DNA of 64,000 nucleotides from Alcanivorax sp. DG881 (GTDB taxonomy: Bacteria > Pseudomonadota > Gammaproteobacteria > Pseudomonadales > Alcanivoracaceae), in the NCBI RefSeq assembly GCF_000155615.1, contig NZ_DS989915.1, forward strand, positions 3,698,847-3,762,846. The letters are read 5' to 3'. Below, in pieces: positions 1 through 64,000 of the stretch; position 1 is the first letter of the stretch, and every line of letters begins with the position of its first letter. The notes under the pieces were generated by a model. The model worked only from the letters and a program-made list of their open reading frames with translations, did not search any database and was not told the origin of the DNA. The translations under genes and the position numbers were made by a program.

Positions 1-2971
<2,971 letters not shown>

Positions 2972-2973
<2 letters not shown>

Positions 2974-3146
2974 CTACGAGCTACGAGCTACGAGCTACGA
3001 GCTACGAGCTACGAGCTACGAGCTACGAGCTACGAGCTACGAGCTACGAGCTACGAGCTACGAGCTACGAGCTACGAGCTACGAGCTACGAGCTACGAGC
3101 TACGAGCTACGAGCTACGAGCTACGAGCTACGAGCTACGAGCTACG
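2972..3146. repeat. perfect 25-copy tandem array of AGCTACG
   Basis: Exactly 175 nt, equal to 25 copies of the heptamer AGCTACG with no mismatch. It starts inside the TAG stop codon of the preceding gene. Seven is not a multiple of three, so one frame stays open and reads as a repeated SYELRAT peptide; this is almost certainly not a protein. The unit CTACGAG resembles the 7-mers in the hairpin elements near 11.45 and 12.5 kb. Confidence 0.97.
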
Positions 3147-3268
3147 CTCGATTGGATTAGGAAAAGTAGAAAAGTTCCGTCCTTGTGACTTGGTTTGATT
3201 TGAATGGTTCTCGATTTTTACTTGTCGCTGTAAGCTTGTAGCTTGCCGCTGATTTCTGGGGTGTTTTT

Positions 3269-3697
3269 TTGGATAACGAATCCATCGTTTACGGTTGCAT
3301 CAAGCATTTGCCATTTGGCAATTTGCAGGAGCGCAAGACGAGCTGTTTTCAGAACCGTAAAGCCATTCGGCAATTGCCGCAGGCGGATGAGTGGCCGTTC
3401 CTGTGCCGGGAGATGTTTTCCGTGCCCGGCGATGACTTGATGGGCGGCACCTTCCAGACCCAGGTGATTCATTTCGGCATGTCTTACCGGGCGGTGGAGT
3501 ACGAGTGGGAACACTGGATCGCCAAGTTCGAATCCTTGCTCAAGAACATGTACTGGGTGAATGCGGTGGTGCACCTGGAAACCGAATTGTCCGGGTTTCA
3601 TACCTTCGTGTGGGACAGTGCCGATGTGTACCACGAACCCTCTGACGCCCCCCTACGAGTACGTTGCGAATGGGCCCGTGAAGGCGCCATTGCCTGA
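3269..3697 (+). CDS. conserved hypothetical protein
   Basis: A 142-residue soluble protein that I cannot assign to a function. It is rich in aromatic residues (EWPFLCREMF, EYEWEHWIAKFE, NMYWVNAVVHLE), with no signal peptide or membrane segment. The only start I can support is a TTG at 3269 with a weak TGGGG-type site about 8 nt upstream, so the true start is uncertain. The gene sits between the heptamer array and a group of palindromic repeats and does not appear to share an operon with either neighbour. Codon use resembles the flanking genes, which supports it being real. Confidence 0.6.
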   Translation: MDNESIVYGCIKHLPFGNLQERKTSCFQNRKAIRQLPQADEWPFLCREMFSVPGDDLMGGTFQTQVIHFGMSYRAVEYEWEHWIAKFESLLKNMYWVNAVVHLETELSGFHTFVWDSADVYHEPSDAPLRVRCEWAREGAIA

Positions 3698-4014
3698 CTC
3701 TTCACTTCATATTGTAACGGTCCTGTTGAGTGTCGGATTACGGCCTTCGGCCTAATTCAAACTACAGCTAATAACGACTGCTCCATCGGCTCCCGCTTGT
3801 AGGTCGTGTTAGGCGTAGCCGTAACCCGACATCTGGCCTCGCTGATTGTGGTAAAATCCAATGTCGGATTACGCCTTTAGGCTCTCTGTGCCCTTGGGTA
3901 AATCCGACCTACGCGATAACCCCTTCCCCTTTGTCTTTTTTCCCCTTTCTGTGATTGCATTCTTTTTGCCTTGCGGCATAGTCGAGAGAGACGATTATAA
4001 AAAAGGTGAGGATG
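3698..4014. repeat. gene-free stretch with palindromic TGTCGGATTAC repeats
   Basis: No gene is visible. Three copies of a palindromic repeat occur. A partial copy is near 3733-3758, a copy reading GTAGGTCG...CCCGACA lies at 3799-3831, and an inverted pair TGTCGGATTACG/AAATCCGACCTACG spans 3862-3914. The same family recurs at 40752-40791. The rest holds the promoter region of the PhzF-like gene. Confidence 0.7.
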
Positions 4015-4920
4015 ATGGCTCTCGATTATTCATTGCTTGATGTATTCGCGGGTGCACCCTTTCAGGGCACTCAGGTGCCGGTGGTGACACTGGATGCGGC
4101 TAACAGTAGTGACGCCAGTAAAACGGCCATTGCCGGTGAGTTTCAGCAAACCGAAACGGTGTTTATCGAGCCGGGCAACAGCGCCTCGCCAGTGACGGTG
4201 TTTAATAGCAAAGGCCGGCAATTATTCGGTGCCCATACCATTCTGGCTGCGTCTTATGTGGCCTATGAAATGGGGATGACAAAAGACGAGGGCGAGTTCG
4301 CTTCGTTTCTGCTCAAGCAAAACGAACAATGGATTGAGAGCTTTATTGATAAGGGGGACAGTGCCCCCGGTGCGATTCAGTTTGCCCGGGTGCTGACACC
4401 GACCATTGACCGTTACACCCCGGAAATTCCCCGTCTGGCGGCGGCGCTGAATATTGATGAGAAACACATCTCTTTCAGCAAGTACAAGCCGATGGTGGTG
4501 AGTGTGGACAAGCCCACGCTGATTGTGCCGTTTACCAAACCTGAGCACGTACTGGCCGCGAGTCTCAACCCGGATCGTTGGTCGGACCTGTTCGGTGATG
4601 TGTATACCTCGGAGCTGTTCCTGTTTGCACCGGGGACCATTACCGGCTTCACGGAATTCCATGGCCGTTTGCTCAACCCGACATTGCCGCGTGATGCTTT
4701 CCCTCCCATCGGGGCGGTGATGCCAGAGTTTATTGCTTACCTGGCAGAGCAGGGTGAGGCCGCGCCGGGTACGCATACCCTGTCTGTGGACCGGGGCAGC
4801 CATGAGACGCGCAAGAGCATTTTGCATGCGGAATTCGACAAGCGCCCGGGCAAGGAAGTGCGCTGCCGCATTGGTGGCAACGTAATCAAGATGGGGACGG
4901 GATCACTGTTGTATTCGTGA
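4015..4920 (+). CDS. PhzF family protein (phenazine biosynthesis-like isomerase fold)
   Basis: About 302 residues of the PhzF / diaminopimelate epimerase-like fold. The N-terminal LDVFAGAPFQG corresponds to the usual DVF...GNP segment. EFQQTETVF contains the glutamate that acts as the general acid/base in PhzF, and FGAHTILAA matches the GHAT-type motif. No phenazine genes are nearby, so the substrate is unknown; most genomic PhzF-like proteins are uncharacterised isomerases. Three in-frame starts exist: GTG 4006, ATG 4012 and ATG 4015. AAGGTGAGG lies at 4003-4011, so 4015 has the best spacing. It is a single-gene unit. Confidence 0.82.
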   Translation: MALDYSLLDVFAGAPFQGTQVPVVTLDAANSSDASKTAIAGEFQQTETVFIEPGNSASPVTVFNSKGRQLFGAHTILAASYVAYEMGMTKDEGEFASFLLKQNEQWIESFIDKGDSAPGAIQFARVLTPTIDRYTPEIPRLAAALNIDEKHISFSKYKPMVVSVDKPTLIVPFTKPEHVLAASLNPDRWSDLFGDVYTSELFLFAPGTITGFTEFHGRLLNPTLPRDAFPPIGAVMPEFIAYLAEQGEAAPGTHTLSVDRGSHETRKSILHAEFDKRPGKEVRCRIGGNVIKMGTGSLLYS

Positions 4921-4927
4921 CCCTAAA

Positions 4928-5041
4928 CTATTCGTTACCTGAGCGATTTTTCAGATAGACGATGAAGGCCACCGTGGCGATGACGCCAAGGAAAACGACG
5001 AAAGCCGTGATCAGTTGATCGAGAGTCAGGTTATTGAGCAT
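4928..5041 (-). CDS. small single-pass membrane protein (37 aa)
   Basis: A short gene downstream of the DAHP synthase on the same strand. The predicted protein starts MLNNLTLDQL, has one strongly hydrophobic helix (about residues 10-30, ITAFVVFLGVIATVAFIVYL) and ends in a charged KNRSGNE tail. An AAGGA site lies 8 nt before the ATG. The open frame can be extended upstream, but the extension is polar and lacks a ribosome site. I do not recognise the family. Its size and topology are typical of small inner-membrane proteins that modulate a larger partner, but no partner can be named. Confidence 0.5.
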   Translation of the reverse strand: MLNNLTLDQLITAFVVFLGVIATVAFIVYLKNRSGNE

Positions 5042-5118
5042 GTGGGGTTCCTTGCGGAGTCGTCGGCCCTGAGAATCGTTAAAGTATGGCAGCGCAAGCG
5101 GTGCTTGCAACGTTCACG

Positions 5119-5149
5119 CCACACCCCTCCCGCAATGGGAGGAGTGTGG
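5119..5149 (-). terminator. hairpin downstream of DAHP synthase
   Basis: CCACACCCCTCCC and GGGAGGAGTGTGG form a 13-bp stem with one mismatch around a 5-nt loop, about 20 nt past the DAHP synthase stop. There is no U-run, so it may be a weak terminator or a 3'-end stabiliser rather than a standard intrinsic terminator. Confidence 0.4.
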
Positions 5150-5170
5150 GTTGCCTTATCCTGTTTCATC

Positions 5171-6235
5171 TTACTTAATCGCACACAATTCTGACCGGGT
5201 TTTGTCCCATCCCAGGCAGCCATCGGTGATAGAAAGGCCGTATTGAAGCGGTTTCTCCTGGCCTTGCCTGCCATCGTGTAGATGGCTTTCCAGCATCACC
5301 CCGGCGATAGCCGTTTGCCCCTGAGTACGCTGCTGTAGCAGATCCTGTAACGCCGCAGGCTGGCGCAGCGGGTCTTTGCCGCTGTTGGCATGGCTGCAGT
5401 CCACGATCAGGCGCGGGTTGCAGCCCTTGGCCTCCAGTGCGGCGGCGGCGCGTTGCACGCTGGCGGCATCGTAGTTGGGGCCGTCGTGGCCGCCGCGGAG
5501 CACCAGGTGGGTATCCGGGTTGCCGGCGGTTTGCAGCAGGGCGCTGTGGCCGTGCTCATCCATGCCCAGATGCGTGTGTGGGTGGATGGCCGCGCCCATG
5601 GCGTCGCAGGCCACGCCGATGCTGCCATCGGTACCATTCTTGAACCCCACCGGCAGGGGCAGGCCACTGACCATTTCCCGGTGAATCTGCGATTCCGTGG
5701 TGCGTGCGCCGATGGCTGCCCAACTCAGCAGGTCGCCCAGGTAATCGGCGGCCATGGGGTGCAGTAGCTCGGTGGCGAGTGGCAAACCCAGCCGGGCCAG
5801 ATCCAGCAGCAGGTGGCGAGACACATTCAACCCGGTGGCAATGTCATTGCTGCCATCCAGATGCGGGTCGTAGAGAATGCCTTTCCAGCCCACGGTGGTA
5901 CGGGGCTTTTCCACATAGGCGCGCATGACGATGAAGATTTTGTCGTCCAGCTGCGTAGCCAGCTCCGCCAGGCGGTGGCCGTATTCCAGGGCGGATTGGG
6001 GGTCGTGGAGGGAGCAGGGCCCGGTGATCACCAGCAGGCGGGAGTCTTCGCCATTGAGAATGTTGCGAATGGTCTGGCGCTGGTGCTCAATTTGCGCGGC
6101 GAGTGCGGCACCCACCGGCAGGCGCTGACGCAGTACCGTGGGGGAGGGCAGCGGCAGGCTGCGTCGCGGCGAGGCCTGACGGTCGTGGATTGTGCTGTCG
6201 GTGTTCTCTGTCTGTTGGCTGTTTACCTGTTGCAT
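5171..6235 (-). CDS. 3-deoxy-7-phosphoheptulonate (DAHP) synthase, class I
   Basis: Condenses phosphoenolpyruvate and erythrose 4-phosphate, the first step of the shikimate pathway to Phe, Tyr and Trp. The 354-residue protein has the class I (AroF/G/H) signatures GPCSLHD (about residue 73), EKPRTTVGWKG (about 109), GARTTESQ, GFKNGTDG and the C-terminal DCSHANSGKD metal/substrate region. The start follows an AAGGGAAG site. I cannot tell the AroF, AroG and AroH types apart by eye. About 165 nt upstream is an attenuator with a leader peptide containing Tyr-Tyr-Gly-Tyr-Trp-Phe, so expression probably responds to charged aromatic tRNAs. Confidence 0.95.
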   Translation of the reverse strand: MQQVNSQQTENTDSTIHDRQASPRRSLPLPSPTVLRQRLPVGAALAAQIEHQRQTIRNILNGEDSRLLVITGPCSLHDPQSALEYGHRLAELATQLDDKIFIVMRAYVEKPRTTVGWKGILYDPHLDGSNDIATGLNVSRHLLLDLARLGLPLATELLHPMAADYLGDLLSWAAIGARTTESQIHREMVSGLPLPVGFKNGTDGSIGVACDAMGAAIHPHTHLGMDEHGHSALLQTAGNPDTHLVLRGGHDGPNYDAASVQRAAAALEAKGCNPRLIVDCSHANSGKDPLRQPAALQDLLQQRTQGQTAIAGVMLESHLHDGRQGQEKPLQYGLSITDGCLGWDKTRSELCAIK

Positions 6236-6400
6236 GATCTTCCCTTAATACTGCGGCGCGTTATCGTCGCGCGTGATTCGTCGATCGTTGTGTGGCGGTG
6301 CGCTGGCGTAGCCAGCGACTAAATCGGGTGGTCAGGTGGTTCGGTCGATAGCGATACATGGTGTTGTCCCTGTGTTGCATTTGTCTGTTTGTCTGGGCAA

Positions 6401-6489
6401 TAAAAAACCCCGGGCGGGTTACCGGCCGGGGTTTCATGTGTTCGGCAGGCGTCCCTTAACGGGCGCGCCTGAGTACGGGTCAGGCGCGC
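6401..6489 (-). promoter_or_regulatory. transcription attenuator of the DAHP synthase gene
   Basis: On the minus strand, a perfect 10-bp stem (GCGCGCCTGA / TCAGGCGCGC, 6463-6489) overlaps the leader-peptide stop codon. After about 30 nt comes a GC-rich terminator hairpin (CCCCGGCCGG...CCGCCCGGGG) followed by T6 (6401-6434). This is the layout of a 1:2 pause hairpin plus a 3:4 terminator. The alternative 2:3 antiterminator pairing is not obvious by eye and needs folding. Confidence 0.75.
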
Positions 6490-6593
6490 GAGCGGCTAAA
6501 CCAATACCCGTAATAAGACGCAGCAGACACCGCCATACCGGCCATTGGGCCAGTCAGGGTATGTGTGTTGAGCTGTGCTGCGTGCATGGTCAT
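6480..6593 (-). CDS. aromatic-rich leader peptide of the DAHP synthase attenuator
   Basis: A 37-codon reading frame (ATG at 6593, second ATG at 6587) ending in TGA at 6480. Its distal part reads TAT TAC GGG TAT TGG TTT, that is Tyr-Tyr-Gly-Tyr-Trp-Phe, a few codons before the stop. Such clustered control codons, immediately before paired hairpins, are the hallmark of ribosome-mediated attenuation. It lies upstream of the gene that commits carbon to these same amino acids. The ribosome site (CACGAG) is modest. The peptide itself is unlikely to have a function. Confidence 0.72.
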   Translation of the reverse strand: MTMHAAQLNTHTLTGPMAGMAVSAASYYGYWFSRSRA

Positions 6594-6746
6594 GTCTCGT
6601 GAATTCGCTTCATTGAAGGTCAAAGAGTAGCGGCAGCGCGGGGAGGGTGCAAGAGGCTGGAACCATGCCGCACGATAGCCGGTGGCTATTTCTGGATGCG
6701 GGTAGTGCTTTCGGGTCCACCGCAATCACGCGCAGCAGGACGATTT

Positions 6747-6781
6747 AGCGTGGTGCATGCAGCGTGAAGCATGCTGCGGTC
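6747..6781. repeat. heptad-period element C (CACGCTG flavour)
   Basis: Five successive 7-mers: AGCGTGG, TGCATGC, AGCGTGA, AGCATGC, TGCGGTC. It lies next to the terminator of the lipoprotein gene. Confidence 0.5.
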
Positions 6782-6791
6782 GCAGAGCGAC

Positions 6792-6817
6792 AAAAAAAAC
6801 GCCCACCGAAGTGGGCG
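6792..6817 (-). terminator. intrinsic terminator of the DUF1302/lipoprotein unit
   Basis: Minus-strand hairpin CGCCCAC-TTCG-GTGGGCG followed by eight T residues, about 50 nt past the lipoprotein stop. Confidence 0.88.
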
Positions 6818-6865
6818 AGGAAGGTGGAGACAATCCACATTTAAGACAAAACGGAGAAATCAGAA

Positions 6866-7486
6866 TCAGAAGATGTTGGCATCCTCAATGGCGTCGGTAA
6901 TGGTTTTGGCATAGTGGTCCGCGCCTTTTTCCAGTCCCTTGAAGCCGCCGGTGTTGAAGCTGACGGTCTTGCCGGTCCAGACAATGGCTTTCTGGTCCAC
7001 GTCCCACAGTTCCAGGCGAGCGGTGTAGATATCTTCGTTCACATAGAAGTCCGGGCTGTAAACCTGCGGGGTCATGGTCATGCCGGCGCTGGCCGGAATG
7101 GCCACGCCTGGATCGCCTTTGACCTCAGTGGTTTCCGTGGTCAGGTCTTCCAGATGGATCGCCAGAGCACTGTCAAAACCGTTATCTCTCATGCGCTTGG
7201 CCAGGTAGTCCAGGCTTTTGCCTTCGACGCCCTTGTCGCCATAAACGGTGTAGGCTGCGGTGGCTTTTACGCCCATGGCCGCAAACTTGGCCACAATGGC
7301 ATCTTCCAGATGTTCACGCAGTTCATGATCGACCAGCACGCCAACCACCAGGGATTGGTACGGGCCCTTTGGTGCAGGCTGGGAGCCGGTTTCGGCGCTG
7401 ATGACTTTGGTGTCGTGATAGCCGCTGGCACAGGCGGTAAGCAGTACAGCGAACAGGGCCACCAGGGTAAATTGCAATTTTTTCAT
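6866..7486 (-). CDS. hypothetical outer-membrane/periplasmic lipoprotein
   Basis: A 206-residue lipoprotein with a hydrophobic signal ending in the lipobox LTAC (cysteine about residue 19). The mature part has no family that I recognise. It contains a GVLVDHELREHLEDAIVAKF segment, suggesting a small alpha/beta domain, and a C-terminal strand pattern (YTARLELWDVDQKAIVWTG) like that of lipoproteins that assemble at the outer membrane. The start at 7486 has AAGAGG 9 nt upstream; a second ATG at 7495 touches the ribosome site and is less likely. It follows the DUF1302 gene by about 50 nt on the same strand, so the two are probably co-transcribed and may work together at the envelope. Confidence 0.75.
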   Translation of the reverse strand: MKKLQFTLVALFAVLLTACASGYHDTKVISAETGSQPAPKGPYQSLVVGVLVDHELREHLEDAIVAKFAAMGVKATAAYTVYGDKGVEGKSLDYLAKRMRDNGFDSALAIHLEDLTTETTEVKGDPGVAIPASAGMTMTPQVYSPDFYVNEDIYTARLELWDVDQKAIVWTGKTVSFNTGGFKGLEKGADHYAKTITDAIEDANIF

Positions 7487-7503
7487 GGTTTCCATCCTCT
7501 TGA

Positions 7504-7527
7504 GAAAAGCCGGCCGTGGCCGGCTGT
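7504..7527 (-). terminator. hairpin between the DUF1302 and lipoprotein genes
   Basis: Minus-strand AGCCGGCC-AC-GGCCGGCT followed by TTTCTC, just before the lipoprotein ribosome site. It is probably a partial terminator that lowers expression of the second gene. Confidence 0.5.
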
Positions 7528-7539
7528 TTCACTATCCGT

Positions 7540-9309
7540 TTAGAAGTTGTAGGTGGTGCTCAGGGACAGGTAATCCCGATCTTCGACCACGCTGTACTCT
7601 TCGTCGTTATAGGTTGTATAGGACAGGTTGGCGCTGAGTTGCTTGTAGGCCATGCCCAGGCTTACGCCGACGGTACGGGAATCTTCCTGCATCGCGTCAT
7701 CACTGGAATAACCCTCAACACCATGATTGAAGGTCAGGCCAGGGGTCAATGAGACCGCGCCGATGGCGTTGGCGTAGGTGGAGGTCAGGCTCAGCTGATA
7801 GCCCCAGCTGAAGTCGGTGACATAACCGTCTTCTCCCAGTTCGCCGACACCAAAGTTGGTGTGGCGACGGAAGCGCATCTGGTCCTGCTTGGGTAGATCA
7901 GGAATAAATTCCGAGCCCACCTGCATGGAAACGACGGTTTTCTGCGCGCCCATCAACTTGGGGATGATGGTGGTGAAGGCCAGCTCGGCACGCTGAATGT
8001 CAAACTCCTCAAAGCCGTGCACTTCGCTGCCGGAGTTGTAGACGTAGTCGATGGTGCCCTGCGGGATGGAGAAACCCGCTCCCTGTACCGCTGCTGCAGG
8101 AACGCCGTTGGCTTCCAGTACGCGGGAGGTGGTCAGGTCAGGGGTATTGATCTGGATCGGCATGTCCGGCAGGTAGCTCAGGTTCAGCGCCAGGTTGCCC
8201 ACGCCCTCAAAGGTCTTGTCGGCGGTGAGGCCGAATACCTGAATGTCTTCCGGGTATTCATAGAAGTAGGCGATATCGTTGCCTGCGGTGATGCCCTGGG
8301 GGAGCGGGCTGTCTTCCTTGGTCACCGAGTAGTAAGGCAGTCGGCTGTGATAATTGAAGAAGTAGGTGCCGATCTTGGCCTTGGATTCCGGGAACGCGTA
8401 GTCAAACTTCAGGCCGTACTGGCCGCCGTCCTTGGGTTCATTTTCATCCCTGCGGGGAATATAAACACCGGCATTGTAGGCATCCTGGTTCGGCATGATG
8501 ACCGAGCTGGAGAAGGTGGCATCACAGCCCAGTGCGGTGTTGTCCAGGGTAGAGAAGAAGGTCCCGCAACCGTCCAGATTCGCCGCACGCCACTCATACT
8601 GATAGAAGGACTTCATGCTCAGGCGGTCAGTGAAGTTGTAATCCACGGTGACCATGCCAGAGGGCGTCAGAAATTCCGTGTACTCCGACCCGGGGCGGTG
8701 CAATGCGGCCAGGTCGACCGCATTCAGTGAGCTGAAGGAGCCGCGTGAATAAAGGCTACGGCCCCACAGAAGCAGTTTACGACCTGCTGCCACTTTCAGG
8801 GGTTGTTCGTTCACCTGGAAGGTGCCGTGGGCAAAGACCTGCTGGAACGTTGCACCCTGGAACTGGGAATTGCGATGGAAACCGTCGTCGCTCAGCTTGC
8901 CCCCCTGGAATTCATTGGGGTAGTTGCCCTGGGGAACATAGCCTTCCTTCTGGGTGTAGTCGTACCAGGTCTTGGCCTGTACGAAGAGGCCGTAGTTCTT
9001 GTACTGCAGGTTGAAATCACCCACGGCTTTGACCACGGAGGAAACCACTTCGCCACCGTCATAGTTCAGGTTACCGTCATCGGACACCGCAGAACCGGCG
9101 GTGCCGCCGGGGGTGTCACCGGCGAACAGGTTTTCCTTGCTGGCAGATTCCATCCGGGAGATGGCGCCCACGGAGGCCTTCAGGTTCCATTTGGCACTGA
9201 AGTCATCGTTGAACTTGTATTCACCGCCGGCCATGGCCGGGGCGGCAGCTGACAGCAGGCCCAAGGCCAGGACGCTGCTGTAGCCGACAGCGATTGCTTT
9301 GCTTCGCAT
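7540..9309 (-). CDS. DUF1302 family outer-membrane beta-barrel protein
   Basis: A 589-residue exported protein. The signal peptide ends at APAMAGG (about residue 28). The rest is a long series of amphipathic strands with alternating polar and hydrophobic residues, ending in an aromatic (YNF), as required for outer-membrane insertion. Length and the N-terminal strand pattern fit DUF1302, a barrel family often found with lipid, sterol or hydrocarbon catabolism genes; a transport role is inferred. ATG 9309 has GGGAGAG 7 nt upstream, which is better than the upstream in-frame start at 9330. A sigma70-like promoter with an internal operator lies about 180 nt upstream. Confidence 0.85.
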   Translation of the reverse strand: MRSKAIAVGYSSVLALGLLSAAAPAMAGGEYKFNDDFSAKWNLKASVGAISRMESASKENLFAGDTPGGTAGSAVSDDGNLNYDGGEVVSSVVKAVGDFNLQYKNYGLFVQAKTWYDYTQKEGYVPQGNYPNEFQGGKLSDDGFHRNSQFQGATFQQVFAHGTFQVNEQPLKVAAGRKLLLWGRSLYSRGSFSSLNAVDLAALHRPGSEYTEFLTPSGMVTVDYNFTDRLSMKSFYQYEWRAANLDGCGTFFSTLDNTALGCDATFSSSVIMPNQDAYNAGVYIPRRDENEPKDGGQYGLKFDYAFPESKAKIGTYFFNYHSRLPYYSVTKEDSPLPQGITAGNDIAYFYEYPEDIQVFGLTADKTFEGVGNLALNLSYLPDMPIQINTPDLTTSRVLEANGVPAAAVQGAGFSIPQGTIDYVYNSGSEVHGFEEFDIQRAELAFTTIIPKLMGAQKTVVSMQVGSEFIPDLPKQDQMRFRRHTNFGVGELGEDGYVTDFSWGYQLSLTSTYANAIGAVSLTPGLTFNHGVEGYSSDDAMQEDSRTVGVSLGMAYKQLSANLSYTTYNDEEYSVVEDRDYLSLSTTYNF

Positions 9310-9487
9310 TATTTTGCTCTCCCACTGCACCGGGGATGAACCGGGCAGACATTCCGTTTGTTGTTGTGAACGTTGTTGTAGCGCACTGCTGAAACTCGCC
9401 CTGTCCCATCGGGCGTTAAATTTCTGATCCTGTCAGCGTTATCATTTTTTTGAATCATGATTCCGAAAACCGACAAGTCATGCTTAA

Positions 9488-9516
9488 TTCATACATACCG
9501 CTTGGTATGTGGTCAA
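9488..9516 (-). promoter_or_regulatory. promoter with palindromic operator in its spacer
   Basis: On the minus strand, TTGACC (-35, 9511-9516) and TATGAA (-10, 9488-9493) are separated by exactly 17 nt. The spacer holds the palindrome CATACC-N4-GGTATG (9494-9509), extended to ACATACC/GGTATGT. A repressor bound there would block RNA polymerase directly. It reads toward the DUF1302 gene. The same CATACC-N4-GGTATG palindrome occurs at 47533-47548. Confidence 0.7.
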
Positions 9517-10118
9517 GACGACAAAGGGGGCAAAAAGAGGCTGGGAGGGAGTGTCATGAGGGTGGATCTGGCTTTTTTTGGGGCAGGCGTACCAGGATAT
9601 CTGCGTGTAAACCGAGAAAAGGAAACACTGGAATATATAAAGTTTACTTTTGAACCTTGTTCGTTACCTCAGGTAACAAGCAAAAGAATGTTTCGTTTTT
9701 GGTAATTTTTTTTGCCGGCAGACACATTTTCTAATGATTGTGAGGTGGTTCTCTGTTGGGAGGGGGCGCTGGTTCGTGTCGTAATGAGATTGCCGATGGT
9801 CTCAGGAGGCATGGCTACGCGATGAATTTTATCGTCGAAGTACCGTGTGATGACTTTGCAAGCTTGCGGTGGCCAGGGCTGATCCACAGGCATCGCAGGA
9901 AGGGTTGGGCAGCGGTTATCAGGCAGGCGTCCGACGTTATCTGCGAAAGAAGTCAGCCTGCTGGAAATCCCCTCGCTTCGCCAGGTTCGTCCCTCAAGAG
10001 AAGCGCTTGCAGCGGCGCTGTAGCAGGGTTTTATTTCCTGTTTGTGTGGTTGTCGCGTCTGGCATTCGGCGTTGCGCGTCCTGCACAGTGCGAGAGGTTC
10101 CCTAATGCGTGATGCAGC
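9517..10118. other. gene-free region
   Basis: I see no convincing gene here. Short open frames on both strands have poor composition and no ribosome sites. No promoter for the thiolase operon is expected here, since that operon is read toward this region. The stretch holds no repeats that I can recognise. Confidence 0.6.
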
Positions 10119-10146
10119 AAAAAAAGGGGCACCAGGCGGTGCCCCC
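10119..10146 (-). terminator. intrinsic terminator of the thiolase operon
   Basis: Minus-strand GGGGGCACCG-CC-TGGTGCCCC followed by T7, about 30 nt past the thiolase stop. Confidence 0.88.
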
Positions 10147-10175
10147 AAGGGGAAACAGAATCAGCGCGATTCCGT

Positions 10176-11381
10176 TTAGAACACTTCGAACAGACCTGCA
10201 GCACCCATGCCACCACCGATACACATGGTCACGACTACATACTTCACACCGCGGCGCTTGCCTTCGATAAGTGCGTGGCCGGTCATGCGGGCACCGGACA
10301 TGCCGTAGGGATGACCGATGGAGATGGCGCCGCCGTTGACGTTGTATTTTTCCGGATCGATGCCGAGCTTGTCACGGCTGTAGAGACACTGGCTGGCAAA
10401 GGCTTCGTTCAGCTCCCAGAGGCCGATGTCATCAACGGTGAGGCCGAAACGCTTGAGCAGTTTGGGCACCGCATACACCGGGCCAATACCCATTTCGTCG
10501 GGATCACAGCCAGCGACGGCCATGCCGCGATAGGCGCCCAGCGGTTGCAGGCCCAGACGCTCGGCTTCCTTGCTGTCCATCAGTACGCAGGCGCTGGCGC
10601 CGTCAGACAGCTGGGAGGCGTTACCGGCGGTAATAAAGCCGCCTTCCTGTACCTGTTGGCCACCCTTGAATACGGGCTGCAGAGATTGCAGGCCTTCCAG
10701 GGTGGTTTGCGGGCGGTTGCCTTCATCTTTGTCCAGGGTCACTTCCACGTCGGAAATTTCCTTGGTCTCTTTGTTCATCACTTTCATGACGCTGGTCATG
10801 GGGGCGATTTCGTCATCAAACTTGCCGGCTTCCTGGGCGGCAGCGGTGCGCATTTGTGACTGGAAGGCGTATTCGTCCTGGCTGTCACGGGACACGTTAT
10901 AACGGTCTGCGACAATTTCGGCGGTTTCCAGCATGGACATGTAGATGTCCGGGCGGTTTTCTTTCAACCACGGATCGGCAGCGCGGAAGGTGTTCATCTT
11001 GTCGTTCTGCACCAGGGAGATGGACTCTAGGCCACCGGCCACGGCCACGTCCATGTTGTCGACGATGATTTCCTTGGCGGCGGTGGCGATGGCCATCAGG
11101 CCGGAGGCGCACTGACGGTCCATGCTCATGCCGGATACGCTGGTGGGCAGGCCGGCGCGCAGGGCCGCTTGGCGGGCCACGTTGCCACCGGTGCTGCCTT
11201 GCTGCAGCGCGGCACCCATGATCACGTCCTGAATGGAGGAAGGATCAATGCCTGCGCGCTCCACGGCATGTTTGATGGCGTGACCACCCAGTGCCTGAGC
11301 CTGGGTGTCGTTGAAGGCACCGCGGTAGGCCTTGCCAATGGGGGTACGGGCGGTGGATACGATTACGGCTTCTCTGGTCAT
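10176..11381 (-). CDS. acetyl-CoA C-acyltransferase / acetyl-CoA acetyltransferase (thiolase)
   Basis: A 401-residue thiolase that cleaves 3-ketoacyl-CoA to acetyl-CoA and a shortened acyl-CoA, or condenses acetyl-CoA. The nucleophilic cysteine is in DRQCASG (about residue 89). The histidine is in [16 protein letters not shown], and the second catalytic cysteine is in [10 protein letters not shown] near the C-terminus. It is the last gene of a minus-strand group after a MaoC-like hydratase and an MFE2-like dehydrogenase. Together these give hydration, dehydrogenation and thiolysis, so a degradative role is likely. A heptad hairpin element separates it from the SDR gene. Confidence 0.95.
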
Positions 11382-11448
11382 TGCTCTCTCCTGGTCCTGA
11401 TAAGGGCTGCTGTGAGGGGAGGATGCAGCAGCCTGAAATATGTGAGAA

Positions 11449-11542
11449 GCGAGTGACGAGTACCGAGTTTCGAAAGGCGAAACCAGAACATGTTAGCAGC
11501 CCGGTTTTGTGCTTCGAAACTCGGTACTCGCCTCTCGCTACG
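11449..11542. repeat. heptad-period hairpin element D (CGAGTAC flavour)
   Basis: The left arm has 7-mers GCGAGTG, ACGAGTA, CCGAGTT, TCGAAAG and GCGAAAC. An 18-nt stretch of it (11457-11474) is perfectly inverted at 11513-11530. The element ends 5 nt from the stop codon of the SDR gene and lies between two genes of one operon. Confidence 0.8.
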
Positions 11543-11547
11543 GTTCT

Positions 11548-12468
11548 TTAACCCAGCTTGATGCCCTTGGCTTTGGCGGCCATGGTCAGAATCTTGGTTA
11601 CGTGGTCGCCGCCGGCCATCATTTCGCTGGCGTTGTCCATGTTGCCGATTTGTTCAAAGTGGGCGGCTACGCCATCCACATTACGCTCTTCGTCACTCAG
11701 GTAAACGCCTTCGCTTTCCATCAGACGTACCATGGCGTAGCAACCGGCACCGGCCAGCAAAATGCGGTGGGTGGGCGCTTCCGTACTTGCCAGGAAGAGC
11801 ACGGCCGGGGTGATTTCCTTTGGCTCCAGCATGGCGAGCACTTCCGGGGGCATCAGGTCTTCGGTCATGCGAGTGGCGGCGGTAGGGGCGATGCAGTTCA
11901 CCTTGATGTTGTACTTTTCACCTTCCAGGCACAGGGTGTTCATCAGCCCGGCGACAGCGGTCTTGGCGGCGCCGTAATTTGCCTGGCCGAAGTTGCCGTA
12001 CAGGCCCGAGGTGGAGGTGGTCATCACGATGCGGCCATAACCTTGCTCACGCATGATTGGCCAAACGGTCTTGCTGCAGATTTGTGAGCCGGTGAGGTGG
12101 ACGGCCACCACCTTGTCCCAGTCGTCCTGGGTCATCTTGACGAAGCTCTTGTCGCGCAGAATGCCGGCGTTGTTGATCAGCACATCGATACGGCCCCAGG
12201 TATCCATGACCTCTTTGACCATGGCTTCAACCTGGGTCACGTTGGACACATCCGCGCCATTGGCAATGGCGTCGCCACCGGCGGCCTTGATTTCAGCAAC
12301 CACCTGTTCGGCGGCTTCACTGGAGCCACCGCTACCATCGCGGGCACCCCCGAAATCATTGACGACCACCTTGGCGCCGAGTTTAGCCAGTTCCAGGGCG
12401 TGGGATTTGCCCAGGCCGTTGCCCGCGCCGGTGACAATGGCCACCTGATCATCAAAACGAATTGTCAT
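11548..12468 (-). CDS. short-chain dehydrogenase, MFE2-like (3-hydroxyacyl-CoA dehydrogenase type)
   Basis: A 306-residue SDR with the Rossmann motif TGAGNGLGKSHA, NNAG at about residues 96-99 and the catalytic YGAAK, with the serine in TTSTSG just before. The opening VNDFGGARDGSG and the extra C-terminal segment match the hydroxyacyl-CoA dehydrogenase part of peroxisomal multifunctional enzyme type 2. That enzyme oxidises (3R)-hydroxyacyl-CoA, as produced by a MaoC-type hydratase. The next gene upstream in the operon is such a MaoC protein, which supports this reading. The substrate chain is unknown. The gene is flanked on both sides by heptad hairpin elements. Confidence 0.88.
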   Translation of the reverse strand: MTIRFDDQVAIVTGAGNGLGKSHALELAKLGAKVVVNDFGGARDGSGGSSEAAEQVVAEIKAAGGDAIANGADVSNVTQVEAMVKEVMDTWGRIDVLINNAGILRDKSFVKMTQDDWDKVVAVHLTGSQICSKTVWPIMREQGYGRIVMTTSTSGLYGNFGQANYGAAKTAVAGLMNTLCLEGEKYNIKVNCIAPTAATRMTEDLMPPEVLAMLEPKEITPAVLFLASTEAPTHRILLAGAGCYAMVRLMESEGVYLSDEERNVDGVAAHFEQIGNMDNASEMMAGGDHVTKILTMAAKAKGIKLG

Positions 12469-12490
12469 GCTTCTTTACTCCTGAAGATAA

Positions 12491-12581
12491 GTTGCGAGTA
12501 CCGAGTTACGAGAAGCGAAAGAAAGACCGACCCCGGGCTTTGGTTTTCGCTACTCGTTACTCGCAGCTCGTCGTTCGCGAC
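12491..12581. repeat. heptad-period hairpin element E (CGAGTAC flavour)
   Basis: The left arm reads GTTGCGA, GTACCGA, GTTACGA, GAAGCGA. The right arm, reverse-complemented, reads GTCGCGA, ACGACGA, GCTGCGA, GTAACGA, GTAGCGA. It ends 2 nt from the MaoC stop codon, between MaoC and the SDR gene. Confidence 0.78.
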
Positions 12582-12583
12582 TG

Positions 12584-13051
12584 TTATTTGACGATTGCCA
12601 GGCTCAACCATTCTGCAATCAAGGCGGGCTTTTCCTGCCCTTCGATCTCGACCTGCACACCGTGGCGAAGTTGCCATTCATTGTCGGAGCGCTGTTTGAC
12701 TTCCAGCAGGGTGAACGAGCCTCGGATTTTGCTGCCTTCGCGGACCGGGTTCATGAAGCGAACCTTGTCGAAGCCGTAGTTGATGCCCATGACCTGCCCC
12801 TTGATGGTGGGCAATACATCGATGGCCATGGCAGACAGCAGTGACAGGGACAAAAAGCCGTGGGCGATGGTGGCGCCGAAGGGGCTTTCCTTGGCGGCTC
12901 GTTCCGGGTCGGTGTGGATCCACTGGGGATCTTCAGTCAACTCGGCAAAGCCGTCGATGCGCTGTTGGTCGACGGTGCGCCACTGAGATTCGCCAACGTT
13001 CTTGCCAACGTTTGCCTGCAGCTCTTCGATGCTGGTTTGCTGTTTGCTCAT
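12584..13051 (-). CDS. MaoC family dehydratase (R-specific enoyl-CoA hydratase-like)
   Basis: A 155-residue single hot-dog protein with the hydratase-2 motif DPQWIHTDPERA...FGATIAHGFLSLSL, which holds the catalytic aspartate and histidine. Proteins of this type hydrate trans-2-enoyl-CoA to (3R)-hydroxyacyl-CoA, matching the MFE2-like dehydrogenase encoded next. It is the first gene of the minus-strand MaoC-SDR-thiolase group and is divergent from a TetR gene 313 nt away. ATG 13051 follows a GGGAGAG site. Confidence 0.9.
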   Translation of the reverse strand: MSKQQTSIEELQANVGKNVGESQWRTVDQQRIDGFAELTEDPQWIHTDPERAAKESPFGATIAHGFLSLSLLSAMAIDVLPTIKGQVMGINYGFDKVRFMNPVREGSKIRGSFTLLEVKQRSDNEWQLRHGVQVEIEGQEKPALIAEWLSLAIVK

Positions 13052-13364
13052 GGTGCTCTCCCGTTGGTGGCCCGGATAATGGCTACCGAGACCTGCTTTT
13101 CAAAATGTTGTTTTAAAAAGAATCAGTATGCGAGCGGCGTAATCAGCCGTAAAGGGTGAAAAGCGCCATGGAGGGCGAGAAATCCGTCATGGCTTGCCTG
13201 TGTGGTCAATGGTGGCTCTATCAAGTTATGTCAGACTCCGGTCGCAAACCGTCCCAAGAGCGAGCAGTCACAAAGAAAGGCGGTTGCAGGGCTCCTTTAA
13301 ATCACCATGGCGGAAGGGTGAGAAGGGGGCAAAAGGCAAGGATGAAAGGACGGGAGACACGAGT
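13052..13364. promoter_or_regulatory. divergent promoter region of maoC operon and tetR
   Basis: It must carry the promoters of the minus-strand MaoC operon and the plus-strand TetR gene. An A/T-rich stretch lies near 13098-13122. I did not find a strong palindromic operator by eye, and no gene lies here. Confidence 0.4.
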
Positions 13365-13988
13365 ATGGCGAATCCGAATGAGGCATTGGTAAACGAACCG
13401 CGTGAAGCGATTCTCGACGCGGCCGCGCTGTGTTTCATGGAGCGGGGATTCAATGCGACCAGTATTGATGATATTGCCCGTCGCCTGTCTGCCACCAAGG
13501 GCATGGTGTATCACTATTTTAGCTCCAAGGCAGAGCTCTTTTTCGAGATTCACCACCGTGCCATGGATGCGCTGTTTGACGGTCTGACTCCGATTGCTGA
13601 ATCCGGGTTACCCGCCCCGGAACGTTTTACCGCCATGGCGGAAAGCTATGTACGCACCCTCATTCTGACTCAGCCTTATCAGCGCACGGTCTCGGAAGCG
13701 GTGCAGATGTTATTGCGTAGTAGCACCACAGCGGAGCAGCGTGCCCAGCTGGAACGCCTCCAGGCCCGGCGCAATCGCTGTGAAGAATTGTTTATGGCCG
13801 TTCTGGAAGAAGGCATTGGCAATGGCACCATGCAGGCCATTCGCCCCCGGGTGTCCATCAAGCCGGTGTTCGGAGCGATGAACTCGGTGATTCAGTGGTA
13901 CCACCCCCGCGAGGGCGATACGCCGGCGCAACTCACCGAGTTGATCAACGAAGTGGTGCAGGTGTCGCTGCGTGGGGTGATGAAGTGA
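13365..13988 (+). CDS. TetR family transcriptional regulator
   Basis: A 207-residue repressor. The N-terminal helix-turn-helix (ILDAAALCFMERGFNATSIDDIARRLSATKGMVYHYFSSK) is a textbook TetR DNA-binding domain. The C-terminal ligand domain resembles those of KstR2-type regulators that bind acyl-CoAs. The MaoC-SDR-thiolase operon is divergent, so it probably controls that operon and is relieved by an acyl-CoA; this is inferred. The start at 13365 has GGGAGACAC upstream; the long in-frame extension to 13194 lacks a ribosome site. Confidence 0.9.
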   Translation: MANPNEALVNEPREAILDAAALCFMERGFNATSIDDIARRLSATKGMVYHYFSSKAELFFEIHHRAMDALFDGLTPIAESGLPAPERFTAMAESYVRTLILTQPYQRTVSEAVQMLLRSSTTAEQRAQLERLQARRNRCEELFMAVLEEGIGNGTMQAIRPRVSIKPVFGAMNSVIQWYHPREGDTPAQLTELINEVVQVSLRGVMK

Positions 13989-13993
13989 CATCA

Positions 13994-14072
13994 AGCCAGA
14001 CGCCAGACGCTAGAAGCAGTTAGGTTTTTCGGCTGTTTGCTTCAGGCGCCGGGCGTTAGGCGCCTGGCGCCC
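13994..14072. repeat. heptad-period hairpin element F (CGCCAGA flavour)
   Basis: The left arm reads AGCCAGA, CGCCAGA, CGCTAGA. The right arm, reverse-complemented, reads CGCCAGG, CGCCTAA, CGCCCGG, CGCCTGA. It begins 5 nt after the TetR stop codon and lies between two convergent genes. Confidence 0.75.
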
Positions 14073-14137
14073 TCCGCCGTGAATGGATCAGGCAACACTC
14101 TCAAACCAATGCCATTCCCTCAATGGCGTCATGAACT

Positions 14138-14908
14138 TTATTTCTTCAGGAACCCGGCGAACATCGCCCGCGTGTCGTCACTGAACATGCGCTCGGCAAA
14201 CATCACACTTTCCTTTTCTATCTGTGTCTTGATGGCTGCGTCACTCAGGCGCGTCAGCTGTTTGGTCATGGCGATGGCGGCGGGAGTTTTCTCCGCCAGC
14301 CTCTCAGCCAACGCCAGCGCTTCTGATGCCAGCTCATCCACCCCCGTTCTATAGGCAATCAGCCCCATTCGTTCGGCTTCCTCTGCGTTAAACGTATCGC
14401 CGGCCAGCAACAAGCGGTTGGCGTTCTGGCGACCAATCAGGGCGGGAAGAATCAGGCTGGAGCCGGCTTCGGGCACCAGGCCCAGGTTGATAAAGGCGGT
14501 GTGGAAGCGGGCGTCATCGGCGGCAATGACCAGGTCGGCGTGTAGCAACATGGTGGTGCCGATGCCGGTAGCGTTGCCCTGTACCGCCATGATGACGGGT
14601 TTATCCAGAGCCATCAGGGCATGAATAAGCACCATCGCCGGGCTCAGTTTGCCGTCGTCGCGGCTGGCCGGGTCCGCCTGCAGGAAGTCCTGGATATCGT
14701 TGCCCGCGCAGTAGCTGCGCCCTTTGGCGGTAATAAGTAGTGCATTCAGGTCATCCCGTTCCGCCAGGTGTTGGACCGCTGCGGTGAGGTCCTGATACAT
14801 GGCGACGGTAAGCGCGTTGAGCTTGTCAGCGCGATCCAGGGTGACGTGCAGCACGGCGTTGTGCTCACGGGTTTGAATAAATCCGCTGGTGAGTGTCAGG
14901 TCCGTCAT
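14138..14908 (-). CDS. enoyl-CoA hydratase/isomerase family protein
   Basis: A 256-residue crotonase-fold protein with CAGNDIQDF and a GNATGIGTTMLLHADL oxyanion-hole region. The glutamate in GLVPEAGSS is present. The first catalytic glutamate of true hydratases (GGGxE) is replaced by TTM, leaving one acid, as in delta3-delta2-enoyl-CoA isomerases. I therefore favour isomerase activity on unsaturated acyl-CoAs. The start at 14908 has CCGGAG 8 nt upstream; the 25-residue extension crosses the operator and is unlikely. A perfect 17-bp palindrome overlaps its promoter. Confidence 0.85.
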   Translation of the reverse strand: MTDLTLTSGFIQTREHNAVLHVTLDRADKLNALTVAMYQDLTAAVQHLAERDDLNALLITAKGRSYCAGNDIQDFLQADPASRDDGKLSPAMVLIHALMALDKPVIMAVQGNATGIGTTMLLHADLVIAADDARFHTAFINLGLVPEAGSSLILPALIGRQNANRLLLAGDTFNAEEAERMGLIAYRTGVDELASEALALAERLAEKTPAAIAMTKQLTRLSDAAIKTQIEKESVMFAERMFSDDTRAMFAGFLKK

Positions 14909-14943
14909 GGCGTATCTCCGGAAAGGGAAAACCATGGACGATA

Positions 14944-14966
14944 TCGGAACAGTGTTCCGAATAATA
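14944..14966 (-). promoter_or_regulatory. perfect palindromic operator and -10 box upstream of the enoyl-CoA isomerase-like gene
   Basis: TCGGAACA-G-TGTTCCGA (14944-14960) is a perfect 8+1+8 palindrome. On the minus strand it directly follows a TATTAT -10 candidate (14961-14966), a typical repressor position near the transcription start. No clear -35 box is visible. Confidence 0.6.
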
Positions 14967-15079
14967 GTCATTGCGGAATGCATGGAATTTATTGAGCGGG
15001 ATGCAAAATATCAATTTCACTAACTAAAGACCCTGATCTAGTCTGGTCCAATCGCTTTTCAGATCACGAGGATTCGCGC

Positions 15080-15757
15080 ATGACCCAGTTCTATCTTGTC
15101 CGCCACGGGCAAGCGTCGTTCGGTACCGATAATTACGATCGCCTTTCCGAACTGGGTCACCAGCAGGCACGCTGGCTGGGCGAGTATTTTGCCGAACGCG
15201 ATATGGGCTTTGATGCCCTGGTGTGCGGTGACCTGGTGCGTCACCGGGAAACCGGGGCCGGCATTTGCGAAGGCCTGGGCGTGGCCTTGCCCGAAGACAT
15301 TCAGCCGGGGCTTAACGAATTCGATTTCCAGTCGCTGGTGGATGCCTATCTGACGCAGCATCCGGATCAGGTACCCGGTGAAGGGGCTCCGGTGGCGGCG
15401 TTCTACAAGGCGTTGAAAACCGCCATGAAACACTGGCGCATGGATACACTCACTGGCGATCTACCGGAAACCTGGCAGGGCTTTTCCGACCGGGTTGCCG
15501 GTGCCCGCGATCACATCCAGCAACAGTACAGCGGCAAGGACCGGGTGCTGATTGTCAGCTCTGGCGGTGCCATGGCCATGTTTATCAAGCATGTTCTGGG
15601 GGCGTCGGATGATGCGGTGGTAGAGCTGAATCTGCAGATTCGCAACAGCAGTGTGAGCCACGGCTTTTTCAATCAAAAGGTGGTGCGCATGGCCAGTTTC
15701 AATAACGTGCCGCACCTGGATCGCCCGGACCGCTTCGAGGCGATTACTTATTATTAA
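15080..15757 (+). CDS. histidine phosphatase superfamily protein
   Basis: A 225-residue protein of the phosphoglycerate mutase/acid phosphatase fold. It has the N-terminal LVRHGQA motif with the phosphorylatable histidine and GDLVRHRETG further on. In the usual place of the second catalytic histidine (HGG) the sequence reads VSSGGAM, so that histidine is missing. Its activity may be altered, or it may have a binding role. It is followed on the same strand by an acyl-CoA dehydrogenase and an APH-type kinase, which suggests a link to phosphorylated acyl-CoA intermediates. ATG 15080 has CACGAGGA upstream. Confidence 0.85.
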   Translation: MTQFYLVRHGQASFGTDNYDRLSELGHQQARWLGEYFAERDMGFDALVCGDLVRHRETGAGICEGLGVALPEDIQPGLNEFDFQSLVDAYLTQHPDQVPGEGAPVAAFYKALKTAMKHWRMDTLTGDLPETWQGFSDRVAGARDHIQQQYSGKDRVLIVSSGGAMAMFIKHVLGASDDAVVELNLQIRNSSVSHGFFNQKVVRMASFNNVPHLDRPDRFEAITYY

Positions 15758-15793
15758 AGAAAGACATTCAGCACCCTTGATGGCGCCTTTGCC

Positions 15794-15821
15794 TGTAGCG
15801 TGAGGCGTGCTGCGTGCCGCA
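15794..15821. repeat. heptad-period element G (CACGCTG flavour)
   Basis: Four successive 7-mers: TGTAGCG, TGAGGCG, TGCTGCG, TGCCGCA, between the phosphatase-like and acyl-CoA dehydrogenase genes. No inverted partner arm is visible. Confidence 0.5.
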
Positions 15822-15841
15822 TTTTTCAATGGGAGAGCTTC

Positions 15842-17050
15842 ATGGATTTTCAGTACACAGAAAAAATGCAGACATTGATCGCCCAGGTGCGCGATTTCAT
15901 CAACACCGAAATTCGCCCGGTGGAAGGGTTGTACCACGAGCAGCTGGAAAAGAGCCCGTGGGAAACCCCGCCGATCATGGATGAGCTGAAGGAAAAAGCC
16001 AAAGCCAAAGGTCTGTGGAACCTGTTCTTGCCCAAGGAATACGGGGAATACAGTGCCGGCTTGAGCAACCTGGAATATGCGCCCCTGGCCGAGGAAATGG
16101 GTCGCTGCCGCATCGCTTCCGAGGCGTTCAACTGTGCCGCACCGGATACCGGGAATATGGAAGTGCTGGCCAAATACGGCAACGAAGCCCAGAAGAAAGA
16201 GTGGCTGCAGCCGCTGCTGGAAGGCCGTATTCGCAGTGCCTTTGCCATGACCGAGCCGGAAGTGGCGTCTTCCGATGCCACCAACATTGAGACGCGTATC
16301 ACCGAAGACGGTGATGACTACGTCATCAATGGCCGCAAGTTCTACATCAGCGGGGCCATGCGCAAGACCTGTGAAATCATGATCGTCATGGGCAAGAGCA
16401 GCCCGGACAACCCCAACCGCCACCAGCAACAATCCCAGATTCTGGTGCCCACCAATACGCCGGGGGTGAACATCGTCCGCCCGATGCAGGTGTTTGGTTA
16501 CAACGATGCTCCGGAAGGCCATGCGGAAGTGATTTTCGACAACGTGCGTGTTCCCAAGGCCAACATGATTCTGGGTGAAGGCCGGGGTTTCGAAATCGCT
16601 CAAGGTCGTCTTGGCCCGGGCCGGATTCACCACTGCATGCGCCTGATTGGTGCTGCCCAGGAAGCGTTCGAGCTGATGTGCAAGCGGGTCAACCAGCGTG
16701 AAGTGTTCGGTGCGCCCATGAGCAAGCAGGGTTCCGTGCGCGAAGATATCGCCAAATCCTACTGTGAAATCGAGCAGGCCCGGCTGCTGACGCTGAAAGC
16801 GGCAGACGCCATGGATCGCGCGGGTAACAAAGACGCCAAGGATTTGATTGCTATGATCAAGGTGATTGCGCCCAATATGGCGTTAAATGTCATCGATCGG
16901 GCGATTCAGATCCACGGTGCCGTGGGCCTGAGCCAGGATACGCCGCTGGTTCACTTCTTCAGCTATGCGCGCACCCTGCGTCTGGCCGATGGCCCGGATC
17001 AGGTGCACATGATGCAGCTGGGCCGGAACATGGCCAAACAATTCGCCTGA
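15842..17050 (+). CDS. acyl-CoA dehydrogenase, ACAD10/11-like
   Basis: A 402-residue FAD-dependent acyl-CoA dehydrogenase. It shows the FAD/substrate motif [15 protein letters not shown], the middle beta domain, and a C-terminal helical part with [15 protein letters not shown]. These features, together with the adjacent APH kinase, resemble ACAD10/11 and bacterial LvaC. In those systems the enzyme acts after a kinase phosphorylates a 4-hydroxyacyl-CoA. ATG 15842 has GGGAGAG 6 nt upstream; the extension to 15800 runs into a heptad element. Confidence 0.92.
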
Positions 17051-17132
17051 TTTCAGGTGCTGGCCCGGAGCGTTAACAGCGCTCCGGGCTTTGCTATTAG
17101 CGCAGCAGAACAGAGAAGAACAGGAGAGCTCC

Positions 17133-18179
17133 ATGTCCCAGGTGGATACACTGGATACACAGAAACTGGCTGAATACCTAGAGCAGCATATCGACGGCTT
17201 CAAAGGCCCCATCGAAGCGGACAAGTTCGAGGGTGGTCAGTCCAACCCCACCTTCAAGATCACTGCCGCCTCCGGCGCCTATGTGCTGCGTCGTCAGCCG
17301 CCGGGCAAACTGCTCAAGTCCGCCCATGCGGTGGATCGCGAATTTCGTGTTATGGCCGCATTGAAGGACACCGATGTACCGGTGCCCAATGTGCTGCACC
17401 TGTGCGAAGACCGTGATGTTATCGGCTCCATGTTTTATGTGATGGAGTTCTGCGAAGGGCGCATCCTGTGGAGTGCCGGGCTGCCTGAAATGGGTGAGGG
17501 CGAAGCGGCGAATGCGGTGCGTGGTGAAATGTACTCGGAGATGAACCGGGTGCTGGCGGCCATGCACAGTGTGGATCTGGAGGCCGTTGGCCTGACGGAT
17601 TACGGTAAGCCGGGCAATTATTTTGAGCGCCAGCTCGGCCGCTGGACCCAGCAGTACGAAGCCTCCAAGTTGCAGGAAATTCCAGCCATGGATTCGCTGA
17701 TTGAATGGCTGCAGGCCAATCAGCCGGAAGACGATGGCCAGGTATCGCTGGTGCACGGTGATTACCGCCTGGACAACATGATGTGGCATCCGGAAAAACC
17801 GCAAGTCATTGCGGTGCTGGACTGGGAGTTGTCCACCCTGGGCCACCCGCTGGCGGACCTGGCGTATCAGTGCATGGGCATGCGAATGCCACAGCGTGGC
17901 GCCAAGATGGCCGGCCTGCAGGGCAAGGATCGCACCGCGCTGGGTATCCCCACCGAGAAAGAATACGTGGCCATGTATTGCGAGCGCCGGGGTATTTCCC
18001 AGATCGATAATTGGGAATTCTATCTGGCGTTCAGCTTCTTCCGTCTTGCTGCCATCTGCCAGGGGGTAGCGAAACGGGCTGAAGACGGCAATGCCTCCAA
18101 CAAGCAGGCTGCCGAAGTGGGTGCCCTGGTCGAGCCGCTGGCCACCATGGCCATGCAGATCATCAACGAAGGGGCGTAA
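17133..18179 (+). CDS. APH-type phosphotransferase (ACAD10/11- or LvaA-like kinase)
   Basis: A 348-residue aminoglycoside-phosphotransferase-fold kinase. The catalytic loop is VHGDYRLDN (Asp at about 210, Asn about 215) and the metal-binding segment is LDWELSTLGHP (Asp about 230). Antibiotic resistance is unlikely: the gene lies 82 nt after an acyl-CoA dehydrogenase and before two SDR genes. That matches the N-terminal kinase domain of ACAD10/11 and LvaA, which phosphorylate the hydroxyl of 4-hydroxyacyl-CoAs. The start at 17133 has CAGGAGAG upstream. Confidence 0.88.
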   Translation: MSQVDTLDTQKLAEYLEQHIDGFKGPIEADKFEGGQSNPTFKITAASGAYVLRRQPPGKLLKSAHAVDREFRVMAALKDTDVPVPNVLHLCEDRDVIGSMFYVMEFCEGRILWSAGLPEMGEGEAANAVRGEMYSEMNRVLAAMHSVDLEAVGLTDYGKPGNYFERQLGRWTQQYEASKLQEIPAMDSLIEWLQANQPEDDGQVSLVHGDYRLDNMMWHPEKPQVIAVLDWELSTLGHPLADLAYQCMGMRMPQRGAKMAGLQGKDRTALGIPTEKEYVAMYCERRGISQIDNWEFYLAFSFFRLAAICQGVAKRAEDGNASNKQAAEVGALVEPLATMAMQIINEGA

Positions 18180-18183
18180 AGCC

Positions 18184-18286
18184 GCTTCACGCCGCACGCT
18201 GCACGCAACACGTGCGGCGCGGTGATTTCTTTTTCGAATGGCTACAGGCTGGTTCGCGTTGTTGCGTGCAGCGTGTAGCGTGAAGC
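18184..18286. repeat. heptad-period hairpin element H (CACGCTG flavour)
   Basis: The left arm reads GCTTCAC, GCCGCAC, GCTGCAC, GCAACAC. The right arm, reverse-complemented, reads GCTTCAC, GCTACAC, GCTGCAC, GCAACAA. It begins 4 nt after the kinase stop and ends just before the ribosome site of the next gene, inside an apparent operon. Confidence 0.82.
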
Positions 18287-18306
18287 TTTTTTCGGGAGAA
18301 AAACCA

Positions 18307-19071
18307 ATGAGTACCAAGCTTTTTAACCTTGAGGGCAAGATTGCCCTGGTCACCGGTGCAAGCCGGGGTATTGGCGAAGAAATTGCCCGTCTGCTGGCAG
18401 AGCAGGGCGCTCATGTGATTGTGTCCAGCCGCAAGATTGATGGCTGTCAGGCGGTTGCTGATGCCATCAAGGCTGACGGTGGCAGCGCGGAAGCCTTTGC
18501 TTGCCATGTGGGTGAACTGGCACAGATTGAAGCAGTGTTTTCCCATATCCGTGACGTGCACGGCAAGCTGGACATCCTTGTGAATAACGCTGCCGCCAAT
18601 CCGTTCTTTGGCCATATCCTGGATACCCCGGTAGATGCCTTCGACAAGACTGTCGACGTGAATCTGCGCGGCTATTTCTACATGTCGGTGGAAGGGGCCA
18701 GGTTGATGCGTGAACACGGCGGTGGTGCCATCGTGAATACCGCTTCAGTGAACGGTTTGACTCCCGGTGAAGGTCAGGGGGTCTATTCCATTTCCAAGGC
18801 GGCTGTTATCAGCATGACCAAGTCTTTCGCCAAGGAATGCGCACAGTTCAACGTGCGTGTGAATGCCTTGCTGCCGGGCCTGACCAAAACCAAGTTTGCC
18901 GGTGCCCTGTTCACCAACGAAGACATCTACAAACAAGCCCTCAGCCAGATTCCCATGCGCCGCCATGCGGAGCCAAAGGAAATGGCCGGCACAGTCCTTT
19001 ACCTGGTTTCCGATGCATCCAGCTTCGTGACCGGTGAGTGTGTTGTGGTTGATGGTGGCTTTACCATTTAA
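18307..19071 (+). CDS. short-chain dehydrogenase/reductase
   Basis: A 254-residue classical SDR: TGASRGIGEE for NAD(P) binding, NNAAANP in place of NNAG, the serine in NTASVNG and the catalytic YSISKAA. The C-terminus VTGECVVVDGGFTI is typical. It follows the APH kinase after a heptad hairpin element and probably belongs to the same pathway, oxidising or reducing a hydroxyacyl intermediate. The cofactor cannot be decided with confidence. ATG 18307 has CGGGAG upstream. Confidence 0.9.
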   Translation: MSTKLFNLEGKIALVTGASRGIGEEIARLLAEQGAHVIVSSRKIDGCQAVADAIKADGGSAEAFACHVGELAQIEAVFSHIRDVHGKLDILVNNAAANPFFGHILDTPVDAFDKTVDVNLRGYFYMSVEGARLMREHGGGAIVNTASVNGLTPGEGQGVYSISKAAVISMTKSFAKECAQFNVRVNALLPGLTKTKFAGALFTNEDIYKQALSQIPMRRHAEPKEMAGTVLYLVSDASSFVTGECVVVDGGFTI

Positions 19072-19090
19072 CACTAACGTTGCTATCAAA

Positions 19091-19237
19091 CCGCTGTAGG
19101 AGTTCCCTTCCAGGGGACGAACCGCGCGCAGCGCGAAGGGCGTTCTCGGTATGGCAGGGCGGGATGGATTTTTAGCGTACTGCTGCTTAGCGTTTTGCCA
19201 CCTTCGTTCGCGCCCTTAACGGCGCTCCTACAGCGGC
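19091..19237. repeat. palindromic intergenic repeat (CCGCTGTAGGAG...CTCCTACAGCGG)
   Basis: The ends CCGCTGTAGGAG and GCTCCTACAGCGG are inverted around about 120 nt, which also contains imperfect inverted stretches (CGCGCAGCGCGAAGGGCG / CCTTCGTTCGCGCCC). This is REP-like material without a 7-nt period. The last bases resemble the first bases of the window. Confidence 0.7.
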
Positions 19238-19309
19238 TTTGTAGCAAGTGATGGATGTTGAAAGCGGAGAGTGAGTTTGCCTCGCCGCGGTTCGACGAAG
19301 GAGAACACA

Positions 19310-20080
19310 ATGGATCCGATTCTCGATTTTACCGGCAAGACGGCACTGATTACCGGTGCCGCCAGCGGGTTTGGCAAGTTGCTGGCAGAAGAACTGGGCA
19401 AGCGCGGTGCCGCCTTGGTGCTGGGCGATATCAATATGGATGCGCTGAATCCGCTGGCCGATGCGCTGGCGGGGCAGGGCGTTAAGGTCGCTGCGTTGCG
19501 TTGTGATGTCTCCAGTGAGGCTGACTGCAAGGCCATGGTGGACACGGCGTTGTCCCAGTTCGGCCACCTGGACCTGGCGGTGAACAATGCGGGTATCGCC
19601 CACGGCTTTATTCCGTTCGCGGAGCTGACCGAAGAAGTGCTGGATCAGCAAGTTAATGTGAACGTGAAAGGCGTGATGTTCGGCATGAAGCACCAGATTG
19701 CCGCCATGAAGGCCAGCGGTGGCAGTATCGTCAACGTGAGTTCCATGGCCGGGTTGGGCGGCGCGCCCAAGATCGGTGCCTACTCGGCGGCCAAGCACGC
19801 GGTTATCGGCCTGACCCGCACGGCGGCGATCGAATATGCCAAGCGTAATATTCGCGTTAATGCGGTATGCCCGTACTACACGCACACGCCGATGGTGGAT
19901 GAAGGCAACCTCTCGGAGAACAAGGACAGCGTGCATGCCATGCTGGCCGCAGGGTGCCCGATGAAGCGCCTGGGGCAACCGGAAGAAATCGTTACGGTCA
20001 TGCTGATGCTGTTGTCCCCGGCCAACAGCTATATGAATGGGCAGACTCTGGCGGTGGACGGCGGTGTCTCTGCATTCTGA
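19310..20080 (+). CDS. short-chain dehydrogenase/reductase
   Basis: A 256-residue classical SDR with TGAASGFGKLL, the acidic residue in LGDINM that favours NAD(H), NNAGIAHG, the serine in VSSMAG and the catalytic YSAAK. It closes the 15.1-20.1 kb plus-strand group. It may act on hydroxyacyl-CoAs, but the substrate is not visible in the sequence. The start at 19310 has AAGGAG 8 nt upstream. It marks the last high-GC gene before the lower-GC block. Confidence 0.9.
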   Translation: MDPILDFTGKTALITGAASGFGKLLAEELGKRGAALVLGDINMDALNPLADALAGQGVKVAALRCDVSSEADCKAMVDTALSQFGHLDLAVNNAGIAHGFIPFAELTEEVLDQQVNVNVKGVMFGMKHQIAAMKASGGSIVNVSSMAGLGGAPKIGAYSAAKHAVIGLTRTAAIEYAKRNIRVNAVCPYYTHTPMVDEGNLSENKDSVHAMLAAGCPMKRLGQPEEIVTVMLMLLSPANSYMNGQTLAVDGGVSAF

Positions 20081-20303
20081 TCGGTTTTATGCATTTCTTT
20101 GCCCTGCTGTCCAGCGGGGCGTTATTTCCTATTCAGGAAAATACTACTTTAGAACAATAGCGCCTTCAGTCTTAAGACCATAGAGTAATGGAAGATACAG
20201 GCTGTTTAGACTGGTTTGGTCATTGTTTGAGCCAGCTAAACATGGAGTCTCTGACGATAAGTACAATAACCCAGTACTTCAGGGTGACAGGAGGGCGCCG
20301 TTC

Positions 20304-20987
20304 ATGTACCAGATCCTGATTGCAGATGATCACCCTCTTTTCCGTGAGGCTATTGCTCGTGTGATTGATGATGGTTTTCCCGGTAGCAATTTGCTGGAAG
20401 CCTCGGGGCTGGATAGTGCCTTACAAATCATCGATCAAAATGACGATATCGACTTGGTCCTATTGGACCTTAATATGCCTGGTATGCAGGGGCTGGGTGG
20501 GCTGGTGCAATTGCGAAACCAGTTCCCCGGTGTACCCGCGGTGATCGTTTCCGCCGAAGAAGATAAAAAAGTTATATTGCAAACAGTGACTTATGGGGCA
20601 GTGGGGTTCATTACGAAATCTACTCCTCGTAAGCAGATGATTAGTGCGTTAGAACAGATTCTTTCCGGTTCAATATACCTTCCCTCAGATATTATTCGAT
20701 CAGGAGGGACTTCTGTGCAGACACGGCATCAGGAGCCAGGGCTATTGCCTGAGCTGTTGGAAAGCCTTACGCGTAAACAGCTCCAGGTGTTTGAAAGAAT
20801 GACCAGGGGCGAATCCAACAAAATGATTGCCTACGAGCTAAGCATTGCCGAAAGTACCGTGAAAGCGCATGTATCAGCAATTCTGCGAAAGCTGGGAGCC
20901 ACTAATCGTGTACAGGCGATTTTGTCAGCAAGTGATATCGATTTTGGGGCCTATTTGAAACATCCAGGTCGTATGGCGGAACAGTAG
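20304..20987 (+). CDS. agmR: LuxR-type response regulator (AgmR/ErbR-like)
   Basis: A 227-residue NarL/FixJ-type regulator. The receiver domain has the acidic pair in IADDH and the phosphorylated aspartate at about residue 55 ([10 protein letters not shown]). The C-terminal LuxR helix-turn-helix ([22 protein letters not shown]...[14 protein letters not shown]) binds DNA. Pseudomonas AgmR/ErbR regulators control PQQ ethanol oxidation, and the genes for such oxidation follow here. The gene order with a FIST protein and a NahK/ErcS'-like kinase also resembles the P. aeruginosa region. The assignment therefore rests on family and context. Confidence 0.82.
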
Positions 20988-21132
20988 GCATGCTCTGTGG
21001 CTCGGTTTGTTATGACAAATCGAGTAACAAAAGCCCAACGACTGTTTCCTTCACTAGGACAACAATATTCCGCAGAATTAGCCAGCAAAGGCGCCAGGAA
21101 AGAGCGCGACAATAAAAATCCGGGAGAGTCTG

Positions 21133-22290
21133 ATGACTGCCGCTCCTCTAAACGCTGTGCTAACCACGTTCAGTAATGCCGTCGATGAAGAGATTGCAGC
21201 TGCTGAGCTGGCTGCAAAGTTAAAAAACCCGAACTTGGGTTTCGTGCTGTTTTTTTGCTCAGTGGAATATGATCTTGATCGTTTGGCCGCAGCCATGCGG
21301 GACAACTTCGCTGGGATCCCCATGTCAGGCTGTACTTCCTGTGGTGAAATTACCTCCAAGGGCTATGATCAAGGATCGATTGTGGCCATAGGCTTTGATC
21401 GCCGGCTATTCACTGTCAGCCAGAAGCTTGTGGAAGATGTAGACCGTTTCGGTCTTCTCGATGCTCAACAGCTTGTTGATAGTTTGCTAACCGAGTGCAG
21501 TGACGGCGTTACCGGGACAGCATCTGAGAACAATACCTTTGTGTTGACGCTAATGGATGGACTATCAGTAAATGAAGAGATGGTTTTGGCTACCCTTAAC
21601 TCGGCATTAGGCAGTATTGCTTGTTTTGGCGGTTCCGCAGGTGATGAATATCGATTAAATGGCACTTATGTCTATAGTGATGGAGGATTCACCAGCGAAG
21701 CCGCCACGGTGATAATGATTTCTACCTCATTAGATTTTGAAGTGTTCAGCACCCATCACTTAATCCCGGAAAAAAACAAGTTTGTCGTTACCTCCGCAGA
21801 TCCTGAAAAACGTACCGTCTACGAATTAAACGCTGAACCGGCGGCGAAAGCCTACGCACGGCTGATTGGTGCTTCAGTTGAAGATCTGGACGATATGAAA
21901 TTTGCTTGCTCGCCTTTGGCTGTACGGATTAATGATGGCTACTATGCGCGTTCAATCCAGCGAGTTAATGATGACCTTAGCCTGACGTTTTATTGTGCTG
22001 TTGAAAATGGCATCGTTTTAACAGCTATGAAAACGGACTCTTTGCTTGATGATCTTGAGACCAAACTCAGTGCTATTGAGCGTCGCATGGGGCCGTCATG
22101 GTTAACGCTAGGATGTGACTGTTGCATGCGTTATGCGCAAATTGAATCTGAGGGGTTGGTGGATCAGGCATCTGCATTGCTCCGTCGATACGGGGTGATT
22201 GGTTTTAGTACCTATGGGGAGCATGTTGACGGTATGCATCTTAACCACACGCTGACCGGGGTCGTCATTGGACAAAGAAACCGTCTCTGA
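21133..22290 (+). CDS. FIST domain sensory protein
   Basis: A 385-residue soluble protein with FIST-N (about residues 25-220) and FIST-C (about 230-370) regions. FIST domains are thought to bind small ligands, possibly amino-acid-like, and feed them to signalling proteins. Motifs seen include MSGCTSCGEI and GGSAGDEYRLNGTYVY. The gene lies between a response regulator and a hybrid kinase; it overlaps the kinase gene by 23 nt, so translation is coupled. It probably senses a signal for the alcohol oxidation cluster. ATG 21133 has CGGGAGAG 5 nt upstream. Confidence 0.85.
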   Translation: MTAAPLNAVLTTFSNAVDEEIAAAELAAKLKNPNLGFVLFFCSVEYDLDRLAAAMRDNFAGIPMSGCTSCGEITSKGYDQGSIVAIGFDRRLFTVSQKLVEDVDRFGLLDAQQLVDSLLTECSDGVTGTASENNTFVLTLMDGLSVNEEMVLATLNSALGSIACFGGSAGDEYRLNGTYVYSDGGFTSEAATVIMISTSLDFEVFSTHHLIPEKNKFVVTSADPEKRTVYELNAEPAAKAYARLIGASVEDLDDMKFACSPLAVRINDGYYARSIQRVNDDLSLTFYCAVENGIVLTAMKTDSLLDDLETKLSAIERRMGPSWLTLGCDCCMRYAQIESEGLVDQASALLRRYGVIGFSTYGEHVDGMHLNHTLTGVVIGQRNRL

Positions 22291-23677
22291 GCAGGGGCCG
22301 TCAGAGGAGGGGGAACGCTCTCCCTGGGATCTCCATGAAGCACGGCTGATGGCGGAGAATGCCAGGCTGAGCAGGATTTGTGATGCCCTTATAGAAAGGG
22401 TGGAGGCCAGCAATATGGCCCCTACAGCCCCCTACGCAGCATTTCAGCATTCCGTGGTTCTGGCTGAACAGGTGCGTGAACGGACACAGGCCCTACGTGA
22501 TGTAAACCAGAAACTACTGGAAGAAATCGAAGAACGTCGGCACACAGAAATGCAGTTGCGTGAAGCGCGGGAAAAAGCTGAGCAGGCTAACCTTTCCAAA
22601 ACTCGCTTTGTTGCAGCAGTGAGCCATGACTTGATGCAGCCGTTGAATGCGGCACGACTTTTCACCAGTGCCTTGCAGGAAAAGCCCGATAATATGGCGT
22701 TTCAGCTTGCTCATATCGGCACGGCGCTTACTGACCTTGAGTCACTCATAACGACACTTTCAGATGCTTCCAAGCTGGATGCCGGCGTGGTGACGGCTGA
22801 GTTTGAAGTCTTTCCCTTGAGCCGCTTGCTGGATGTGCTTGCTGAAGAGTTTAGGAAAATTGCTCAGCAGAAAGGACTTCGTTTTCGCTATGTGTCTTGT
22901 GGTTCACTGGTTAGATCTGATTCACAATTATTAAGCAGAATCCTTCGTAACCTCCTTTCCAACGCGGTTCGTTATACCGAGAGCGGGTCAATTCTATTGG
23001 GGTGCCGTAAACGTGGCGCGGGCATTGAAGTCGTAGTCACTGATACAGGGATTGGTATCAGTGATGACCAGCGTAACGAGATATTTAAAGAGTTTAAACG
23101 TGGCAAGCAGGCGGTAAGGCATCATGAAAGAGGGCTCGGGCTAGGGCTGGCAATTGTAGAAAAAATTAGCGAGATACTTTCACATCCGTTGCGTTTTCAT
23201 TCTCAAGAAGGGAAAGGGTCAAGCTTTGGCTTGTTGATCCCGATTGCTGAACCTGACGAATATATCCACCGGACATTGCCGGCAGATCCTTTTGTTGATC
23301 AGTCTCTGCAGGGGTTGCGTGTCTGGGTCGTGGATAACGACGAGGCAATTTGCATAGGTATGCGAACGCTGATGGAGGGTTGGGGCTGTGATGTGGTAGT
23401 GGCTGATTCTTTAGCGTCTTTACGATCCAAGGTGGACACTTGCTCTGACGACGCGGATGTCTTGCTGATGGATTATCATCTGGATCCAGGAACAGATGAC
23501 GGTATTACTGTCGCAACCTTTATCAATTCCGGTCGTCAAATTCCATTACCGGTAATATTGGTAACTGCTGATCGCAGTGCAGAGTTGAAACAACGCTGTG
23601 TTCAAAATGGATTTACGCAGATTTACAAGCCGCTGAAGCCGCTGAAATTGAAAATGGCATTGAAAAGCTTATCTTGA
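22268..23677 (+). CDS. hybrid histidine kinase/response regulator (ErcS'/NahK-like)
   Basis: A 469-residue soluble kinase. A coiled-coil (about residues 60-110) leads to a HisKA domain with the phospho-histidine at about 120 (AVSHDLMQPLNAARLF). An ATPase domain follows with N, G1 (TDTGIGIS) and G2 (RGLGLGLAIV) boxes. The C-terminal receiver has its aspartate at about 402 (LLMDYHLDPG). No membrane segment is present, so input probably comes from the coupled FIST protein. The sequence around the histidine is typical of the NahK/ErcS' group. The start is a TTG at 22268 inside the FIST gene; a start further in cannot be excluded. Confidence 0.85.
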   Translation: MDKETVSEQGPSEEGERSPWDLHEARLMAENARLSRICDALIERVEASNMAPTAPYAAFQHSVVLAEQVRERTQALRDVNQKLLEEIEERRHTEMQLREAREKAEQANLSKTRFVAAVSHDLMQPLNAARLFTSALQEKPDNMAFQLAHIGTALTDLESLITTLSDASKLDAGVVTAEFEVFPLSRLLDVLAEEFRKIAQQKGLRFRYVSCGSLVRSDSQLLSRILRNLLSNAVRYTESGSILLGCRKRGAGIEVVVTDTGIGISDDQRNEIFKEFKRGKQAVRHHERGLGLGLAIVEKISEILSHPLRFHSQEGKGSSFGLLIPIAEPDEYIHRTLPADPFVDQSLQGLRVWVVDNDEAICIGMRTLMEGWGCDVVVADSLASLRSKVDTCSDDADVLLMDYHLDPGTDDGITVATFINSGRQIPLPVILVTADRSAELKQRCVQNGFTQIYKPLKPLKLKMALKSLS

Positions 23678-23726
23678 AGGCTAAAAGGAAAGGAGGCGAG
23701 GCCTCCTCCTGATAGAAGAGAGGGCC

Positions 23727-24413
23727 CTAGGGTCCCGGTCCGTCTTTATACGCCCAATCAAAGGGGCAAGCGGTGCAGCCGTGCATATCCATACTCTGAA
23801 AGTTCCCATAACGCAGGTTTGCACCGTCAAGATTGGCATTGCGTAAACTGGAAAGGTTGAGCTTAACCTCTTGAAGGTTGGCATCCTGGAGGTTCGCGCC
23901 ATTGAGTTTTGCTTTATTAAACCAGGCCATCTCCAGGTTGACGCCTGTCATATTGGCATTGTTCCATTCAGAACGAGTCAGCCGGCCAAACTCCAAATTC
24001 GCACCAGTTGCATCCACGTTGTGAAAAATTGCTTTCTGGGCAAACAGGTTCCAGCTTTGTATGGCAAGCAAGCGAGCGCCGGTAAGGTCTGCCATGCGCA
24101 GGTTGGTGCTCATTAGGCGCGCCCGGCTCATATTCGCGTTGCGAAGATTGGCTTTTTCTAAATTGACCCCTTTAAGGTTGCTGTGCCGCAAATCAGCGCC
24201 TTCAAGGTTGGCGCCTGCAAAGTTAGCACCCGTCAGGTCCAGGCCACTGAGATCTGCACCTTTTAGATCTGCACCAGCACATTCCGTCGCAGGCTTGAGT
24301 GAACATCCATTGTGGCTGGGGATGTCCGCGCTAAAGTCATCCGCATAAGTCCCACCGTTAAGGGCCAGAAAAGCGATTAGGGTTATTGCTCGAGGTAGCG
24401 TTATATATTTCAT
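23727..24413 (-). CDS. exported pentapeptide-repeat protein
   Basis: A 228-residue protein with a signal peptide (MKYITLPRAITLIAFLALNG, cleaved near GTYA). More than 20 pentapeptide repeats of the A(D/N)LxX type follow from about residue 55 to 215, as in GADLSGLDLTGANF, which fold as a right-handed beta helix. C-terminal cysteines lie in MHGCTACPFDW. A similar protein lies next to exaA in P. aeruginosa (PA1981, from memory). Its role is unknown, probably periplasmic scaffolding. It sits behind the alcohol dehydrogenase terminator on the same strand. ATG 24413 has CAGGAG upstream. Confidence 0.85.
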   Translation of the reverse strand: MKYITLPRAITLIAFLALNGGTYADDFSADIPSHNGCSLKPATECAGADLKGADLSGLDLTGANFAGANLEGADLRHSNLKGVNLEKANLRNANMSRARLMSTNLRMADLTGARLLAIQSWNLFAQKAIFHNVDATGANLEFGRLTRSEWNNANMTGVNLEMAWFNKAKLNGANLQDANLQEVKLNLSSLRNANLDGANLRYGNFQSMDMHGCTACPFDWAYKDGPGP

Positions 24414-24430
24414 TTTATGCTCCTGAAAGA

Positions 24431-24460
24431 AGTCAGCCCGCAATGCGGGCTGACTTTTTT
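24431..24460 (-). terminator. hairpin between the alcohol dehydrogenase and pentapeptide genes
   Basis: AGTCAGCCCGC-AAT-GCGGGCTGACT is a perfect 11-bp stem with T6 on the plus strand and TTCTTTC on the minus strand. It lies directly after the dehydrogenase stop and before the pentapeptide ribosome site, so it probably reduces read-through. Confidence 0.7.
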
Positions 24461-24461
24461 G

Positions 24462-26345
24462 TTACTTGCTCGCTAGATCCTTGGCAAATTTGGGCAGTTT
24501 AAACACCCAGAAAGAACCGCCTTGAGAGATAGGCTTGGTTAGTTCTGCCATGTCACCGCCCCAGAGAGGTACTGCACCGCCGTACCCGGCTGTTACACCA
24601 ATGTACTGCTCGCCATCCATTTCCCACGTGATCGGTGGGGAAATGATCCCGGTACCGACCTGGAACTTCCACAGCTCTTCACCCGTTTTCGCGTCAAAGG
24701 CTTTGAAGTAGCCATCACCGGTACCGGTGAACACCAGGTTGCCTTTGGTTGCGAGCACGCCAGCCCAGAGAGGCATGGGTTCTTTATGTTCCCAGGCCAC
24801 TTTACCGGTAGCCGGATCCATAGCACGGAGAATGCCAACGTGGTCGTCGAACAACCGTTTGATGCGGAAACCCATGCCTAAGTAGGCAGAACCAGGCTGA
24901 TATTCAACCTCTTCAGTCCAGTAATCTTCTTTCCAGTGGTTGGCAGGAACGTAGAACAGGCCCGTGTCCTGGCTATACGCCATAGGGTTCCAGTTCTTGC
25001 CGCCAAGGAAGGGAGGAGAGACTTCCGCTGCAGGGGATCGGGTTTCGCCATCCTTGAGACGTGCAGGACGCTGACCATCGACTTCAATGGGGCGGCCGGT
25101 ATCCAGATCAATACCTTTAGCCCAAGTAATGCCGTCTACGAATGGGAATGCATTGAGAAGTTTACCGTTAGCACGGTCGGTCACATAGAAGAAACCATTG
25201 CGGTCAGCGTGAGCGCCGGCTTTATGTTTCTTGCCTTTCTTGTCCTTGTAGTCAAAGAGAACGATTTCGTTATTACCCGAGAAATCCCAGGCATCGTTAG
25301 GTGTATGTTGATAGAACCACTTGATTTCACCGGTAGTTGGATCAACACCGACTTGGCCTGATGTGTATAGGCTATCGTAGTCGGCAGGGTCACCGTCTGG
25401 TGCAGTACGCGCCCAGCCGTTCCAGGGAGCCGGGTTGCCAGCGCCGATGATGATGGTGTTGGTTGATGCATCAAAGGTAGCGCTTTGCCATGGTGCACCA
25501 CCACCTTGGCTCCAGGCTTTCACTTTACCTGTTTCTGTATTGGGGTCATCAGGCCAGCTAGGCGCTCTGGGATCACCACTCGGGGTGCTGTCTTCACCGT
25601 TAAGGCGGCCAACGTGCCCTTCCACAAAAGGACGCATCCAGACTTCTTCGCCCGTTGCAGGGTCGCGGGCAAACAGTTTCCCGACAACACCAAATTCGTC
25701 ACCGGAAGAGCCATGAATTAACAAAACCTTACCGGTTTTTTGATCTTTAACAATGGTTGGCGCGCCAGTCATTGTATAACCGACTTTATGATCGCCGAAC
25801 TTTTTACGCCAAACGACCTTACCCGTGTCTTTGTTCAGAGCCACTACGCTGGCATCAAGAGTGCCAAAGAAAATGTTGTCGCCATAAATGGCGGCACCGC
25901 GGTTTACAACATCACAGCAAGGACGAATGTCGTCAGGTAGACGATGTGAATAAGTCCAGATGCGTTTTCCAGTTTTGGCATCAACAGCGAAAATACGGGA
26001 GTAGGAACCCGTTACGTAGATCACGCCTTCATGCACAAGGGCTTGAGATTCCTGGCCTCGCTGCTTTTCATCACCGAATGAGTAAGACCAGGCGGGGGTA
26101 AGCATAGAGACATTTTCGCTATTAATGTCCGCTAACGTGCTGTATCGCTGGGCGCTGGTGCCCATGCCATACATTAGAACATCTTCAGTGGTTTTATGGT
26201 CATTGGCGATATCTTTCCAGGTGACCCCTTCTTCAGCAATAACTGTCCCGCTACTGCATGCGGTCAGCATGGTGGACATCGATATGACACCGATCATGCG
26301 GGACAGTCTCCCGCGATGCGGTGGGTTGTGGGTTGTTTTACTCAT
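24462..26345 (-). CDS. exaA: PQQ-dependent alcohol dehydrogenase (quinoprotein ethanol dehydrogenase type)
   Basis: A 627-residue periplasmic beta-propeller enzyme that oxidises primary alcohols to aldehydes with PQQ, passing electrons to cytochrome c. The adjacent cysteines of the PQQ disulphide ring are at about 143-144 ([10 protein letters not shown]). Tryptophan-docking repeats (DAxTGxxxW) recur. The catalytic aspartate is at about 354 in [10 protein letters not shown]. The residue two places later is Ser, not Asp, which predicts a Ca2+ enzyme (ExaA/PedE) rather than a lanthanide PedH/XoxF type. The signal contains a possible lipobox MLTAC (Cys 30). It is divergent from the cytochrome gene. 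Confidence 0.93.
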
Positions 26346-26628
26346 AACGCAGCCTCTGCTTTGATTTTAATATCTGATCACACTGGCAGAAATGCGATCA
26401 GGGTATGGAAAGTTACGGCGTGCCAGTTATCGATAATCCCCAGCAACGCGGTGTATCCATTCAGGCAGAGAGAGGGGGATGCAAGATACCGTCAGTGGAA
26501 GTAAATGATCTAACCATTTGGGTCTACGACTAAGGGAGTACGCATGATGGCCCGAAGGGCTAGTGCTGAATCTGTCAGGTGACTGTTAGATTAATTTCCA
26601 TAATGCAATCCATTGGTTGGAGTGAAGT

Positions 26629-27069
26629 ATGAATGTAATGATGCGCATAGTGGGAAGTGTGGCCTTATTAGGTTGCTCTGTGGTGGTCCATGGCCACGGT
26701 AATGTGACTCCACAAGGCGTAGATCTTCGCGGGTTGGAGACTCTTGGTGAGGAGTGGCGCGATACCAACCCTTACCGTGAAGATCATCCGCAGCATGAAT
26801 TGGCTGTGGATATTGGCAGCTCTGCGTATAACCAGAACTGTGCAGCTTGTCATGGCCTGGAAGCCAAGTCGGGAGGTATAGCGCCTGATCTGCGAGAGCT
26901 GGAAAACGGTGATTACGGTGACGAATGGTACAAAGAACGGGTTGTAAATGGAGCTGTGCGCGATGGTCGCGTTCTGATGCCGAAAATGGCCGATTATCTC
27001 AGTCAGGAAGCTTTGTGGGCTATCCGAACCTGGCTTGAGACGGTCAGCATGGAAACAATGGGACAGTAA
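26629..27069 (+). CDS. cytochrome c (c-550, PedF/ExaB-like)
   Basis: A 146-residue exported c-type cytochrome. A short signal peptide precedes one haem site, CAACH (about residues 68-72), with a likely methionine ligand in RVLMPKM. Size and the N-terminal DLRGLETLGEEWRDTNPYR segment fit the c-550 that accepts electrons from PQQ alcohol dehydrogenase. It starts a plus-strand group with the SoxYZ-like and metallohydrolase genes; only 1 nt separates its stop from the next start. A GGAG site precedes ATG 26629. Confidence 0.9.
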   Translation: MNVMMRIVGSVALLGCSVVVHGHGNVTPQGVDLRGLETLGEEWRDTNPYREDHPQHELAVDIGSSAYNQNCAACHGLEAKSGGIAPDLRELENGDYGDEWYKERVVNGAVRDGRVLMPKMADYLSQEALWAIRTWLETVSMETMGQ

Positions 27070-27070
27070 A

Positions 27071-27841
27071 ATGCGATCTGTAATGGTGTTTCCCGGGCTA
27101 CTGTTCCTTCTACTTATCAGTATAAGTTCAGCGCAAGAGAACAATACTAATCAAGATAAGGATCCTCTTGATTCATTCATGTGGGAGCTATATCAGGATC
27201 GTTATCTGTCCAACGCACCAGTACATTTTGACTCGAGAGTGAAAATAACCGCCCCTGATTTTGCCGAAGACTCAGGGCAGGTTCCGGTAGAAATAGATGC
27301 CAGTCATCTTAATGGCAAGTTTGAAAAAATGCTGCTTTGGGTTGAGCTCAACCCTATACCTATGGTTTTTGAGTACAACCCCGGTACACAAGGGCTGGCA
27401 AAAGTAGGGTTGAATATCCGCCTGGAGCAAGGCTCTCCTGTCAGGGTGGCCTTGTTAAGCCAGGGTGTATGGCATGTTGGAAGCACTTTTATTGACGGCG
27501 CAGGGGGTGGTTGTTCAACACCAGGTATCGCTAATTCCGGCAAGAATTGGTCCAAAGATTTTGGTCAGGTTAGAGGGCGCAGGTTTCCTGCCAAGCAGGG
27601 TAGTCGGCTTCGTTTTTTGATTATTCATCCGATGGAAAGCGGTCTCCTTCCCAGTGAGATCCCTTTCTATATCGAAGAGCTGAAAATCAGCAGTAAAGGG
27701 GAAACGGTTGCGGATATGAAATGGCATGCCTCCATTAGTGAAAATCCAGTTTTAACGATTGAAATGAAAGGCGATGAAAGAACCCCATACAAGATGAAGG
27801 CTAGAGATAACAATGCTAATTTACTGGAATCACAAATTTGA
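27071..27841 (+). CDS. quinoprotein dehydrogenase-associated SoxYZ-like carrier
   Basis: A 256-residue exported protein with a signal peptide cleaved near SSAQ. It combines a SoxY-like N-terminal domain and a SoxZ-like C-terminal domain. The only SoxY-like cysteine motif is GGCSTP (about residue 157), internal instead of terminal as in SoxY. Such fusions occur with PQQ dehydrogenases, where they are named as associated carriers, but their cargo is unknown. It is translationally tied to the cytochrome gene and overlaps the metallohydrolase gene by 29 nt, so the three products are likely needed together. Confidence 0.85.
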   Translation: MRSVMVFPGLLFLLLISISSAQENNTNQDKDPLDSFMWELYQDRYLSNAPVHFDSRVKITAPDFAEDSGQVPVEIDASHLNGKFEKMLLWVELNPIPMVFEYNPGTQGLAKVGLNIRLEQGSPVRVALLSQGVWHVGSTFIDGAGGGCSTPGIANSGKNWSKDFGQVRGRRFPAKQGSRLRFLIIHPMESGLLPSEIPFYIEELKISSKGETVADMKWHASISENPVLTIEMKGDERTPYKMKARDNNANLLESQI

Positions 27842-28772
27842 TTATCGAGTCTTGTTATCGTTAGCTACTTTGTTTCTTGCGGCAATTTCGGCCCCAGTGC
27901 ATGGAGAAGATCTTAATATTCATCAAGTTGCGGAAAATGTATGGATGGTCCAGGGGGTGCCAGAGGAGCTTAGTGAAGAAAATAGGGGTGACATAAGTAA
28001 CAGCTCATTCATTGCCACGGGGAATGGGGTAGTGGTAATCGATACGGGGGCAACAGCTGCGTACGGTCGGAGGTTCAGAGAGGCTATTTCAGAATATACC
28101 GATGAGCCCGTTCGCTGGGTGATCAATACCCACCATCACCCGGATCATACCTTTGGTAATAGTGCATTTTCAGATGTGCCGATAATGGCGCTTTCTGAAA
28201 CACGAAATTTGTTAATGAAAAATGGTGATTTTTTTCTCAAAACAGTGCACGAACGTGTGGGAATATCTAGCGAAGACACGGTTGTTATTTTACCTAGTGT
28301 TACTGTTGAAGGTGGGGTGAAGAGTTTTTCTGGATACCCACTAAAATTAATCAGGTTTTCTGGTCATAGTGGCAATGATCTCGTTGTATATGACCCTCTG
28401 ACAAAAATTCTGTTTGCCGGGGACATGCTGTTTTGGAACCGCGCACCAACCACTCCTCACTCTCCTGGAATTGATATCTGGCTGGAAGAAATAGACCGAC
28501 TAGCAGAGCTAAACCCAGCAGTGATCATTCCCGGCCATGGCCCTCTCGCTCATGATTCGGGGCCGATTGAGCAGACACGTGCATGGCTTGTATGGCTTGA
28601 CTCCCTGATGAGAGAAGGAGTTGCTGCTGGACGTTCTGCTAATGCGCTTATAGATAGTGATATTCCTGAACTGCTTTCTGATATCCCGATGGCAAAGTTT
28701 GAGCTAACCCGAAGTATTAGTCATTTCTATCGAAAATATGAAGATTCATGGTGGGAAAACGCTAACCGTTAA
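27813..28772 (+). CDS. quinoprotein relay system zinc metallohydrolase (beta-lactamase fold)
   Basis: A 319-residue exported metallo-beta-lactamase-fold protein. The metal motif is NTHHHPDHTFGN (about residues 105-116), with further ligands in FSGHSGND, LFAGDML and IPGHGPL. The signal peptide ends near PVHGED. This matches the MBL family found beside PQQ dehydrogenases and SoxYZ-like carriers. The substrate is unknown; a thioester or persulphide on the carrier cysteine is a reasonable guess. ATG 27813 lies inside the preceding gene. Confidence 0.85.
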   Translation: MLIYWNHKFDYRVLLSLATLFLAAISAPVHGEDLNIHQVAENVWMVQGVPEELSEENRGDISNSSFIATGNGVVVIDTGATAAYGRRFREAISEYTDEPVRWVINTHHHPDHTFGNSAFSDVPIMALSETRNLLMKNGDFFLKTVHERVGISSEDTVVILPSVTVEGGVKSFSGYPLKLIRFSGHSGNDLVVYDPLTKILFAGDMLFWNRAPTTPHSPGIDIWLEEIDRLAELNPAVIIPGHGPLAHDSGPIEQTRAWLVWLDSLMREGVAAGRSANALIDSDIPELLSDIPMAKFELTRSISHFYRKYEDSWWENANR

Positions 28773-28898
28773 GACCAAATGAGGAGAAGAATTACTCCCT
28801 TGGTAGCATGCGTACTTGGGCCTCATCATCCTATTCTGACTATGCAGGCGCTACTTATCAAAGCGCGGACGTCAAGCAATTAGAAGAGGAATCAGGCA

Positions 28899-30419
28899 AT
28901 GATTTATGCAAATCCTGGTAGCGAAGGTTCAGTTGTCTCGTTTAAAGAGCGTTACGAAAACTATATTGGGGGTGAGTGGGTTGCACCGGTGAAAGGACAA
29001 TATTTCGATAATGTTAGTCCGGTAAATGGTAACGTTTTCTGTGAGGTGGCCAGATCAAGTGCGGAAGACGTGGATTTGGCTCTGGATGCCGCTCACCGAG
29101 TTGCTGGGGAATGGGGAAAAACCTCAGCGACAGAACGTAGCAACATATTGTTGAAAATCGCGGATCGTATTGAGCAGAACCTCGAGGCTCTGGCGGTCGC
29201 AGAAACGTGGGATAACGGTAAAGCTGTACGCGAAACATTGAATGCCGATTTGCCCCTGGCAGTTGACCATTTTCGCTATTTCGCTGGCTGTATTCGTGCC
29301 CAAGAAGGGTCTGCTGCAGAGATCGACTCAAATACAGTGGCTTACCACTTCCATGAACCTCTTGGGGTTGTTGGGCAAATCATTCCATGGAACTTTCCAA
29401 TCTTGATGGCTACATGGAAGTTGGCTCCAGCGCTAGCGGCGGGTAACTGCATTGTTTTGAAGCCTGCCGAGCAAACTCCGGTTTCCATTCTCAAGGTAAT
29501 GGAGTGTATTGGCGATTTGCTGCCTGCTGGTGTCCTGAATGTGGTGAACGGGTACGGTCAAGAGGCTGGTCAGGCTCTGGCATCCAGCAAGCGTATTGCA
29601 AAAATCGCCTTTACCGGTTCAACCCCTGTGGGATCTCACATTCTAAAGTGTGCTGCCGAGAATATTATCCCCTCTACTGTAGAGTTGGGTGGAAAATCTC
29701 CAAATGTTTACTTCGCAGATATTATGAACGCAGAAGAGTCGTTTATTGATAAAGCTGTTGAGGGTTTGGTTTTGGCTTATTTTAATCAAGGCGAAGTTTG
29801 TACTTGTCCTTCTCGCGCCTTGGTCCAAGAGAGTATGTACGACGACTTTATCGAGCGCGTACTGAAACGAATCAAGACGATCAAGCGTGGTAATCCGCTT
29901 GATACTGAAACTCAAGTAGGTGCACAGGCTTCTCGAGAGCAGTATGACAAAATTATGTCGTACATGAGTATTGCTAAAGAAGAAGGTGCAACGGTACTTG
30001 CGGGTGGTGGAAGTGAATCTCTTGAAGGGGACTTTGGTAACGGCTTCTATATCCAGCCGACCCTCCTTAAAGGTCACAATAAAATGCGCGTTTTCCAGGA
30101 GGAAATTTTTGGTCCAGTTGTAGGTGTGACTACCTTTAAGGACGAAACGGAAGCACTGCAGATCGCCAATGATACTGAATTTGGTCTTGGGGCTGGTGTA
30201 TGGAGTCGCGATATGAACGTTGCCTTCAGGATGGGACGTGGCATTCAGGCAGGTCGAGTCTGGACTAACTGTTATCACGCTTATCCAGCACATGCGGCCT
30301 TTGGTGGATATAAAAAATCAGGCATCGGTCGTGAGACTCACAAGATGATCCTTGACCACTATCAGCAAACAAAGAACTTGCTGGTTAGCTACGATACCAA
30401 TCCGCTTGGTTTTTTCTGA
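28899..30419 (+). CDS. exaC: NAD-dependent aldehyde dehydrogenase (ExaC-like)
   Basis: A 506-residue aldehyde dehydrogenase that would oxidise acetaldehyde or longer aldehydes made by the PQQ enzyme. The substrate-site segments [17 protein letters not shown] and FTGSTPVG bind [11 protein letters not shown] holds the general base, and the catalytic cysteine is in [10 protein letters not shown] (about residue 303). The C-terminal [22 protein letters not shown] is typical of ExaC/AcoD enzymes. It lies in the alcohol oxidation block, with its own terminator. ATG 28899 has AGAGGAA upstream. Confidence 0.93.
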
Positions 30420-30455
30420 ATGATTTCTCCTGGTCGTCCGTCTTGACGTCTTTTT

Positions 30456-30479
30456 GCCGCCCTCAGGGCGGCTTTTTTA
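30456..30479 (+). terminator. intrinsic terminator after the aldehyde dehydrogenase
   Basis: GCCGCCCT-C-AGGGCGGC followed by T7. The SelO-like gene begins only about 20 nt later, so it depends on read-through or on a promoter inside the 3' end of the dehydrogenase gene. Confidence 0.92.
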
Positions 30480-30497
30480 TTGTTGTGAGAATGAAAA

Positions 30498-31934
30498 ATG
30501 CTTGAACTTCCTGATAAGCAAGATAACCCGTGGGCAGTTCTCTCGATATCCAATTCCTGGAAGACCCTTCCACCTATGCTGTGGTCAGCCCAGGCGCCAG
30601 AATTCTCGCCTGTGGAAGATTTGATTGATATTTCGCCTATGGCGCTACGTTTATTGCAGCTCGATGTTCAGCAGCTCCGGACCCATGTTGAAGGCGTCTC
30701 AACGTTGAAAAACCTTCATGCTGGAAACATTCTCTTGCCCGGTATGTCTCCGTTGGCACAAAAGTATGCAGGACATCGCCATGGGATATTCAACGATCGT
30801 ATTGGTGATGGAAGGTCTTTGCTCTTGGGGGAAGTGGCTACGCCGTTAGGCCGTATGGAAATGTACTTAAAGGGTGGAGGAAGAACCCCTTATGCTCTTA
30901 GGGGCGATGGTTATTTGGGGTTGCGTAGTGCGATCAAGGAATATCTTGTCAGTCACGCTCTCTATGGTATCGGGATACCAACCAGTCTTCCGCTAAGTCT
31001 TTGTAATCATGAAAGAAAAATTTTCCGTAATCAGTTGGAGAAGTCTGCAACCGTGATCAGCCTTTCTCCATCTCATGCTCGAGTTGGCCATTTCGAATGG
31101 CTGGCTGCCAGGGGGAGTGCTGCAGGCATGAAGGCTTTGATTGCCCACCTTGGTGGTTGTTATGGCGAAGGTGGTGATATGAGCGTGGAGCAGTTTTTTA
31201 AACATTCTGTGCAACGCACAGCTCATCTTGCTGCTGCGTGGCAGGTCTGGGGGTTTGTTGCTGGCACACTGAATACCGATGATATTTCCGCTCTAGGTGT
31301 GACTCTTGATCCCGGCTCAGGAGCTTTTCTGGAATCTTGCCAGGCTTCACTGACAGAAGACTGCGATGCAGTTGACAGTGTATATGCATTTTCTTCTCAG
31401 TCAGAATCTATCAGGTTTGGTCTTGAGGTGTTGGGCAGGGCATTACGACTGCTGCTGCACGAAGAGCAAATAAACGCCATATTAGAGAGCTTTGATGATC
31501 AGCTTGAAAAAGCGATGCTATGTGGCATGCGCTCTCGCTTGGGGTTGATGATGTCGAGAGATGAAGATTCAGCATTGATTAACCAGTGGCTATCCATCCT
31601 GCATCGCAAGGGGGCAGATTACAATTCTTCATTCCGTTATTTAATGGAATGGAAAGATGATGAATCCAGTGACCACTATTTGGCTGATAAGTTAGGTCTT
31701 GAGCGTAACGATAGACTTCTGGGTGAGTGGTTAAATGATTATCGTAAACGTCTTGAAAATGAATGTTTTACCTACCGTGAACGCTACCGTTTCATGGCTG
31801 GAGTTAATCCGATAACAATGCTTAGAGAGCGCGATATTTGTGACGTTAGTGCTGCTGTGGAGGCCGGCGATTTCATCCCTTTGGCTCGTTTGAGAAAGCG
31901 AATTACACAGCCGTACCATAATTTTCTTCAATAA
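30498..31934 (+). CDS. divergent SelO/YdiU-like protein (possible pseudokinase AMPylase)
   Basis: A 478-residue protein that follows the SelO/YdiU pattern throughout: LLPGMSPLAQKYAGHRHG, IGDGRSLLLGE, LKGGGRTPYALRGDG, SPSHARVGHFEW and GVNPITMLRERD. SelO enzymes transfer AMP to proteins. Key positions differ: the usual MNTDNMS is LNTDDIS, and DYGPFGF is DPGSGAF. The first Asp is kept, the metal-binding Asn is Asp, and the second metal Asp is kept. The usual C-terminal redox Cys/Sec is absent. It may be an altered or non-AMPylating paralogue. Its place in the alcohol oxidation block is unusual. Confidence 0.82.
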   Translation: MLELPDKQDNPWAVLSISNSWKTLPPMLWSAQAPEFSPVEDLIDISPMALRLLQLDVQQLRTHVEGVSTLKNLHAGNILLPGMSPLAQKYAGHRHGIFNDRIGDGRSLLLGEVATPLGRMEMYLKGGGRTPYALRGDGYLGLRSAIKEYLVSHALYGIGIPTSLPLSLCNHERKIFRNQLEKSATVISLSPSHARVGHFEWLAARGSAAGMKALIAHLGGCYGEGGDMSVEQFFKHSVQRTAHLAAAWQVWGFVAGTLNTDDISALGVTLDPGSGAFLESCQASLTEDCDAVDSVYAFSSQSESIRFGLEVLGRALRLLLHEEQINAILESFDDQLEKAMLCGMRSRLGLMMSRDEDSALINQWLSILHRKGADYNSSFRYLMEWKDDESSDHYLADKLGLERNDRLLGEWLNDYRKRLENECFTYRERYRFMAGVNPITMLRERDICDVSAAVEAGDFIPLARLRKRITQPYHNFLQ

Positions 31935-31938
31935 AAAA

Positions 31939-31964
31939 AGGGTGAGAGCCTTGGCGCTCACCCT
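31939..31964. terminator. bidirectional terminator between the SelO-like and porin genes
   Basis: AGGGTGAG and CTCACCCT pair around a 10-nt loop, with A-rich and T-rich flanks, between convergent genes. Confidence 0.82.
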
Positions 31965-31985
31965 TTGATATTTAGGGATTATCAA

Positions 31986-33152
31986 TTACCAGGCTACAGT
32001 GGCCCCCACTGCAAGTGTGTCAGTTGTTTCTATTTCGCCTACTACTTCGTCATCCAACTCAACACGACTGAAGTTGGTTACCAGGTTAAGATAATCATTT
32101 GCTGCGTAGCTTATAATTACGCCTTTATTTTCGTAATCAATCGCTGTTCCACCAGTAACGCCATCATCTTCGGTCCGGCCATAGGTTCCTGCAACTCGCA
32201 TTTTTCCGATTTGATAACCCGCTTGCATAAGGTGGCCATTGCTATCAACTTCCTGGAGAGGGAGTTGGCCGGCATTATTTGTGAACAAAGGGTGGATGCC
32301 TGTAGCATCAAAACCGGAAGCGGTGAGGGTTAAATTCGCGACTTTAATTTGGGCGCCGTAGCCTACGCCTTCTGAGGTGATATCAGCAACGGTACTATCA
32401 GTATTTTCTGAGTTCTGATAAGCGCCATTAACCCACGTATAAACCTCCATTCCCGCAATTTCTGCCTGGTAGCTGATTTCACTTTCTACTCTTGGGGTGT
32501 CTTGATATGCCTTCCCTGGAGCACCCACTTCATTGGTGTCGTATGGGTCTAGAATGCCGATCGCAATGTTCAGGCCGCCCATTTCAGGGCTCCGCCAGGT
32601 GATCTGCGAGCTGGGGAAGGGGTAGGGGTAGCCGGTGCCGATATTCCCGAAAGATACGCCTCCGCCATCAACGAGGCCCACGACATCGCTGGAATGGCCA
32701 AACCCTGTGAGCAATTCGTCTCGGAGGATGTTGGAACGGGCAAAGAGCCCGAAATCTTTACCAATAAGCACCTCGCCGAAGCTGCCACCAATAGTTCCAT
32801 AAAACTGACGTACATCAATAGCCGTGCCGGTGGCGGCAGTTTCACTGTCATTAATGGTGACCCAGAAGGACGACCTTGCACCCAGTGTAAGATCGCCTAT
32901 TTCTCGCTTCATATTGAAGCCAATATAGTTTGGCAGGAAACCCATTTTAACTCTGGATTGTCTGCGATCGAATTGATCGCCGGCACGGTCTACATCGTTG
33001 TTTACATAAAAGGCATTAATGTAACCGTCAGTGCTGAAGCTGGTTCCGTCATCGTCATACAGTGTTATTTCGGCATTGGCTGGCTGCACTGCGAGGAGGG
33101 GTAGAAGGCATAATGCCGACCGGGATAGAGTTGTTACTCTGGTTTTTTTCAT
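31986..33152 (-). CDS. outer-membrane porin (gram-negative general porin type)
   Basis: A 388-residue exported barrel protein. The signal peptide ends at PANAE (about residue 28). The mature N-terminus ITLYDDDGTSFSTDGYINAFY and the repeated amphipathic strands fit the Porin_4 family. The last residue region ADTLAVGATVAW ends in an aromatic, as needed for barrel assembly. It may let small alcohols or organic acids into the periplasm for the PQQ system; this is inferred from position. An AGGGAGCG ribosome site precedes ATG 33152. Confidence 0.85.
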   Translation of the reverse strand: MKKTRVTTLSRSALCLLPLLAVQPANAEITLYDDDGTSFSTDGYINAFYVNNDVDRAGDQFDRRQSRVKMGFLPNYIGFNMKREIGDLTLGARSSFWVTINDSETAATGTAIDVRQFYGTIGGSFGEVLIGKDFGLFARSNILRDELLTGFGHSSDVVGLVDGGGVSFGNIGTGYPYPFPSSQITWRSPEMGGLNIAIGILDPYDTNEVGAPGKAYQDTPRVESEISYQAEIAGMEVYTWVNGAYQNSENTDSTVADITSEGVGYGAQIKVANLTLTASGFDATGIHPLFTNNAGQLPLQEVDSNGHLMQAGYQIGKMRVAGTYGRTEDDGVTGGTAIDYENKGVIISYAANDYLNLVTNFSRVELDDEVVGEIETTDTLAVGATVAW

Positions 33153-33288
33153 CTTACGCTCCCTGAAGTTTCTATCATGTGATAGCAGTGAGTATGGGGA
33201 GCGTAAAATGAAGGAAGAATACCGCCTTGGTACTGTATTCAGTGATTGTAATATAGCGTTTGGTCGTGCGACTAAAGGATCAATTTAA

Positions 33289-33311
33289 TAAAAAAATATA
33301 ATATATTTTTT
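33289..33311 (-). terminator. A/T-rich palindrome after the peroxiredoxin gene
   Basis: AAAAAATAT and ATATTTTTT pair around a 3-nt loop directly past the peroxiredoxin stop. It could act as a weak terminator; the stem is entirely A-T. Confidence 0.4.
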
Positions 33312-33312
33312 A

Positions 33313-33987
33313 TCAGGGGAGGGGTGTGTATTTCAGGTAGGGAAGAATGGCTTCCTCCTGATCGGGAAAGAGAGCCTTTGAATCACTGTCAGATAATTTT
33401 GGTGAAATAATCGCGTTGTCACCAGGTTGCCAGTCTGCAGGTGTTAATACCGGGTAACGATAAGTGGTTTGTAAGGCATCAATAGCTCGTAGAATCTCAT
33501 CAAAATTCCGCCCAATGCTGGGTGGGTAATCTATTTTCAGGCGAATGCGCCCACGCGGATCAATGATAAAAACGCTGCGCACTGTTGTTACGTTATTCGA
33601 ACGTGGATGCAGCATGCCGTAGCGTGTGCTGATATTTAGCGACTGATCCGATATAACAGGAAAGGATGGGCGGACACCCTGGCTTTCTTCAATGTCATCA
33701 AGCCATTCTTTGAGGTCACGCAGTGGACTCACTGCCAAAGCGAGTGGGCGTACGTTTCGTTTTTCAAAGGCGCCTTGTAAACGCTCCACTGCAGCGAGCT
33801 CGGTAGTGCATACCGGAGTGAAGCTGGCTGGATGAGAAAACAACACGACCCAGTGATCCTTCCTCCAGTGATCGAGGTGCACGGGCCCCATAGTGGTTTC
33901 GGCCTCAAAATCCGGCGCTGCATCACCCAGCTGGAGAGCCCGAAGGGGAAGGGAGTATATCAGTAGCGCCACTAACCAATATTTCAT
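33313..33987 (-). CDS. exported 1-Cys peroxiredoxin
   Basis: A 224-residue peroxiredoxin of the Prx6/AhpC-like fold. A signal peptide (KYWLVALLIYSLPLRA) would send it to the periplasm, unusual for this mainly cytosolic family. The peroxidatic cysteine lies in HPASFTPVCTTE, with the conserved threonine and a later arginine. No resolving cysteine is apparent, and the C-terminal TYRYPVLTPADWQPGD fits the Prx6 dimer extension. It starts 2 nt after the TonB receptor stop, so the two are co-translated. It may protect the periplasm from peroxide; this is inferred. Confidence 0.87.
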   Translation of the reverse strand: MKYWLVALLIYSLPLRALQLGDAAPDFEAETTMGPVHLDHWRKDHWVVLFSHPASFTPVCTTELAAVERLQGAFEKRNVRPLALAVSPLRDLKEWLDDIEESQGVRPSFPVISDQSLNISTRYGMLHPRSNNVTTVRSVFIIDPRGRIRLKIDYPPSIGRNFDEILRAIDALQTTYRYPVLTPADWQPGDNAIISPKLSDSDSKALFPDQEEAILPYLKYTPLP

Positions 33988-33989
33988 GC

Positions 33990-36050
33990 TTACCACCGCA
34001 AAGTTACTCCAGCATACAAGGTTCGACCAGGCGCTGTTTCGAAATAGCCGCGGTCAGCGGGGTCTGGCCTGTCGCTATTGGCATTGATTCGAATGTTGCT
34101 GTAATAGTCACGGTCGAAAAGATTGTTAATGCCGGCGTGCAACTCCAGCTCCTGGTGATTGAAATGCCAGCGTTTTCCAAATCGCGCATTAACCACTGCA
34201 TGGCTTCCTATGCGAGTTTGGTTGGTGTTCTCCGCATACACTTCACTGGCAAAACGAACATCACCAATAACAAAAAAGCCGTTTTGAGGACGCCAGGCGG
34301 CTTCGGCAAAAACGATATGCTGTGGCAAGCCAGGCATGTGGTTATCGCTTACATCGACACCTTGTTGTTCATCGAAGAATCGATCGAAGCGGTATTGTGC
34401 CCATGTCCATGCGACCGTTGTGGTCAGTGTTTCTGTGGTGAAATGCTCTAACGATAGTTCAATGCCTTCACGACGTGTGCGGGCCGCATTTTCGTAGTAG
34501 GTTCGGCCGCCCAGTTCATAAGGGGTTATCTCGTCTTTGACGGCTACGCTAAATAGCGTGAGATCATAGAGTAGATCGTTACTGATGGTGCCGCGGATGC
34601 CAAGCTCCTGATTTAATGCCTTTTGTGGTTCAAGGTCTGGATTGAACCCGCCTGCGCCGGACGGATTTGCCAGCTCAGTGAAAGTGGGGGTTTCAAAGGC
34701 TGAACTGACAGAGGCATAGAGTGTATGAGCAGGAAGGGCATGCCAGGCAACGCCGGCACTAAAACTACCTTCATTAAACTGCTGTTCGCCGCTGTCGTCA
34801 CCATCACTCAGGAAATCATCCTCCACCTTAAACTGGATTCGGTCGGCTCTTGCTCCTAAAGAAAGAGTGAGATTGTCGGTTAGAAAGGTATCGGTTTGTA
34901 CAAAGATGCCACTGCTGGTGGCGATCTGGTCTTCATTGGCGGTGAGCCCGGTAATCACCCCGTTGAAACTAACGCCCTGGCGACCTCGGTCGTCTTGTTG
35001 ACGTTCTACGTCAACGCCGACCAGATAGCGGTGCCTCAAGCCGAAGAGGTCTAGATTATGACTATACTCTACGCCTGCACCATAAAACGTCCGCTGGTAA
35101 TCAATCAGGCTGCTACCGGGAAATGGGAGTTGTTGGGTGAAGTCGCGTTGGCTAATGAATGCCCGTGTCTGTAATACGCCTCCTGCCAAGGAGGTATTGC
35201 GATAACGGAAGCCTAGGCGTTGTTGATCAACCTCCTGGCCTGCATCCAGTCGATCGGCAAGCATTGTGGCCTGCTTTCTGTCTGTGTGAGCCTGGGAACG
35301 GGTTAGTCCGCCAGGATCCTGGGCATAAGGAGTGTCTAATGCCGTCAGGAACAGGTCTATTTCCTGATGGTTGCCGAGCTCCCAACCAATCCGGCTGTTA
35401 AGTTGGTATTTCTCCACCGCGCTTTGATCACGGTAGCCGGCGTAATTGAGACCGCTGACGCCAATATAATAATGAGCATTATCTTTCTGGCCGCCGCTCT
35501 TTAAGTGGGCTTTGCGAAAGCCATCTGCGCCACTCGATAACCTCAGCTCACCATTTCCCGTTATGTTCCGCCCGGAAAGAGTTTCAATATCGATGACGCC
35601 ACCGGTGGCATTGCCATAGAGAACGGAGGCTGGACCACGTAATACTGTTGCCTGGTGCATGGAGTCCAAGTCGATATTGTCTACCTGTGATTGTCCATCC
35701 GGTAGTGTTTCGGGAAATCCATCTACCCGGACTCGTAAACCGCGAACACCAAAGGGCGCGCGCGCGCCAAAGCCTCGAATGGAAATGCGTTGATTTTGAG
35801 CGAAATTGTAGCGATTTTGCAGGTAAAGACCGGGCACCCGGGCGAGGCTTTCATCAAGTTGAATATTCTGTTGCCCCTGTTGGGCAGAGTCTGCATTTAC
35901 GACGCTAACGGCGGCAGGGGTATCAAGAAGACTGCGCTCCATCCGCGTGCCATCAACCTTTATGACATCCAGCTCTGAGGGCTCGGCCAGGGCGGTTAAG
36001 GGAATGTTGATTGTCGCAAGTCCAAAGGCGATTCGCTTCAATGAGAGCAT
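33990..36050 (-). CDS. pqqU: TonB-dependent receptor, PqqU/YncD-like
   Basis: A 686-residue outer-membrane receptor. The signal ends near ALAEP, followed by a plug domain with DTPAAVSVV, VPGLYLQNRYNFAQ, ISIRGFGARAPFGVRGLRV and VDGFPETLPDGQSQVDNIDL. The C-terminal barrel ends in YAGVTLRW. These plug motifs closely match, from memory, E. coli YncD, now called PqqU, which imports PQQ. The gene lies in a PQQ dehydrogenase block that lacks pqqABCDE, so uptake of PQQ is plausible. Siderophore uptake is the main alternative. It is co-transcribed with an exported peroxiredoxin. Confidence 0.85.
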   Translation of the reverse strand: MLSLKRIAFGLATINIPLTALAEPSELDVIKVDGTRMERSLLDTPAAVSVVNADSAQQGQQNIQLDESLARVPGLYLQNRYNFAQNQRISIRGFGARAPFGVRGLRVRVDGFPETLPDGQSQVDNIDLDSMHQATVLRGPASVLYGNATGGVIDIETLSGRNITGNGELRLSSGADGFRKAHLKSGGQKDNAHYYIGVSGLNYAGYRDQSAVEKYQLNSRIGWELGNHQEIDLFLTALDTPYAQDPGGLTRSQAHTDRKQATMLADRLDAGQEVDQQRLGFRYRNTSLAGGVLQTRAFISQRDFTQQLPFPGSSLIDYQRTFYGAGVEYSHNLDLFGLRHRYLVGVDVERQQDDRGRQGVSFNGVITGLTANEDQIATSSGIFVQTDTFLTDNLTLSLGARADRIQFKVEDDFLSDGDDSGEQQFNEGSFSAGVAWHALPAHTLYASVSSAFETPTFTELANPSGAGGFNPDLEPQKALNQELGIRGTISNDLLYDLTLFSVAVKDEITPYELGGRTYYENAARTRREGIELSLEHFTTETLTTTVAWTWAQYRFDRFFDEQQGVDVSDNHMPGLPQHIVFAEAAWRPQNGFFVIGDVRFASEVYAENTNQTRIGSHAVVNARFGKRWHFNHQELELHAGINNLFDRDYYSNIRINANSDRPDPADRGYFETAPGRTLYAGVTLRW

Positions 36051-36187
36051 GGGATTTACGGCTTTGTTGTTAGTGTGAGGTTTACGCTATTGGCTTCGGC
36101 GCTCCTTCTCAATAGATGCAGTGCGAAAGTAGTAGGCATTTTCTCCGTAAGTCGCAGTTTCGCTGTTGTTATCCGTAACGGAGTCCC

Positions 36188-36220
36188 ATAAAAAAAGGCT
36201 GCGAGAAGCAGCCTTTTTTT
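36188..36220 (-). terminator. intrinsic terminator between pqqU-like and hydrolase genes
   Basis: AAAAAAAGGCTGC-GAGAA-GCAGCCTTTTTTT. T-runs are present on both strands. It ends the minus-strand hydrolase transcript whose stop is about 20 nt away. Confidence 0.92.
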
Positions 36221-36237
36221 ATGGCAGGAAAAGAAAC

Positions 36238-37173
36238 TCAGTGAGTTTTTTTGCCCTTGCGCTGGCTGGCTTGAGCATGTTGCTCGGTGAGCATGCCATC
36301 GGCACCGAACAGTTTTTCGCGCCATTCGTCCAGCAGGGCGTCGGTGTCGTGCTGGGAGGGGTGGAAGTCCCGCTTGAAGAAATCCAGGTACTGGGGCGCC
36401 AGTTTGGTGAATAGCCCCTTGCGGCCGAACAGGAATTTCATGCCCTGCCAGTTGTTTTTCAGCTGCAGCAGGCGGCCGTCTGAGGCCAGCATGCGGGCCT
36501 GGAACACGGCCAGTACGGCAAAGAAAATCACGGTGGTGGGGATCATGGCTCCCGCACGAATAGCGTAACTACCGCTGACCTTTTCATAGACATCATAGGC
36601 GACGGTTTTGTGTTCGTTTTCTTCCAGAGCGTGCCATAGCCACAGTTTTGCGGTGGCTTCATCGAGGATTTTTGCCTGGTGCTCACTTTCGCGCAGCAGT
36701 TGTTCGGCAATGATCGCAGTGTAATGCTCGAGACACACGGTGGCGGCCAGCTGGAAGATCTTGGGGGTGCGTTTTTGCACCAGGCCCAGCAGTTTGCCCA
36801 ATGACTTGTCCAGCTTGTCAGTGGGGTAGCCGAATTTCACGCCCATTTCGTTCCAGGCTTCATGCTCTTTGCTGTGCATGGCCTCCTGACCAATAAAGCC
36901 GGCCACTTGCGCTTTCAGCTTGCCGTCGGTGATGTCTTTACGGTAGTGGCGCACGGAGTCCACGAAAAAGGCTTCACCTTCCGGGAACAGGGCCGACAGG
37001 CTCAACCAGAATGCGCTCAGGAAAGGGTCATTGTCATAGAAGTAACGCGCCGTGGTCTTGTCATCGAACTGGAAGTCGAGACGACGGGGCGGAATATTGA
37101 CGGTGGCGCCTAACGGGACTTTCTGGGCCTTTGCCTGGCCGGACGCAATGGTGGTGGATGCTGTTGTTGTCAT
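36238..37173 (-). CDS. metal-dependent hydrolase (PF10118-type)
   Basis: A 311-residue protein of the predicted metal-dependent hydrolase family COG3687. It has the di-metal-like motifs GQEAMHSKEHEAWNE (about residue 106), CLEHYTA and WHALEENEHKTVAYDVYE, spaced like a ferritin/desaturase helix bundle. One hydrophobic segment (MIPTTVIFFAVLAVFQA) may attach it to the membrane. Its substrate is unknown. ATG 37173 has AGGAGG 6 nt upstream, so the 15-residue extension is rejected. A perfect palindrome lies about 40 nt upstream of the start. Confidence 0.85.
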   Translation of the reverse strand: MTTTASTTIASGQAKAQKVPLGATVNIPPRRLDFQFDDKTTARYFYDNDPFLSAFWLSLSALFPEGEAFFVDSVRHYRKDITDGKLKAQVAGFIGQEAMHSKEHEAWNEMGVKFGYPTDKLDKSLGKLLGLVQKRTPKIFQLAATVCLEHYTAIIAEQLLRESEHQAKILDEATAKLWLWHALEENEHKTVAYDVYEKVSGSYAIRAGAMIPTTVIFFAVLAVFQARMLASDGRLLQLKNNWQGMKFLFGRKGLFTKLAPQYLDFFKRDFHPSQHDTDALLDEWREKLFGADGMLTEQHAQASQRKGKKTH

Positions 37174-37210
37174 GGTGTCCTCCTGATCTCTGGCGGCAGG
37201 GGCGCCGCTG

Positions 37211-37229
37211 AATGTCACACTGTGACATT
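37211..37229 (-). promoter_or_regulatory. perfect palindromic operator upstream of the hydrolase
   Basis: AATGTCACA-C-TGTGACATT, 9+1+9 with no mismatch, located 38 nt before the hydrolase start codon. This shape fits a dimeric repressor such as a TetR protein, but no regulator gene of that type is adjacent. Confidence 0.6.
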
Positions 37230-37271
37230 GTTCGATGTAACGATAGTCGAGGTTACAGCAGACCAGGTAAA

Positions 37272-37307
37272 TGGCACTTTGGCGCCCCGGGCGGGGCGCT
37301 AGTGCCA
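37272..37307 (-). terminator. long hairpin after the aldehyde dehydrogenase
   Basis: Outer stem TGGCACT/AGTGCCA and inner stem GCGCCCC/GGGGCGC, about 50 nt past the dehydrogenase stop. There is no U-run, so efficiency is uncertain. Confidence 0.4.
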
Positions 37308-37353
37308 GTACACAAAATGAGGGATTTTGTGTCCGGTTATGACAGGGAAGGCA

Positions 37354-38778
37354 TTACCCCGGAAGGAACAGGGATTTGGTTTCCAGGAACTCTTCAAAGC
37401 CGAAGCGGCCCCATTCCCGGCCAATCCCGGATTGTTTGTAGCCCCCAAAGGCGGCCTGTACATCCGGGCCGGCCCCATTGATATGGACGTTGCCGGTACG
37501 CAGGCGTGCGGCCACCTGGCGGGCCTGGGCATCATCCCCGAAGACATAGCCGGACAGGCCATATTCGGAGTCGTTGGCAATTGCGACGGCATTGTCCACG
37601 GTGTCGTAGGGGATCATCACCAGCACCGGACCGAAAATTTCTTCCCGGGCGATGGTCATCTGATTGTTCACCTCACTGAATACCGTGGGGCGGGCGAAGT
37701 AACCCTTGGTGATACCGTCGGGCTTGCCGGGGCCGCCGGCAACCAGTTTGGCGCCTTCTTTCTGGCCTTTCTCAATCATGGCCTGCACGCGCTGGTATTG
37801 GCGGCCATTGGCGATGGGACCCATTACGGTGGCGTTATCTGCGGGGTCGCCGACCACGACCTGGTCGCAGACCTGTGTTGCAATGCGTTCGGCCTCGGCC
37901 AGTTGATCCGCCGGCACCAGCATCCGTGACGGGGCATTACAGCTCTGTCCGGTGTTGGTCATCATGGAGCGCACTCCGTGGGTAACAGCTTGCTCCAGAT
38001 CGCAGCCTGGCAACAGGATATTGGCGGACTTGCCGCCCAGCTCCAGCGACACGCGTTTAATGGTGCTGGCCGCTTCCCGGCTCACCGATTCCCCGGCGCG
38101 GGTGGAGCCGGTGAGAGACACCACATCAATGCGTGGATCGCTGGACAGCAAGGGCCCGACGGCTGCGCCATCGCCATACACCATATTGAAGACCCCGGCG
38201 GGTACGCCGGCTTCGTCGATAATCCGGGTCAGCAGGTTGGCGGACAGGGGGGCAAATTCACTGGGCTTGAGCACCATGGTGCAACCGGCGGCCATGGCCG
38301 GGGCGACTTTGCACATGACCTGGTTCATGGGCCAGTTCCAGGGCGTGATCAGGGCACAGACACCGGCCGCCTCACGGCGGATCAGTGATTGGCCCGCGGT
38401 TTCTTCAAACGGGAACTCCCGGGCGATGCCCAGAGCGGTTTTCAAATGGGCAAGGCCCATGGGGGCCTGCACCTTGCTGGCCAGGGAGATGGGGGCTCCC
38501 ATCTCCTGGCTGATGGCCTCGGCCATTTCCGGCAGGTGGGCCTGATAGGCTTCGAGCATTTTTTCCATATAGCCCAGTCGCTCTTCCAGTGACAGAGCGG
38601 ACCAGGTGGGGAAGGCCTGGTGGGCGGCGTCGATTGCCGCATCAATATCGGCAGCCTGTGCCAGCGGCAAGGTGGCAATCTGTTCTTCATTGGCGGGGTT
38701 GATAACGGCGTGGGTGGTGGCTCCCGGCGCGGGAGAAACCCAGCTGCCGTTGATGTAGAACTGCTGCAGCGTATCCAT
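37354..38778 (-). CDS. aldehyde dehydrogenase family protein
   Basis: A 474-residue NAD(P)-dependent aldehyde dehydrogenase. Features: the NAD-binding ITPWNWPMNQVMCKVAPAM, LTGSTRAGESV, the general base in LELGGKSANILL, the nucleophile in NTGQSCNAPSR (about residue 283) and EEIFGPVLVMIPY. It may oxidise long-chain or branched aldehydes; the substrate is not visible. It is divergent from an IclR-type regulator with a 318-nt gap, which suggests control by that regulator. AAAGGACG precedes ATG 38778. Confidence 0.93.
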   Translation of the reverse strand: MDTLQQFYINGSWVSPAPGATTHAVINPANEEQIATLPLAQAADIDAAIDAAHQAFPTWSALSLEERLGYMEKMLEAYQAHLPEMAEAISQEMGAPISLASKVQAPMGLAHLKTALGIAREFPFEETAGQSLIRREAAGVCALITPWNWPMNQVMCKVAPAMAAGCTMVLKPSEFAPLSANLLTRIIDEAGVPAGVFNMVYGDGAAVGPLLSSDPRIDVVSLTGSTRAGESVSREAASTIKRVSLELGGKSANILLPGCDLEQAVTHGVRSMMTNTGQSCNAPSRMLVPADQLAEAERIATQVCDQVVVGDPADNATVMGPIANGRQYQRVQAMIEKGQKEGAKLVAGGPGKPDGITKGYFARPTVFSEVNNQMTIAREEIFGPVLVMIPYDTVDNAVAIANDSEYGLSGYVFGDDAQARQVAARLRTGNVHINGAGPDVQAAFGGYKQSGIGREWGRFGFEEFLETKSLFLPG

Positions 38779-39096
38779 GGAATCGTCCTTTTATCGGTCT
38801 TCCATTGTGTGTGGTGGGTCAACATTACAATAATGGAACGTAATTTTAAAATATTGACCGCCATGGCTGAAGCGTGACATGGTAAATGTTCCTGCCGTGC
38901 CCGCGACCCCATTGTGCTTGAGAGAGGGACGTCGGGCCATGGCCGGTTTGAGCCGCGGGCAAGCGGTGTCTTAGGCAGGCGAAACGCTTTTTGTTATATT
39001 TGCGAGCCTAATACATAACTATAAATGGAATCGATGTCCGGTTAGCCGGAACAACCGGTTTCAGCCAACCCGAAGCCTGATACAGGAACGAGAAGA
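38779..39096. promoter_or_regulatory. divergent promoter region of aldehyde dehydrogenase and IclR genes
   Basis: No gene. The right half contains overlapping CCGG palindromes (CCGGTTAGCCGG, CCGGAACAACCGG at 39037-39058) that could be a regulator site. An A/T-rich stretch near 38823-38857 fits the dehydrogenase promoter. Confidence 0.45.
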
Positions 39097-39897
39097 ATGC
39101 GTAGAGCTGTTGCCGATCTCGGCGCCAATGATAAAGACCGTAATTTCGTCACGGCCCTGGCAAGGGGGCTGGATATTCTTCGTTGCTTTGGGCCTTCGGA
39201 TGAATACCTTGGCAATGCGGAGCTGGCCAAGCGGACCAGCATTCCCCGCCCCACCGTATCGCGGATGACCGCGACCCTGACACAGCTGGGCTACCTGCGT
39301 TATGTGCCGCAGCTGGAAAAATACCGGCTGGGGCCGGGCGTACTGGACCTGGGCTACCGCTATCTGGCCAGTGAGGGGGTGCGGGATCTGGCGCGGCCTT
39401 ACATGCAGGAGCTGGCAGATTCCACCGATTGCATGGTCGCCATTGGCGCGCCGGATGGCGCTCAGGTGACGTATATCCAGGTTTGCCAGGGCAATGGCCC
39501 ACTGGTGTTGCGGCTGGATATCGGTTCGCGGGTGCCCATGGCCACCTCGGCATTGGGCCGGGCGTTCCTGGCGGCCACGCCGGAAGTCGAGCGGGAAATG
39601 TACTACGAGCAGATTCGCCAGCAGGACCCGGCGGCCTGGCCGGCGCTGGAGCGCAGCCTGCAGAGTGCCTATGACGAATATGAACAATACGGCTTCTGTA
39701 CCTCTGACGGAGAATGGAACCGCGACGTGAGCGGCGTGGCGGTGCCGTTGATTCTGGATGGTGGCGCTCAGGTGGTGCCGTTCAACTGCGGGGGGTCATC
39801 ACTGCGCTTGAGCCGCAGAACGCTGCTGGAGAATCTGGGGCCACGGCTGAAAGACGTGGTTGGGCAGGTCGCGCAGATGGTACAGGGCCGCGCCTGA
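39097..39897 (+). CDS. IclR family transcriptional regulator
   Basis: A 266-residue regulator. The N-terminal winged helix-turn-helix (LARGLDILRCFGPSDEYLGNAELAKRTSIPRPTVSRMTATL) is typical of IclR. The C-terminal effector domain contains MATSALGRAFLA and the usual CTSDGEWNRDVSGVAVPL. PcaR-like members respond to aromatic or dicarboxylic acids. It probably controls the divergent aldehyde dehydrogenase gene, by inference. A MITE sits 38 nt after its stop. Confidence 0.92.
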   Translation: MRRAVADLGANDKDRNFVTALARGLDILRCFGPSDEYLGNAELAKRTSIPRPTVSRMTATLTQLGYLRYVPQLEKYRLGPGVLDLGYRYLASEGVRDLARPYMQELADSTDCMVAIGAPDGAQVTYIQVCQGNGPLVLRLDIGSRVPMATSALGRAFLAATPEVEREMYYEQIRQQDPAAWPALERSLQSAYDEYEQYGFCTSDGEWNRDVSGVAVPLILDGGAQVVPFNCGGSSLRLSRRTLLENLGPRLKDVVGQVAQMVQGRA

Positions 39898-39935
39898 ACC
39901 GCTGAGCAGTGGTACCGGGCCACAGGTAAAACTAA

Positions 39936-40239
39936 GGAACCTCTGAATAACTCCTTGCGTACTCAGTCTTTCAGGCTGGTTCGCAATCTATACCCCATTC
40001 GGGGCACAGAGGGCGCGCTTTTGAAGGTGTCCCCTAACTGGGATCGAGATATGTCCATCCATCAAAAAAGCGCAACAACGAGTGCGGGCCAGCCTGAAAG
40101 ACCCGAAGGGCGCGGCCTGGAGCGCCCATCTGCTGCGCCTTGTCTCTCGGAAAGGGAGCCACCCTGATCATCGAGACAAGACACAACAGCTGCACGCTTC
40201 AGGTCACGCTGAGCATGCAAGGAGTTATTCAGAGGTTCC
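39936..40239. mobile_element. 304-bp MITE with 23-bp perfect inverted ends and CTAA target repeats
   Basis: GGAACCTCTGAATAACTCCTTGC at the left end (39936-39958) is perfectly inverted at the right end (40217-40239). CTAA occurs directly on both sides (39932-39935 and 40240-40243) as a 4-bp target duplication. A second, internal inverted pair (GTCTTTCAGGCTGG, 39966-39979, and its complement at 40089-40102) lies inside. No transposase frame is present. The 4-bp YTAR-type target fits IS5-group mobilisation. The element ends 20 nt before the next start codon. Confidence 0.87.
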
Positions 40240-40259
40240 CTAACAATGAGTGCGAGAGT

Positions 40260-40691
40260 ATGAGTGCAGTTCCGCCCTCCAAAGGGTTTTCCCTGGCTGA
40301 TGCCAATACCCGTTTTGATATGGGTTTTCCCTCCCTGGTGGGGTTTCATTTCCTGGAATGGGAAGAGGGCAGGGCCGTGCTGGGGTTGCAGATCGAAACC
40401 CGGCATTTGAATCTGGGCGGCGTCATTCATGGTGGGGTGCTGGCGACCCTGATGGATGTGGCCGGGGCCTGTGCCGGGACCTGGAGCCCGGACCCTGCGC
40501 ACATTCGTAAGGCCGTTACCCTGTCCATGACCACCACGTTTACCGGGCAGGCCAGTGAAGGCTTGGTCCGCGCGGTGGGTATCCGCCGTGCCGGAGGCAC
40601 CCGGATCTATAACAGCACCATGGAAGTGTTCGATGAAAAGGACACGCTGCTGGCGCTGGGTGAGGCAACCTTCCGTTTACGCAGCGAGTAA
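40260..40691 (+). CDS. PaaI-like hot-dog thioesterase
   Basis: A 143-residue single hot-dog protein with the PaaI motif LNLGGVIHGGVLATLMDVAG (about residues 49-68), which includes the HGG substrate loop and an acidic residue. It would hydrolyse acyl- or aryl-CoA. ATG 40260 is preferred because the longer open frame upstream runs through the MITE. The MITE lies only 20 nt upstream, so the native promoter and perhaps the ribosome site have been displaced. The present site (GCGAGAG) is weak. No operon partner is evident. Confidence 0.85.
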   Translation: MSAVPPSKGFSLADANTRFDMGFPSLVGFHFLEWEEGRAVLGLQIETRHLNLGGVIHGGVLATLMDVAGACAGTWSPDPAHIRKAVTLSMTTTFTGQASEGLVRAVGIRRAGGTRIYNSTMEVFDEKDTLLALGEATFRLRSE

Positions 40692-40751
40692 TGTCCTTCC
40701 GCGTTATCTCTTGCCGTTTGCAGCCTTGAGAGGCCTCTGCCCCTTTTGTTT

Positions 40752-40791
40752 TGTAGGTCGGATTAGCCGCGTAGCGGCGTAATCCGACATT
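40752..40791. repeat. palindromic TGTAGGTCGGATTA...TAATCCGACA repeat
   Basis: A compact hairpin in which GTCGGATTA-GCCGC and GCGGC-GTAATCCGAC pair. It has the same sequence family as the copies at 3798-3914. It lies between convergent genes. Confidence 0.75.
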
Positions 40792-40813
40792 TGTCTGTAT
40801 TTTTCAAAACACA

Positions 40814-42238
40814 CTAACGGCTGGCCACGTGGGTGGGCTGCTGTGCCTCCCAGCCGCCGCCGAGTGCGCGATACAGTTCTGTTTCATTGGTCAGCTGCTG
40901 CAGCTTCAGCGTTACCAGTTGCTGGCGGGCGGAGAGCAGCGTGCGCTGGGCGTCCAGCACGGCCAGGTAATCATCCGCGCCTTGTTCGTAGCGTTGCTGT
41001 GACAACGTCAGCGATTGCTCGGTGGCGGTGACCAATGCCTGTTGGGCCTGTTGCTGGCGGGCCAGGGTGTCGCGGGCCTGCAGGGCGTTGGCCACTTCCT
41101 GGAAGGCGGTTTGAATGGCTTTCTCGTAGGTGGCCACAGCCTGGTCCTGGCGCACTTCGGCCAGCTCCAGATTGGCCTTGTTACGGCCACCAGAGAAAAT
41201 CGGCAGGGAAATACTGGGGCTGAACGACCAGGCTTTGGAGCCGCTGTCGAACAGGCCAGACAATTCGCTGCTCATGCTGCCATAGGCGCCGGTGAGCTGA
41301 ATGCTGGGGAAGAAGGCGGCACGGGCGGCACCGATGCTGGCATTGGCGGCGCGCAGTTGGTGTTCGGCCTGCTGCACGTCCGGTCGCTGGGTCAGGAGGC
41401 TGGACGATAGCCCTTCCGGTACCGGCGCCACCAGGGAGAGGGTGTCGCTGTTCAGGTTTACCGATTCCAGTGCGGGCAGGGGCCCGCCAACCAATACGGC
41501 CAGGGCGTTGTAATCCTGGCTGACCTGGCGCTCAAAGCTGGCCTGGTTGGCGCGGGCGCCTTGCAGGGCAATCTGTGCCTGTCGTACATCCAGTTCTGTG
41601 CCCAGCCCGCTTTCGAAGCGCCGCTGGATCAGTGCCAGCGAATTCTCTTGCGCGGCGACCGTTTCACGGCTGATCGCCAGATTCTGACGGTCGCTGACCA
41701 GGGTCAGGTAGCTTTGCGCCACCTGGGCCACCAGTGCCAGCTGGGTGCTGCGCTGGGCCTCTTCGCTGGCCAGGTAAGTTTCCAGAGACGCATCCTTGAG
41801 GCTGCGTACGCGTCCGAACAAGTCCAGTTCCCAGGCGGTGACGCCAACCTGAACACCGTATTGATCAGAAAGGGTGGAGCTGCCGGTGGATGACAGGTCG
41901 CCGGGCAGGCGCTGGCGAGTGCCGCTGCCATCCACGGACAGGTTCGGGTACAGGTCGGCGCGCTGGATCTGGTACTGGGCGCGCAGGGCGGCCACATCCA
42001 GAACGGCCAGGCGCAAATCCCGGTTGTTATCCAGTGCGCTCTGGATGAGTTGTTGTAACTCGGCGCTTTGGTACAGCGTGGACCAGCCCGGCAGTGTCAA
42101 TTCGGCGGTGCCGTCAGCGGTGGTTTCGCCCAGCTGGGCGGGTACCGGTGAGGCTGGTTGTTCGTAGCTGGGGGCCAGGGTGCAGCCACCCAGCATCAGC
42201 CCGCCCAGAAGGGCGAGCGTCAGAGGGTTACGGGTCAT
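40814..42238 (-). CDS. RND efflux outer-membrane lipoprotein (OprM/TtgC-like)
   Basis: A 474-residue TolC-type channel subunit. The lipobox LGGC is at about residues 16-19, followed by CTLAPSYEQP as in OprM-like proteins. Two repeats of long alpha-helical hairpins give the trimeric channel: SQSYLTLVSDRQNLAISRE and VANALQARDTLARQQQ regions, with YPNLSVDGSG and FFPSIQLTGAYG strands. It is the last gene of the three-gene efflux operon, 20 nt after the pump gene, and completes the tripartite system. Confidence 0.93.
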   Translation of the reverse strand: MTRNPLTLALLGGLMLGGCTLAPSYEQPASPVPAQLGETTADGTAELTLPGWSTLYQSAELQQLIQSALDNNRDLRLAVLDVAALRAQYQIQRADLYPNLSVDGSGTRQRLPGDLSSTGSSTLSDQYGVQVGVTAWELDLFGRVRSLKDASLETYLASEEAQRSTQLALVAQVAQSYLTLVSDRQNLAISRETVAAQENSLALIQRRFESGLGTELDVRQAQIALQGARANQASFERQVSQDYNALAVLVGGPLPALESVNLNSDTLSLVAPVPEGLSSSLLTQRPDVQQAEHQLRAANASIGAARAAFFPSIQLTGAYGSMSSELSGLFDSGSKAWSFSPSISLPIFSGGRNKANLELAEVRQDQAVATYEKAIQTAFQEVANALQARDTLARQQQAQQALVTATEQSLTLSQQRYEQGADDYLAVLDAQRTLLSARQQLVTLKLQQLTNETELYRALGGGWEAQQPTHVASR

Positions 42239-42258
42239 CAGGGTTACTCCGCTTGGAC

Positions 42259-45200
42259 TTACTCTTTGCCTTTCTTCTTGCCGTCGAGGGGCACGCCGGA
42301 CAATTTGCGCACCGCCACGTAGAACAACGGAATGAAGAAGATGGCGAGGACGGTGGCGGTGAGCATGCCGCCGAATACCCCGGTGCCGATGGCGTTTCGG
42401 GCGCCGGCGCCGGCGCCGGTACTGATCATCAGCGGGGTTACACCGAGCATGAAGGCCAGTGAGGTCATCAAAATCGGGCGTAGCCGCATGCGTACCGCTT
42501 CCAGTGTGGCCTTGAGCAAGTGCTCGCCTTTCTGCTCCAGCTCCAGCGCGAATTCCGCAATCAGAATGGCGTTTTTTGCCGAGAGCCCGATGGTGGTCAA
42601 CAGCCCCACCTGGAAGAAGACGTCGTTGTTCAGGTCACGGAAGGTGGCAGCCAGTACCGCACCCAGGATACCCAGTGGCACCACCAGCATGACCGCGAAC
42701 GGGATGGACCAGCTTTCGTACAGGGCGGCCAGACAGAGGAATACCACCAGCAGGGAGATGATGTACAAGGCCGGGGCCTGGTCACCGGACTGACGCTCCT
42801 GGTAAGACATGCCGGTCCATTCGAAACCGAAGCCGGCGGGCAGCTTGGCAGACAGTTCTTCCATGGCATCCATGGCGTCACCGGTACTGTAGCCGGGTGC
42901 CGCGTTGCCCTGAATGTTCACCGAGGATACGCCGTTGTAACGCTCCAGCTTGGGCGAGCCATAGGTCCAGTGGCCGGTGGCGAAGGTCGAGAAGGGCACC
43001 ATTTCGCCCTGGTTATTACGCACGAACCAGTCGTTGACGTTTTCGGGCAGCATCCGGTAGGGCGCATCGGCTTGTACATACACCCGTTTCACCCGGCCCC
43101 GGTCCACGAAGTTGTTCACGTAGCTGGAGCCCCAGGCAATCTGCAGGGTGTTGTTGATGTCACTGATGGACAGGCCCAGTGCCTTGGCTTTCTGCTGGTC
43201 AATGTCGATCTGGTATTGCGGGCTGTCTTCCAGGCCGTTGGGGCGCACACCGGCCAGGCGCGGGTCCTGGGCGGCCATGCCGAGCATCTGGTTACGCGCC
43301 TGAATCAAGGCCTCATGGCCCTGGCCGGACTGGTCCAGCAGCTGGAAATCGAAGCCGCTGGCATTGCCCAGCTCGGGAATCGAGGGCGGATTCAGGGCAA
43401 ACATCATGGCTTCACGAATGGTCGAGAAGTAGCCCATGGCGCGGCCAACTACATTGTTGGCGCCGTCCACGGACAGGTCCCGTTCCGACCAGTCTTTCAG
43501 GTTCACGAACGCCATGCCGGCGTTCTGGCCCTGGCCGGTGAAACTGAAGCCGGCCACGGTGAACAGACCATCCACGGCAGAGGACTCTTCGTTGAGATAG
43601 TAGTCCTCCATCTTTTTCAGCACGTCTACGGTCTGTTCCTGAGTGGAACCGGCGGGCAGGGTCACCAGGGTGAACAGGATCCCCTGATCTTCTTCCGGCA
43701 GGAAGCTGGAGGGCAACCGCATAAAGCTGAAGCCAAGCACGCCGACGATGATCACATAGATGAACAGGTAGCGGCCCCGGCGGCCGAGGATTTTTTCCAC
43801 GCTGCCCTGGTAACGGCGAGTGCCACGGTCGAAGGTGCGGTTGAACCAGCCAAAGAAGCCGTGATCGGTCTGGTGTTCGCTGTCCTTGGCCTTGAGCATG
43901 GTGGCACACAATGCCGGGGTCAGGATCATGGCCACCAGCACGGACAGCACCATGGCCGACACGATGGTGATGGAGAACTGGCGGTAAATGGCACCGGTGG
44001 ACCCGGGGAAGAACGCCATGGGAATGAATACCGCCGACAGCACCAGGGCGATGCCCACCAGGGCGCCAGTGATCTGGCCCATGGATTTGCGGGTGGCCTC
44101 CTTGGGCGGGAGGCCTTCCTCGTGCATCACCCGTTCCACGTTTTCCACCACCACGATGGCGTCATCCACCAGCAGGCCAATGGCCAGCACCATGCCGAAC
44201 ATGGTCAGGGTATTGATGGAGAAGCCGAAGGCAGCCAGCACGGCGAAGGTGCCCAGCAATACCACCGGGACCGCCAGGGTAGGGATCAGGGTGGCGCGGA
44301 AGTTCTGCAGGAACAGGTACATCACCAGGAAGACCAGGATGATGGCCTCGAACAGGGTGTGCACCACTTCCTCGATGGAGATGCTCACGAAGGGCGTGGT
44401 GTCGTAGGGGAACACCATTTCCATCTTGTCGGGGAAGTAGGGTTCCAGCTCTGCCAGACGGGCACGCAGGGCCTCGGCGGTGTCCAGGGCATTGGCGCCG
44501 GTGGCCAGGTTGATGGCCAGGCCGGCGGCGGGCTGGCCGTTATAGCGGCCCTGCACATCGTAGTTCTGGGCCGCCAGTTCCACCCGGGCCACGTCTTTCA
44601 GGAAGACCTGGGAGCCATCCGGGTTCACTTTCAGCAGGATGTTCTTGAACTGGTCCACGTCTTCCAGACGGGTCTGGGCGATGATGGTGGCGTTCAGTTG
44701 CTGGCCTTCCACGGCCGGCGCGCCGCCCAGCTGGCCACTGGCCACCTGATTGTTCTGCACCTGGATGGTCTGGGTGATGTCCTGGGGAGTCAGATCAAAC
44801 TTGTTCAGTTTGTTCGGGTCCAGCCAGATACGCATGGCGTAGGGGGAGCCGAACAACTGGATCTGGCCCACGCCCGGTACGCGGCTGACCGGGTCCTGGA
44901 CGTTGGAGGCAATATAATCGGCCAGGTCTGCCCGTGACAGGCTGCCATCCTCGGAGGTGAAGGCCGCCACCATGAGGAAGGAGTCAGAGGATTTGGTGAC
45001 CTGCATGCCCTGCTGCTGTACTTCCTGGGGCAGCAGCGGGGTCGCCAGTTGCAGTTTGTTCTGCACCTGTACCTGGGCGATATCCGGGTCGGTGCCGGGG
45101 GCGAAGGTCAGGTTCACCGCGGCGTTACCGAAGGAGTCACTGCTGGAGCTCATGTACAGCAGGTTGTCGATCCCGTTCATTTGCTGCTCGATCACCTGGG

Positions 45201-45384
45201 TGACCGAGTCTTCCACGGTTTTCGCCGAGGCGCCGGGGTAGTTACCGGCAATGGACACCTGTGGTGGCGCAACGGTGGGGTACTGCTCAATGGGCAGGGT
45301 GTAAATGGCCAGGGCACCGGCCATCATCATGATGATGGCGATAACCCAGGCGAAAATTGGACGGTCAATAAAAAATCTGGCCAT
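42259..45384 (-). CDS. RND multidrug efflux pump, HAE1 family (AcrB/MexB/TtgB-like)
   Basis: A 1041-residue inner-membrane proton-driven pump. The start [17 protein letters not shown] is typical of HAE1. The proton-relay pair is in [13 protein letters not shown] (about residue 405), and the transmembrane lysine is in [13 protein letters not shown] (about 935). The large periplasmic loops contain GPSIPELG-type porter segments ([16 protein letters not shown]). Substrates are likely solvents, detergents or antibiotics. It is encoded between the membrane-fusion and outer-membrane genes; a TetR gene is divergent at the head of the operon. Confidence 0.95.
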
Positions 45385-45411
45385 GGGAATCCCGTTTCTC
45401 GTCGTTGCGCG

Positions 45412-46632
45412 TTATTGCGCTGCGCTTTGTGCCTCGCCGGTGTTCTCGGCGGGGGACTGGGGCTGTGCTTGCGGGGCGGCTTCGCCTGTGTTGTCGCCAT
45501 TCTCGGTGTCTACCGGAGTGACCGGAGCGCCGGGCTGAATGCGTTGCAGGCCGTCGATAATCAGCCGGTCGCCGTCTTTCAGGCCATCAGCGATCAGCCA
45601 TTGGCTTTTCACTGCCCGTTCGGTGCTGACCTTCACCTTCTTGGCCTGATCATTGCTGTCGATCAGCATGGCATAGGCCTGGCCTGTGGGATCGCGGGTG
45701 ATGCCTTTCTGGGGCACCAGAATGGCATCTTCGCGCTGGCCTTCCGGCAGGCGACCGCGCACAAACATGCCGGGCAGCAGATCGCTTTCCGGGTTCGGGA
45801 ACAGGGCGCGCAATGTCACTGAACCGGTGCTTTCATCCACGGCAAATTCGGAAAATTGCAAAACGCCGGGTTCCTGGTAATGAGAACCGTCTTCCAGAAT
45901 CAGGGTGATGCGGGCTTCATCCTCGCTGACTTGCTGCAGCTCACCGGCTTGCATGGCCTGACGAAGCTGGCGCAGCTCATTGCTGGACTGGGTCAGGTCC
46001 ACGTAGATCGGATCCAGCTGACGAATGGTGGCCAGCGTGTTGGCCTGATTCGCCGTGACCAGGGCACCTGCGGTGACGCTGGAGCGACCAATGCGGCCAC
46101 TAATGGGCGCTTCGATGGTGGCGTAGTCCAGGTTGATCTGGGCACTTTGCAGGTTGGCGCGAGCGGCTGCCACAGCGGCCTTGTTCTCATCCAGCTGGGC
46201 CTGCGCTTCGTCGTACTCCTGCTGGCTCACTGCTTTGTAATCCAGCAGCTTCTTGAAGCGCTTGGCGCGCAGGTCGTTGGACTTCAACGTTGCCTGGGAG
46301 CGTGCCAGCTCGGCCTTGGCTGTGGCCACGGCGGCCTGATAGGTGCGCGAGTCGATCTTGTACAGCGGTTGGCCGGCTTCCACTTCCTGGCCTTCCTCGA
46401 ACAAGCGCTTCTCGATGACGCCGCTGACCTGGGGCCGCACTTCGGCAATCTGATGCGCAGTGGTACGCCCGGGTAACTCCCGATTCAGGGTGATGGTTTC
46501 GGCTTTTACCGTGACGAAACCGGCTTTGGGGGCTTGCTGTTGTTGTTGACCGGGCTGGCCGGCATCGCCGCAGCCGCTAAGCTGCAGGACGAGTGCGCCT
46601 GCCATCAGGGGGAGAATGAAACCGCTGCGCAT
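45412..46632 (-). CDS. RND efflux periplasmic adaptor (AcrA/MexA/TtgA-like)
   Basis: A 406-residue membrane-fusion lipoprotein. The lipobox LSGC is at about residues 18-21. The lipoyl motif VRPQVSGVIEKRLFEEGQEVEAG, the hairpin helices and the returning ATIEAPISGRIGRSSVTAG segment are all present. It bridges the RND pump and outer-membrane channel. It is the first operon gene, 27 nt before the pump gene. ATG 46632 has a TGAGGTGA site; the 13-residue extension to 46671 lacks one. A C-terminal low-complexity tail (Ala, Gln, Glu) is unusually long. Confidence 0.93.
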   Translation of the reverse strand: MRSGFILPLMAGALVLQLSGCGDAGQPGQQQQQAPKAGFVTVKAETITLNRELPGRTTAHQIAEVRPQVSGVIEKRLFEEGQEVEAGQPLYKIDSRTYQAAVATAKAELARSQATLKSNDLRAKRFKKLLDYKAVSQQEYDEAQAQLDENKAAVAAARANLQSAQINLDYATIEAPISGRIGRSSVTAGALVTANQANTLATIRQLDPIYVDLTQSSNELRQLRQAMQAGELQQVSEDEARITLILEDGSHYQEPGVLQFSEFAVDESTGSVTLRALFPNPESDLLPGMFVRGRLPEGQREDAILVPQKGITRDPTGQAYAMLIDSNDQAKKVKVSTERAVKSQWLIADGLKDGDRLIIDGLQRIQPGAPVTPVDTENGDNTGEAAPQAQPQSPAENTGEAQSAAQ

Positions 46633-46731
46633 AATCACCTCAGTGCTTGGAAACACGCTAAAGCACGCCACAGACCGGTCCCGTGCAGACGGACCAGTGA
46701 CGCTTGCATGAAAATTGAATCAGGTTCAGTA

Positions 46732-46755
46732 TATACATTCGACAATGTATGTATA
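46732..46755. promoter_or_regulatory. AcrR/TtgR-like operator between efflux operon and tetR
   Basis: TATACATTCGACAATGTATGTATA, with core TACATT-N4-AATGTA, resembles the E. coli AcrR operator (TACATACATTTGTGAATGTATGTA). A TATACT -10 candidate for the efflux operon overlaps it on the minus strand. Repression of both divergent genes is likely. Confidence 0.8.
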
Positions 46756-46808
46756 GGCCTGTAGGCCAACTTGCACAAAAAAACCTTAATTCCATTTGGG
46801 AGCCTCCT

Positions 46809-47459
46809 ATGGTCAGGCGCACCAAGGCAGAAGCGATGGAAACCCGTACCCGGATTCTGGATGCGGCTGAGCAGGTATTCCACCGCAAGGGTGTGTTGTC
46901 CGCCTCATTGAATGATATTGCCAGTGAGGCGGGCGTGACACGAGGGGCAATTTACTGGCACTTCAAGAACAAACACGATGTGTTTGTGGCCATGGCGGAC
47001 CGTCGGCGTTTGCCCTTTGAGGCCCTGGCCCAAAGGGCGGAGGCGAATGACGAAATGGATCCGTTGGGCCGTCTGCGCGAGTTTATGGTCTATTTGTTGC
47101 AGCAAGTGGCACGGGACCCGTCACAGCGGCGGGTATTCGAGATCATGTTCCAGAAGTGCGAATTCAGTGGTGAGAACCTGGATCTGCTGCATCGTCAGCA
47201 GGATGCGTGCAATGACGCGTCCGACGGGCTGGCCACCACGTTCCGCAATGCCATGGCCAGAGGGCAGTTGCCTGCCGGGTTAGACGTTAGTCGTGCGGTG
47301 ACCATGCTGCACAGCCTGCTAACCGGGCTGATTATGCACTGGCTGCTGGAGCCATCGGGCTTCGATCTGGCGGAGTCTGCGCCGGATTATGTGGATACCT
47401 TTCTGTTCAGCCTGCAGCATTCCCCCTTCCTGCTCGGCGGGGCTGAAGCCCCGGCCTGA
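46809..47459 (+). CDS. TetR family efflux repressor (AcrR/TtgR-like)
   Basis: A 216-residue repressor. The start MVRRTKAEAMETRTRILDAAEQVF and the helix-turn-helix SLNDIASEAGVTRGAIYWHFKNK match the AcrR/TtgR group that controls RND pumps. The C-terminal part, with RRVFEIMFQKCEF and LTGLIMHWLLEPSGFDL, also fits that ligand domain. It is divergent from the efflux operon, with an AcrR-like operator in the gap. Ligands should be pump substrates. ATG 46809 has GGGAG 7 nt upstream; an earlier in-frame start at 46749 lies within the operator region. Confidence 0.93.
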   Translation: MVRRTKAEAMETRTRILDAAEQVFHRKGVLSASLNDIASEAGVTRGAIYWHFKNKHDVFVAMADRRRLPFEALAQRAEANDEMDPLGRLREFMVYLLQQVARDPSQRRVFEIMFQKCEFSGENLDLLHRQQDACNDASDGLATTFRNAMARGQLPAGLDVSRAVTMLHSLLTGLIMHWLLEPSGFDLAESAPDYVDTFLFSLQHSPFLLGGAEAPA

Positions 47460-47532
47460 CGGGGCGTGGTGCCACGCTTTCCCACCAATAAAATACTTGT
47501 CCGAATTTCCGATAGCCGGTGTGTGCCTTGGG

Positions 47533-47548
47533 CATACCCGGTGGTATG
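47533..47548. promoter_or_regulatory. CATACC-N4-GGTATG palindrome
   Basis: CATACC-CGGT-GGTATG, the same half-sites and spacing as the operator at 9494-9509. No promoter boxes fit around it as neatly as there. Confidence 0.6.
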
Positions 47549-47631
47549 TTCTTGGTCCTCTTCCCTGCCTTCCCGCTTTTTCCCTTTGTTATATTTGTTT
47601 TCAAAAAACAAAACGTAGTTCCAAAATAGTA

Positions 47632-47660
47632 TTGACGCTCTCCGTGGGCCGTGTCAGATT
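47632..47660 (+). promoter_or_regulatory. candidate promoter of the acyl-CoA ligase gene
   Basis: TTGACG, a 17-nt spacer, then CAGATT. The -10 box is weak. It lies about 130 nt before the ligase start. Confidence 0.35.
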
Positions 47661-47791
47661 GACCGGCGAGTCAACACTTTGTATTCACCGATAAGCAGGC
47701 TGCGCTAGCCGGATCTTGTCGGTTTTGCCCGCTTTTTCCGGGCATCAACAATAAAAGCGGCCCTGTAGGGCTGCATTCGGGAGAGTAAGTC

Positions 47792-49471
47792 ATGTCTGAT
47801 CGGCATCATGCGGTCTGGCCAGAGAATATTCCCAAGCATCTGAGCCTGCCGCAGACCAGCCTCTATACCAATCTGGAGGTGTCTGCACTGCGTTACCCAC
47901 AGCGGGACGCGATCAATTATTACGATAGCCCCATCACGTTTTCCCAGTTGAAGGAGCAGGTGGATGCCCTGGCGGGTTACCTGCAGTCACTGGGGGTGGA
48001 GAAGGGCGACCGGGTGCTGCTGTTCATGCAGAACGCCCCCCAGTTCACTATCAGCTATTACGCCATCCTGCGGGCCAACGCCATTGTGGTGCCGGTGAAC
48101 CCCATGAACCGGGCGGCAGAGCTGGAGCACTACCTGGAAGATACCGAGGCATCTGTGGCGATCTGTGGCCAGGAGTTGCTGTCAGCGATTGCGCCGGTGG
48201 TGGGCATGGTGAACCTGCGCCATGTGATTGTGGCGGCCTACAACGATTACATCGTCCGCGACACGGACCTGCCCCTGCCGCCGGAGGTGGAAACGCCTGC
48301 GGTTGCGCTGACCGATCCGGCACACCTGGCCTGGAAGGACGTTATCGCCGCTGCCAGGCAGCCCAGCGAATTGCTGGTCGGCCCGGACGATCTGGCGGTC
48401 TTCCCCTACAGCTCGGGGACCACCGGTGCACCCAAGGGTTGCATGCATACCCATGCGTCGGTGATGGCCACCTGCGTGCAGGGGGCGGTGTGGAGCCATG
48501 GCACCACCGAGTCCGTCACCCTGGCCACGCTGCCGTATTTTCATGTGACCGGCATGCAGGGCTCCATGAACTCACCGATTTACTGTGGTTCGCTGGTGGT
48601 GTTGATGACGCGCTGGGACCGCCGGGTGGCGGCCAAGCTGATCGAGCGCTATCAGGTGAGTCGCTGGGTGAACATTGTCACCATGGCCATCGATCTGCTG
48701 TCCGATCCGGAAGTGGAAAACTACGACCTGTCGTCGCTGGAAAATATCGGTGGCGGCGGGGCAGCCATGCCGGCGGCGGTGTCCGACAAACTCTTCAAGC
48801 TTACCGGCCTGCGTTACATGGAAGGCTATGGCCTGTCCGAAACCATTGCCGGCACCCACATCAACCCCACCGACCGCCCCAAGTCCCAGTGCCTGGGTAT
48901 TCCGGTATTCGATATCGATTCGCGCATCATTGATGTGGAAAGCGGCAAGGAACTGGCGCCCGGTGAAGTGGGCGAGATCGTTACCCATGGTCCGCAAGTG
49001 TTCCAGGGGTACTGGAAGCGTCCGCAGGAAACGCAAAAAGCGTTTATCGAACTGGATGGAAAACGCTTCTTCCGCACCGGTGACTTGGGGTACATCGACG
49101 AAGAGGGCTACTTCTTCATCGTCGATCGGGTCAAACGCATGATCAATGCGTCCGGCTTCAAGGTGTGGCCGGCGGAAGTGGAAAGCCTGATGTACCGCCA
49201 TCCGGCGATCCAGGAAAGCTGTGTGATTTCCACCCCCCACGAGCGCCGCGGTGAAAGTGTGAAGGCGTGTGTGGTTCTGAGTGCTGACATGAAGGGCACG
49301 CTCACCGAGCAGGCCGTCATCGATTGGTGCAAAGAGGAAATGGCGGCCTACAAGGTTCCGAATGTGGTGGAGTTCCGCGATGAGCTTCCCCGTTCGCCCA
49401 CCGGCAAAGTGATGTGGCGAGCCCTGCAGGAACAGGAGTGGGAAAGCCAGAAAGCACAGCAGGCGTCGTAA
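47792..49471 (+). CDS. acyl-CoA ligase (AMP-binding; PimA-like)
   Basis: A 559-residue adenylate-forming enzyme that activates a carboxylic acid to its CoA thioester. Motifs: the P-loop-like YSSGTTGAPKG (about residue 208), the substrate-pocket YMEGYGLSET, TGDLGYIDEEGYF, the hinge DRVKRMI and the C-terminal SPTGKVMWRAL with the catalytic lysine. The length matches PimA, the pimeloyl-CoA ligase of Rhodopseudomonas palustris. Liv-type transporter genes and beta-oxidation genes follow on the same strand, so it probably activates an imported fatty or dicarboxylic acid. CGGGAGAG precedes ATG 47792. Confidence 0.92.
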   Translation: MSDRHHAVWPENIPKHLSLPQTSLYTNLEVSALRYPQRDAINYYDSPITFSQLKEQVDALAGYLQSLGVEKGDRVLLFMQNAPQFTISYYAILRANAIVVPVNPMNRAAELEHYLEDTEASVAICGQELLSAIAPVVGMVNLRHVIVAAYNDYIVRDTDLPLPPEVETPAVALTDPAHLAWKDVIAAARQPSELLVGPDDLAVFPYSSGTTGAPKGCMHTHASVMATCVQGAVWSHGTTESVTLATLPYFHVTGMQGSMNSPIYCGSLVVLMTRWDRRVAAKLIERYQVSRWVNIVTMAIDLLSDPEVENYDLSSLENIGGGGAAMPAAVSDKLFKLTGLRYMEGYGLSETIAGTHINPTDRPKSQCLGIPVFDIDSRIIDVESGKELAPGEVGEIVTHGPQVFQGYWKRPQETQKAFIELDGKRFFRTGDLGYIDEEGYFFIVDRVKRMINASGFKVWPAEVESLMYRHPAIQESCVISTPHERRGESVKACVVLSADMKGTLTEQAVIDWCKEEMAAYKVPNVVEFRDELPRSPTGKVMWRALQEQEWESQKAQQAS

Positions 49472-49665
49472 CGGCGCTTGCCCATAGCGGTCTGTCTAAT
49501 GGTGGGCAGGCCGAGTCAGCTCCAGCATAAACAAATAAGCGGAAGCGCTACTCCGCGGAGCTGAATAACAACGCAAAACGAGAAACCGGTGCCTTACGTG
49601 GTCTGTAACCGCGAGGGAATGGCGTCATGTCGCCGGCGGGTTTCTCCCAAACAGGAGGCTTTGCC

Positions 49666-50529
49666 TTGGAACTGTTCTTTCAACAAGTGCTCAATGGCCT
49701 GACGCTGGGCAGCATCTACGGGCTGGTCGCCCTGGGGCTGACGCTGGTGTACGGCATTTTGCACGTACCGAATTTTGCTCACGGGGCGCTGTATATGGTC
49801 GGCGCCTATGTCTCGTATATCACCATGGTCGACTTCGGTGTGAACTACTGGGTGGCCATGCTGTTGGCTGCTGTAGCGGTGGCGGCGCTGGCGGTTCTGT
49901 GCGAACGGCTGGTGTTCAACCCGTTACGCGATGCGCCCCCAATTCACGACAAAATTGCGGCTATCGGCATCATGCTGTTTCTGGAAGCGCTGGTGCAGAT
50001 GCAGTGGGGCGCCGAGTTCCGCCGCATGCCGACCCCCTATACCGAGATTCTGGATATTGCCGGCATGACCATTCCGGCTCAGCGGGTGCTGATTATTGCC
50101 GGTGCGTTTTCACTGATGGCGGTATTGCATCTGTTCCTGAAGAAAACCATGACTGGCTCCACCATCGTGGCCATGGCCCAGAACCGTGAGGGCGCCTTTC
50201 TGGTCGGCATTGATGCCAACCGGGTGGCGATGATGACCTTTGCCATTTCCGGGGCACTGGCGGCGGTGGGTGCGACCCTGTTTGCGCCGATCAACCTGGT
50301 CTACCCGGCCATGGGGCATCTGCTGATCATGAAAGCGTTTGTGATCATCATCCTCGGTGGCATGGGCTCCATTCCCGGTGCCATTGTTGGCGGCCTGATC
50401 ATCGGCTTTGCCGAAGCGTTCGGTGGTTTTTATATCTCCACCGATTACAAGGACATCATCGCGTTTGCGCTGCTCGTGGTGATTCTCTCCATCAAGCCGA
50501 CTGGCCTGTTCAGCAAGGGGGTCCACTGA
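49666..50529 (+). CDS. livH: branched-chain-type ABC transporter permease LivH
   Basis: A 287-residue inner-membrane permease with about eight hydrophobic segments and the LivH signature LTLVYGILHVPNFAHGALYMVGAY near the N-terminus. The TTG at 49666 is chosen because a strong AGGAGG lies 9 nt upstream; ATG 49627 would lie before that site. The neighbouring acyl-CoA ligase and beta-oxidation genes suggest the substrate is a carboxylic acid rather than leucine; that is inference. It overlaps livM by one base (TGATG). Confidence 0.93.
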   Translation: MELFFQQVLNGLTLGSIYGLVALGLTLVYGILHVPNFAHGALYMVGAYVSYITMVDFGVNYWVAMLLAAVAVAALAVLCERLVFNPLRDAPPIHDKIAAIGIMLFLEALVQMQWGAEFRRMPTPYTEILDIAGMTIPAQRVLIIAGAFSLMAVLHLFLKKTMTGSTIVAMAQNREGAFLVGIDANRVAMMTFAISGALAAVGATLFAPINLVYPAMGHLLIMKAFVIIILGGMGSIPGAIVGGLIIGFAEAFGGFYISTDYKDIIAFALLVVILSIKPTGLFSKGVH

Positions 50530-51593
50530 TGAACGCCCTGACCAAGATTTCCAATTTCTTCATGACCCCGGCGATGAAAATCGTAATGATCGTGGCGGCG
50601 TTGCTGTTCCCCTTTGTGGCGGGCAACGAGTACCAGATCTACGTGATGGCACTGGCGTTTGTCTGGGCCATTGCCGTGTACGGCATGAACATCATCACCG
50701 GCCTGTGTGGTCAGTTGAATCTGGCCCACGGTGGTTTCTTTGCCATCGGGGCCTACACCCTGGCGATTCTCACTGTGGATAATGGCTGGGCTTTCTGGCC
50801 GGCGTTTATCGCGGCAGGGGCCGTGGGCGCTATCCTCGGTTTTCTGGTGGGGGTGATCTCCCTGCGCCTGAAAGAACACTACTTCGCCATTTTCACCCTG
50901 TGCGTGGGCTTTATCATTTATCTGTTGCTGGATAAGTGGGAAGAGCTGACCCACGGTGCTCTGGGGATTATCAATATCCCTGCGCCGAGTGGCTTCGGGC
51001 TGGTGGACTTCACCGAGACTACCCCGTTCTATTATCTGGCGTTGGCGTTCATGGTGCTGTCCATCTGGCTGGCATCGCGGATCGCGCATTCCCTGTTGGG
51101 GCGGACCTTCCTGGCCATTCGTATCAGTGATGATCTGGCGGCGTCGCTGGGGATCAACCTGATGCGTAACAAGGTGCTGGCGTTTGTGCTGTCTACCACC
51201 TACGCCAGTGTGGCGGGTGCGCTGTATGCCGGCATGGTGCGTTTCATCGGCCCGGCGGAAGCCGAGGTGACACACACCTTCGACATGATTACCTACCTGT
51301 TGGTCGGCGGCATCGGCACCCTGATGGGCCCGCTGCTGGGCACCCTGGCGATTACCTGGCTGACCCAGTCACTGCAGTTCCTGGAAGAGTACCGGATGAT
51401 CGTGTTCGGGCCGATGCTGGTGGTGCTGGTGATCTTCTTCCCGAAAGGGGTAGTGGGTTCCTTCCTGTCCTGGCGCGGTCGTCGCCTTGCGGCGGCGCAC
51501 GATGCCAGCCAGACGAAAGAGAAGGCGGCCAGCAATGCGTCGTCCAACAAGCCCTCGGCAGCATCCACGCAGGAGGCCGGTAACCATGCTTAA
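50529..51593 (+). CDS. livM: branched-chain-type ABC transporter permease LivM
   Basis: A 354-residue inner-membrane permease with about nine to ten hydrophobic segments. The LivM signature IITGLCGQLNLAHGGFFAIGAY is at about residues 55-76, and the cytoplasmic EAA-like loop FLAIRISDDLAASLGIN contacts the ATPases. The last 40 residues are hydrophilic and rich in Ala, Ser and Lys, longer than in most LivM proteins. It overlaps livH by one base and livG by 8 nt, so the transporter subunits are translationally coupled. Confidence 0.93.
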   Translation: MNALTKISNFFMTPAMKIVMIVAALLFPFVAGNEYQIYVMALAFVWAIAVYGMNIITGLCGQLNLAHGGFFAIGAYTLAILTVDNGWAFWPAFIAAGAVGAILGFLVGVISLRLKEHYFAIFTLCVGFIIYLLLDKWEELTHGALGIINIPAPSGFGLVDFTETTPFYYLALAFMVLSIWLASRIAHSLLGRTFLAIRISDDLAASLGINLMRNKVLAFVLSTTYASVAGALYAGMVRFIGPAEAEVTHTFDMITYLLVGGIGTLMGPLLGTLAITWLTQSLQFLEEYRMIVFGPMLVVLVIFFPKGVVGSFLSWRGRRLAAAHDASQTKEKAASNASSNKPSAASTQEAGNHA

Positions 51594-52353
51594 GATTCAT
51601 AACCTTACCAAGCGTTTCGGTGGGCTGGCGGCGGTCAATAACGTCAGCATCGAATTCGAAGCCAACAAGATCAACGCCATCATCGGTCCCAATGGGGCAG
51701 GCAAGAGCACCTTCTTCAATCTGGTGGCCGGTGCCATGGCGCCCACCGAAGGGCGCATTGAATACCAGGGCATGGACATTACCGGCATGGCCTGTGATCG
51801 CATTGCCCGGCTGGGCATTGCGCGCACTTTCCAGACCACCATGCTGTTCGATCAGTCCACGGTGCTGGACAACCTGATTGTGGGGCACCGTCTGCGCACC
51901 CAGTCCCGCCTTTGGGATGTGATCATCAATTCCAAACGCCTGCGTGATGAAGAGAAAAAGTGTCGTGCCCGGGCGCAGGAAGTGCTGGATTTTGTCGGCC
52001 TGTCTCACATCGGTCACCGCATTACGGCGGATATCAGCCAGGAAGAAAAAAAGCGCGTGGCGTTTGCCCTGGCGCTGGCCACAGATCCTGAGCTGGTATT
52101 GCTGGATGAGCCTGCAGGCGGGATCAACCCGGAAGAAACTGAAAATCTGGCGGCCCTGATTCGCAAGATGGTGGACCACGGTGTCACCGTCTGCCTGATT
52201 GAACACAAGATGGACATGATCATGAGCCTGGCGGACAAGATCATGGTGATCGACCATGGCGAAAAAATTGCCGAAGGCACGCCGGATGAAGTCAAAAACA
52301 ATCCGTTGGTGATCGAAGCCTATCTGGGGAGTGATGAAGATGCTGCAGCTTAA
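51586..52353 (+). CDS. livG: ABC transporter ATPase LivG
   Basis: A 255-residue nucleotide-binding subunit. Walker A is GPNGAGKST (about residues 37-45) and Walker B is [10 protein letters not shown]. The signature site reads [12 protein letters not shown] instead of the usual LSGG, and the H-loop is LIEHKMD. The change in the signature motif is notable: the leucine-serine-glycine core is replaced by ISQEE, which could affect ATP turnover. The start ATG at 51586 has AGGAGG 10 nt upstream. It pairs with LivF as a heterodimer. Confidence 0.93.
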
Positions 52354-53047
52354 AAACGTGGAAGCCCGTTACGGCAGCTTCAAGGCGCTGGAGCAGGTCT
52401 CCATGTCGGTGGCGCAGGGCGAACTGGTGGTGCTGCTGGGCGCCAATGGCGCAGGCAAGAGTACCTTGTTCAATACCATTAGCGGACTGATCAAGCCATC
52501 GGCGGGCACCATCACTCTGGATGGCACCGATGTCACCGGCCTGAAGCCGTCGGGGCTGGTGCAGAATGGGGTGGTGCAGTGCCCGGAAGGGCGCAAGCTG
52601 TTCCCGGAAATGTCGGTATTGAAAAACCTGATGCTGGGTGCCTATGTACATCGCCGCAACAAGGCGGCCATTAAAAAGACACTGGAAGACGTGCTGACAC
52701 TGTTTCCGATTCTTGATGAAAAGAAGGATCAGTCTGCCGGGTCTCTCAGCGGTGGCCAGCAGCAAATGGTCGCCATCGGGCGCGCCATGATGGGCCGGCC
52801 CAAGCTGCTGTTGCTGGACGAGCCCTCGTTGGGTTTGGCGCCACTGGTGGTCAAGCAGATGTTTGAAACCATCAAGGGCATCAACGAACAGGGCACCACG
52901 GTTTTGCTGGCGGAGCAGAATGCGTTCGCCGCACTCAAGATTGCCCACCGTGCCTATGTGATCGAAAACGGTCGCCTGGTCATGGAGGGTGATAAAGACG
53001 CAATGCTGGGTAACGAAGCTATTCGCAAAGCCTATATCGGCGCGTAA
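52340..53047 (+). CDS. livF: ABC transporter ATPase LivF
   Basis: A 235-residue nucleotide-binding subunit with Walker [10 protein letters not shown] (about residues 35-43), a complete signature [14 protein letters not shown], Walker [12 protein letters not shown] and an AEQNA segment in the H-loop position. Starts are possible at 52331, 52334 and 52340; GGGGAG at 52326-52331 fits 52340 best. It overlaps livG by 14 nt. The intact signature here contrasts with the altered one in LivG. Confidence 0.93.
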
Positions 53048-53140
53048 TTGTTATCCGGTAGCAGCGTGTGCGCTACAACATAATCAATTGCTACAACACA
53101 AGACTCACGGTTTTGAGCAAAACAACAACGGGAGAGTTTC

Positions 53141-54325
53141 ATGGGTAACGGAAAACAGACTCTGGTTAATCGCTTTCGTCGCTTGGCCTGCGCCAGCGCA
53201 ATCGCCCTGGCAGCCACAGGCGCGCAGGCAGCAGAAGAGGTCAATATCGGTTTCACCGGGCCTTTGAGTGGTGGTGCGGCGTTATACGGCCAGAACACCC
53301 TGGAAGGTTTGCAGATGGCTGCAAAGGAAATCAACGAAGCGGGTGGTTTCACCGTGGATGGCGAGACCTACGAGATCAACCTGGTGTCGCTGGATGACAA
53401 GTATTCGCCCAGTCAGGCAGCGGTGAACGGCAAGCGGCTGGTGCAGCAGTACAATGCGCCGGTGATTTTTACTCCGCACTCCGGCGGGACCTTTGCGCTG
53501 CAAGCGTTCAACGAACGCGATGGTTTTGTGGTGATGTCGTACACCTCGGTGCCCACGGTGACGGAGAAAGGCAATGAGCTGACCGTACGGATTCCGCCCA
53601 CCTTTACCGGTTACATGAAGCCGTTTACCAAAATCGCCATGAAAGAAAACGGCAAGAAAGTGGCCGTGGCCAACGCCACTCACGACTATGCCAAATACTG
53701 GACCAAAGCCTTTGTTCCCACCTGGGAAGCCATGGGCGGCACAGTGGTGGCGGATAACCCGATGGACTACAACAAATCCGCTGATTTCTACACCGGTGTG
53801 AGCAAGGTGCTGGCGGAGAAGCCGGATGTGATGTTCATTGGTGGTGCGTCCGAACCCACCGCGCTGGTGGCGAAACAGGCCCGTGAATTGGGTTTCAAGG
53901 GTGGTTTCGTGATTATGGACCAGGCCAAGATGGGGGAAATGTCCAAGATCATCGGTGGCTACAAAATGCTGGAAGGGTCCGTGGGCGTGGTGCCGCTGAC
54001 GCTTTATGAAGAGCCGGGTGCCAAGGCGTTTGTGGCCAAGTATCACAAGCAGAACGCGGAGAAGGACCCTACCACTGAAGTGGCCTATAACTACTTCGCT
54101 CTGCACACAGTGGTTCAGGCCATGCAGGAAGCCGGTACCGTTGAAGATGCCGAGGCAATTCGTGGTGCTTTCAGCGCGGCGCTGAAGAGCCTGAAGCCGG
54201 AGAATAACCCTTACGGCGTGACGGCAATTGATGACAAGGGCGGCATGATGGCTGATCCGAATATCGCGACCGTGAAAAATGGCGAAGTGGTATTGCAGCG
54301 TATGTCTGAAGTGCTGGCTGAATAA
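53141..54325 (+). CDS. branched-chain-type ABC transporter substrate-binding protein
   Basis: A 394-residue periplasmic binding protein (type 1, LivK-like). The signal peptide is cleaved near AQAAEE (about residue 30), followed by VNIGFTGPLSGGAALYGQ, the usual ligand-binding opening. Two lobes follow. It supplies substrate to the LivHMGF permease encoded just upstream. Given the neighbouring ligase and beta-oxidation genes it probably binds a hydrophobic or dicarboxylic acid; this is not proven. A GGGAGAG site precedes ATG 53141, and a strong terminator follows. Confidence 0.92.
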   Translation: MGNGKQTLVNRFRRLACASAIALAATGAQAAEEVNIGFTGPLSGGAALYGQNTLEGLQMAAKEINEAGGFTVDGETYEINLVSLDDKYSPSQAAVNGKRLVQQYNAPVIFTPHSGGTFALQAFNERDGFVVMSYTSVPTVTEKGNELTVRIPPTFTGYMKPFTKIAMKENGKKVAVANATHDYAKYWTKAFVPTWEAMGGTVVADNPMDYNKSADFYTGVSKVLAEKPDVMFIGGASEPTALVAKQARELGFKGGFVIMDQAKMGEMSKIIGGYKMLEGSVGVVPLTLYEEPGAKAFVAKYHKQNAEKDPTTEVAYNYFALHTVVQAMQEAGTVEDAEAIRGAFSAALKSLKPENNPYGVTAIDDKGGMMADPNIATVKNGEVVLQRMSEVLAE

Positions 54326-54341
54326 GCCGTTATCACGAAAG

Positions 54342-54365
54342 CGGGGCGCCAGGCGCCCCGTTTTT
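54342..54365 (+). terminator. intrinsic terminator after the binding-protein gene
   Basis: GGGGCGCC-A-GGCGCCCC then GTTTTT, 17 nt past the stop. It separates the transporter genes from the beta-oxidation genes. Confidence 0.9.
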
Positions 54366-54537
54366 CGGTCCCTTTTCAATAATGAAATTATATTCCGAAA
54401 TAATTGAAACCCGCTTGTCTTTGCTTATACTGGTATGAATCTGATCCTTTCGAGTGCGGTCCGTTAACAGGGCTGGCGCTGCCTTTTACGCCGTACCGGC
54501 GATGCAGACTGGAAAGGACGTCCTGAGGAGAGTCGCA

Positions 54538-56625
54538 ATGAGTAACCCGGTCAGCCTCAGTCGCGATAGCGACATTGGCGTTATCCGCATCAATTATCCC
54601 CCGGTCAATGCGCTGGGCCATGGCGTACGTGAAGGCCTGCAGCAATGCCTGCGTGACGCGCTGGCAGATGAACAGATTCGGGCGGTGGTGGTGATCGGTG
54701 AAGGCAAAACCTTCCCGGCCGGTGCCGATATCCGTGAATTCGGCAAGCCCCCCCAGCAGCCGGCATTGCCGGCGGTCATTGACGAATACGAAGCCAGCGA
54801 CAAGCTGGTGGTAGCGGCCATCCACGGCACTGCGTTGGGTGGTGGTCTTGAAGTGGCGCTGGGCTGTGACTATCGGGTGGCGCTGGACAGCGCACGGCTG
54901 GGCCTGCCGGAAGTGAAGCTGGGGTTGCTACCCGGTGCCGGCGGTACCCAGCGTTTGCCGCGCCTGGTGGGCGCGCAAAAAGCGCTGGAAATGGTCGTCG
55001 GGGGTAACCCGGTGAAAGCCAAAGAGGCCCTGTCGCTGGGGTTGGTTGATGAGATGGTCAGCGGTGATCTGCTGGACGGCGCGCTGGCGTATACCCGTCA
55101 ATTGCTGGCCGATAACGCCCCCCTGAGAAAACTCCGTGATCTGGCTGTGCCGGATGCGCAGGACGGTTTGTTCGACCAGTTCGAGCAATCCATCGCCCGT
55201 AAACAGCGCGGTTTCAAGGCGCCATTTTCTTGCATCAAGGCGGTGAAAGCGGCGGTGGAGCTGCCGTTCGACAAAGGCGTGGAGCGCGAGCGTGAGCTGT
55301 TCTTCGAATTGCTGGTGTCCCCGGAATCGGCGGCCCAGCGTCATGTGTTCTTCGCCGAGCGTGAAGTGGCGAAGGTACCAGGCCTGGACAAGAACACCCC
55401 CAAACGTGAGATCAATCAGGTGGCGGTGATCGGTGCCGGAACCATGGGTGGCGGTATCGCCATGAACTTTGCCAATGCCGGCATTCCCGTGCGCCTTCTG
55501 GAAGTGAAGGAAGACGCGCTGGAGCGCGGTGTGGCGGTGATTCGCAAGAACTACGAAAACACCGCCAAAAAAGGCCGTATCACCGATGAGCAGGTGGAAC
55601 AGCGCATGGCGCTGATTCAGCCCACCTTGAGCTACGATGATTTGAGTGATGTGGACCTGGTGATTGAAGCCGTGTTCGAGAACATGGATGTGAAAGAAGC
55701 CGTGTTCAGCGAACTGGATCGGGTGTGCAAGCCCGGTGCCATTCTCGCCACCAATACATCCACGCTGGACGTGGATCGTATCGCCAGCTTCACGCAGCGT
55801 CCGGAAGATGTCATGGGCATGCATTTCTTCAGCCCTGCCAATGTAATGAAACTTCTGGAAAATGTCCGTGGTGAGAAAACCTCTGATGAGGTGGTCGCCA
55901 CGGTGATGGACCTGAGCCGCCGGATTGGCAAGGTCGGTGTGCTGGTCGGTGTGTGCCACGGCTTTGTGGGCAACCGTATGTTGCATCGCCGTCAGGCGGA
56001 AGCGGTACAGTTGGTCAATGAAGGCGCCAGCCCCCAGCAGGTGGACAAGGTATTGTTCGACCTGGGCTTTCCCATGGGGCCGTTCGCCATGTCTGACCTG
56101 GCGGGCATGGATGTGGGTTACCGCATTCGTGAAGAGCTGCGCAAGGAAGATCCGGCCAATGGTCCGGCACGTAACTGGACTGACGAGCTGGTGGAAGCGG
56201 GGCGTCTGGGCCAGAAAACCCAGGCCGGCGTATTTGACTATAAAGACGGCGATCGTACCCCTGTACCTTCAACTGCTGTGGACGGCATTATTGAACAATA
56301 CCGCAGCAATAACGGCATCACCCCGCGTGAGATCAGCGACCAGGAAATTCTGGAGCGTTGCATGTACGTGATGGTGAACGAAGGCGCCAAAATCCTGGAA
56401 GAAGGTATCGCTGCCCGTCCACTGGATGTGGACGTCATCTGGATCTACGGCTACGGCTTCCCGGTGTACCGGGGTGGCGTGCTGTTCTGGGCAGATCAGG
56501 TGGGTGTAAAAGCCATCTTCGAAAAAGTGAACGAGATCTATCAACAAACCGGCTCGGATGTCTGGAAGCCTGCCAAGCTGCTTAGCGATCTGGCAGAGCA
56601 GGGCAAGGGCTTCTACAGCAAATAA
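54538..56625 (+). CDS. bifunctional enoyl-CoA hydratase / 3-hydroxyacyl-CoA dehydrogenase (FadB/PimF-like)
   Basis: A 695-residue fused beta-oxidation enzyme. The N-terminal crotonase part (about residues 1-200) has both acids, in [12 protein letters not shown] and [18 protein letters not shown]. After a linker, the dehydrogenase part has the NAD motif [16 protein letters not shown] (about 298-313) and the catalytic histidine in [12 protein letters not shown], then the C-terminal helical domain. Its length is like FadJ/FadB and PimF. It would carry out hydration and oxidation of enoyl-CoAs. The start at 54538 has GAGGAGAG upstream. Two acyl-CoA dehydrogenase genes follow closely. Confidence 0.93.
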
Positions 56626-56643
56626 GCATTAGCTGAGGTAATC

Positions 56644-57840
56644 ATGGATATTAACTTTACCCCGGAAGAACTGGCGTTTCGTGATGAAGTGCGCGTCTTC
56701 CTGGATACCAAGCTGCCGAAAGAAATCGCCAGCAAAGTGAAGAACGGCCAGCATCTGAGCAAAGACGACACCGTGCGCTGGCAGAAAATTCTCAATGAAC
56801 AGGGCTGGATGGCCCTGCACTGGCCGAAAGAGCATGGCGGCACGGGCTGGTCGCCGATTCAGAAGCACATTTTTGAAGAAGAATGCGCAGAGTACGGTGC
56901 CCCGAGTGTGTTGCCGTTCGGTGTGAACATGGTGGCGCCGGTGATCATCAAGTTCGGTACCGAAGAGCAAAAGCAGAAGTACCTGCCGCCGATCCTCAAC
57001 AGTGATGTGTGGTGGTGCCAGGGTTACTCCGAGCCGGGTGCCGGTTCTGACCTGGCCGGCCTGAAAACCAAGGCGGTGCGCGAAGGCGATCATTACGTGG
57101 TCACCGGCCAGAAGACCTGGACCACCCTGGGCCAGCATGCCGACTGGATTTTCTGTCTGGTACGCACTGACCCCAGCGCCAAAAAACAGGAAGGCATTTC
57201 TTTCCTGCTGATCGACATGAAAACGCCGGGCATCACGGTGCGTCCGCTGATCACCCTGGACGGCGAGCATGAAGTCAACGAAGTGTTCTTCGATGAAGTG
57301 AAAGTGCCGGTAGAAAATCTGGTGGGTGAAGAGAACAAGGGCTGGACCTGCGCCAAGTACCTGCTGACCTTCGAGCGTACCGGTATCGCCGGTGTGGGCC
57401 AGTCCAAGGCGGCCCTCAAACACCTTAAAGAGGTGGCGCGCAAAGTGCAGCAGAACGGTAAGCCGCTGATTGACGATCCACTGTTCCGCAACCGTCTGGC
57501 GGACGTGGAAATGGAACTGATGGCGCTGGAAATGACCAACCTGCGTACTGTGGCTGCGGCCCAGGCCGGTGGTGTTCCTGGTGCAGAAAGTTCTTTCCTG
57601 AAAATCATGGGTACCGAACTGCGTCAGGAAATTACCGATCTGTTCCGCCGAGCCGCTGGCCCTTACGCCCAGCCGTTCCTGCCGGAAAGTTTCGAGGCGG
57701 ATTATGACGGTGAACCGGTTGGCCCGGAATTCGCCAACACGGTATCCACCAAGTACTTCAATATGCGCAAGCTGTCGATCTTCGGCGGTTCCAATGAAAT
57801 TCAGAAGAACATCATCGCCAAGATGATTCTCGGTCTGTAA
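56644..57840 (+). CDS. acyl-CoA dehydrogenase (PimC-like large subunit)
   Basis: A 398-residue FAD-dependent dehydrogenase with the FAD/substrate motif GYSEPGAGSDLAGLKT, TGQKTWTTLGQHADW and the C-terminal SIFGGSNEIQKNIIAKMILGL. The length and position directly before a second, 380-residue dehydrogenase match PimC and PimD, which act together on pimeloyl-CoA in R. palustris. It starts 18 nt after the bifunctional enzyme and ends 12 nt before the next gene, so the three are one operon. Confidence 0.93.
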   Translation: MDINFTPEELAFRDEVRVFLDTKLPKEIASKVKNGQHLSKDDTVRWQKILNEQGWMALHWPKEHGGTGWSPIQKHIFEEECAEYGAPSVLPFGVNMVAPVIIKFGTEEQKQKYLPPILNSDVWWCQGYSEPGAGSDLAGLKTKAVREGDHYVVTGQKTWTTLGQHADWIFCLVRTDPSAKKQEGISFLLIDMKTPGITVRPLITLDGEHEVNEVFFDEVKVPVENLVGEENKGWTCAKYLLTFERTGIAGVGQSKAALKHLKEVARKVQQNGKPLIDDPLFRNRLADVEMELMALEMTNLRTVAAAQAGGVPGAESSFLKIMGTELRQEITDLFRRAAGPYAQPFLPESFEADYDGEPVGPEFANTVSTKYFNMRKLSIFGGSNEIQKNIIAKMILGL

Positions 57841-57852
57841 GGAGTATTGAGC

Positions 57853-58995
57853 ATGGATTTTAAACTGAGCGACGAACAGCGCATGCTCGAAGAAACCGTG
57901 GGCCGCTTGGTTCGCGATGGCTATCCCTTCGACGTACGCGAAAAAGCCCGTACCAGTGAGCTGGGGTATTCCGCTGAAATGTGGCAGCAGTTTGCCGAGC
58001 TTGGCCTGTTGGGCGTGCCGTTTTCCGAAGACTTTGGTGGCTTCAACGGCGGCGGCCCGGAACTGATGGTCGTGGCCGAAGGCTTTGGCCGCGGCCTGGT
58101 ACTGGAACCTTACCTGGCAACAGTGGTGCTGAGCGGCACGCTGATCAATTCACTGGGCAGCGATGCGCAGAAAGAAAAACTGATCAGTGCGATTGTTGGT
58201 GGTGAGTTGCGTCTGGCACTGGCTGCTTACGAGCCGGAAGGCCGTTACGACCACACCCACGTGGCAGCCACCGCAGAGAAAAGTGGCGATGGCTACAGCC
58301 TGACGGGTAACAAGGCCGTGGTGCTCCACGGTGACAGCGCCGACCAGCTGGTGGTGATTGCCCGTACCGGCGGTAATGGCACGGACCGTGATGGTTTGTC
58401 TGCGTTTATCGTGGATGCCAACGCCGACGGTGTCAGCCGTCGCGGTTACGAAACCATCGACGGGCTGCGTGCGGCGGAAATTACCTTTAACAAGGCGGCA
58501 GCGGAATTGCTGGGCGAAGAAGGCAAGGCCATTGATGCGCTGGAAGCTTCCCTGGCGCTGGGCATTGTTGCCCTGTGCGCAGAAGCCACCGGTGCCATGG
58601 AAGTGGCCTGTGATCAGACGTTGGCCTATATCAAGGAACGCCAGCAGTTTGGTGTGGCCATTGGCAAGTTCCAGGCGCTGCAGCATCGCATGGTGGAAAT
58701 GCGTATGGAGCTGGAAAAAGCGCGTTCCATGACCATCTTTGCGGCCTGTTCTCTGGACGCTCCGGCCCAGGTTTGCGCCAAGCGTGTAGCCGCCGCCAAG
58801 GCGATTATCGGCAAGTCCGGTCGCAAGGTGGCGGAAGAAGCTATCCAGTTGCATGGCGGCATGGGCATGATGGAAGAAACCGCAGTGGCCCATTACGCCA
58901 AGCGGATTGTGCTCATTGATCACCAGCTGGGTGATCTGGGTTACCACATGCAGCAGCTGGAAAGCTTGCTGGATGTGGATGACGATGCAGCATAA
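57853..58995 (+). CDS. acyl-CoA dehydrogenase (PimD-like small subunit)
   Basis: A 380-residue dehydrogenase of the same superfamily, more divergent. LGVPFSEDFGGFNGGGPELMVVAEGFGRGL is followed by a shortened FAD region (ALAAYEPEGRYDHTHV) that lacks the usual TEP..GSD motif. The C-terminus contains AIQLHGGMGMMEETAVAHYAKR. Such a degenerate partner is typical of PimD-like subunits in heteromeric dehydrogenases. ATG 57853 has GGAG 8 nt upstream; TTG 57847 is less likely. A strong terminator follows. Confidence 0.9.
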   Translation: MDFKLSDEQRMLEETVGRLVRDGYPFDVREKARTSELGYSAEMWQQFAELGLLGVPFSEDFGGFNGGGPELMVVAEGFGRGLVLEPYLATVVLSGTLINSLGSDAQKEKLISAIVGGELRLALAAYEPEGRYDHTHVAATAEKSGDGYSLTGNKAVVLHGDSADQLVVIARTGGNGTDRDGLSAFIVDANADGVSRRGYETIDGLRAAEITFNKAAAELLGEEGKAIDALEASLALGIVALCAEATGAMEVACDQTLAYIKERQQFGVAIGKFQALQHRMVEMRMELEKARSMTIFAACSLDAPAQVCAKRVAAAKAIIGKSGRKVAEEAIQLHGGMGMMEETAVAHYAKRIVLIDHQLGDLGYHMQQLESLLDVDDDAA

Positions 58996-59002
58996 GTAGA
59001 CG

Positions 59003-59029
59003 AAAAGGGCGGCTTCGGCCGCCCTTTTT
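59003..59029 (+). terminator. intrinsic terminator of the beta-oxidation operon
   Basis: GGGCGGC-TTCG-GCCGCCC followed by T5, about 12 nt past the second dehydrogenase. Confidence 0.93.
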
Positions 59030-59166
59030 CGTTGTCTGTGGCGGTCGCTAACGACACAGGGGCGGCCTGAAACGACAATCCACGCAATGCGCTATTTGAA
59101 GCGGGCCTGCCTTCCCCCAGTGTGTGGACTGACTTTTACTGTTTTGCGTTTTACGGGAGAGAAAGC

Positions 59167-60195
59167 ATGAGTGTGAATCGCCAGATTATTTTATCCGAGT
59201 ACCCCAAGGGGATGCCCCAGCCTGAACATCTGCCTTTGAAAGAAGGCGCGATGCCTTCGCCGAAAGAGGGCCAGGTCCTGATCAAGACCATCTACCTGTC
59301 CCTGGACCCGTACATGCGTGGGCGCATGAGCCCGGCCAAGTCCTATGCGGCCAGCGTGGAGCTGGGTGATGTGATGCAGGGCGGCACCGTCGGCCAGATT
59401 GTGGAATCGCGCCTGGAAGGCTATGAAGCCGGTGACTACGTGCTGGGCTTCGGTGGCTGGCAGGAATACTCCGTGCAGGGCAAGGAGATGCTGCGCAAGC
59501 TGGACCCGAAGCAGGTGCCGATCAGCACGGCGCTGGGCGTGCTGGGTATGCCGGGCTTTACCGCCTATGCAGGTCTGCTGGAAATTGGTCAGCCCAAAGA
59601 AGGCGAAACCGTGGTGGTGTCTGCGGCCAGCGGCGCGGTGGGTCAGATTGTTGGGCAGATCGCCAAGATCAAAGGCTGCCGCGTGGTCGGTGTTGCCGGT
59701 GCACCGGACAAGTGCCAGCACGTGGTGGACACCTATGGCTTCGATGCCTGTGTGAACTACAAGGACGACGATTTCGAGGCTCAACTGAAAGCCGCCTGCC
59801 CCAATGGCATTGATGTTTACTTCGAGAACGTGGGTGGCAAGGTGTTCGATGCGGTGATGAAGCTGGTGAACGACTTCGCCCGTATTCCCCTGTGTGGTCG
59901 CATTGCTCACTACAACGATACCGAAGCGCCCCAGGGGCCGGATCAGTTGCCCGCGTTTCTGACCAAGCTGCTGGTGAAACGGGTATTGATCAAGGGCTTT
60001 ATCCAGTTCGATTATGCTCACCTGATGAAAGATTTTGTCCGCGACATGAGCACCTGGATGCAGGCCGGCAAAATCCAGTATCAGGAAGATGTGGTTGAAG
60101 GGCTGGAAAACACCGTGGATGCCTTCCAGGGGCTGCTGCAAGGGCGTAACCGGGGCAAGCTGCTGGTACGGGTCAGCGAAGATACCTCCCGGTAA
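59167..60195 (+). CDS. NADP-dependent medium-chain oxidoreductase (CurA/PTGR-like)
   Basis: A 342-residue zinc-independent MDR protein. The start IILSEYPKGMPQPEHL, the segment SLDPYMRGRM, the nucleotide motif AASGAVGQIVGQIAK (about residues 157-171) and FENVGGKVFDAVM match the leukotriene B4 dehydrogenase/CurA group. These enzymes reduce alpha,beta-unsaturated ketones or aldehydes with NADPH. It is the first gene of a three-gene group with overlapping ends. GGGAGAGAAAGC precedes ATG 59167. Confidence 0.92.
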   Translation: MSVNRQIILSEYPKGMPQPEHLPLKEGAMPSPKEGQVLIKTIYLSLDPYMRGRMSPAKSYAASVELGDVMQGGTVGQIVESRLEGYEAGDYVLGFGGWQEYSVQGKEMLRKLDPKQVPISTALGVLGMPGFTAYAGLLEIGQPKEGETVVVSAASGAVGQIVGQIAKIKGCRVVGVAGAPDKCQHVVDTYGFDACVNYKDDDFEAQLKAACPNGIDVYFENVGGKVFDAVMKLVNDFARIPLCGRIAHYNDTEAPQGPDQLPAFLTKLLVKRVLIKGFIQFDYAHLMKDFVRDMSTWMQAGKIQYQEDVVEGLENTVDAFQGLLQGRNRGKLLVRVSEDTSR

Positions 60196-61649
60196 TGGCA
60201 ACAGTGGAGGCGCAGGTCCAGGCGCTTTTTGCTCTGCATGGCCCGCGCTACCGCTGGCTTGCAACGATAACGGTGATGCTGGGCACCATGTCCGTGGTGC
60301 TGGCGTCCACCATTATCAATGTGGCTATTCCCACCATCATGATCGAGTTCCAGCTGGCGCAGGATCAAGTGCACTGGCTGGCGACCGGTTTCCTGGCAGC
60401 AATGACAGTGGGCATGCTGCTCAATGCTTGGTGTACCCAACGATTTGGGGCCCGTGGTGCTTATTTGTTGGCCATGGGCCTGTTTGTGGTGGTGTCCATT
60501 ATTGGCGCTGCCAGTGAACATTTCCCCTTGCTGGTGGCTGCCCGGGTAGGGCAGGGCCTGCTGGCCGGGCTGATCCAGCCGCTGGCCATGATTACCATCT
60601 TCCAGGTGTTCCCTCTCAATCGTCGCGGTCAGGCCATGGGTATCTATGGGCTGGGTGTTGTCCTGGGCCCGGCCATTGCTCCGGCCATTGGCGGGGTGCT
60701 GGTGGATACGTTGTCCTGGCGGGCGGTGTTTCTGGTGGTGCTGCCGGCCTGTGTCGTGGGGATGGTCATGGCAGCCCGCTACCTGCCACGGCGTGAAGCC
60801 GAGGCGGACCCGGTTGCACTCGACAGGGTGGGGCTGATCTCGCTGGCGCTGGGTATCACGGCCTTGCTGTGGGCACTGGCCAATGGGCATCGCCGCGACT
60901 GGATCGACCCACTGCTGTTGCTGGCGTTTTTCGGTGGCTTGGGGCTGTCCGCGTTTTTTGTTTATTGGCAAACCCGTCTGCAGCATCCGTTAATGGATCT
61001 GCGGGTGTTTCGCTACCGGGGCTTCACTGGCAGTTTCCTCATGTCCATGGTGATTGGTGCCGGGGTGTTCGCTTCCACCTACATCACTCCATTGTATTTT
61101 CAGCAAGTGCTGGGCGAGAACGCGGCCAGCGCGGGGTTGATGTTGATGCCGGCGGGCCTGGCCATGGCCTTTACCTTTCCGGTAGCGGGCCACCTGACCG
61201 ATCGTTTCCCGGAAACGCGGATCATGGCAGCGGGGCTGGTGTTGTTTATCTTCAACATGGTGCTGATGGCCGGTGCTAACCTGGGCACGTCAGCGGTGTG
61301 GCTGGTGTGGTGGACCTTGCTGGGCCGGGTGGGATTGGGGCTGATGATGCCGCCATCGTCCACCGGGGCTCTGGGGCTGTTGCCGCCGGCGCTGATCCCC
61401 CAGGGCTCGGGCATTTTTAATTTTGGTCGCCAGATTGGTGGCGCACTGGGTGTGAACCTGTGCGCCCTGTGTATTCAGTTTTTCAGTGAATCCTTTGCCC
61501 AGACTCGGCCGGATGCGTCGGCGGCGCAATCGTTCGAGGCGGGTTTTGATATGGCATTTCTGCTGTTGCTGGCCATCTTTGTGGCGGCACTGTTGCCGCT
61601 GCGCAGCATGCAGCAGGGCATGCGACATTTGGGAGAACAACGAACATGA
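60195..61649 (+). CDS. MFS transporter, DHA2 family (EmrB/QacA-like)
   Basis: A 484-residue inner-membrane antiporter with about fourteen hydrophobic segments. Family motifs: LASTIINVAIPTI in TM1, HWLATGFLAAMTVGMLLNAW, and the antiporter motif C in GLGVVLGPAIAPAIGGVL (about residue 150). It probably exports a toxic compound using the proton gradient. Its start overlaps the stop of the oxidoreductase (TAATG) and has no strong ribosome site, so it depends on coupled translation. Together with that enzyme it may form a detoxify-and-export unit. Confidence 0.9.
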   Translation: MATVEAQVQALFALHGPRYRWLATITVMLGTMSVVLASTIINVAIPTIMIEFQLAQDQVHWLATGFLAAMTVGMLLNAWCTQRFGARGAYLLAMGLFVVVSIIGAASEHFPLLVAARVGQGLLAGLIQPLAMITIFQVFPLNRRGQAMGIYGLGVVLGPAIAPAIGGVLVDTLSWRAVFLVVLPACVVGMVMAARYLPRREAEADPVALDRVGLISLALGITALLWALANGHRRDWIDPLLLLAFFGGLGLSAFFVYWQTRLQHPLMDLRVFRYRGFTGSFLMSMVIGAGVFASTYITPLYFQQVLGENAASAGLMLMPAGLAMAFTFPVAGHLTDRFPETRIMAAGLVLFIFNMVLMAGANLGTSAVWLVWWTLLGRVGLGLMMPPSSTGALGLLPPALIPQGSGIFNFGRQIGGALGVNLCALCIQFFSESFAQTRPDASAAQSFEAGFDMAFLLLLAIFVAALLPLRSMQQGMRHLGEQRT

Positions 61650-62578
61650 ACAAGACCGGGAATGACAAGCCGGACATTCTGGTAATTGGTGCCGGTGCTA
61701 TCGGCAGTTTCTATGGCGCGATTCTGAAGCGGGCGGGTTGTACCGTGAGCGTGGTGCTGCGGTCGGATTATGACGCAGTAAAGGCCGACGGCTTTCGCTT
61801 TACCAGCCCTCTGGGAGAGCTGTCGTGGACACCGGATCAGGTCTATCAACCTGGCGATACCCCGGTACGACATCCGGATTATGTGTTGCTGTGCGTCAAG
61901 GTGCTACCCGGTGTGGACCGGGCTGAACTGGTGCGCCCCTGGCTGGGCGAGCATACCGGGCTGGTGTTGATTGAGAATGGTCTGGATATCGAGCGTGAGC
62001 TGGCGGATGCCTTCCCGCGCAATCCTCTGGTGAGCTGTCTGGCGTTTATTGCGGTGAGTCGCACTGGCCCGGGCACTGTTAACCATCAGGCCTATGGGCA
62101 GCTGGTCATGGGGAGTTTTCCCACGGGATTTGATCATCATTGCGCGCAGTTGGCGGGCTTGTTCCGCGAGGGGGGCATCGATATCAACGAGACGGATGCG
62201 GTGGTGGGTGAACGCTGGCGCAAGTGCGTCTGGAATACCCCGTTCAATCCGTTGAGCGTGCTGGCCAACGGGGCCGATACCTTGACCATGCTCGATGCGC
62301 CAGGCGGTGAAGCGTTGATTCGCACCTTGATGGAAGAGGTGATCTCGGTGGCCCAGGCCGATGGCTACCCCATGCCGGACGGCATTATCGAGAAGAACCT
62401 GTCAGGAACCCGGGCCATGGGCGCGTATAAAAACTCCATGGCGCTGGATTATCTGAACGACAGGCCCATCGAGCTGGATGCGATTCTTGGCAACGTGGTC
62501 GCCATAGCGGACCGCCTGAATGTGCCGGTTCCCCATCTGCGCACTGTGCTGGTAACGCTGCGCATCCGGCAGGCATGA
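61646..62578 (+). CDS. 2-dehydropantoate 2-reductase-like (ApbA/PanE family) oxidoreductase
   Basis: A 310-residue NADP-dependent reductase-fold protein. The N-terminal ILVIGAGAIGSFYGAIL (about residues 11-27) is the nucleotide motif. The middle holds the catalytic lysine in VGERWRKCVWNTPFNPLSVL, and the C-terminal part has the expected all-helical shape. Ketopantoate reduction is possible, but the partner genes give no link to coenzyme A synthesis, so a related 2-keto acid is equally likely. It overlaps the MFS gene by 4 nt (ATGA) and ends the group. Confidence 0.85.
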   Translation: MNKTGNDKPDILVIGAGAIGSFYGAILKRAGCTVSVVLRSDYDAVKADGFRFTSPLGELSWTPDQVYQPGDTPVRHPDYVLLCVKVLPGVDRAELVRPWLGEHTGLVLIENGLDIERELADAFPRNPLVSCLAFIAVSRTGPGTVNHQAYGQLVMGSFPTGFDHHCAQLAGLFREGGIDINETDAVVGERWRKCVWNTPFNPLSVLANGADTLTMLDAPGGEALIRTLMEEVISVAQADGYPMPDGIIEKNLSGTRAMGAYKNSMALDYLNDRPIELDAILGNVVAIADRLNVPVPHLRTVLVTLRIRQA

Positions 62579-62611
62579 CGATTCGCCACTGAAGCGAATC
62601 ATGTCAATCAG

Positions 62612-62651
62612 GCCGCAACATGATACTTATCGTCATGTTGCGGTTTTTTTT
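62612..62651 (+). terminator. intrinsic terminator after the reductase-like gene
   Basis: CCGCAACATGA-TACTTATCG-TCATGTTGCGG followed by T8. A second small hairpin (GATTCGC/GCGAATC, 62580-62600) precedes it. The rest of the gap to 62899 shows no gene. Confidence 0.93.
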
Positions 62652-62899
62652 GTCACCTTTTTGTTAAGCAATAAATTGATCAGCGCAAAAGCGCTCAATG
62701 AAGATCGGCCGGAGGACGAGCCTGTAAAAGAAGGGGTGAGCGCTTGAGACGGATACACAGGAAATGTCCCCGTATACCGTAAAAGTAGATAAAAGCCTGA
62801 TTTTTGTAGATTTTTAAATTACAAACGCTAACGCGCAGGCACTGGCGCGCTGTCGCATGCATCCGTGACTATGTAGTCCGAAAACAAGAAAAGGGTGAC

Positions 62900-64000
62900 A
62901 TGATGCGTATAATAAAACTCCCCGCCATCGCCTGCCTGCTGCTGTTGCCATTGCTGCAAGCCTGTGAAGAAGAACCGGATGTGTTCGTGCCGCCGGACCC
63001 TGGCAATGCCCTCATTTACGCTTACCCCTCCAGTGGCATGGTGGACTTGCCTTTGGGAAGCAAGCTGCTGCTGACGTTTTCCAACGGTATTGATGAGGCT
63101 GCGGCCAGGGAAGATTGTCAGCCCGACGGTGACAACTTTGTCGGCGCGCTTTGCCTGGCGGACAGCAAAGGGAATCTTGTTGACCTGGCCAGTGCCGAGG
63201 TGTCGAACCGGAATCGGACCTTGACGTTTTCCATGGAAAACCTGCGTGCCGGTGAGCAATACCGCCTTTGGGTGTCACCCGAGATTGCCCCGGGAGTGGT
63301 AAACCTGGGCCAGGACGGTCCGCTGATCACCTTCCGCACTCGCCAGTACCACCCAGTGCCTGATCAGGTGCCTGAGGTGTTGGTTATCAATCAGGAAAGC
63401 CCCGCGGTCTATCTGCCTGAGCCTGAAGGGGCTGAACGTTTTCCGTTCATGGATTTTTCGCCGGTACGCATCACCTTTACCGAGCCGCTGGTGCAAACCA
63501 CCGTACGCTATGGTGACACGGTGCAACTGGTGCATCAGGAATCCGGCGAGCTGGTGGATGCGCACATTCTGAGCGAGCGTCATTACATTACTCTCGACCC
63601 GAAAACCGATCTGATCGGCGGTGATACCTACACGCTGACGCTGGAGGGGCTGCAGGATTTTGATGAGGACGTGCTGGAGACGGTGGTTTATGAACTGACG
63701 CCCCGGTTATCCAAGGATGATGTGGCCGATCTCAATCCGCCGATCAAGCAGTTGATGAAAGCCCAGCCTGCGCTGGGTGATCCGGGGTACCCGGAAACGT
63801 CACGCCTGCACGGGCTGCCGCTCAACCAGTTCAACCTGGTCACCGAGGCCCTGGGCCTTACCCAGGTGGATGCCAAGCCGCTGGTGCTGGAAGGCTGGAT
63901 GGGGCGCCCGGATGAGCATGTACAAGCCGTGCCGGTGGTGGCCCGCGCCGGTCAGCAGCTGCGTATTACCGGTATCGATCCAATCCTGCTGGGCGGTGAA
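62900..64000 (+). CDS. lipoprotein with Ig-like domains (partial, runs off the window)
   Basis: An open frame of 367 codons with no stop before the window end, so the 3' part is missing. The N-terminus has two methionines and a signal ending in the lipobox LQAC (about residues 20-23) followed by acidic residues. The first mature segment (YPSSGMVDLPLGSKLLLTFSNGID) and a second (SPVRITFTEPL) look like bacterial Ig-like domains of the SbsA type. It may be a surface lipoprotein. AAGGGTGAC precedes the start; 62903 is an alternative. A second enzymatic domain could lie beyond 64000. Confidence 0.82.
   Translation, partial: MMRIIKLPAIACLLLLPLLQACEEEPDVFVPPDPGNALIYAYPSSGMVDLPLGSKLLLTFSNGIDEAAAREDCQPDGDNFVGALCLADSKGNLVDLASAEVSNRNRTLTFSMENLRAGEQYRLWVSPEIAPGVVNLGQDGPLITFRTRQYHPVPDQVPEVLVINQESPAVYLPEPEGAERFPFMDFSPVRITFTEPLVQTTVRYGDTVQLVHQESGELVDAHILSERHYITLDPKTDLIGGDTYTLTLEGLQDFDEDVLETVVYELTPRLSKDDVADLNPPIKQLMKAQPALGDPGYPETSRLHGLPLNQFNLVTEALGLTQVDAKPLVLEGWMGRPDEHVQAVPVVARAGQQLRITGIDPILLGGE

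Follow-up and report, generated by a model that had tools for sequence, protein, structure and literature searches.

The window, i.e. the whole 64,000-nucleotide stretch analysed here, contains a low-GC block (20000-36230) bounded on the left by an ORF at 19187-19978 and on the right by a metal-hydrolase gene at 36238-37218. The block is headed by regulatory genes on the plus strand (20223-23677), namely an ErdR-like response regulator (20223-20987, below the cut-off of its model), the nitric-oxide-sensing protein NosP (21133-22290, over cut-off) and a hybrid histidine kinase of the NahK/ErcS family (22268-23677, C-terminal subfamily model over cut-off), a set hinting that nitric oxide controls alcohol oxidation. 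On the minus strand follow a pentapeptide-repeat protein (23727-24443), which takes the pedD position beside pedE, and a PQQ-dependent ethanol dehydrogenase of the Ca-type ExaA/PedE kind (24462-26345). Back on the plus strand we identified cytochrome c-550 PedF (26629-27069), the likely electron acceptor, a quinoprotein dehydrogenase-associated SoxYZ-like carrier (27035-27841, start uncertain), the SoxH-related quinoprotein relay system zinc metallohydrolase 1 (27813-28772) and the acetaldehyde dehydrogenase ExaC (28899-30419, 972.6 bits), all over their cut-offs. Directly 3′ of ExaC lies a SelO-family gene (30498-31934, plus strand), which reached the Pfam cut-off and missed those of NCBIfam. 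The earlier note on this DNA had already seen a SelO-like gene after exaC, in the place where, as that note said and as we also take to be the case, pqqABCDE stand in P. aeruginosa.

The rest of the block is on the minus strand and consists of a Gram-negative porin (Porin_4, 31986-33152), a peroxiredoxin with a 1-cysPrx_C domain (33313-33996) and the receptor gene (33990-36050). Porin and peroxiredoxin were assigned by domain models, and their order is kept in genomes G007, G019, G030 and G033, so that the place of the peroxiredoxin is shared by five genomes of two genera. The listed GTG start of the peroxiredoxin, whose position is putative, overlaps the end of the receptor gene by 7 bases, and the two genes probably form an operon.

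The receptor is encoded by an ORF of 686 aa with an ATG start that spans exactly 33990-36050. It contains the plug (69 bits) and barrel (170 bits) domains of TonB-dependent receptors. Of the NCBIfam models PqqU scores highest (411.6 bits, E 5.6e-123), with a siderophore-receptor model as runner-up (191.9 bits), and in a search of the PDB the E. coli YncD/PqqU structures 6v81 and 9c4o came out far ahead (E ~4e-93; next E 6e-13). The suspicion of a PqqU-like receptor raised before was thus confirmed. However, the curated cut-off of the PqqU model (NF041535) is 1200 bits and the receptor scores only about one third of it, which counts against the PqqU reading. Since 411.6 bits is below 1200, the receptor is by that rule outside the NF041535 equivalog, and we named it PqqU-type via the published residue criterion. 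The E. coli control reaches this cut-off and none of the 94 genomes in our set (G000, which holds the window, and 93 relatives) does.

According to the available part of the publication on E. coli PqqU (PMC12124388), PqqU is recognised by an aromatic residue at position 99 together with R304 and R365. Aligned to the E. coli protein, our receptor has F99, R304 and R365, the likeness is full-length, and Q84, Q121, Q308 and R536 are kept as well. It differs in having Q at K274, L at Q310 and N at Y481, the first of which counts against the PqqU reading; the same source, as far as available, reports that a change of K274 to glutamate slows growth of E. coli (PMC12124388). PqqU matches (E 1e-60 or better) were found in 38 of the 94 genomes, a lower bound as at most 11 receptor candidates were scored per genome. 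Each of the 38 is an open reading frame of 668-716 aa with F99, R304, R365, Q84, Q121 and Q308; R536 is present in 37 of them, and 37 also have Q at the K274 position. Among ten named loci that we checked, nine carry the aromatic residue at 99 with R304 and R365, the exception being a 28%-identical Ignavibacteria receptor. The nearest named genomes at the receptor are Alcanivorax, with 97, 72 and 58% identity.

In the receptor tree the 38 matches form a single clade with E. coli PqqU (support 0.998), and the E. coli controls BtuB, FhuA and FepA (the last without its C-terminal end) fall elsewhere, as do the 15 other plug-bearing receptors of G000. The phenylalanine and the two arginines occur together in none of these 15, which were found with the plug model, and in none of the three controls, although the alignment of distant loops is rough. 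A siderophore or cobalamin receptor, the placement that the earlier note had named as refuting its proposal, was rejected, tree position and residues both weighing against it.

TonB receptors of one fold switch ligand easily, so the receptor could import something else (a siderophore, cobalamin, a lanthanide carrier or another small acid) and stand close to a PQQ enzyme by chance, a reading to which the missed cut-off and the glutamine at position 274 also lend themselves. We consider it very unlikely, given that the core PQQ contacts are kept in 38 of 38 matches, that the receptor stands apart from BtuB, FhuA, FepA and the 15 other receptors of its genome, that the dehydrogenase has a serine at position 318 like ExaA and not the aspartate of PedH, and that the gene order is common to five genomes of two genera. 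The receptor is therefore best read as PqqU-type and very likely a PQQ importer, with high-affinity binding and import of PQQ as its predicted function.

Regarding the dehydrogenase (24462-26345), the TIGR03075 model gave 769.7 bits, over its cut-off, and the alignment with ExaA (1FLG) runs nearly end to end (1133 bits). E179, N266, D316, S318 and the vicinal Cys-Cys (numbers counted from 1FLG) are kept. We presume that E179, N266, D316 and the cysteine pair have their usual roles in the Ca-type enzyme and that an aspartate at position 318 goes with lanthanides; PedH (6zcw/6zcv) aligns an aspartate there. By its residues the enzyme is of the Ca-type ExaA/PedE kind without the lanthanide aspartate, and because S318 is as in ExaA and not as in PedH, there is no need to invoke a lanthanide receptor and this candidate was rejected. 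The PQQ dehydrogenase announced for this locus is thus real, but it does not lie beside the receptor as had been stated, since 7.6 kb separate the two genes.

We searched the genome of G000 (3.80 Mb, 2 contigs, 99.98% complete) for pqqB, pqqC, pqqD and pqqE, the search being confined to these four genes. There was no match to PqqB or PqqC at E 0.001, to PqqE at E 1e-20, or to PqqD at E 0.001, the PqqD model being positive in 3 of 14 control genomes. As a positive control, PqqB, PqqC and PqqE exceeded their cut-offs in an identical set of 14 of the 94 genomes. The genome-wide search for pqqA-E that had been proposed was in this way carried through for pqqB-E with no finds, the statement that biosynthesis genes are missing held for these four genes, and the option of combining uptake with synthesis elsewhere in the genome was not borne out. 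What stands is the other option of the earlier note: scavenging of PQQ from outside by G000 is strongly supported by the missing pqqBCDE, the PqqU residues and the common clade with E. coli PqqU. PqqC was found in none of the 17 genomes of the genus and PqqU in at least 14 of them (5 and at least 36 of 46 genomes, respectively, in the family), and from these counts the genus appears to depend wholly on outside PQQ.

A scavenger of this kind is the ordinary case, as the available part of PMC12124388 records PqqU for 1861 genomes from 22 phyla and finds that just 23% of PqqU producers have synthesis genes. Synteny of PqqU with the synthesis operon is, by the same part of that source, generally absent except in four Burkholderiales genomes, and linkage of PqqU to the dehydrogenase does not come up in it (PMC12124388). 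PQQ scavenging via PqqU is therefore already known as widespread, and our receptor adds one more case to a described kind; the interesting part is the package of enzyme and receptor. Among the matches listed in a search of open-licence PMC articles, judged by titles and the starts of abstracts, there was no paper on PQQ scavenging in Alcanivorax or Alteromonas.

The ethanol dehydrogenase may not be the only enzyme served. Outside the window, G000 encodes a soluble aldose sugar dehydrogenase (C2:2721352-2722335, 421 bits; closest PDB entry 2g8s, E 8e-98), likely its second PQQ enzyme. This enzyme, and the low-GC block shared by receptor and dehydrogenase, go beyond what had been noted before. 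A strong match to the soluble sugar dehydrogenase is present in all 14 PqqU-bearing genomes of the genus, and the alcohol dehydrogenase in only 2 of its 17 genomes, G000 and G007. In the family, all 14 genomes with a quinoprotein of the methanol/ethanol family carry PqqU, and at least one quinoprotein was found in 36 of 36 PqqU genomes vs 5 of 10 without a PqqU match (Fisher p=0.0002, relatedness uncorrected). These 5 of 10 have a strong sugar dehydrogenase, which counts against the PqqU reading. Moreover, 12 of the 34 genomes with a methanol/ethanol-family quinoprotein in the 94-genome set have neither a PqqC nor a PqqU match (PqqU counts being lower bounds), and PqqU is thus not the sole answer in the order.

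In the genus, 12 of the 14 genomes with PqqU combine a strong sugar dehydrogenase match with the lack of the alcohol dehydrogenase, which would also suit a reading in which the genes are leftovers, the enzyme being empty in nature and the receptor serving mainly the sugar dehydrogenase, or nothing. This is quite unlikely in our judgement, as the block genes are open frames with their catalytic residues kept and the DNA identity of G000 to G007, 98.6-100% in the dehydrogenase part as against 76-95% upstream, looks like recent spread and not decay. An enzyme and receptor in use remains the reading that we follow.

Of the 14 genomes with both PqqU and a methanol/ethanol-family quinoprotein, 8 have the two within one fetched stretch (7 of 9 without pqqC and 1 of 5 with it). 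We claim no test of linkage from these numbers, because 4 of the 5 pqqC genomes are near-copies and the linked enzyme in G018 and G042 is a different one. In G032, G018 and G042 (loci L145, L146 and L147; a third genus) a second methanol/ethanol-family quinoprotein, 35-36% identical to the window's dehydrogenase, is found 7.3 kb away on the other side of PqqU together with an aldehyde dehydrogenase.

The block resembles the Pseudomonas exa/ped clusters described in the available part of PMC12997753 in its pentapeptide protein (pedD), ExaA/PedE, PedF, SoxYZ-like and SoxH-like proteins and ExaC-type aldehyde dehydrogenase. However, in our case ExaC is followed by SelO, the porin, the peroxiredoxin and PqqU; the sole TonB passage in the available text of that paper concerns LutH, and PqqU is absent from it (PMC12997753). 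In E. coli, mcbR and yncE flank pqqU, whereas the receptor described here is part of an alcohol-oxidation block. To the plasmid-borne PqqU of Rahnella it is only distantly similar (33% identity).

The base composition sets the block apart. Its gene groups have 46-52% GC and the flanks 57.7% (left) and 58.7-59.5% (right); 1-kb bins between 20 and 36 kb show 45-53% and all other bins of the window 52-64%. In 18 other stretches of the G000 genome the GC content was 55.8-62.5%. The left break is seen also in G007. The block stretches of G019, G030, G033 and G032 have 60-73% GC, so the donor was not identified among the sampled relatives, a point against the proposed transfer.

The usual arrangement at this site, present in most genomes of the genus that we looked at, is acyl-CoA dehydrogenase, APH-like gene, SDR, the ORF corresponding to 19187, PqqU, metal hydrolase and aldehyde dehydrogenase. 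In G000 and G007 the genes from the regulators to the peroxiredoxin lie between the ORF and PqqU (the G007 contig stops just past PqqU), and in G004 and G012 the regulators and ExaC alone occupy the site, at 56-62% GC. The gene order of the block is common to G019, G030 and G033, which belong to another genus, and a shorter version occurs in G032 from a third. Apart from G000, 13 genomes of the genus were found to carry PqqU, and in 12 of these the PqqU at this site is a different one. No mobility genes were found among the subset of window ORFs scanned by domain and family models, no tRNA in the window and no direct repeats flanking the block; these negative results speak against a simple single transfer. 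We propose homologous exchange at the shared site as the route by which the block entered.

The trees of the receptor and of its left-hand neighbours disagree. The receptor is 97% identical to that of G007, 72% to those of G019 and G030 and 55-59% to the 12 other receptors of the genus. The three left-flank genes have 83-92% identity to the genus (G007 left out) vs 73-82% to G019 and G030, and 75-87% to G042 and G044 of the third genus. In the PqqU tree, G000 and G007 join G019 and G030 (98/91) and a single clade of the genus is rejected (AU test, p=0.0031); the PqqU of the 12 other congeners sits on a long stem of 0.4. In the tree of the three left-flank genes the genus holds together (100/100) and grouping with the other genus is rejected (p=7e-7), the placement of G000 within the genus not being fixed. 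On the right side, the MetH tree puts G000 with G001, G003, G006, G010 and G011 (support 0.94). For regulators plus ExaC, the best tree keeps the genus together at 56/92, and grouping with the other genus is not rejected (p=0.36). Both marks of an island, a composition break and a tree conflict with the flank, are hence present, the conflict being shown by PqqU and not by regulators plus ExaC; the latter result speaks against a simple single transfer.

Besides the left-flank genes, the genes around the sugar dehydrogenase and PepN were used as species markers. PepN is 74-79% identical to congeners and 96% to G007; in the other genus, the surroundings of the marker yielded no PepN. The comparison of the sugar dehydrogenase with the second genus is weak, because the copies there may be paralogues. 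A marker initially taken for GyrB (L182:4851-7220) was dropped, as it proved closest to VolA/Pla-1 phospholipases, a variable gene. Identity of this VolA/Pla-1-like phospholipase is patchy among congeners, with 81% to G008 and 52-60% to G007, which suggests that the gene has been swapped.

Some of these data would also agree with a block ancestral to both genera, kept here and lost in congeners with a fast-changing PqqU, with no transfer at all. G030 agrees with G000 in the genes of the block, their order and the left neighbours, the congeners G004 and G012 keep regulators and ExaC at the site with ordinary GC, the regulator and ExaC trees do not demand a transfer, and the long stem of the other congeners' PqqU would fit rapid change. 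Nevertheless, we find this unlikely in view of the GC content, which breaks at either end of the block and, on the left, does so in G007 too, the rejection of a genus clade for PqqU next to left-flank genes that behave normally, and the MetH tree, which nests G000 among five congeners that are block-less in the fetched stretches. Transfer is the reading that we prefer, and the genes for alcohol oxidation apparently came in together with a receptor of their own, which replaced the resident PqqU. With one PqqU match among the 11 of 21 candidates scored in G000, and none of its 15 other plug-bearing receptors in the PqqU clade, it seems that the resident gene gave way to the incoming one.

Part of the block may have moved again. 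In a comparison of G000 with G007 by 700-base tiles, the 14 tiles starting at 19,200-28,300 are 98.6-100% identical, the 16 tiles before them 76-95% and the 11 tiles after them (from ExaC to PqqU) 90-96%, some of the outer tiles being only part-aligned. The dehydrogenase half thus probably spread recently, by exchange between the G000 and G007 lines.

Taken as a whole, we regard the following explanation as highly probable. Powered by TonB, the receptor would bring PQQ through the outer membrane when its concentration outside is low. As the dehydrogenases served would be periplasmic, no inner-membrane step for PQQ would be needed, and the periplasmic cofactor would fill the block's Ca-type ethanol dehydrogenase and probably also the soluble aldose sugar dehydrogenase encoded elsewhere. 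Electrons from the ethanol dehydrogenase would pass to PedF and ExaC would complete the oxidation. Because the known PQQ pathway was not found in G000, the enzymes should stay empty unless neighbours supply PQQ, and growth on alcohols would hinge on PQQ released by them. The 16-kb block with the receptor and the alcohol-oxidation genes would have come from an unsampled lower-GC lineage, the incoming receptor taking over the chromosomal site of the PqqU resident in the genus. Receptor and enzyme would thus be physically coupled in one block, in a genus with hydrocarbon-degrading marine relatives. It seems that a foreign enzyme here brought along the receptor for its cofactor, and the cofactor dependence of an alcohol oxidiser becomes directly testable via a single receptor deletion.

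A similar pair is found on plasmid pTE101a of Alteromonas macleodii (NZ_CP018322), where the genes of a PQQ dehydrogenase and of a PqqU-type receptor, the latter with its signature complete, lie 5.8 kb apart on one strand, and no pqq gene is annotated in the 34-kb stretch (L265, NZ_CP018322.1 148701-182692). In contrast to our block, the pair is plasmid-borne, the partner genes are other ones and the dehydrogenase is just 31% identical to that of the window. The strain may still have a pqq operon elsewhere: among the 60 of 214 records listed, which name 10 genera, Alteromonas does not appear, and there are 21 further names beyond these. It is possible, and we offer it only tentatively, that in marine Gammaproteobacteria alcohol-oxidation genes travel as a cofactor-auxotroph package of empty quinoprotein, electron carrier, accessory genes and receptor with no PQQ pathway, the incoming receptor displacing the resident one, and that pTE101a carries a second, independent package. 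If that were true, the cofactor supply line, and not synthesis, would be the unit assembled by selection for shared metabolites. The dehydrogenase and receptor genes of pTE101a are located near IS200 and Tn3 transposases.
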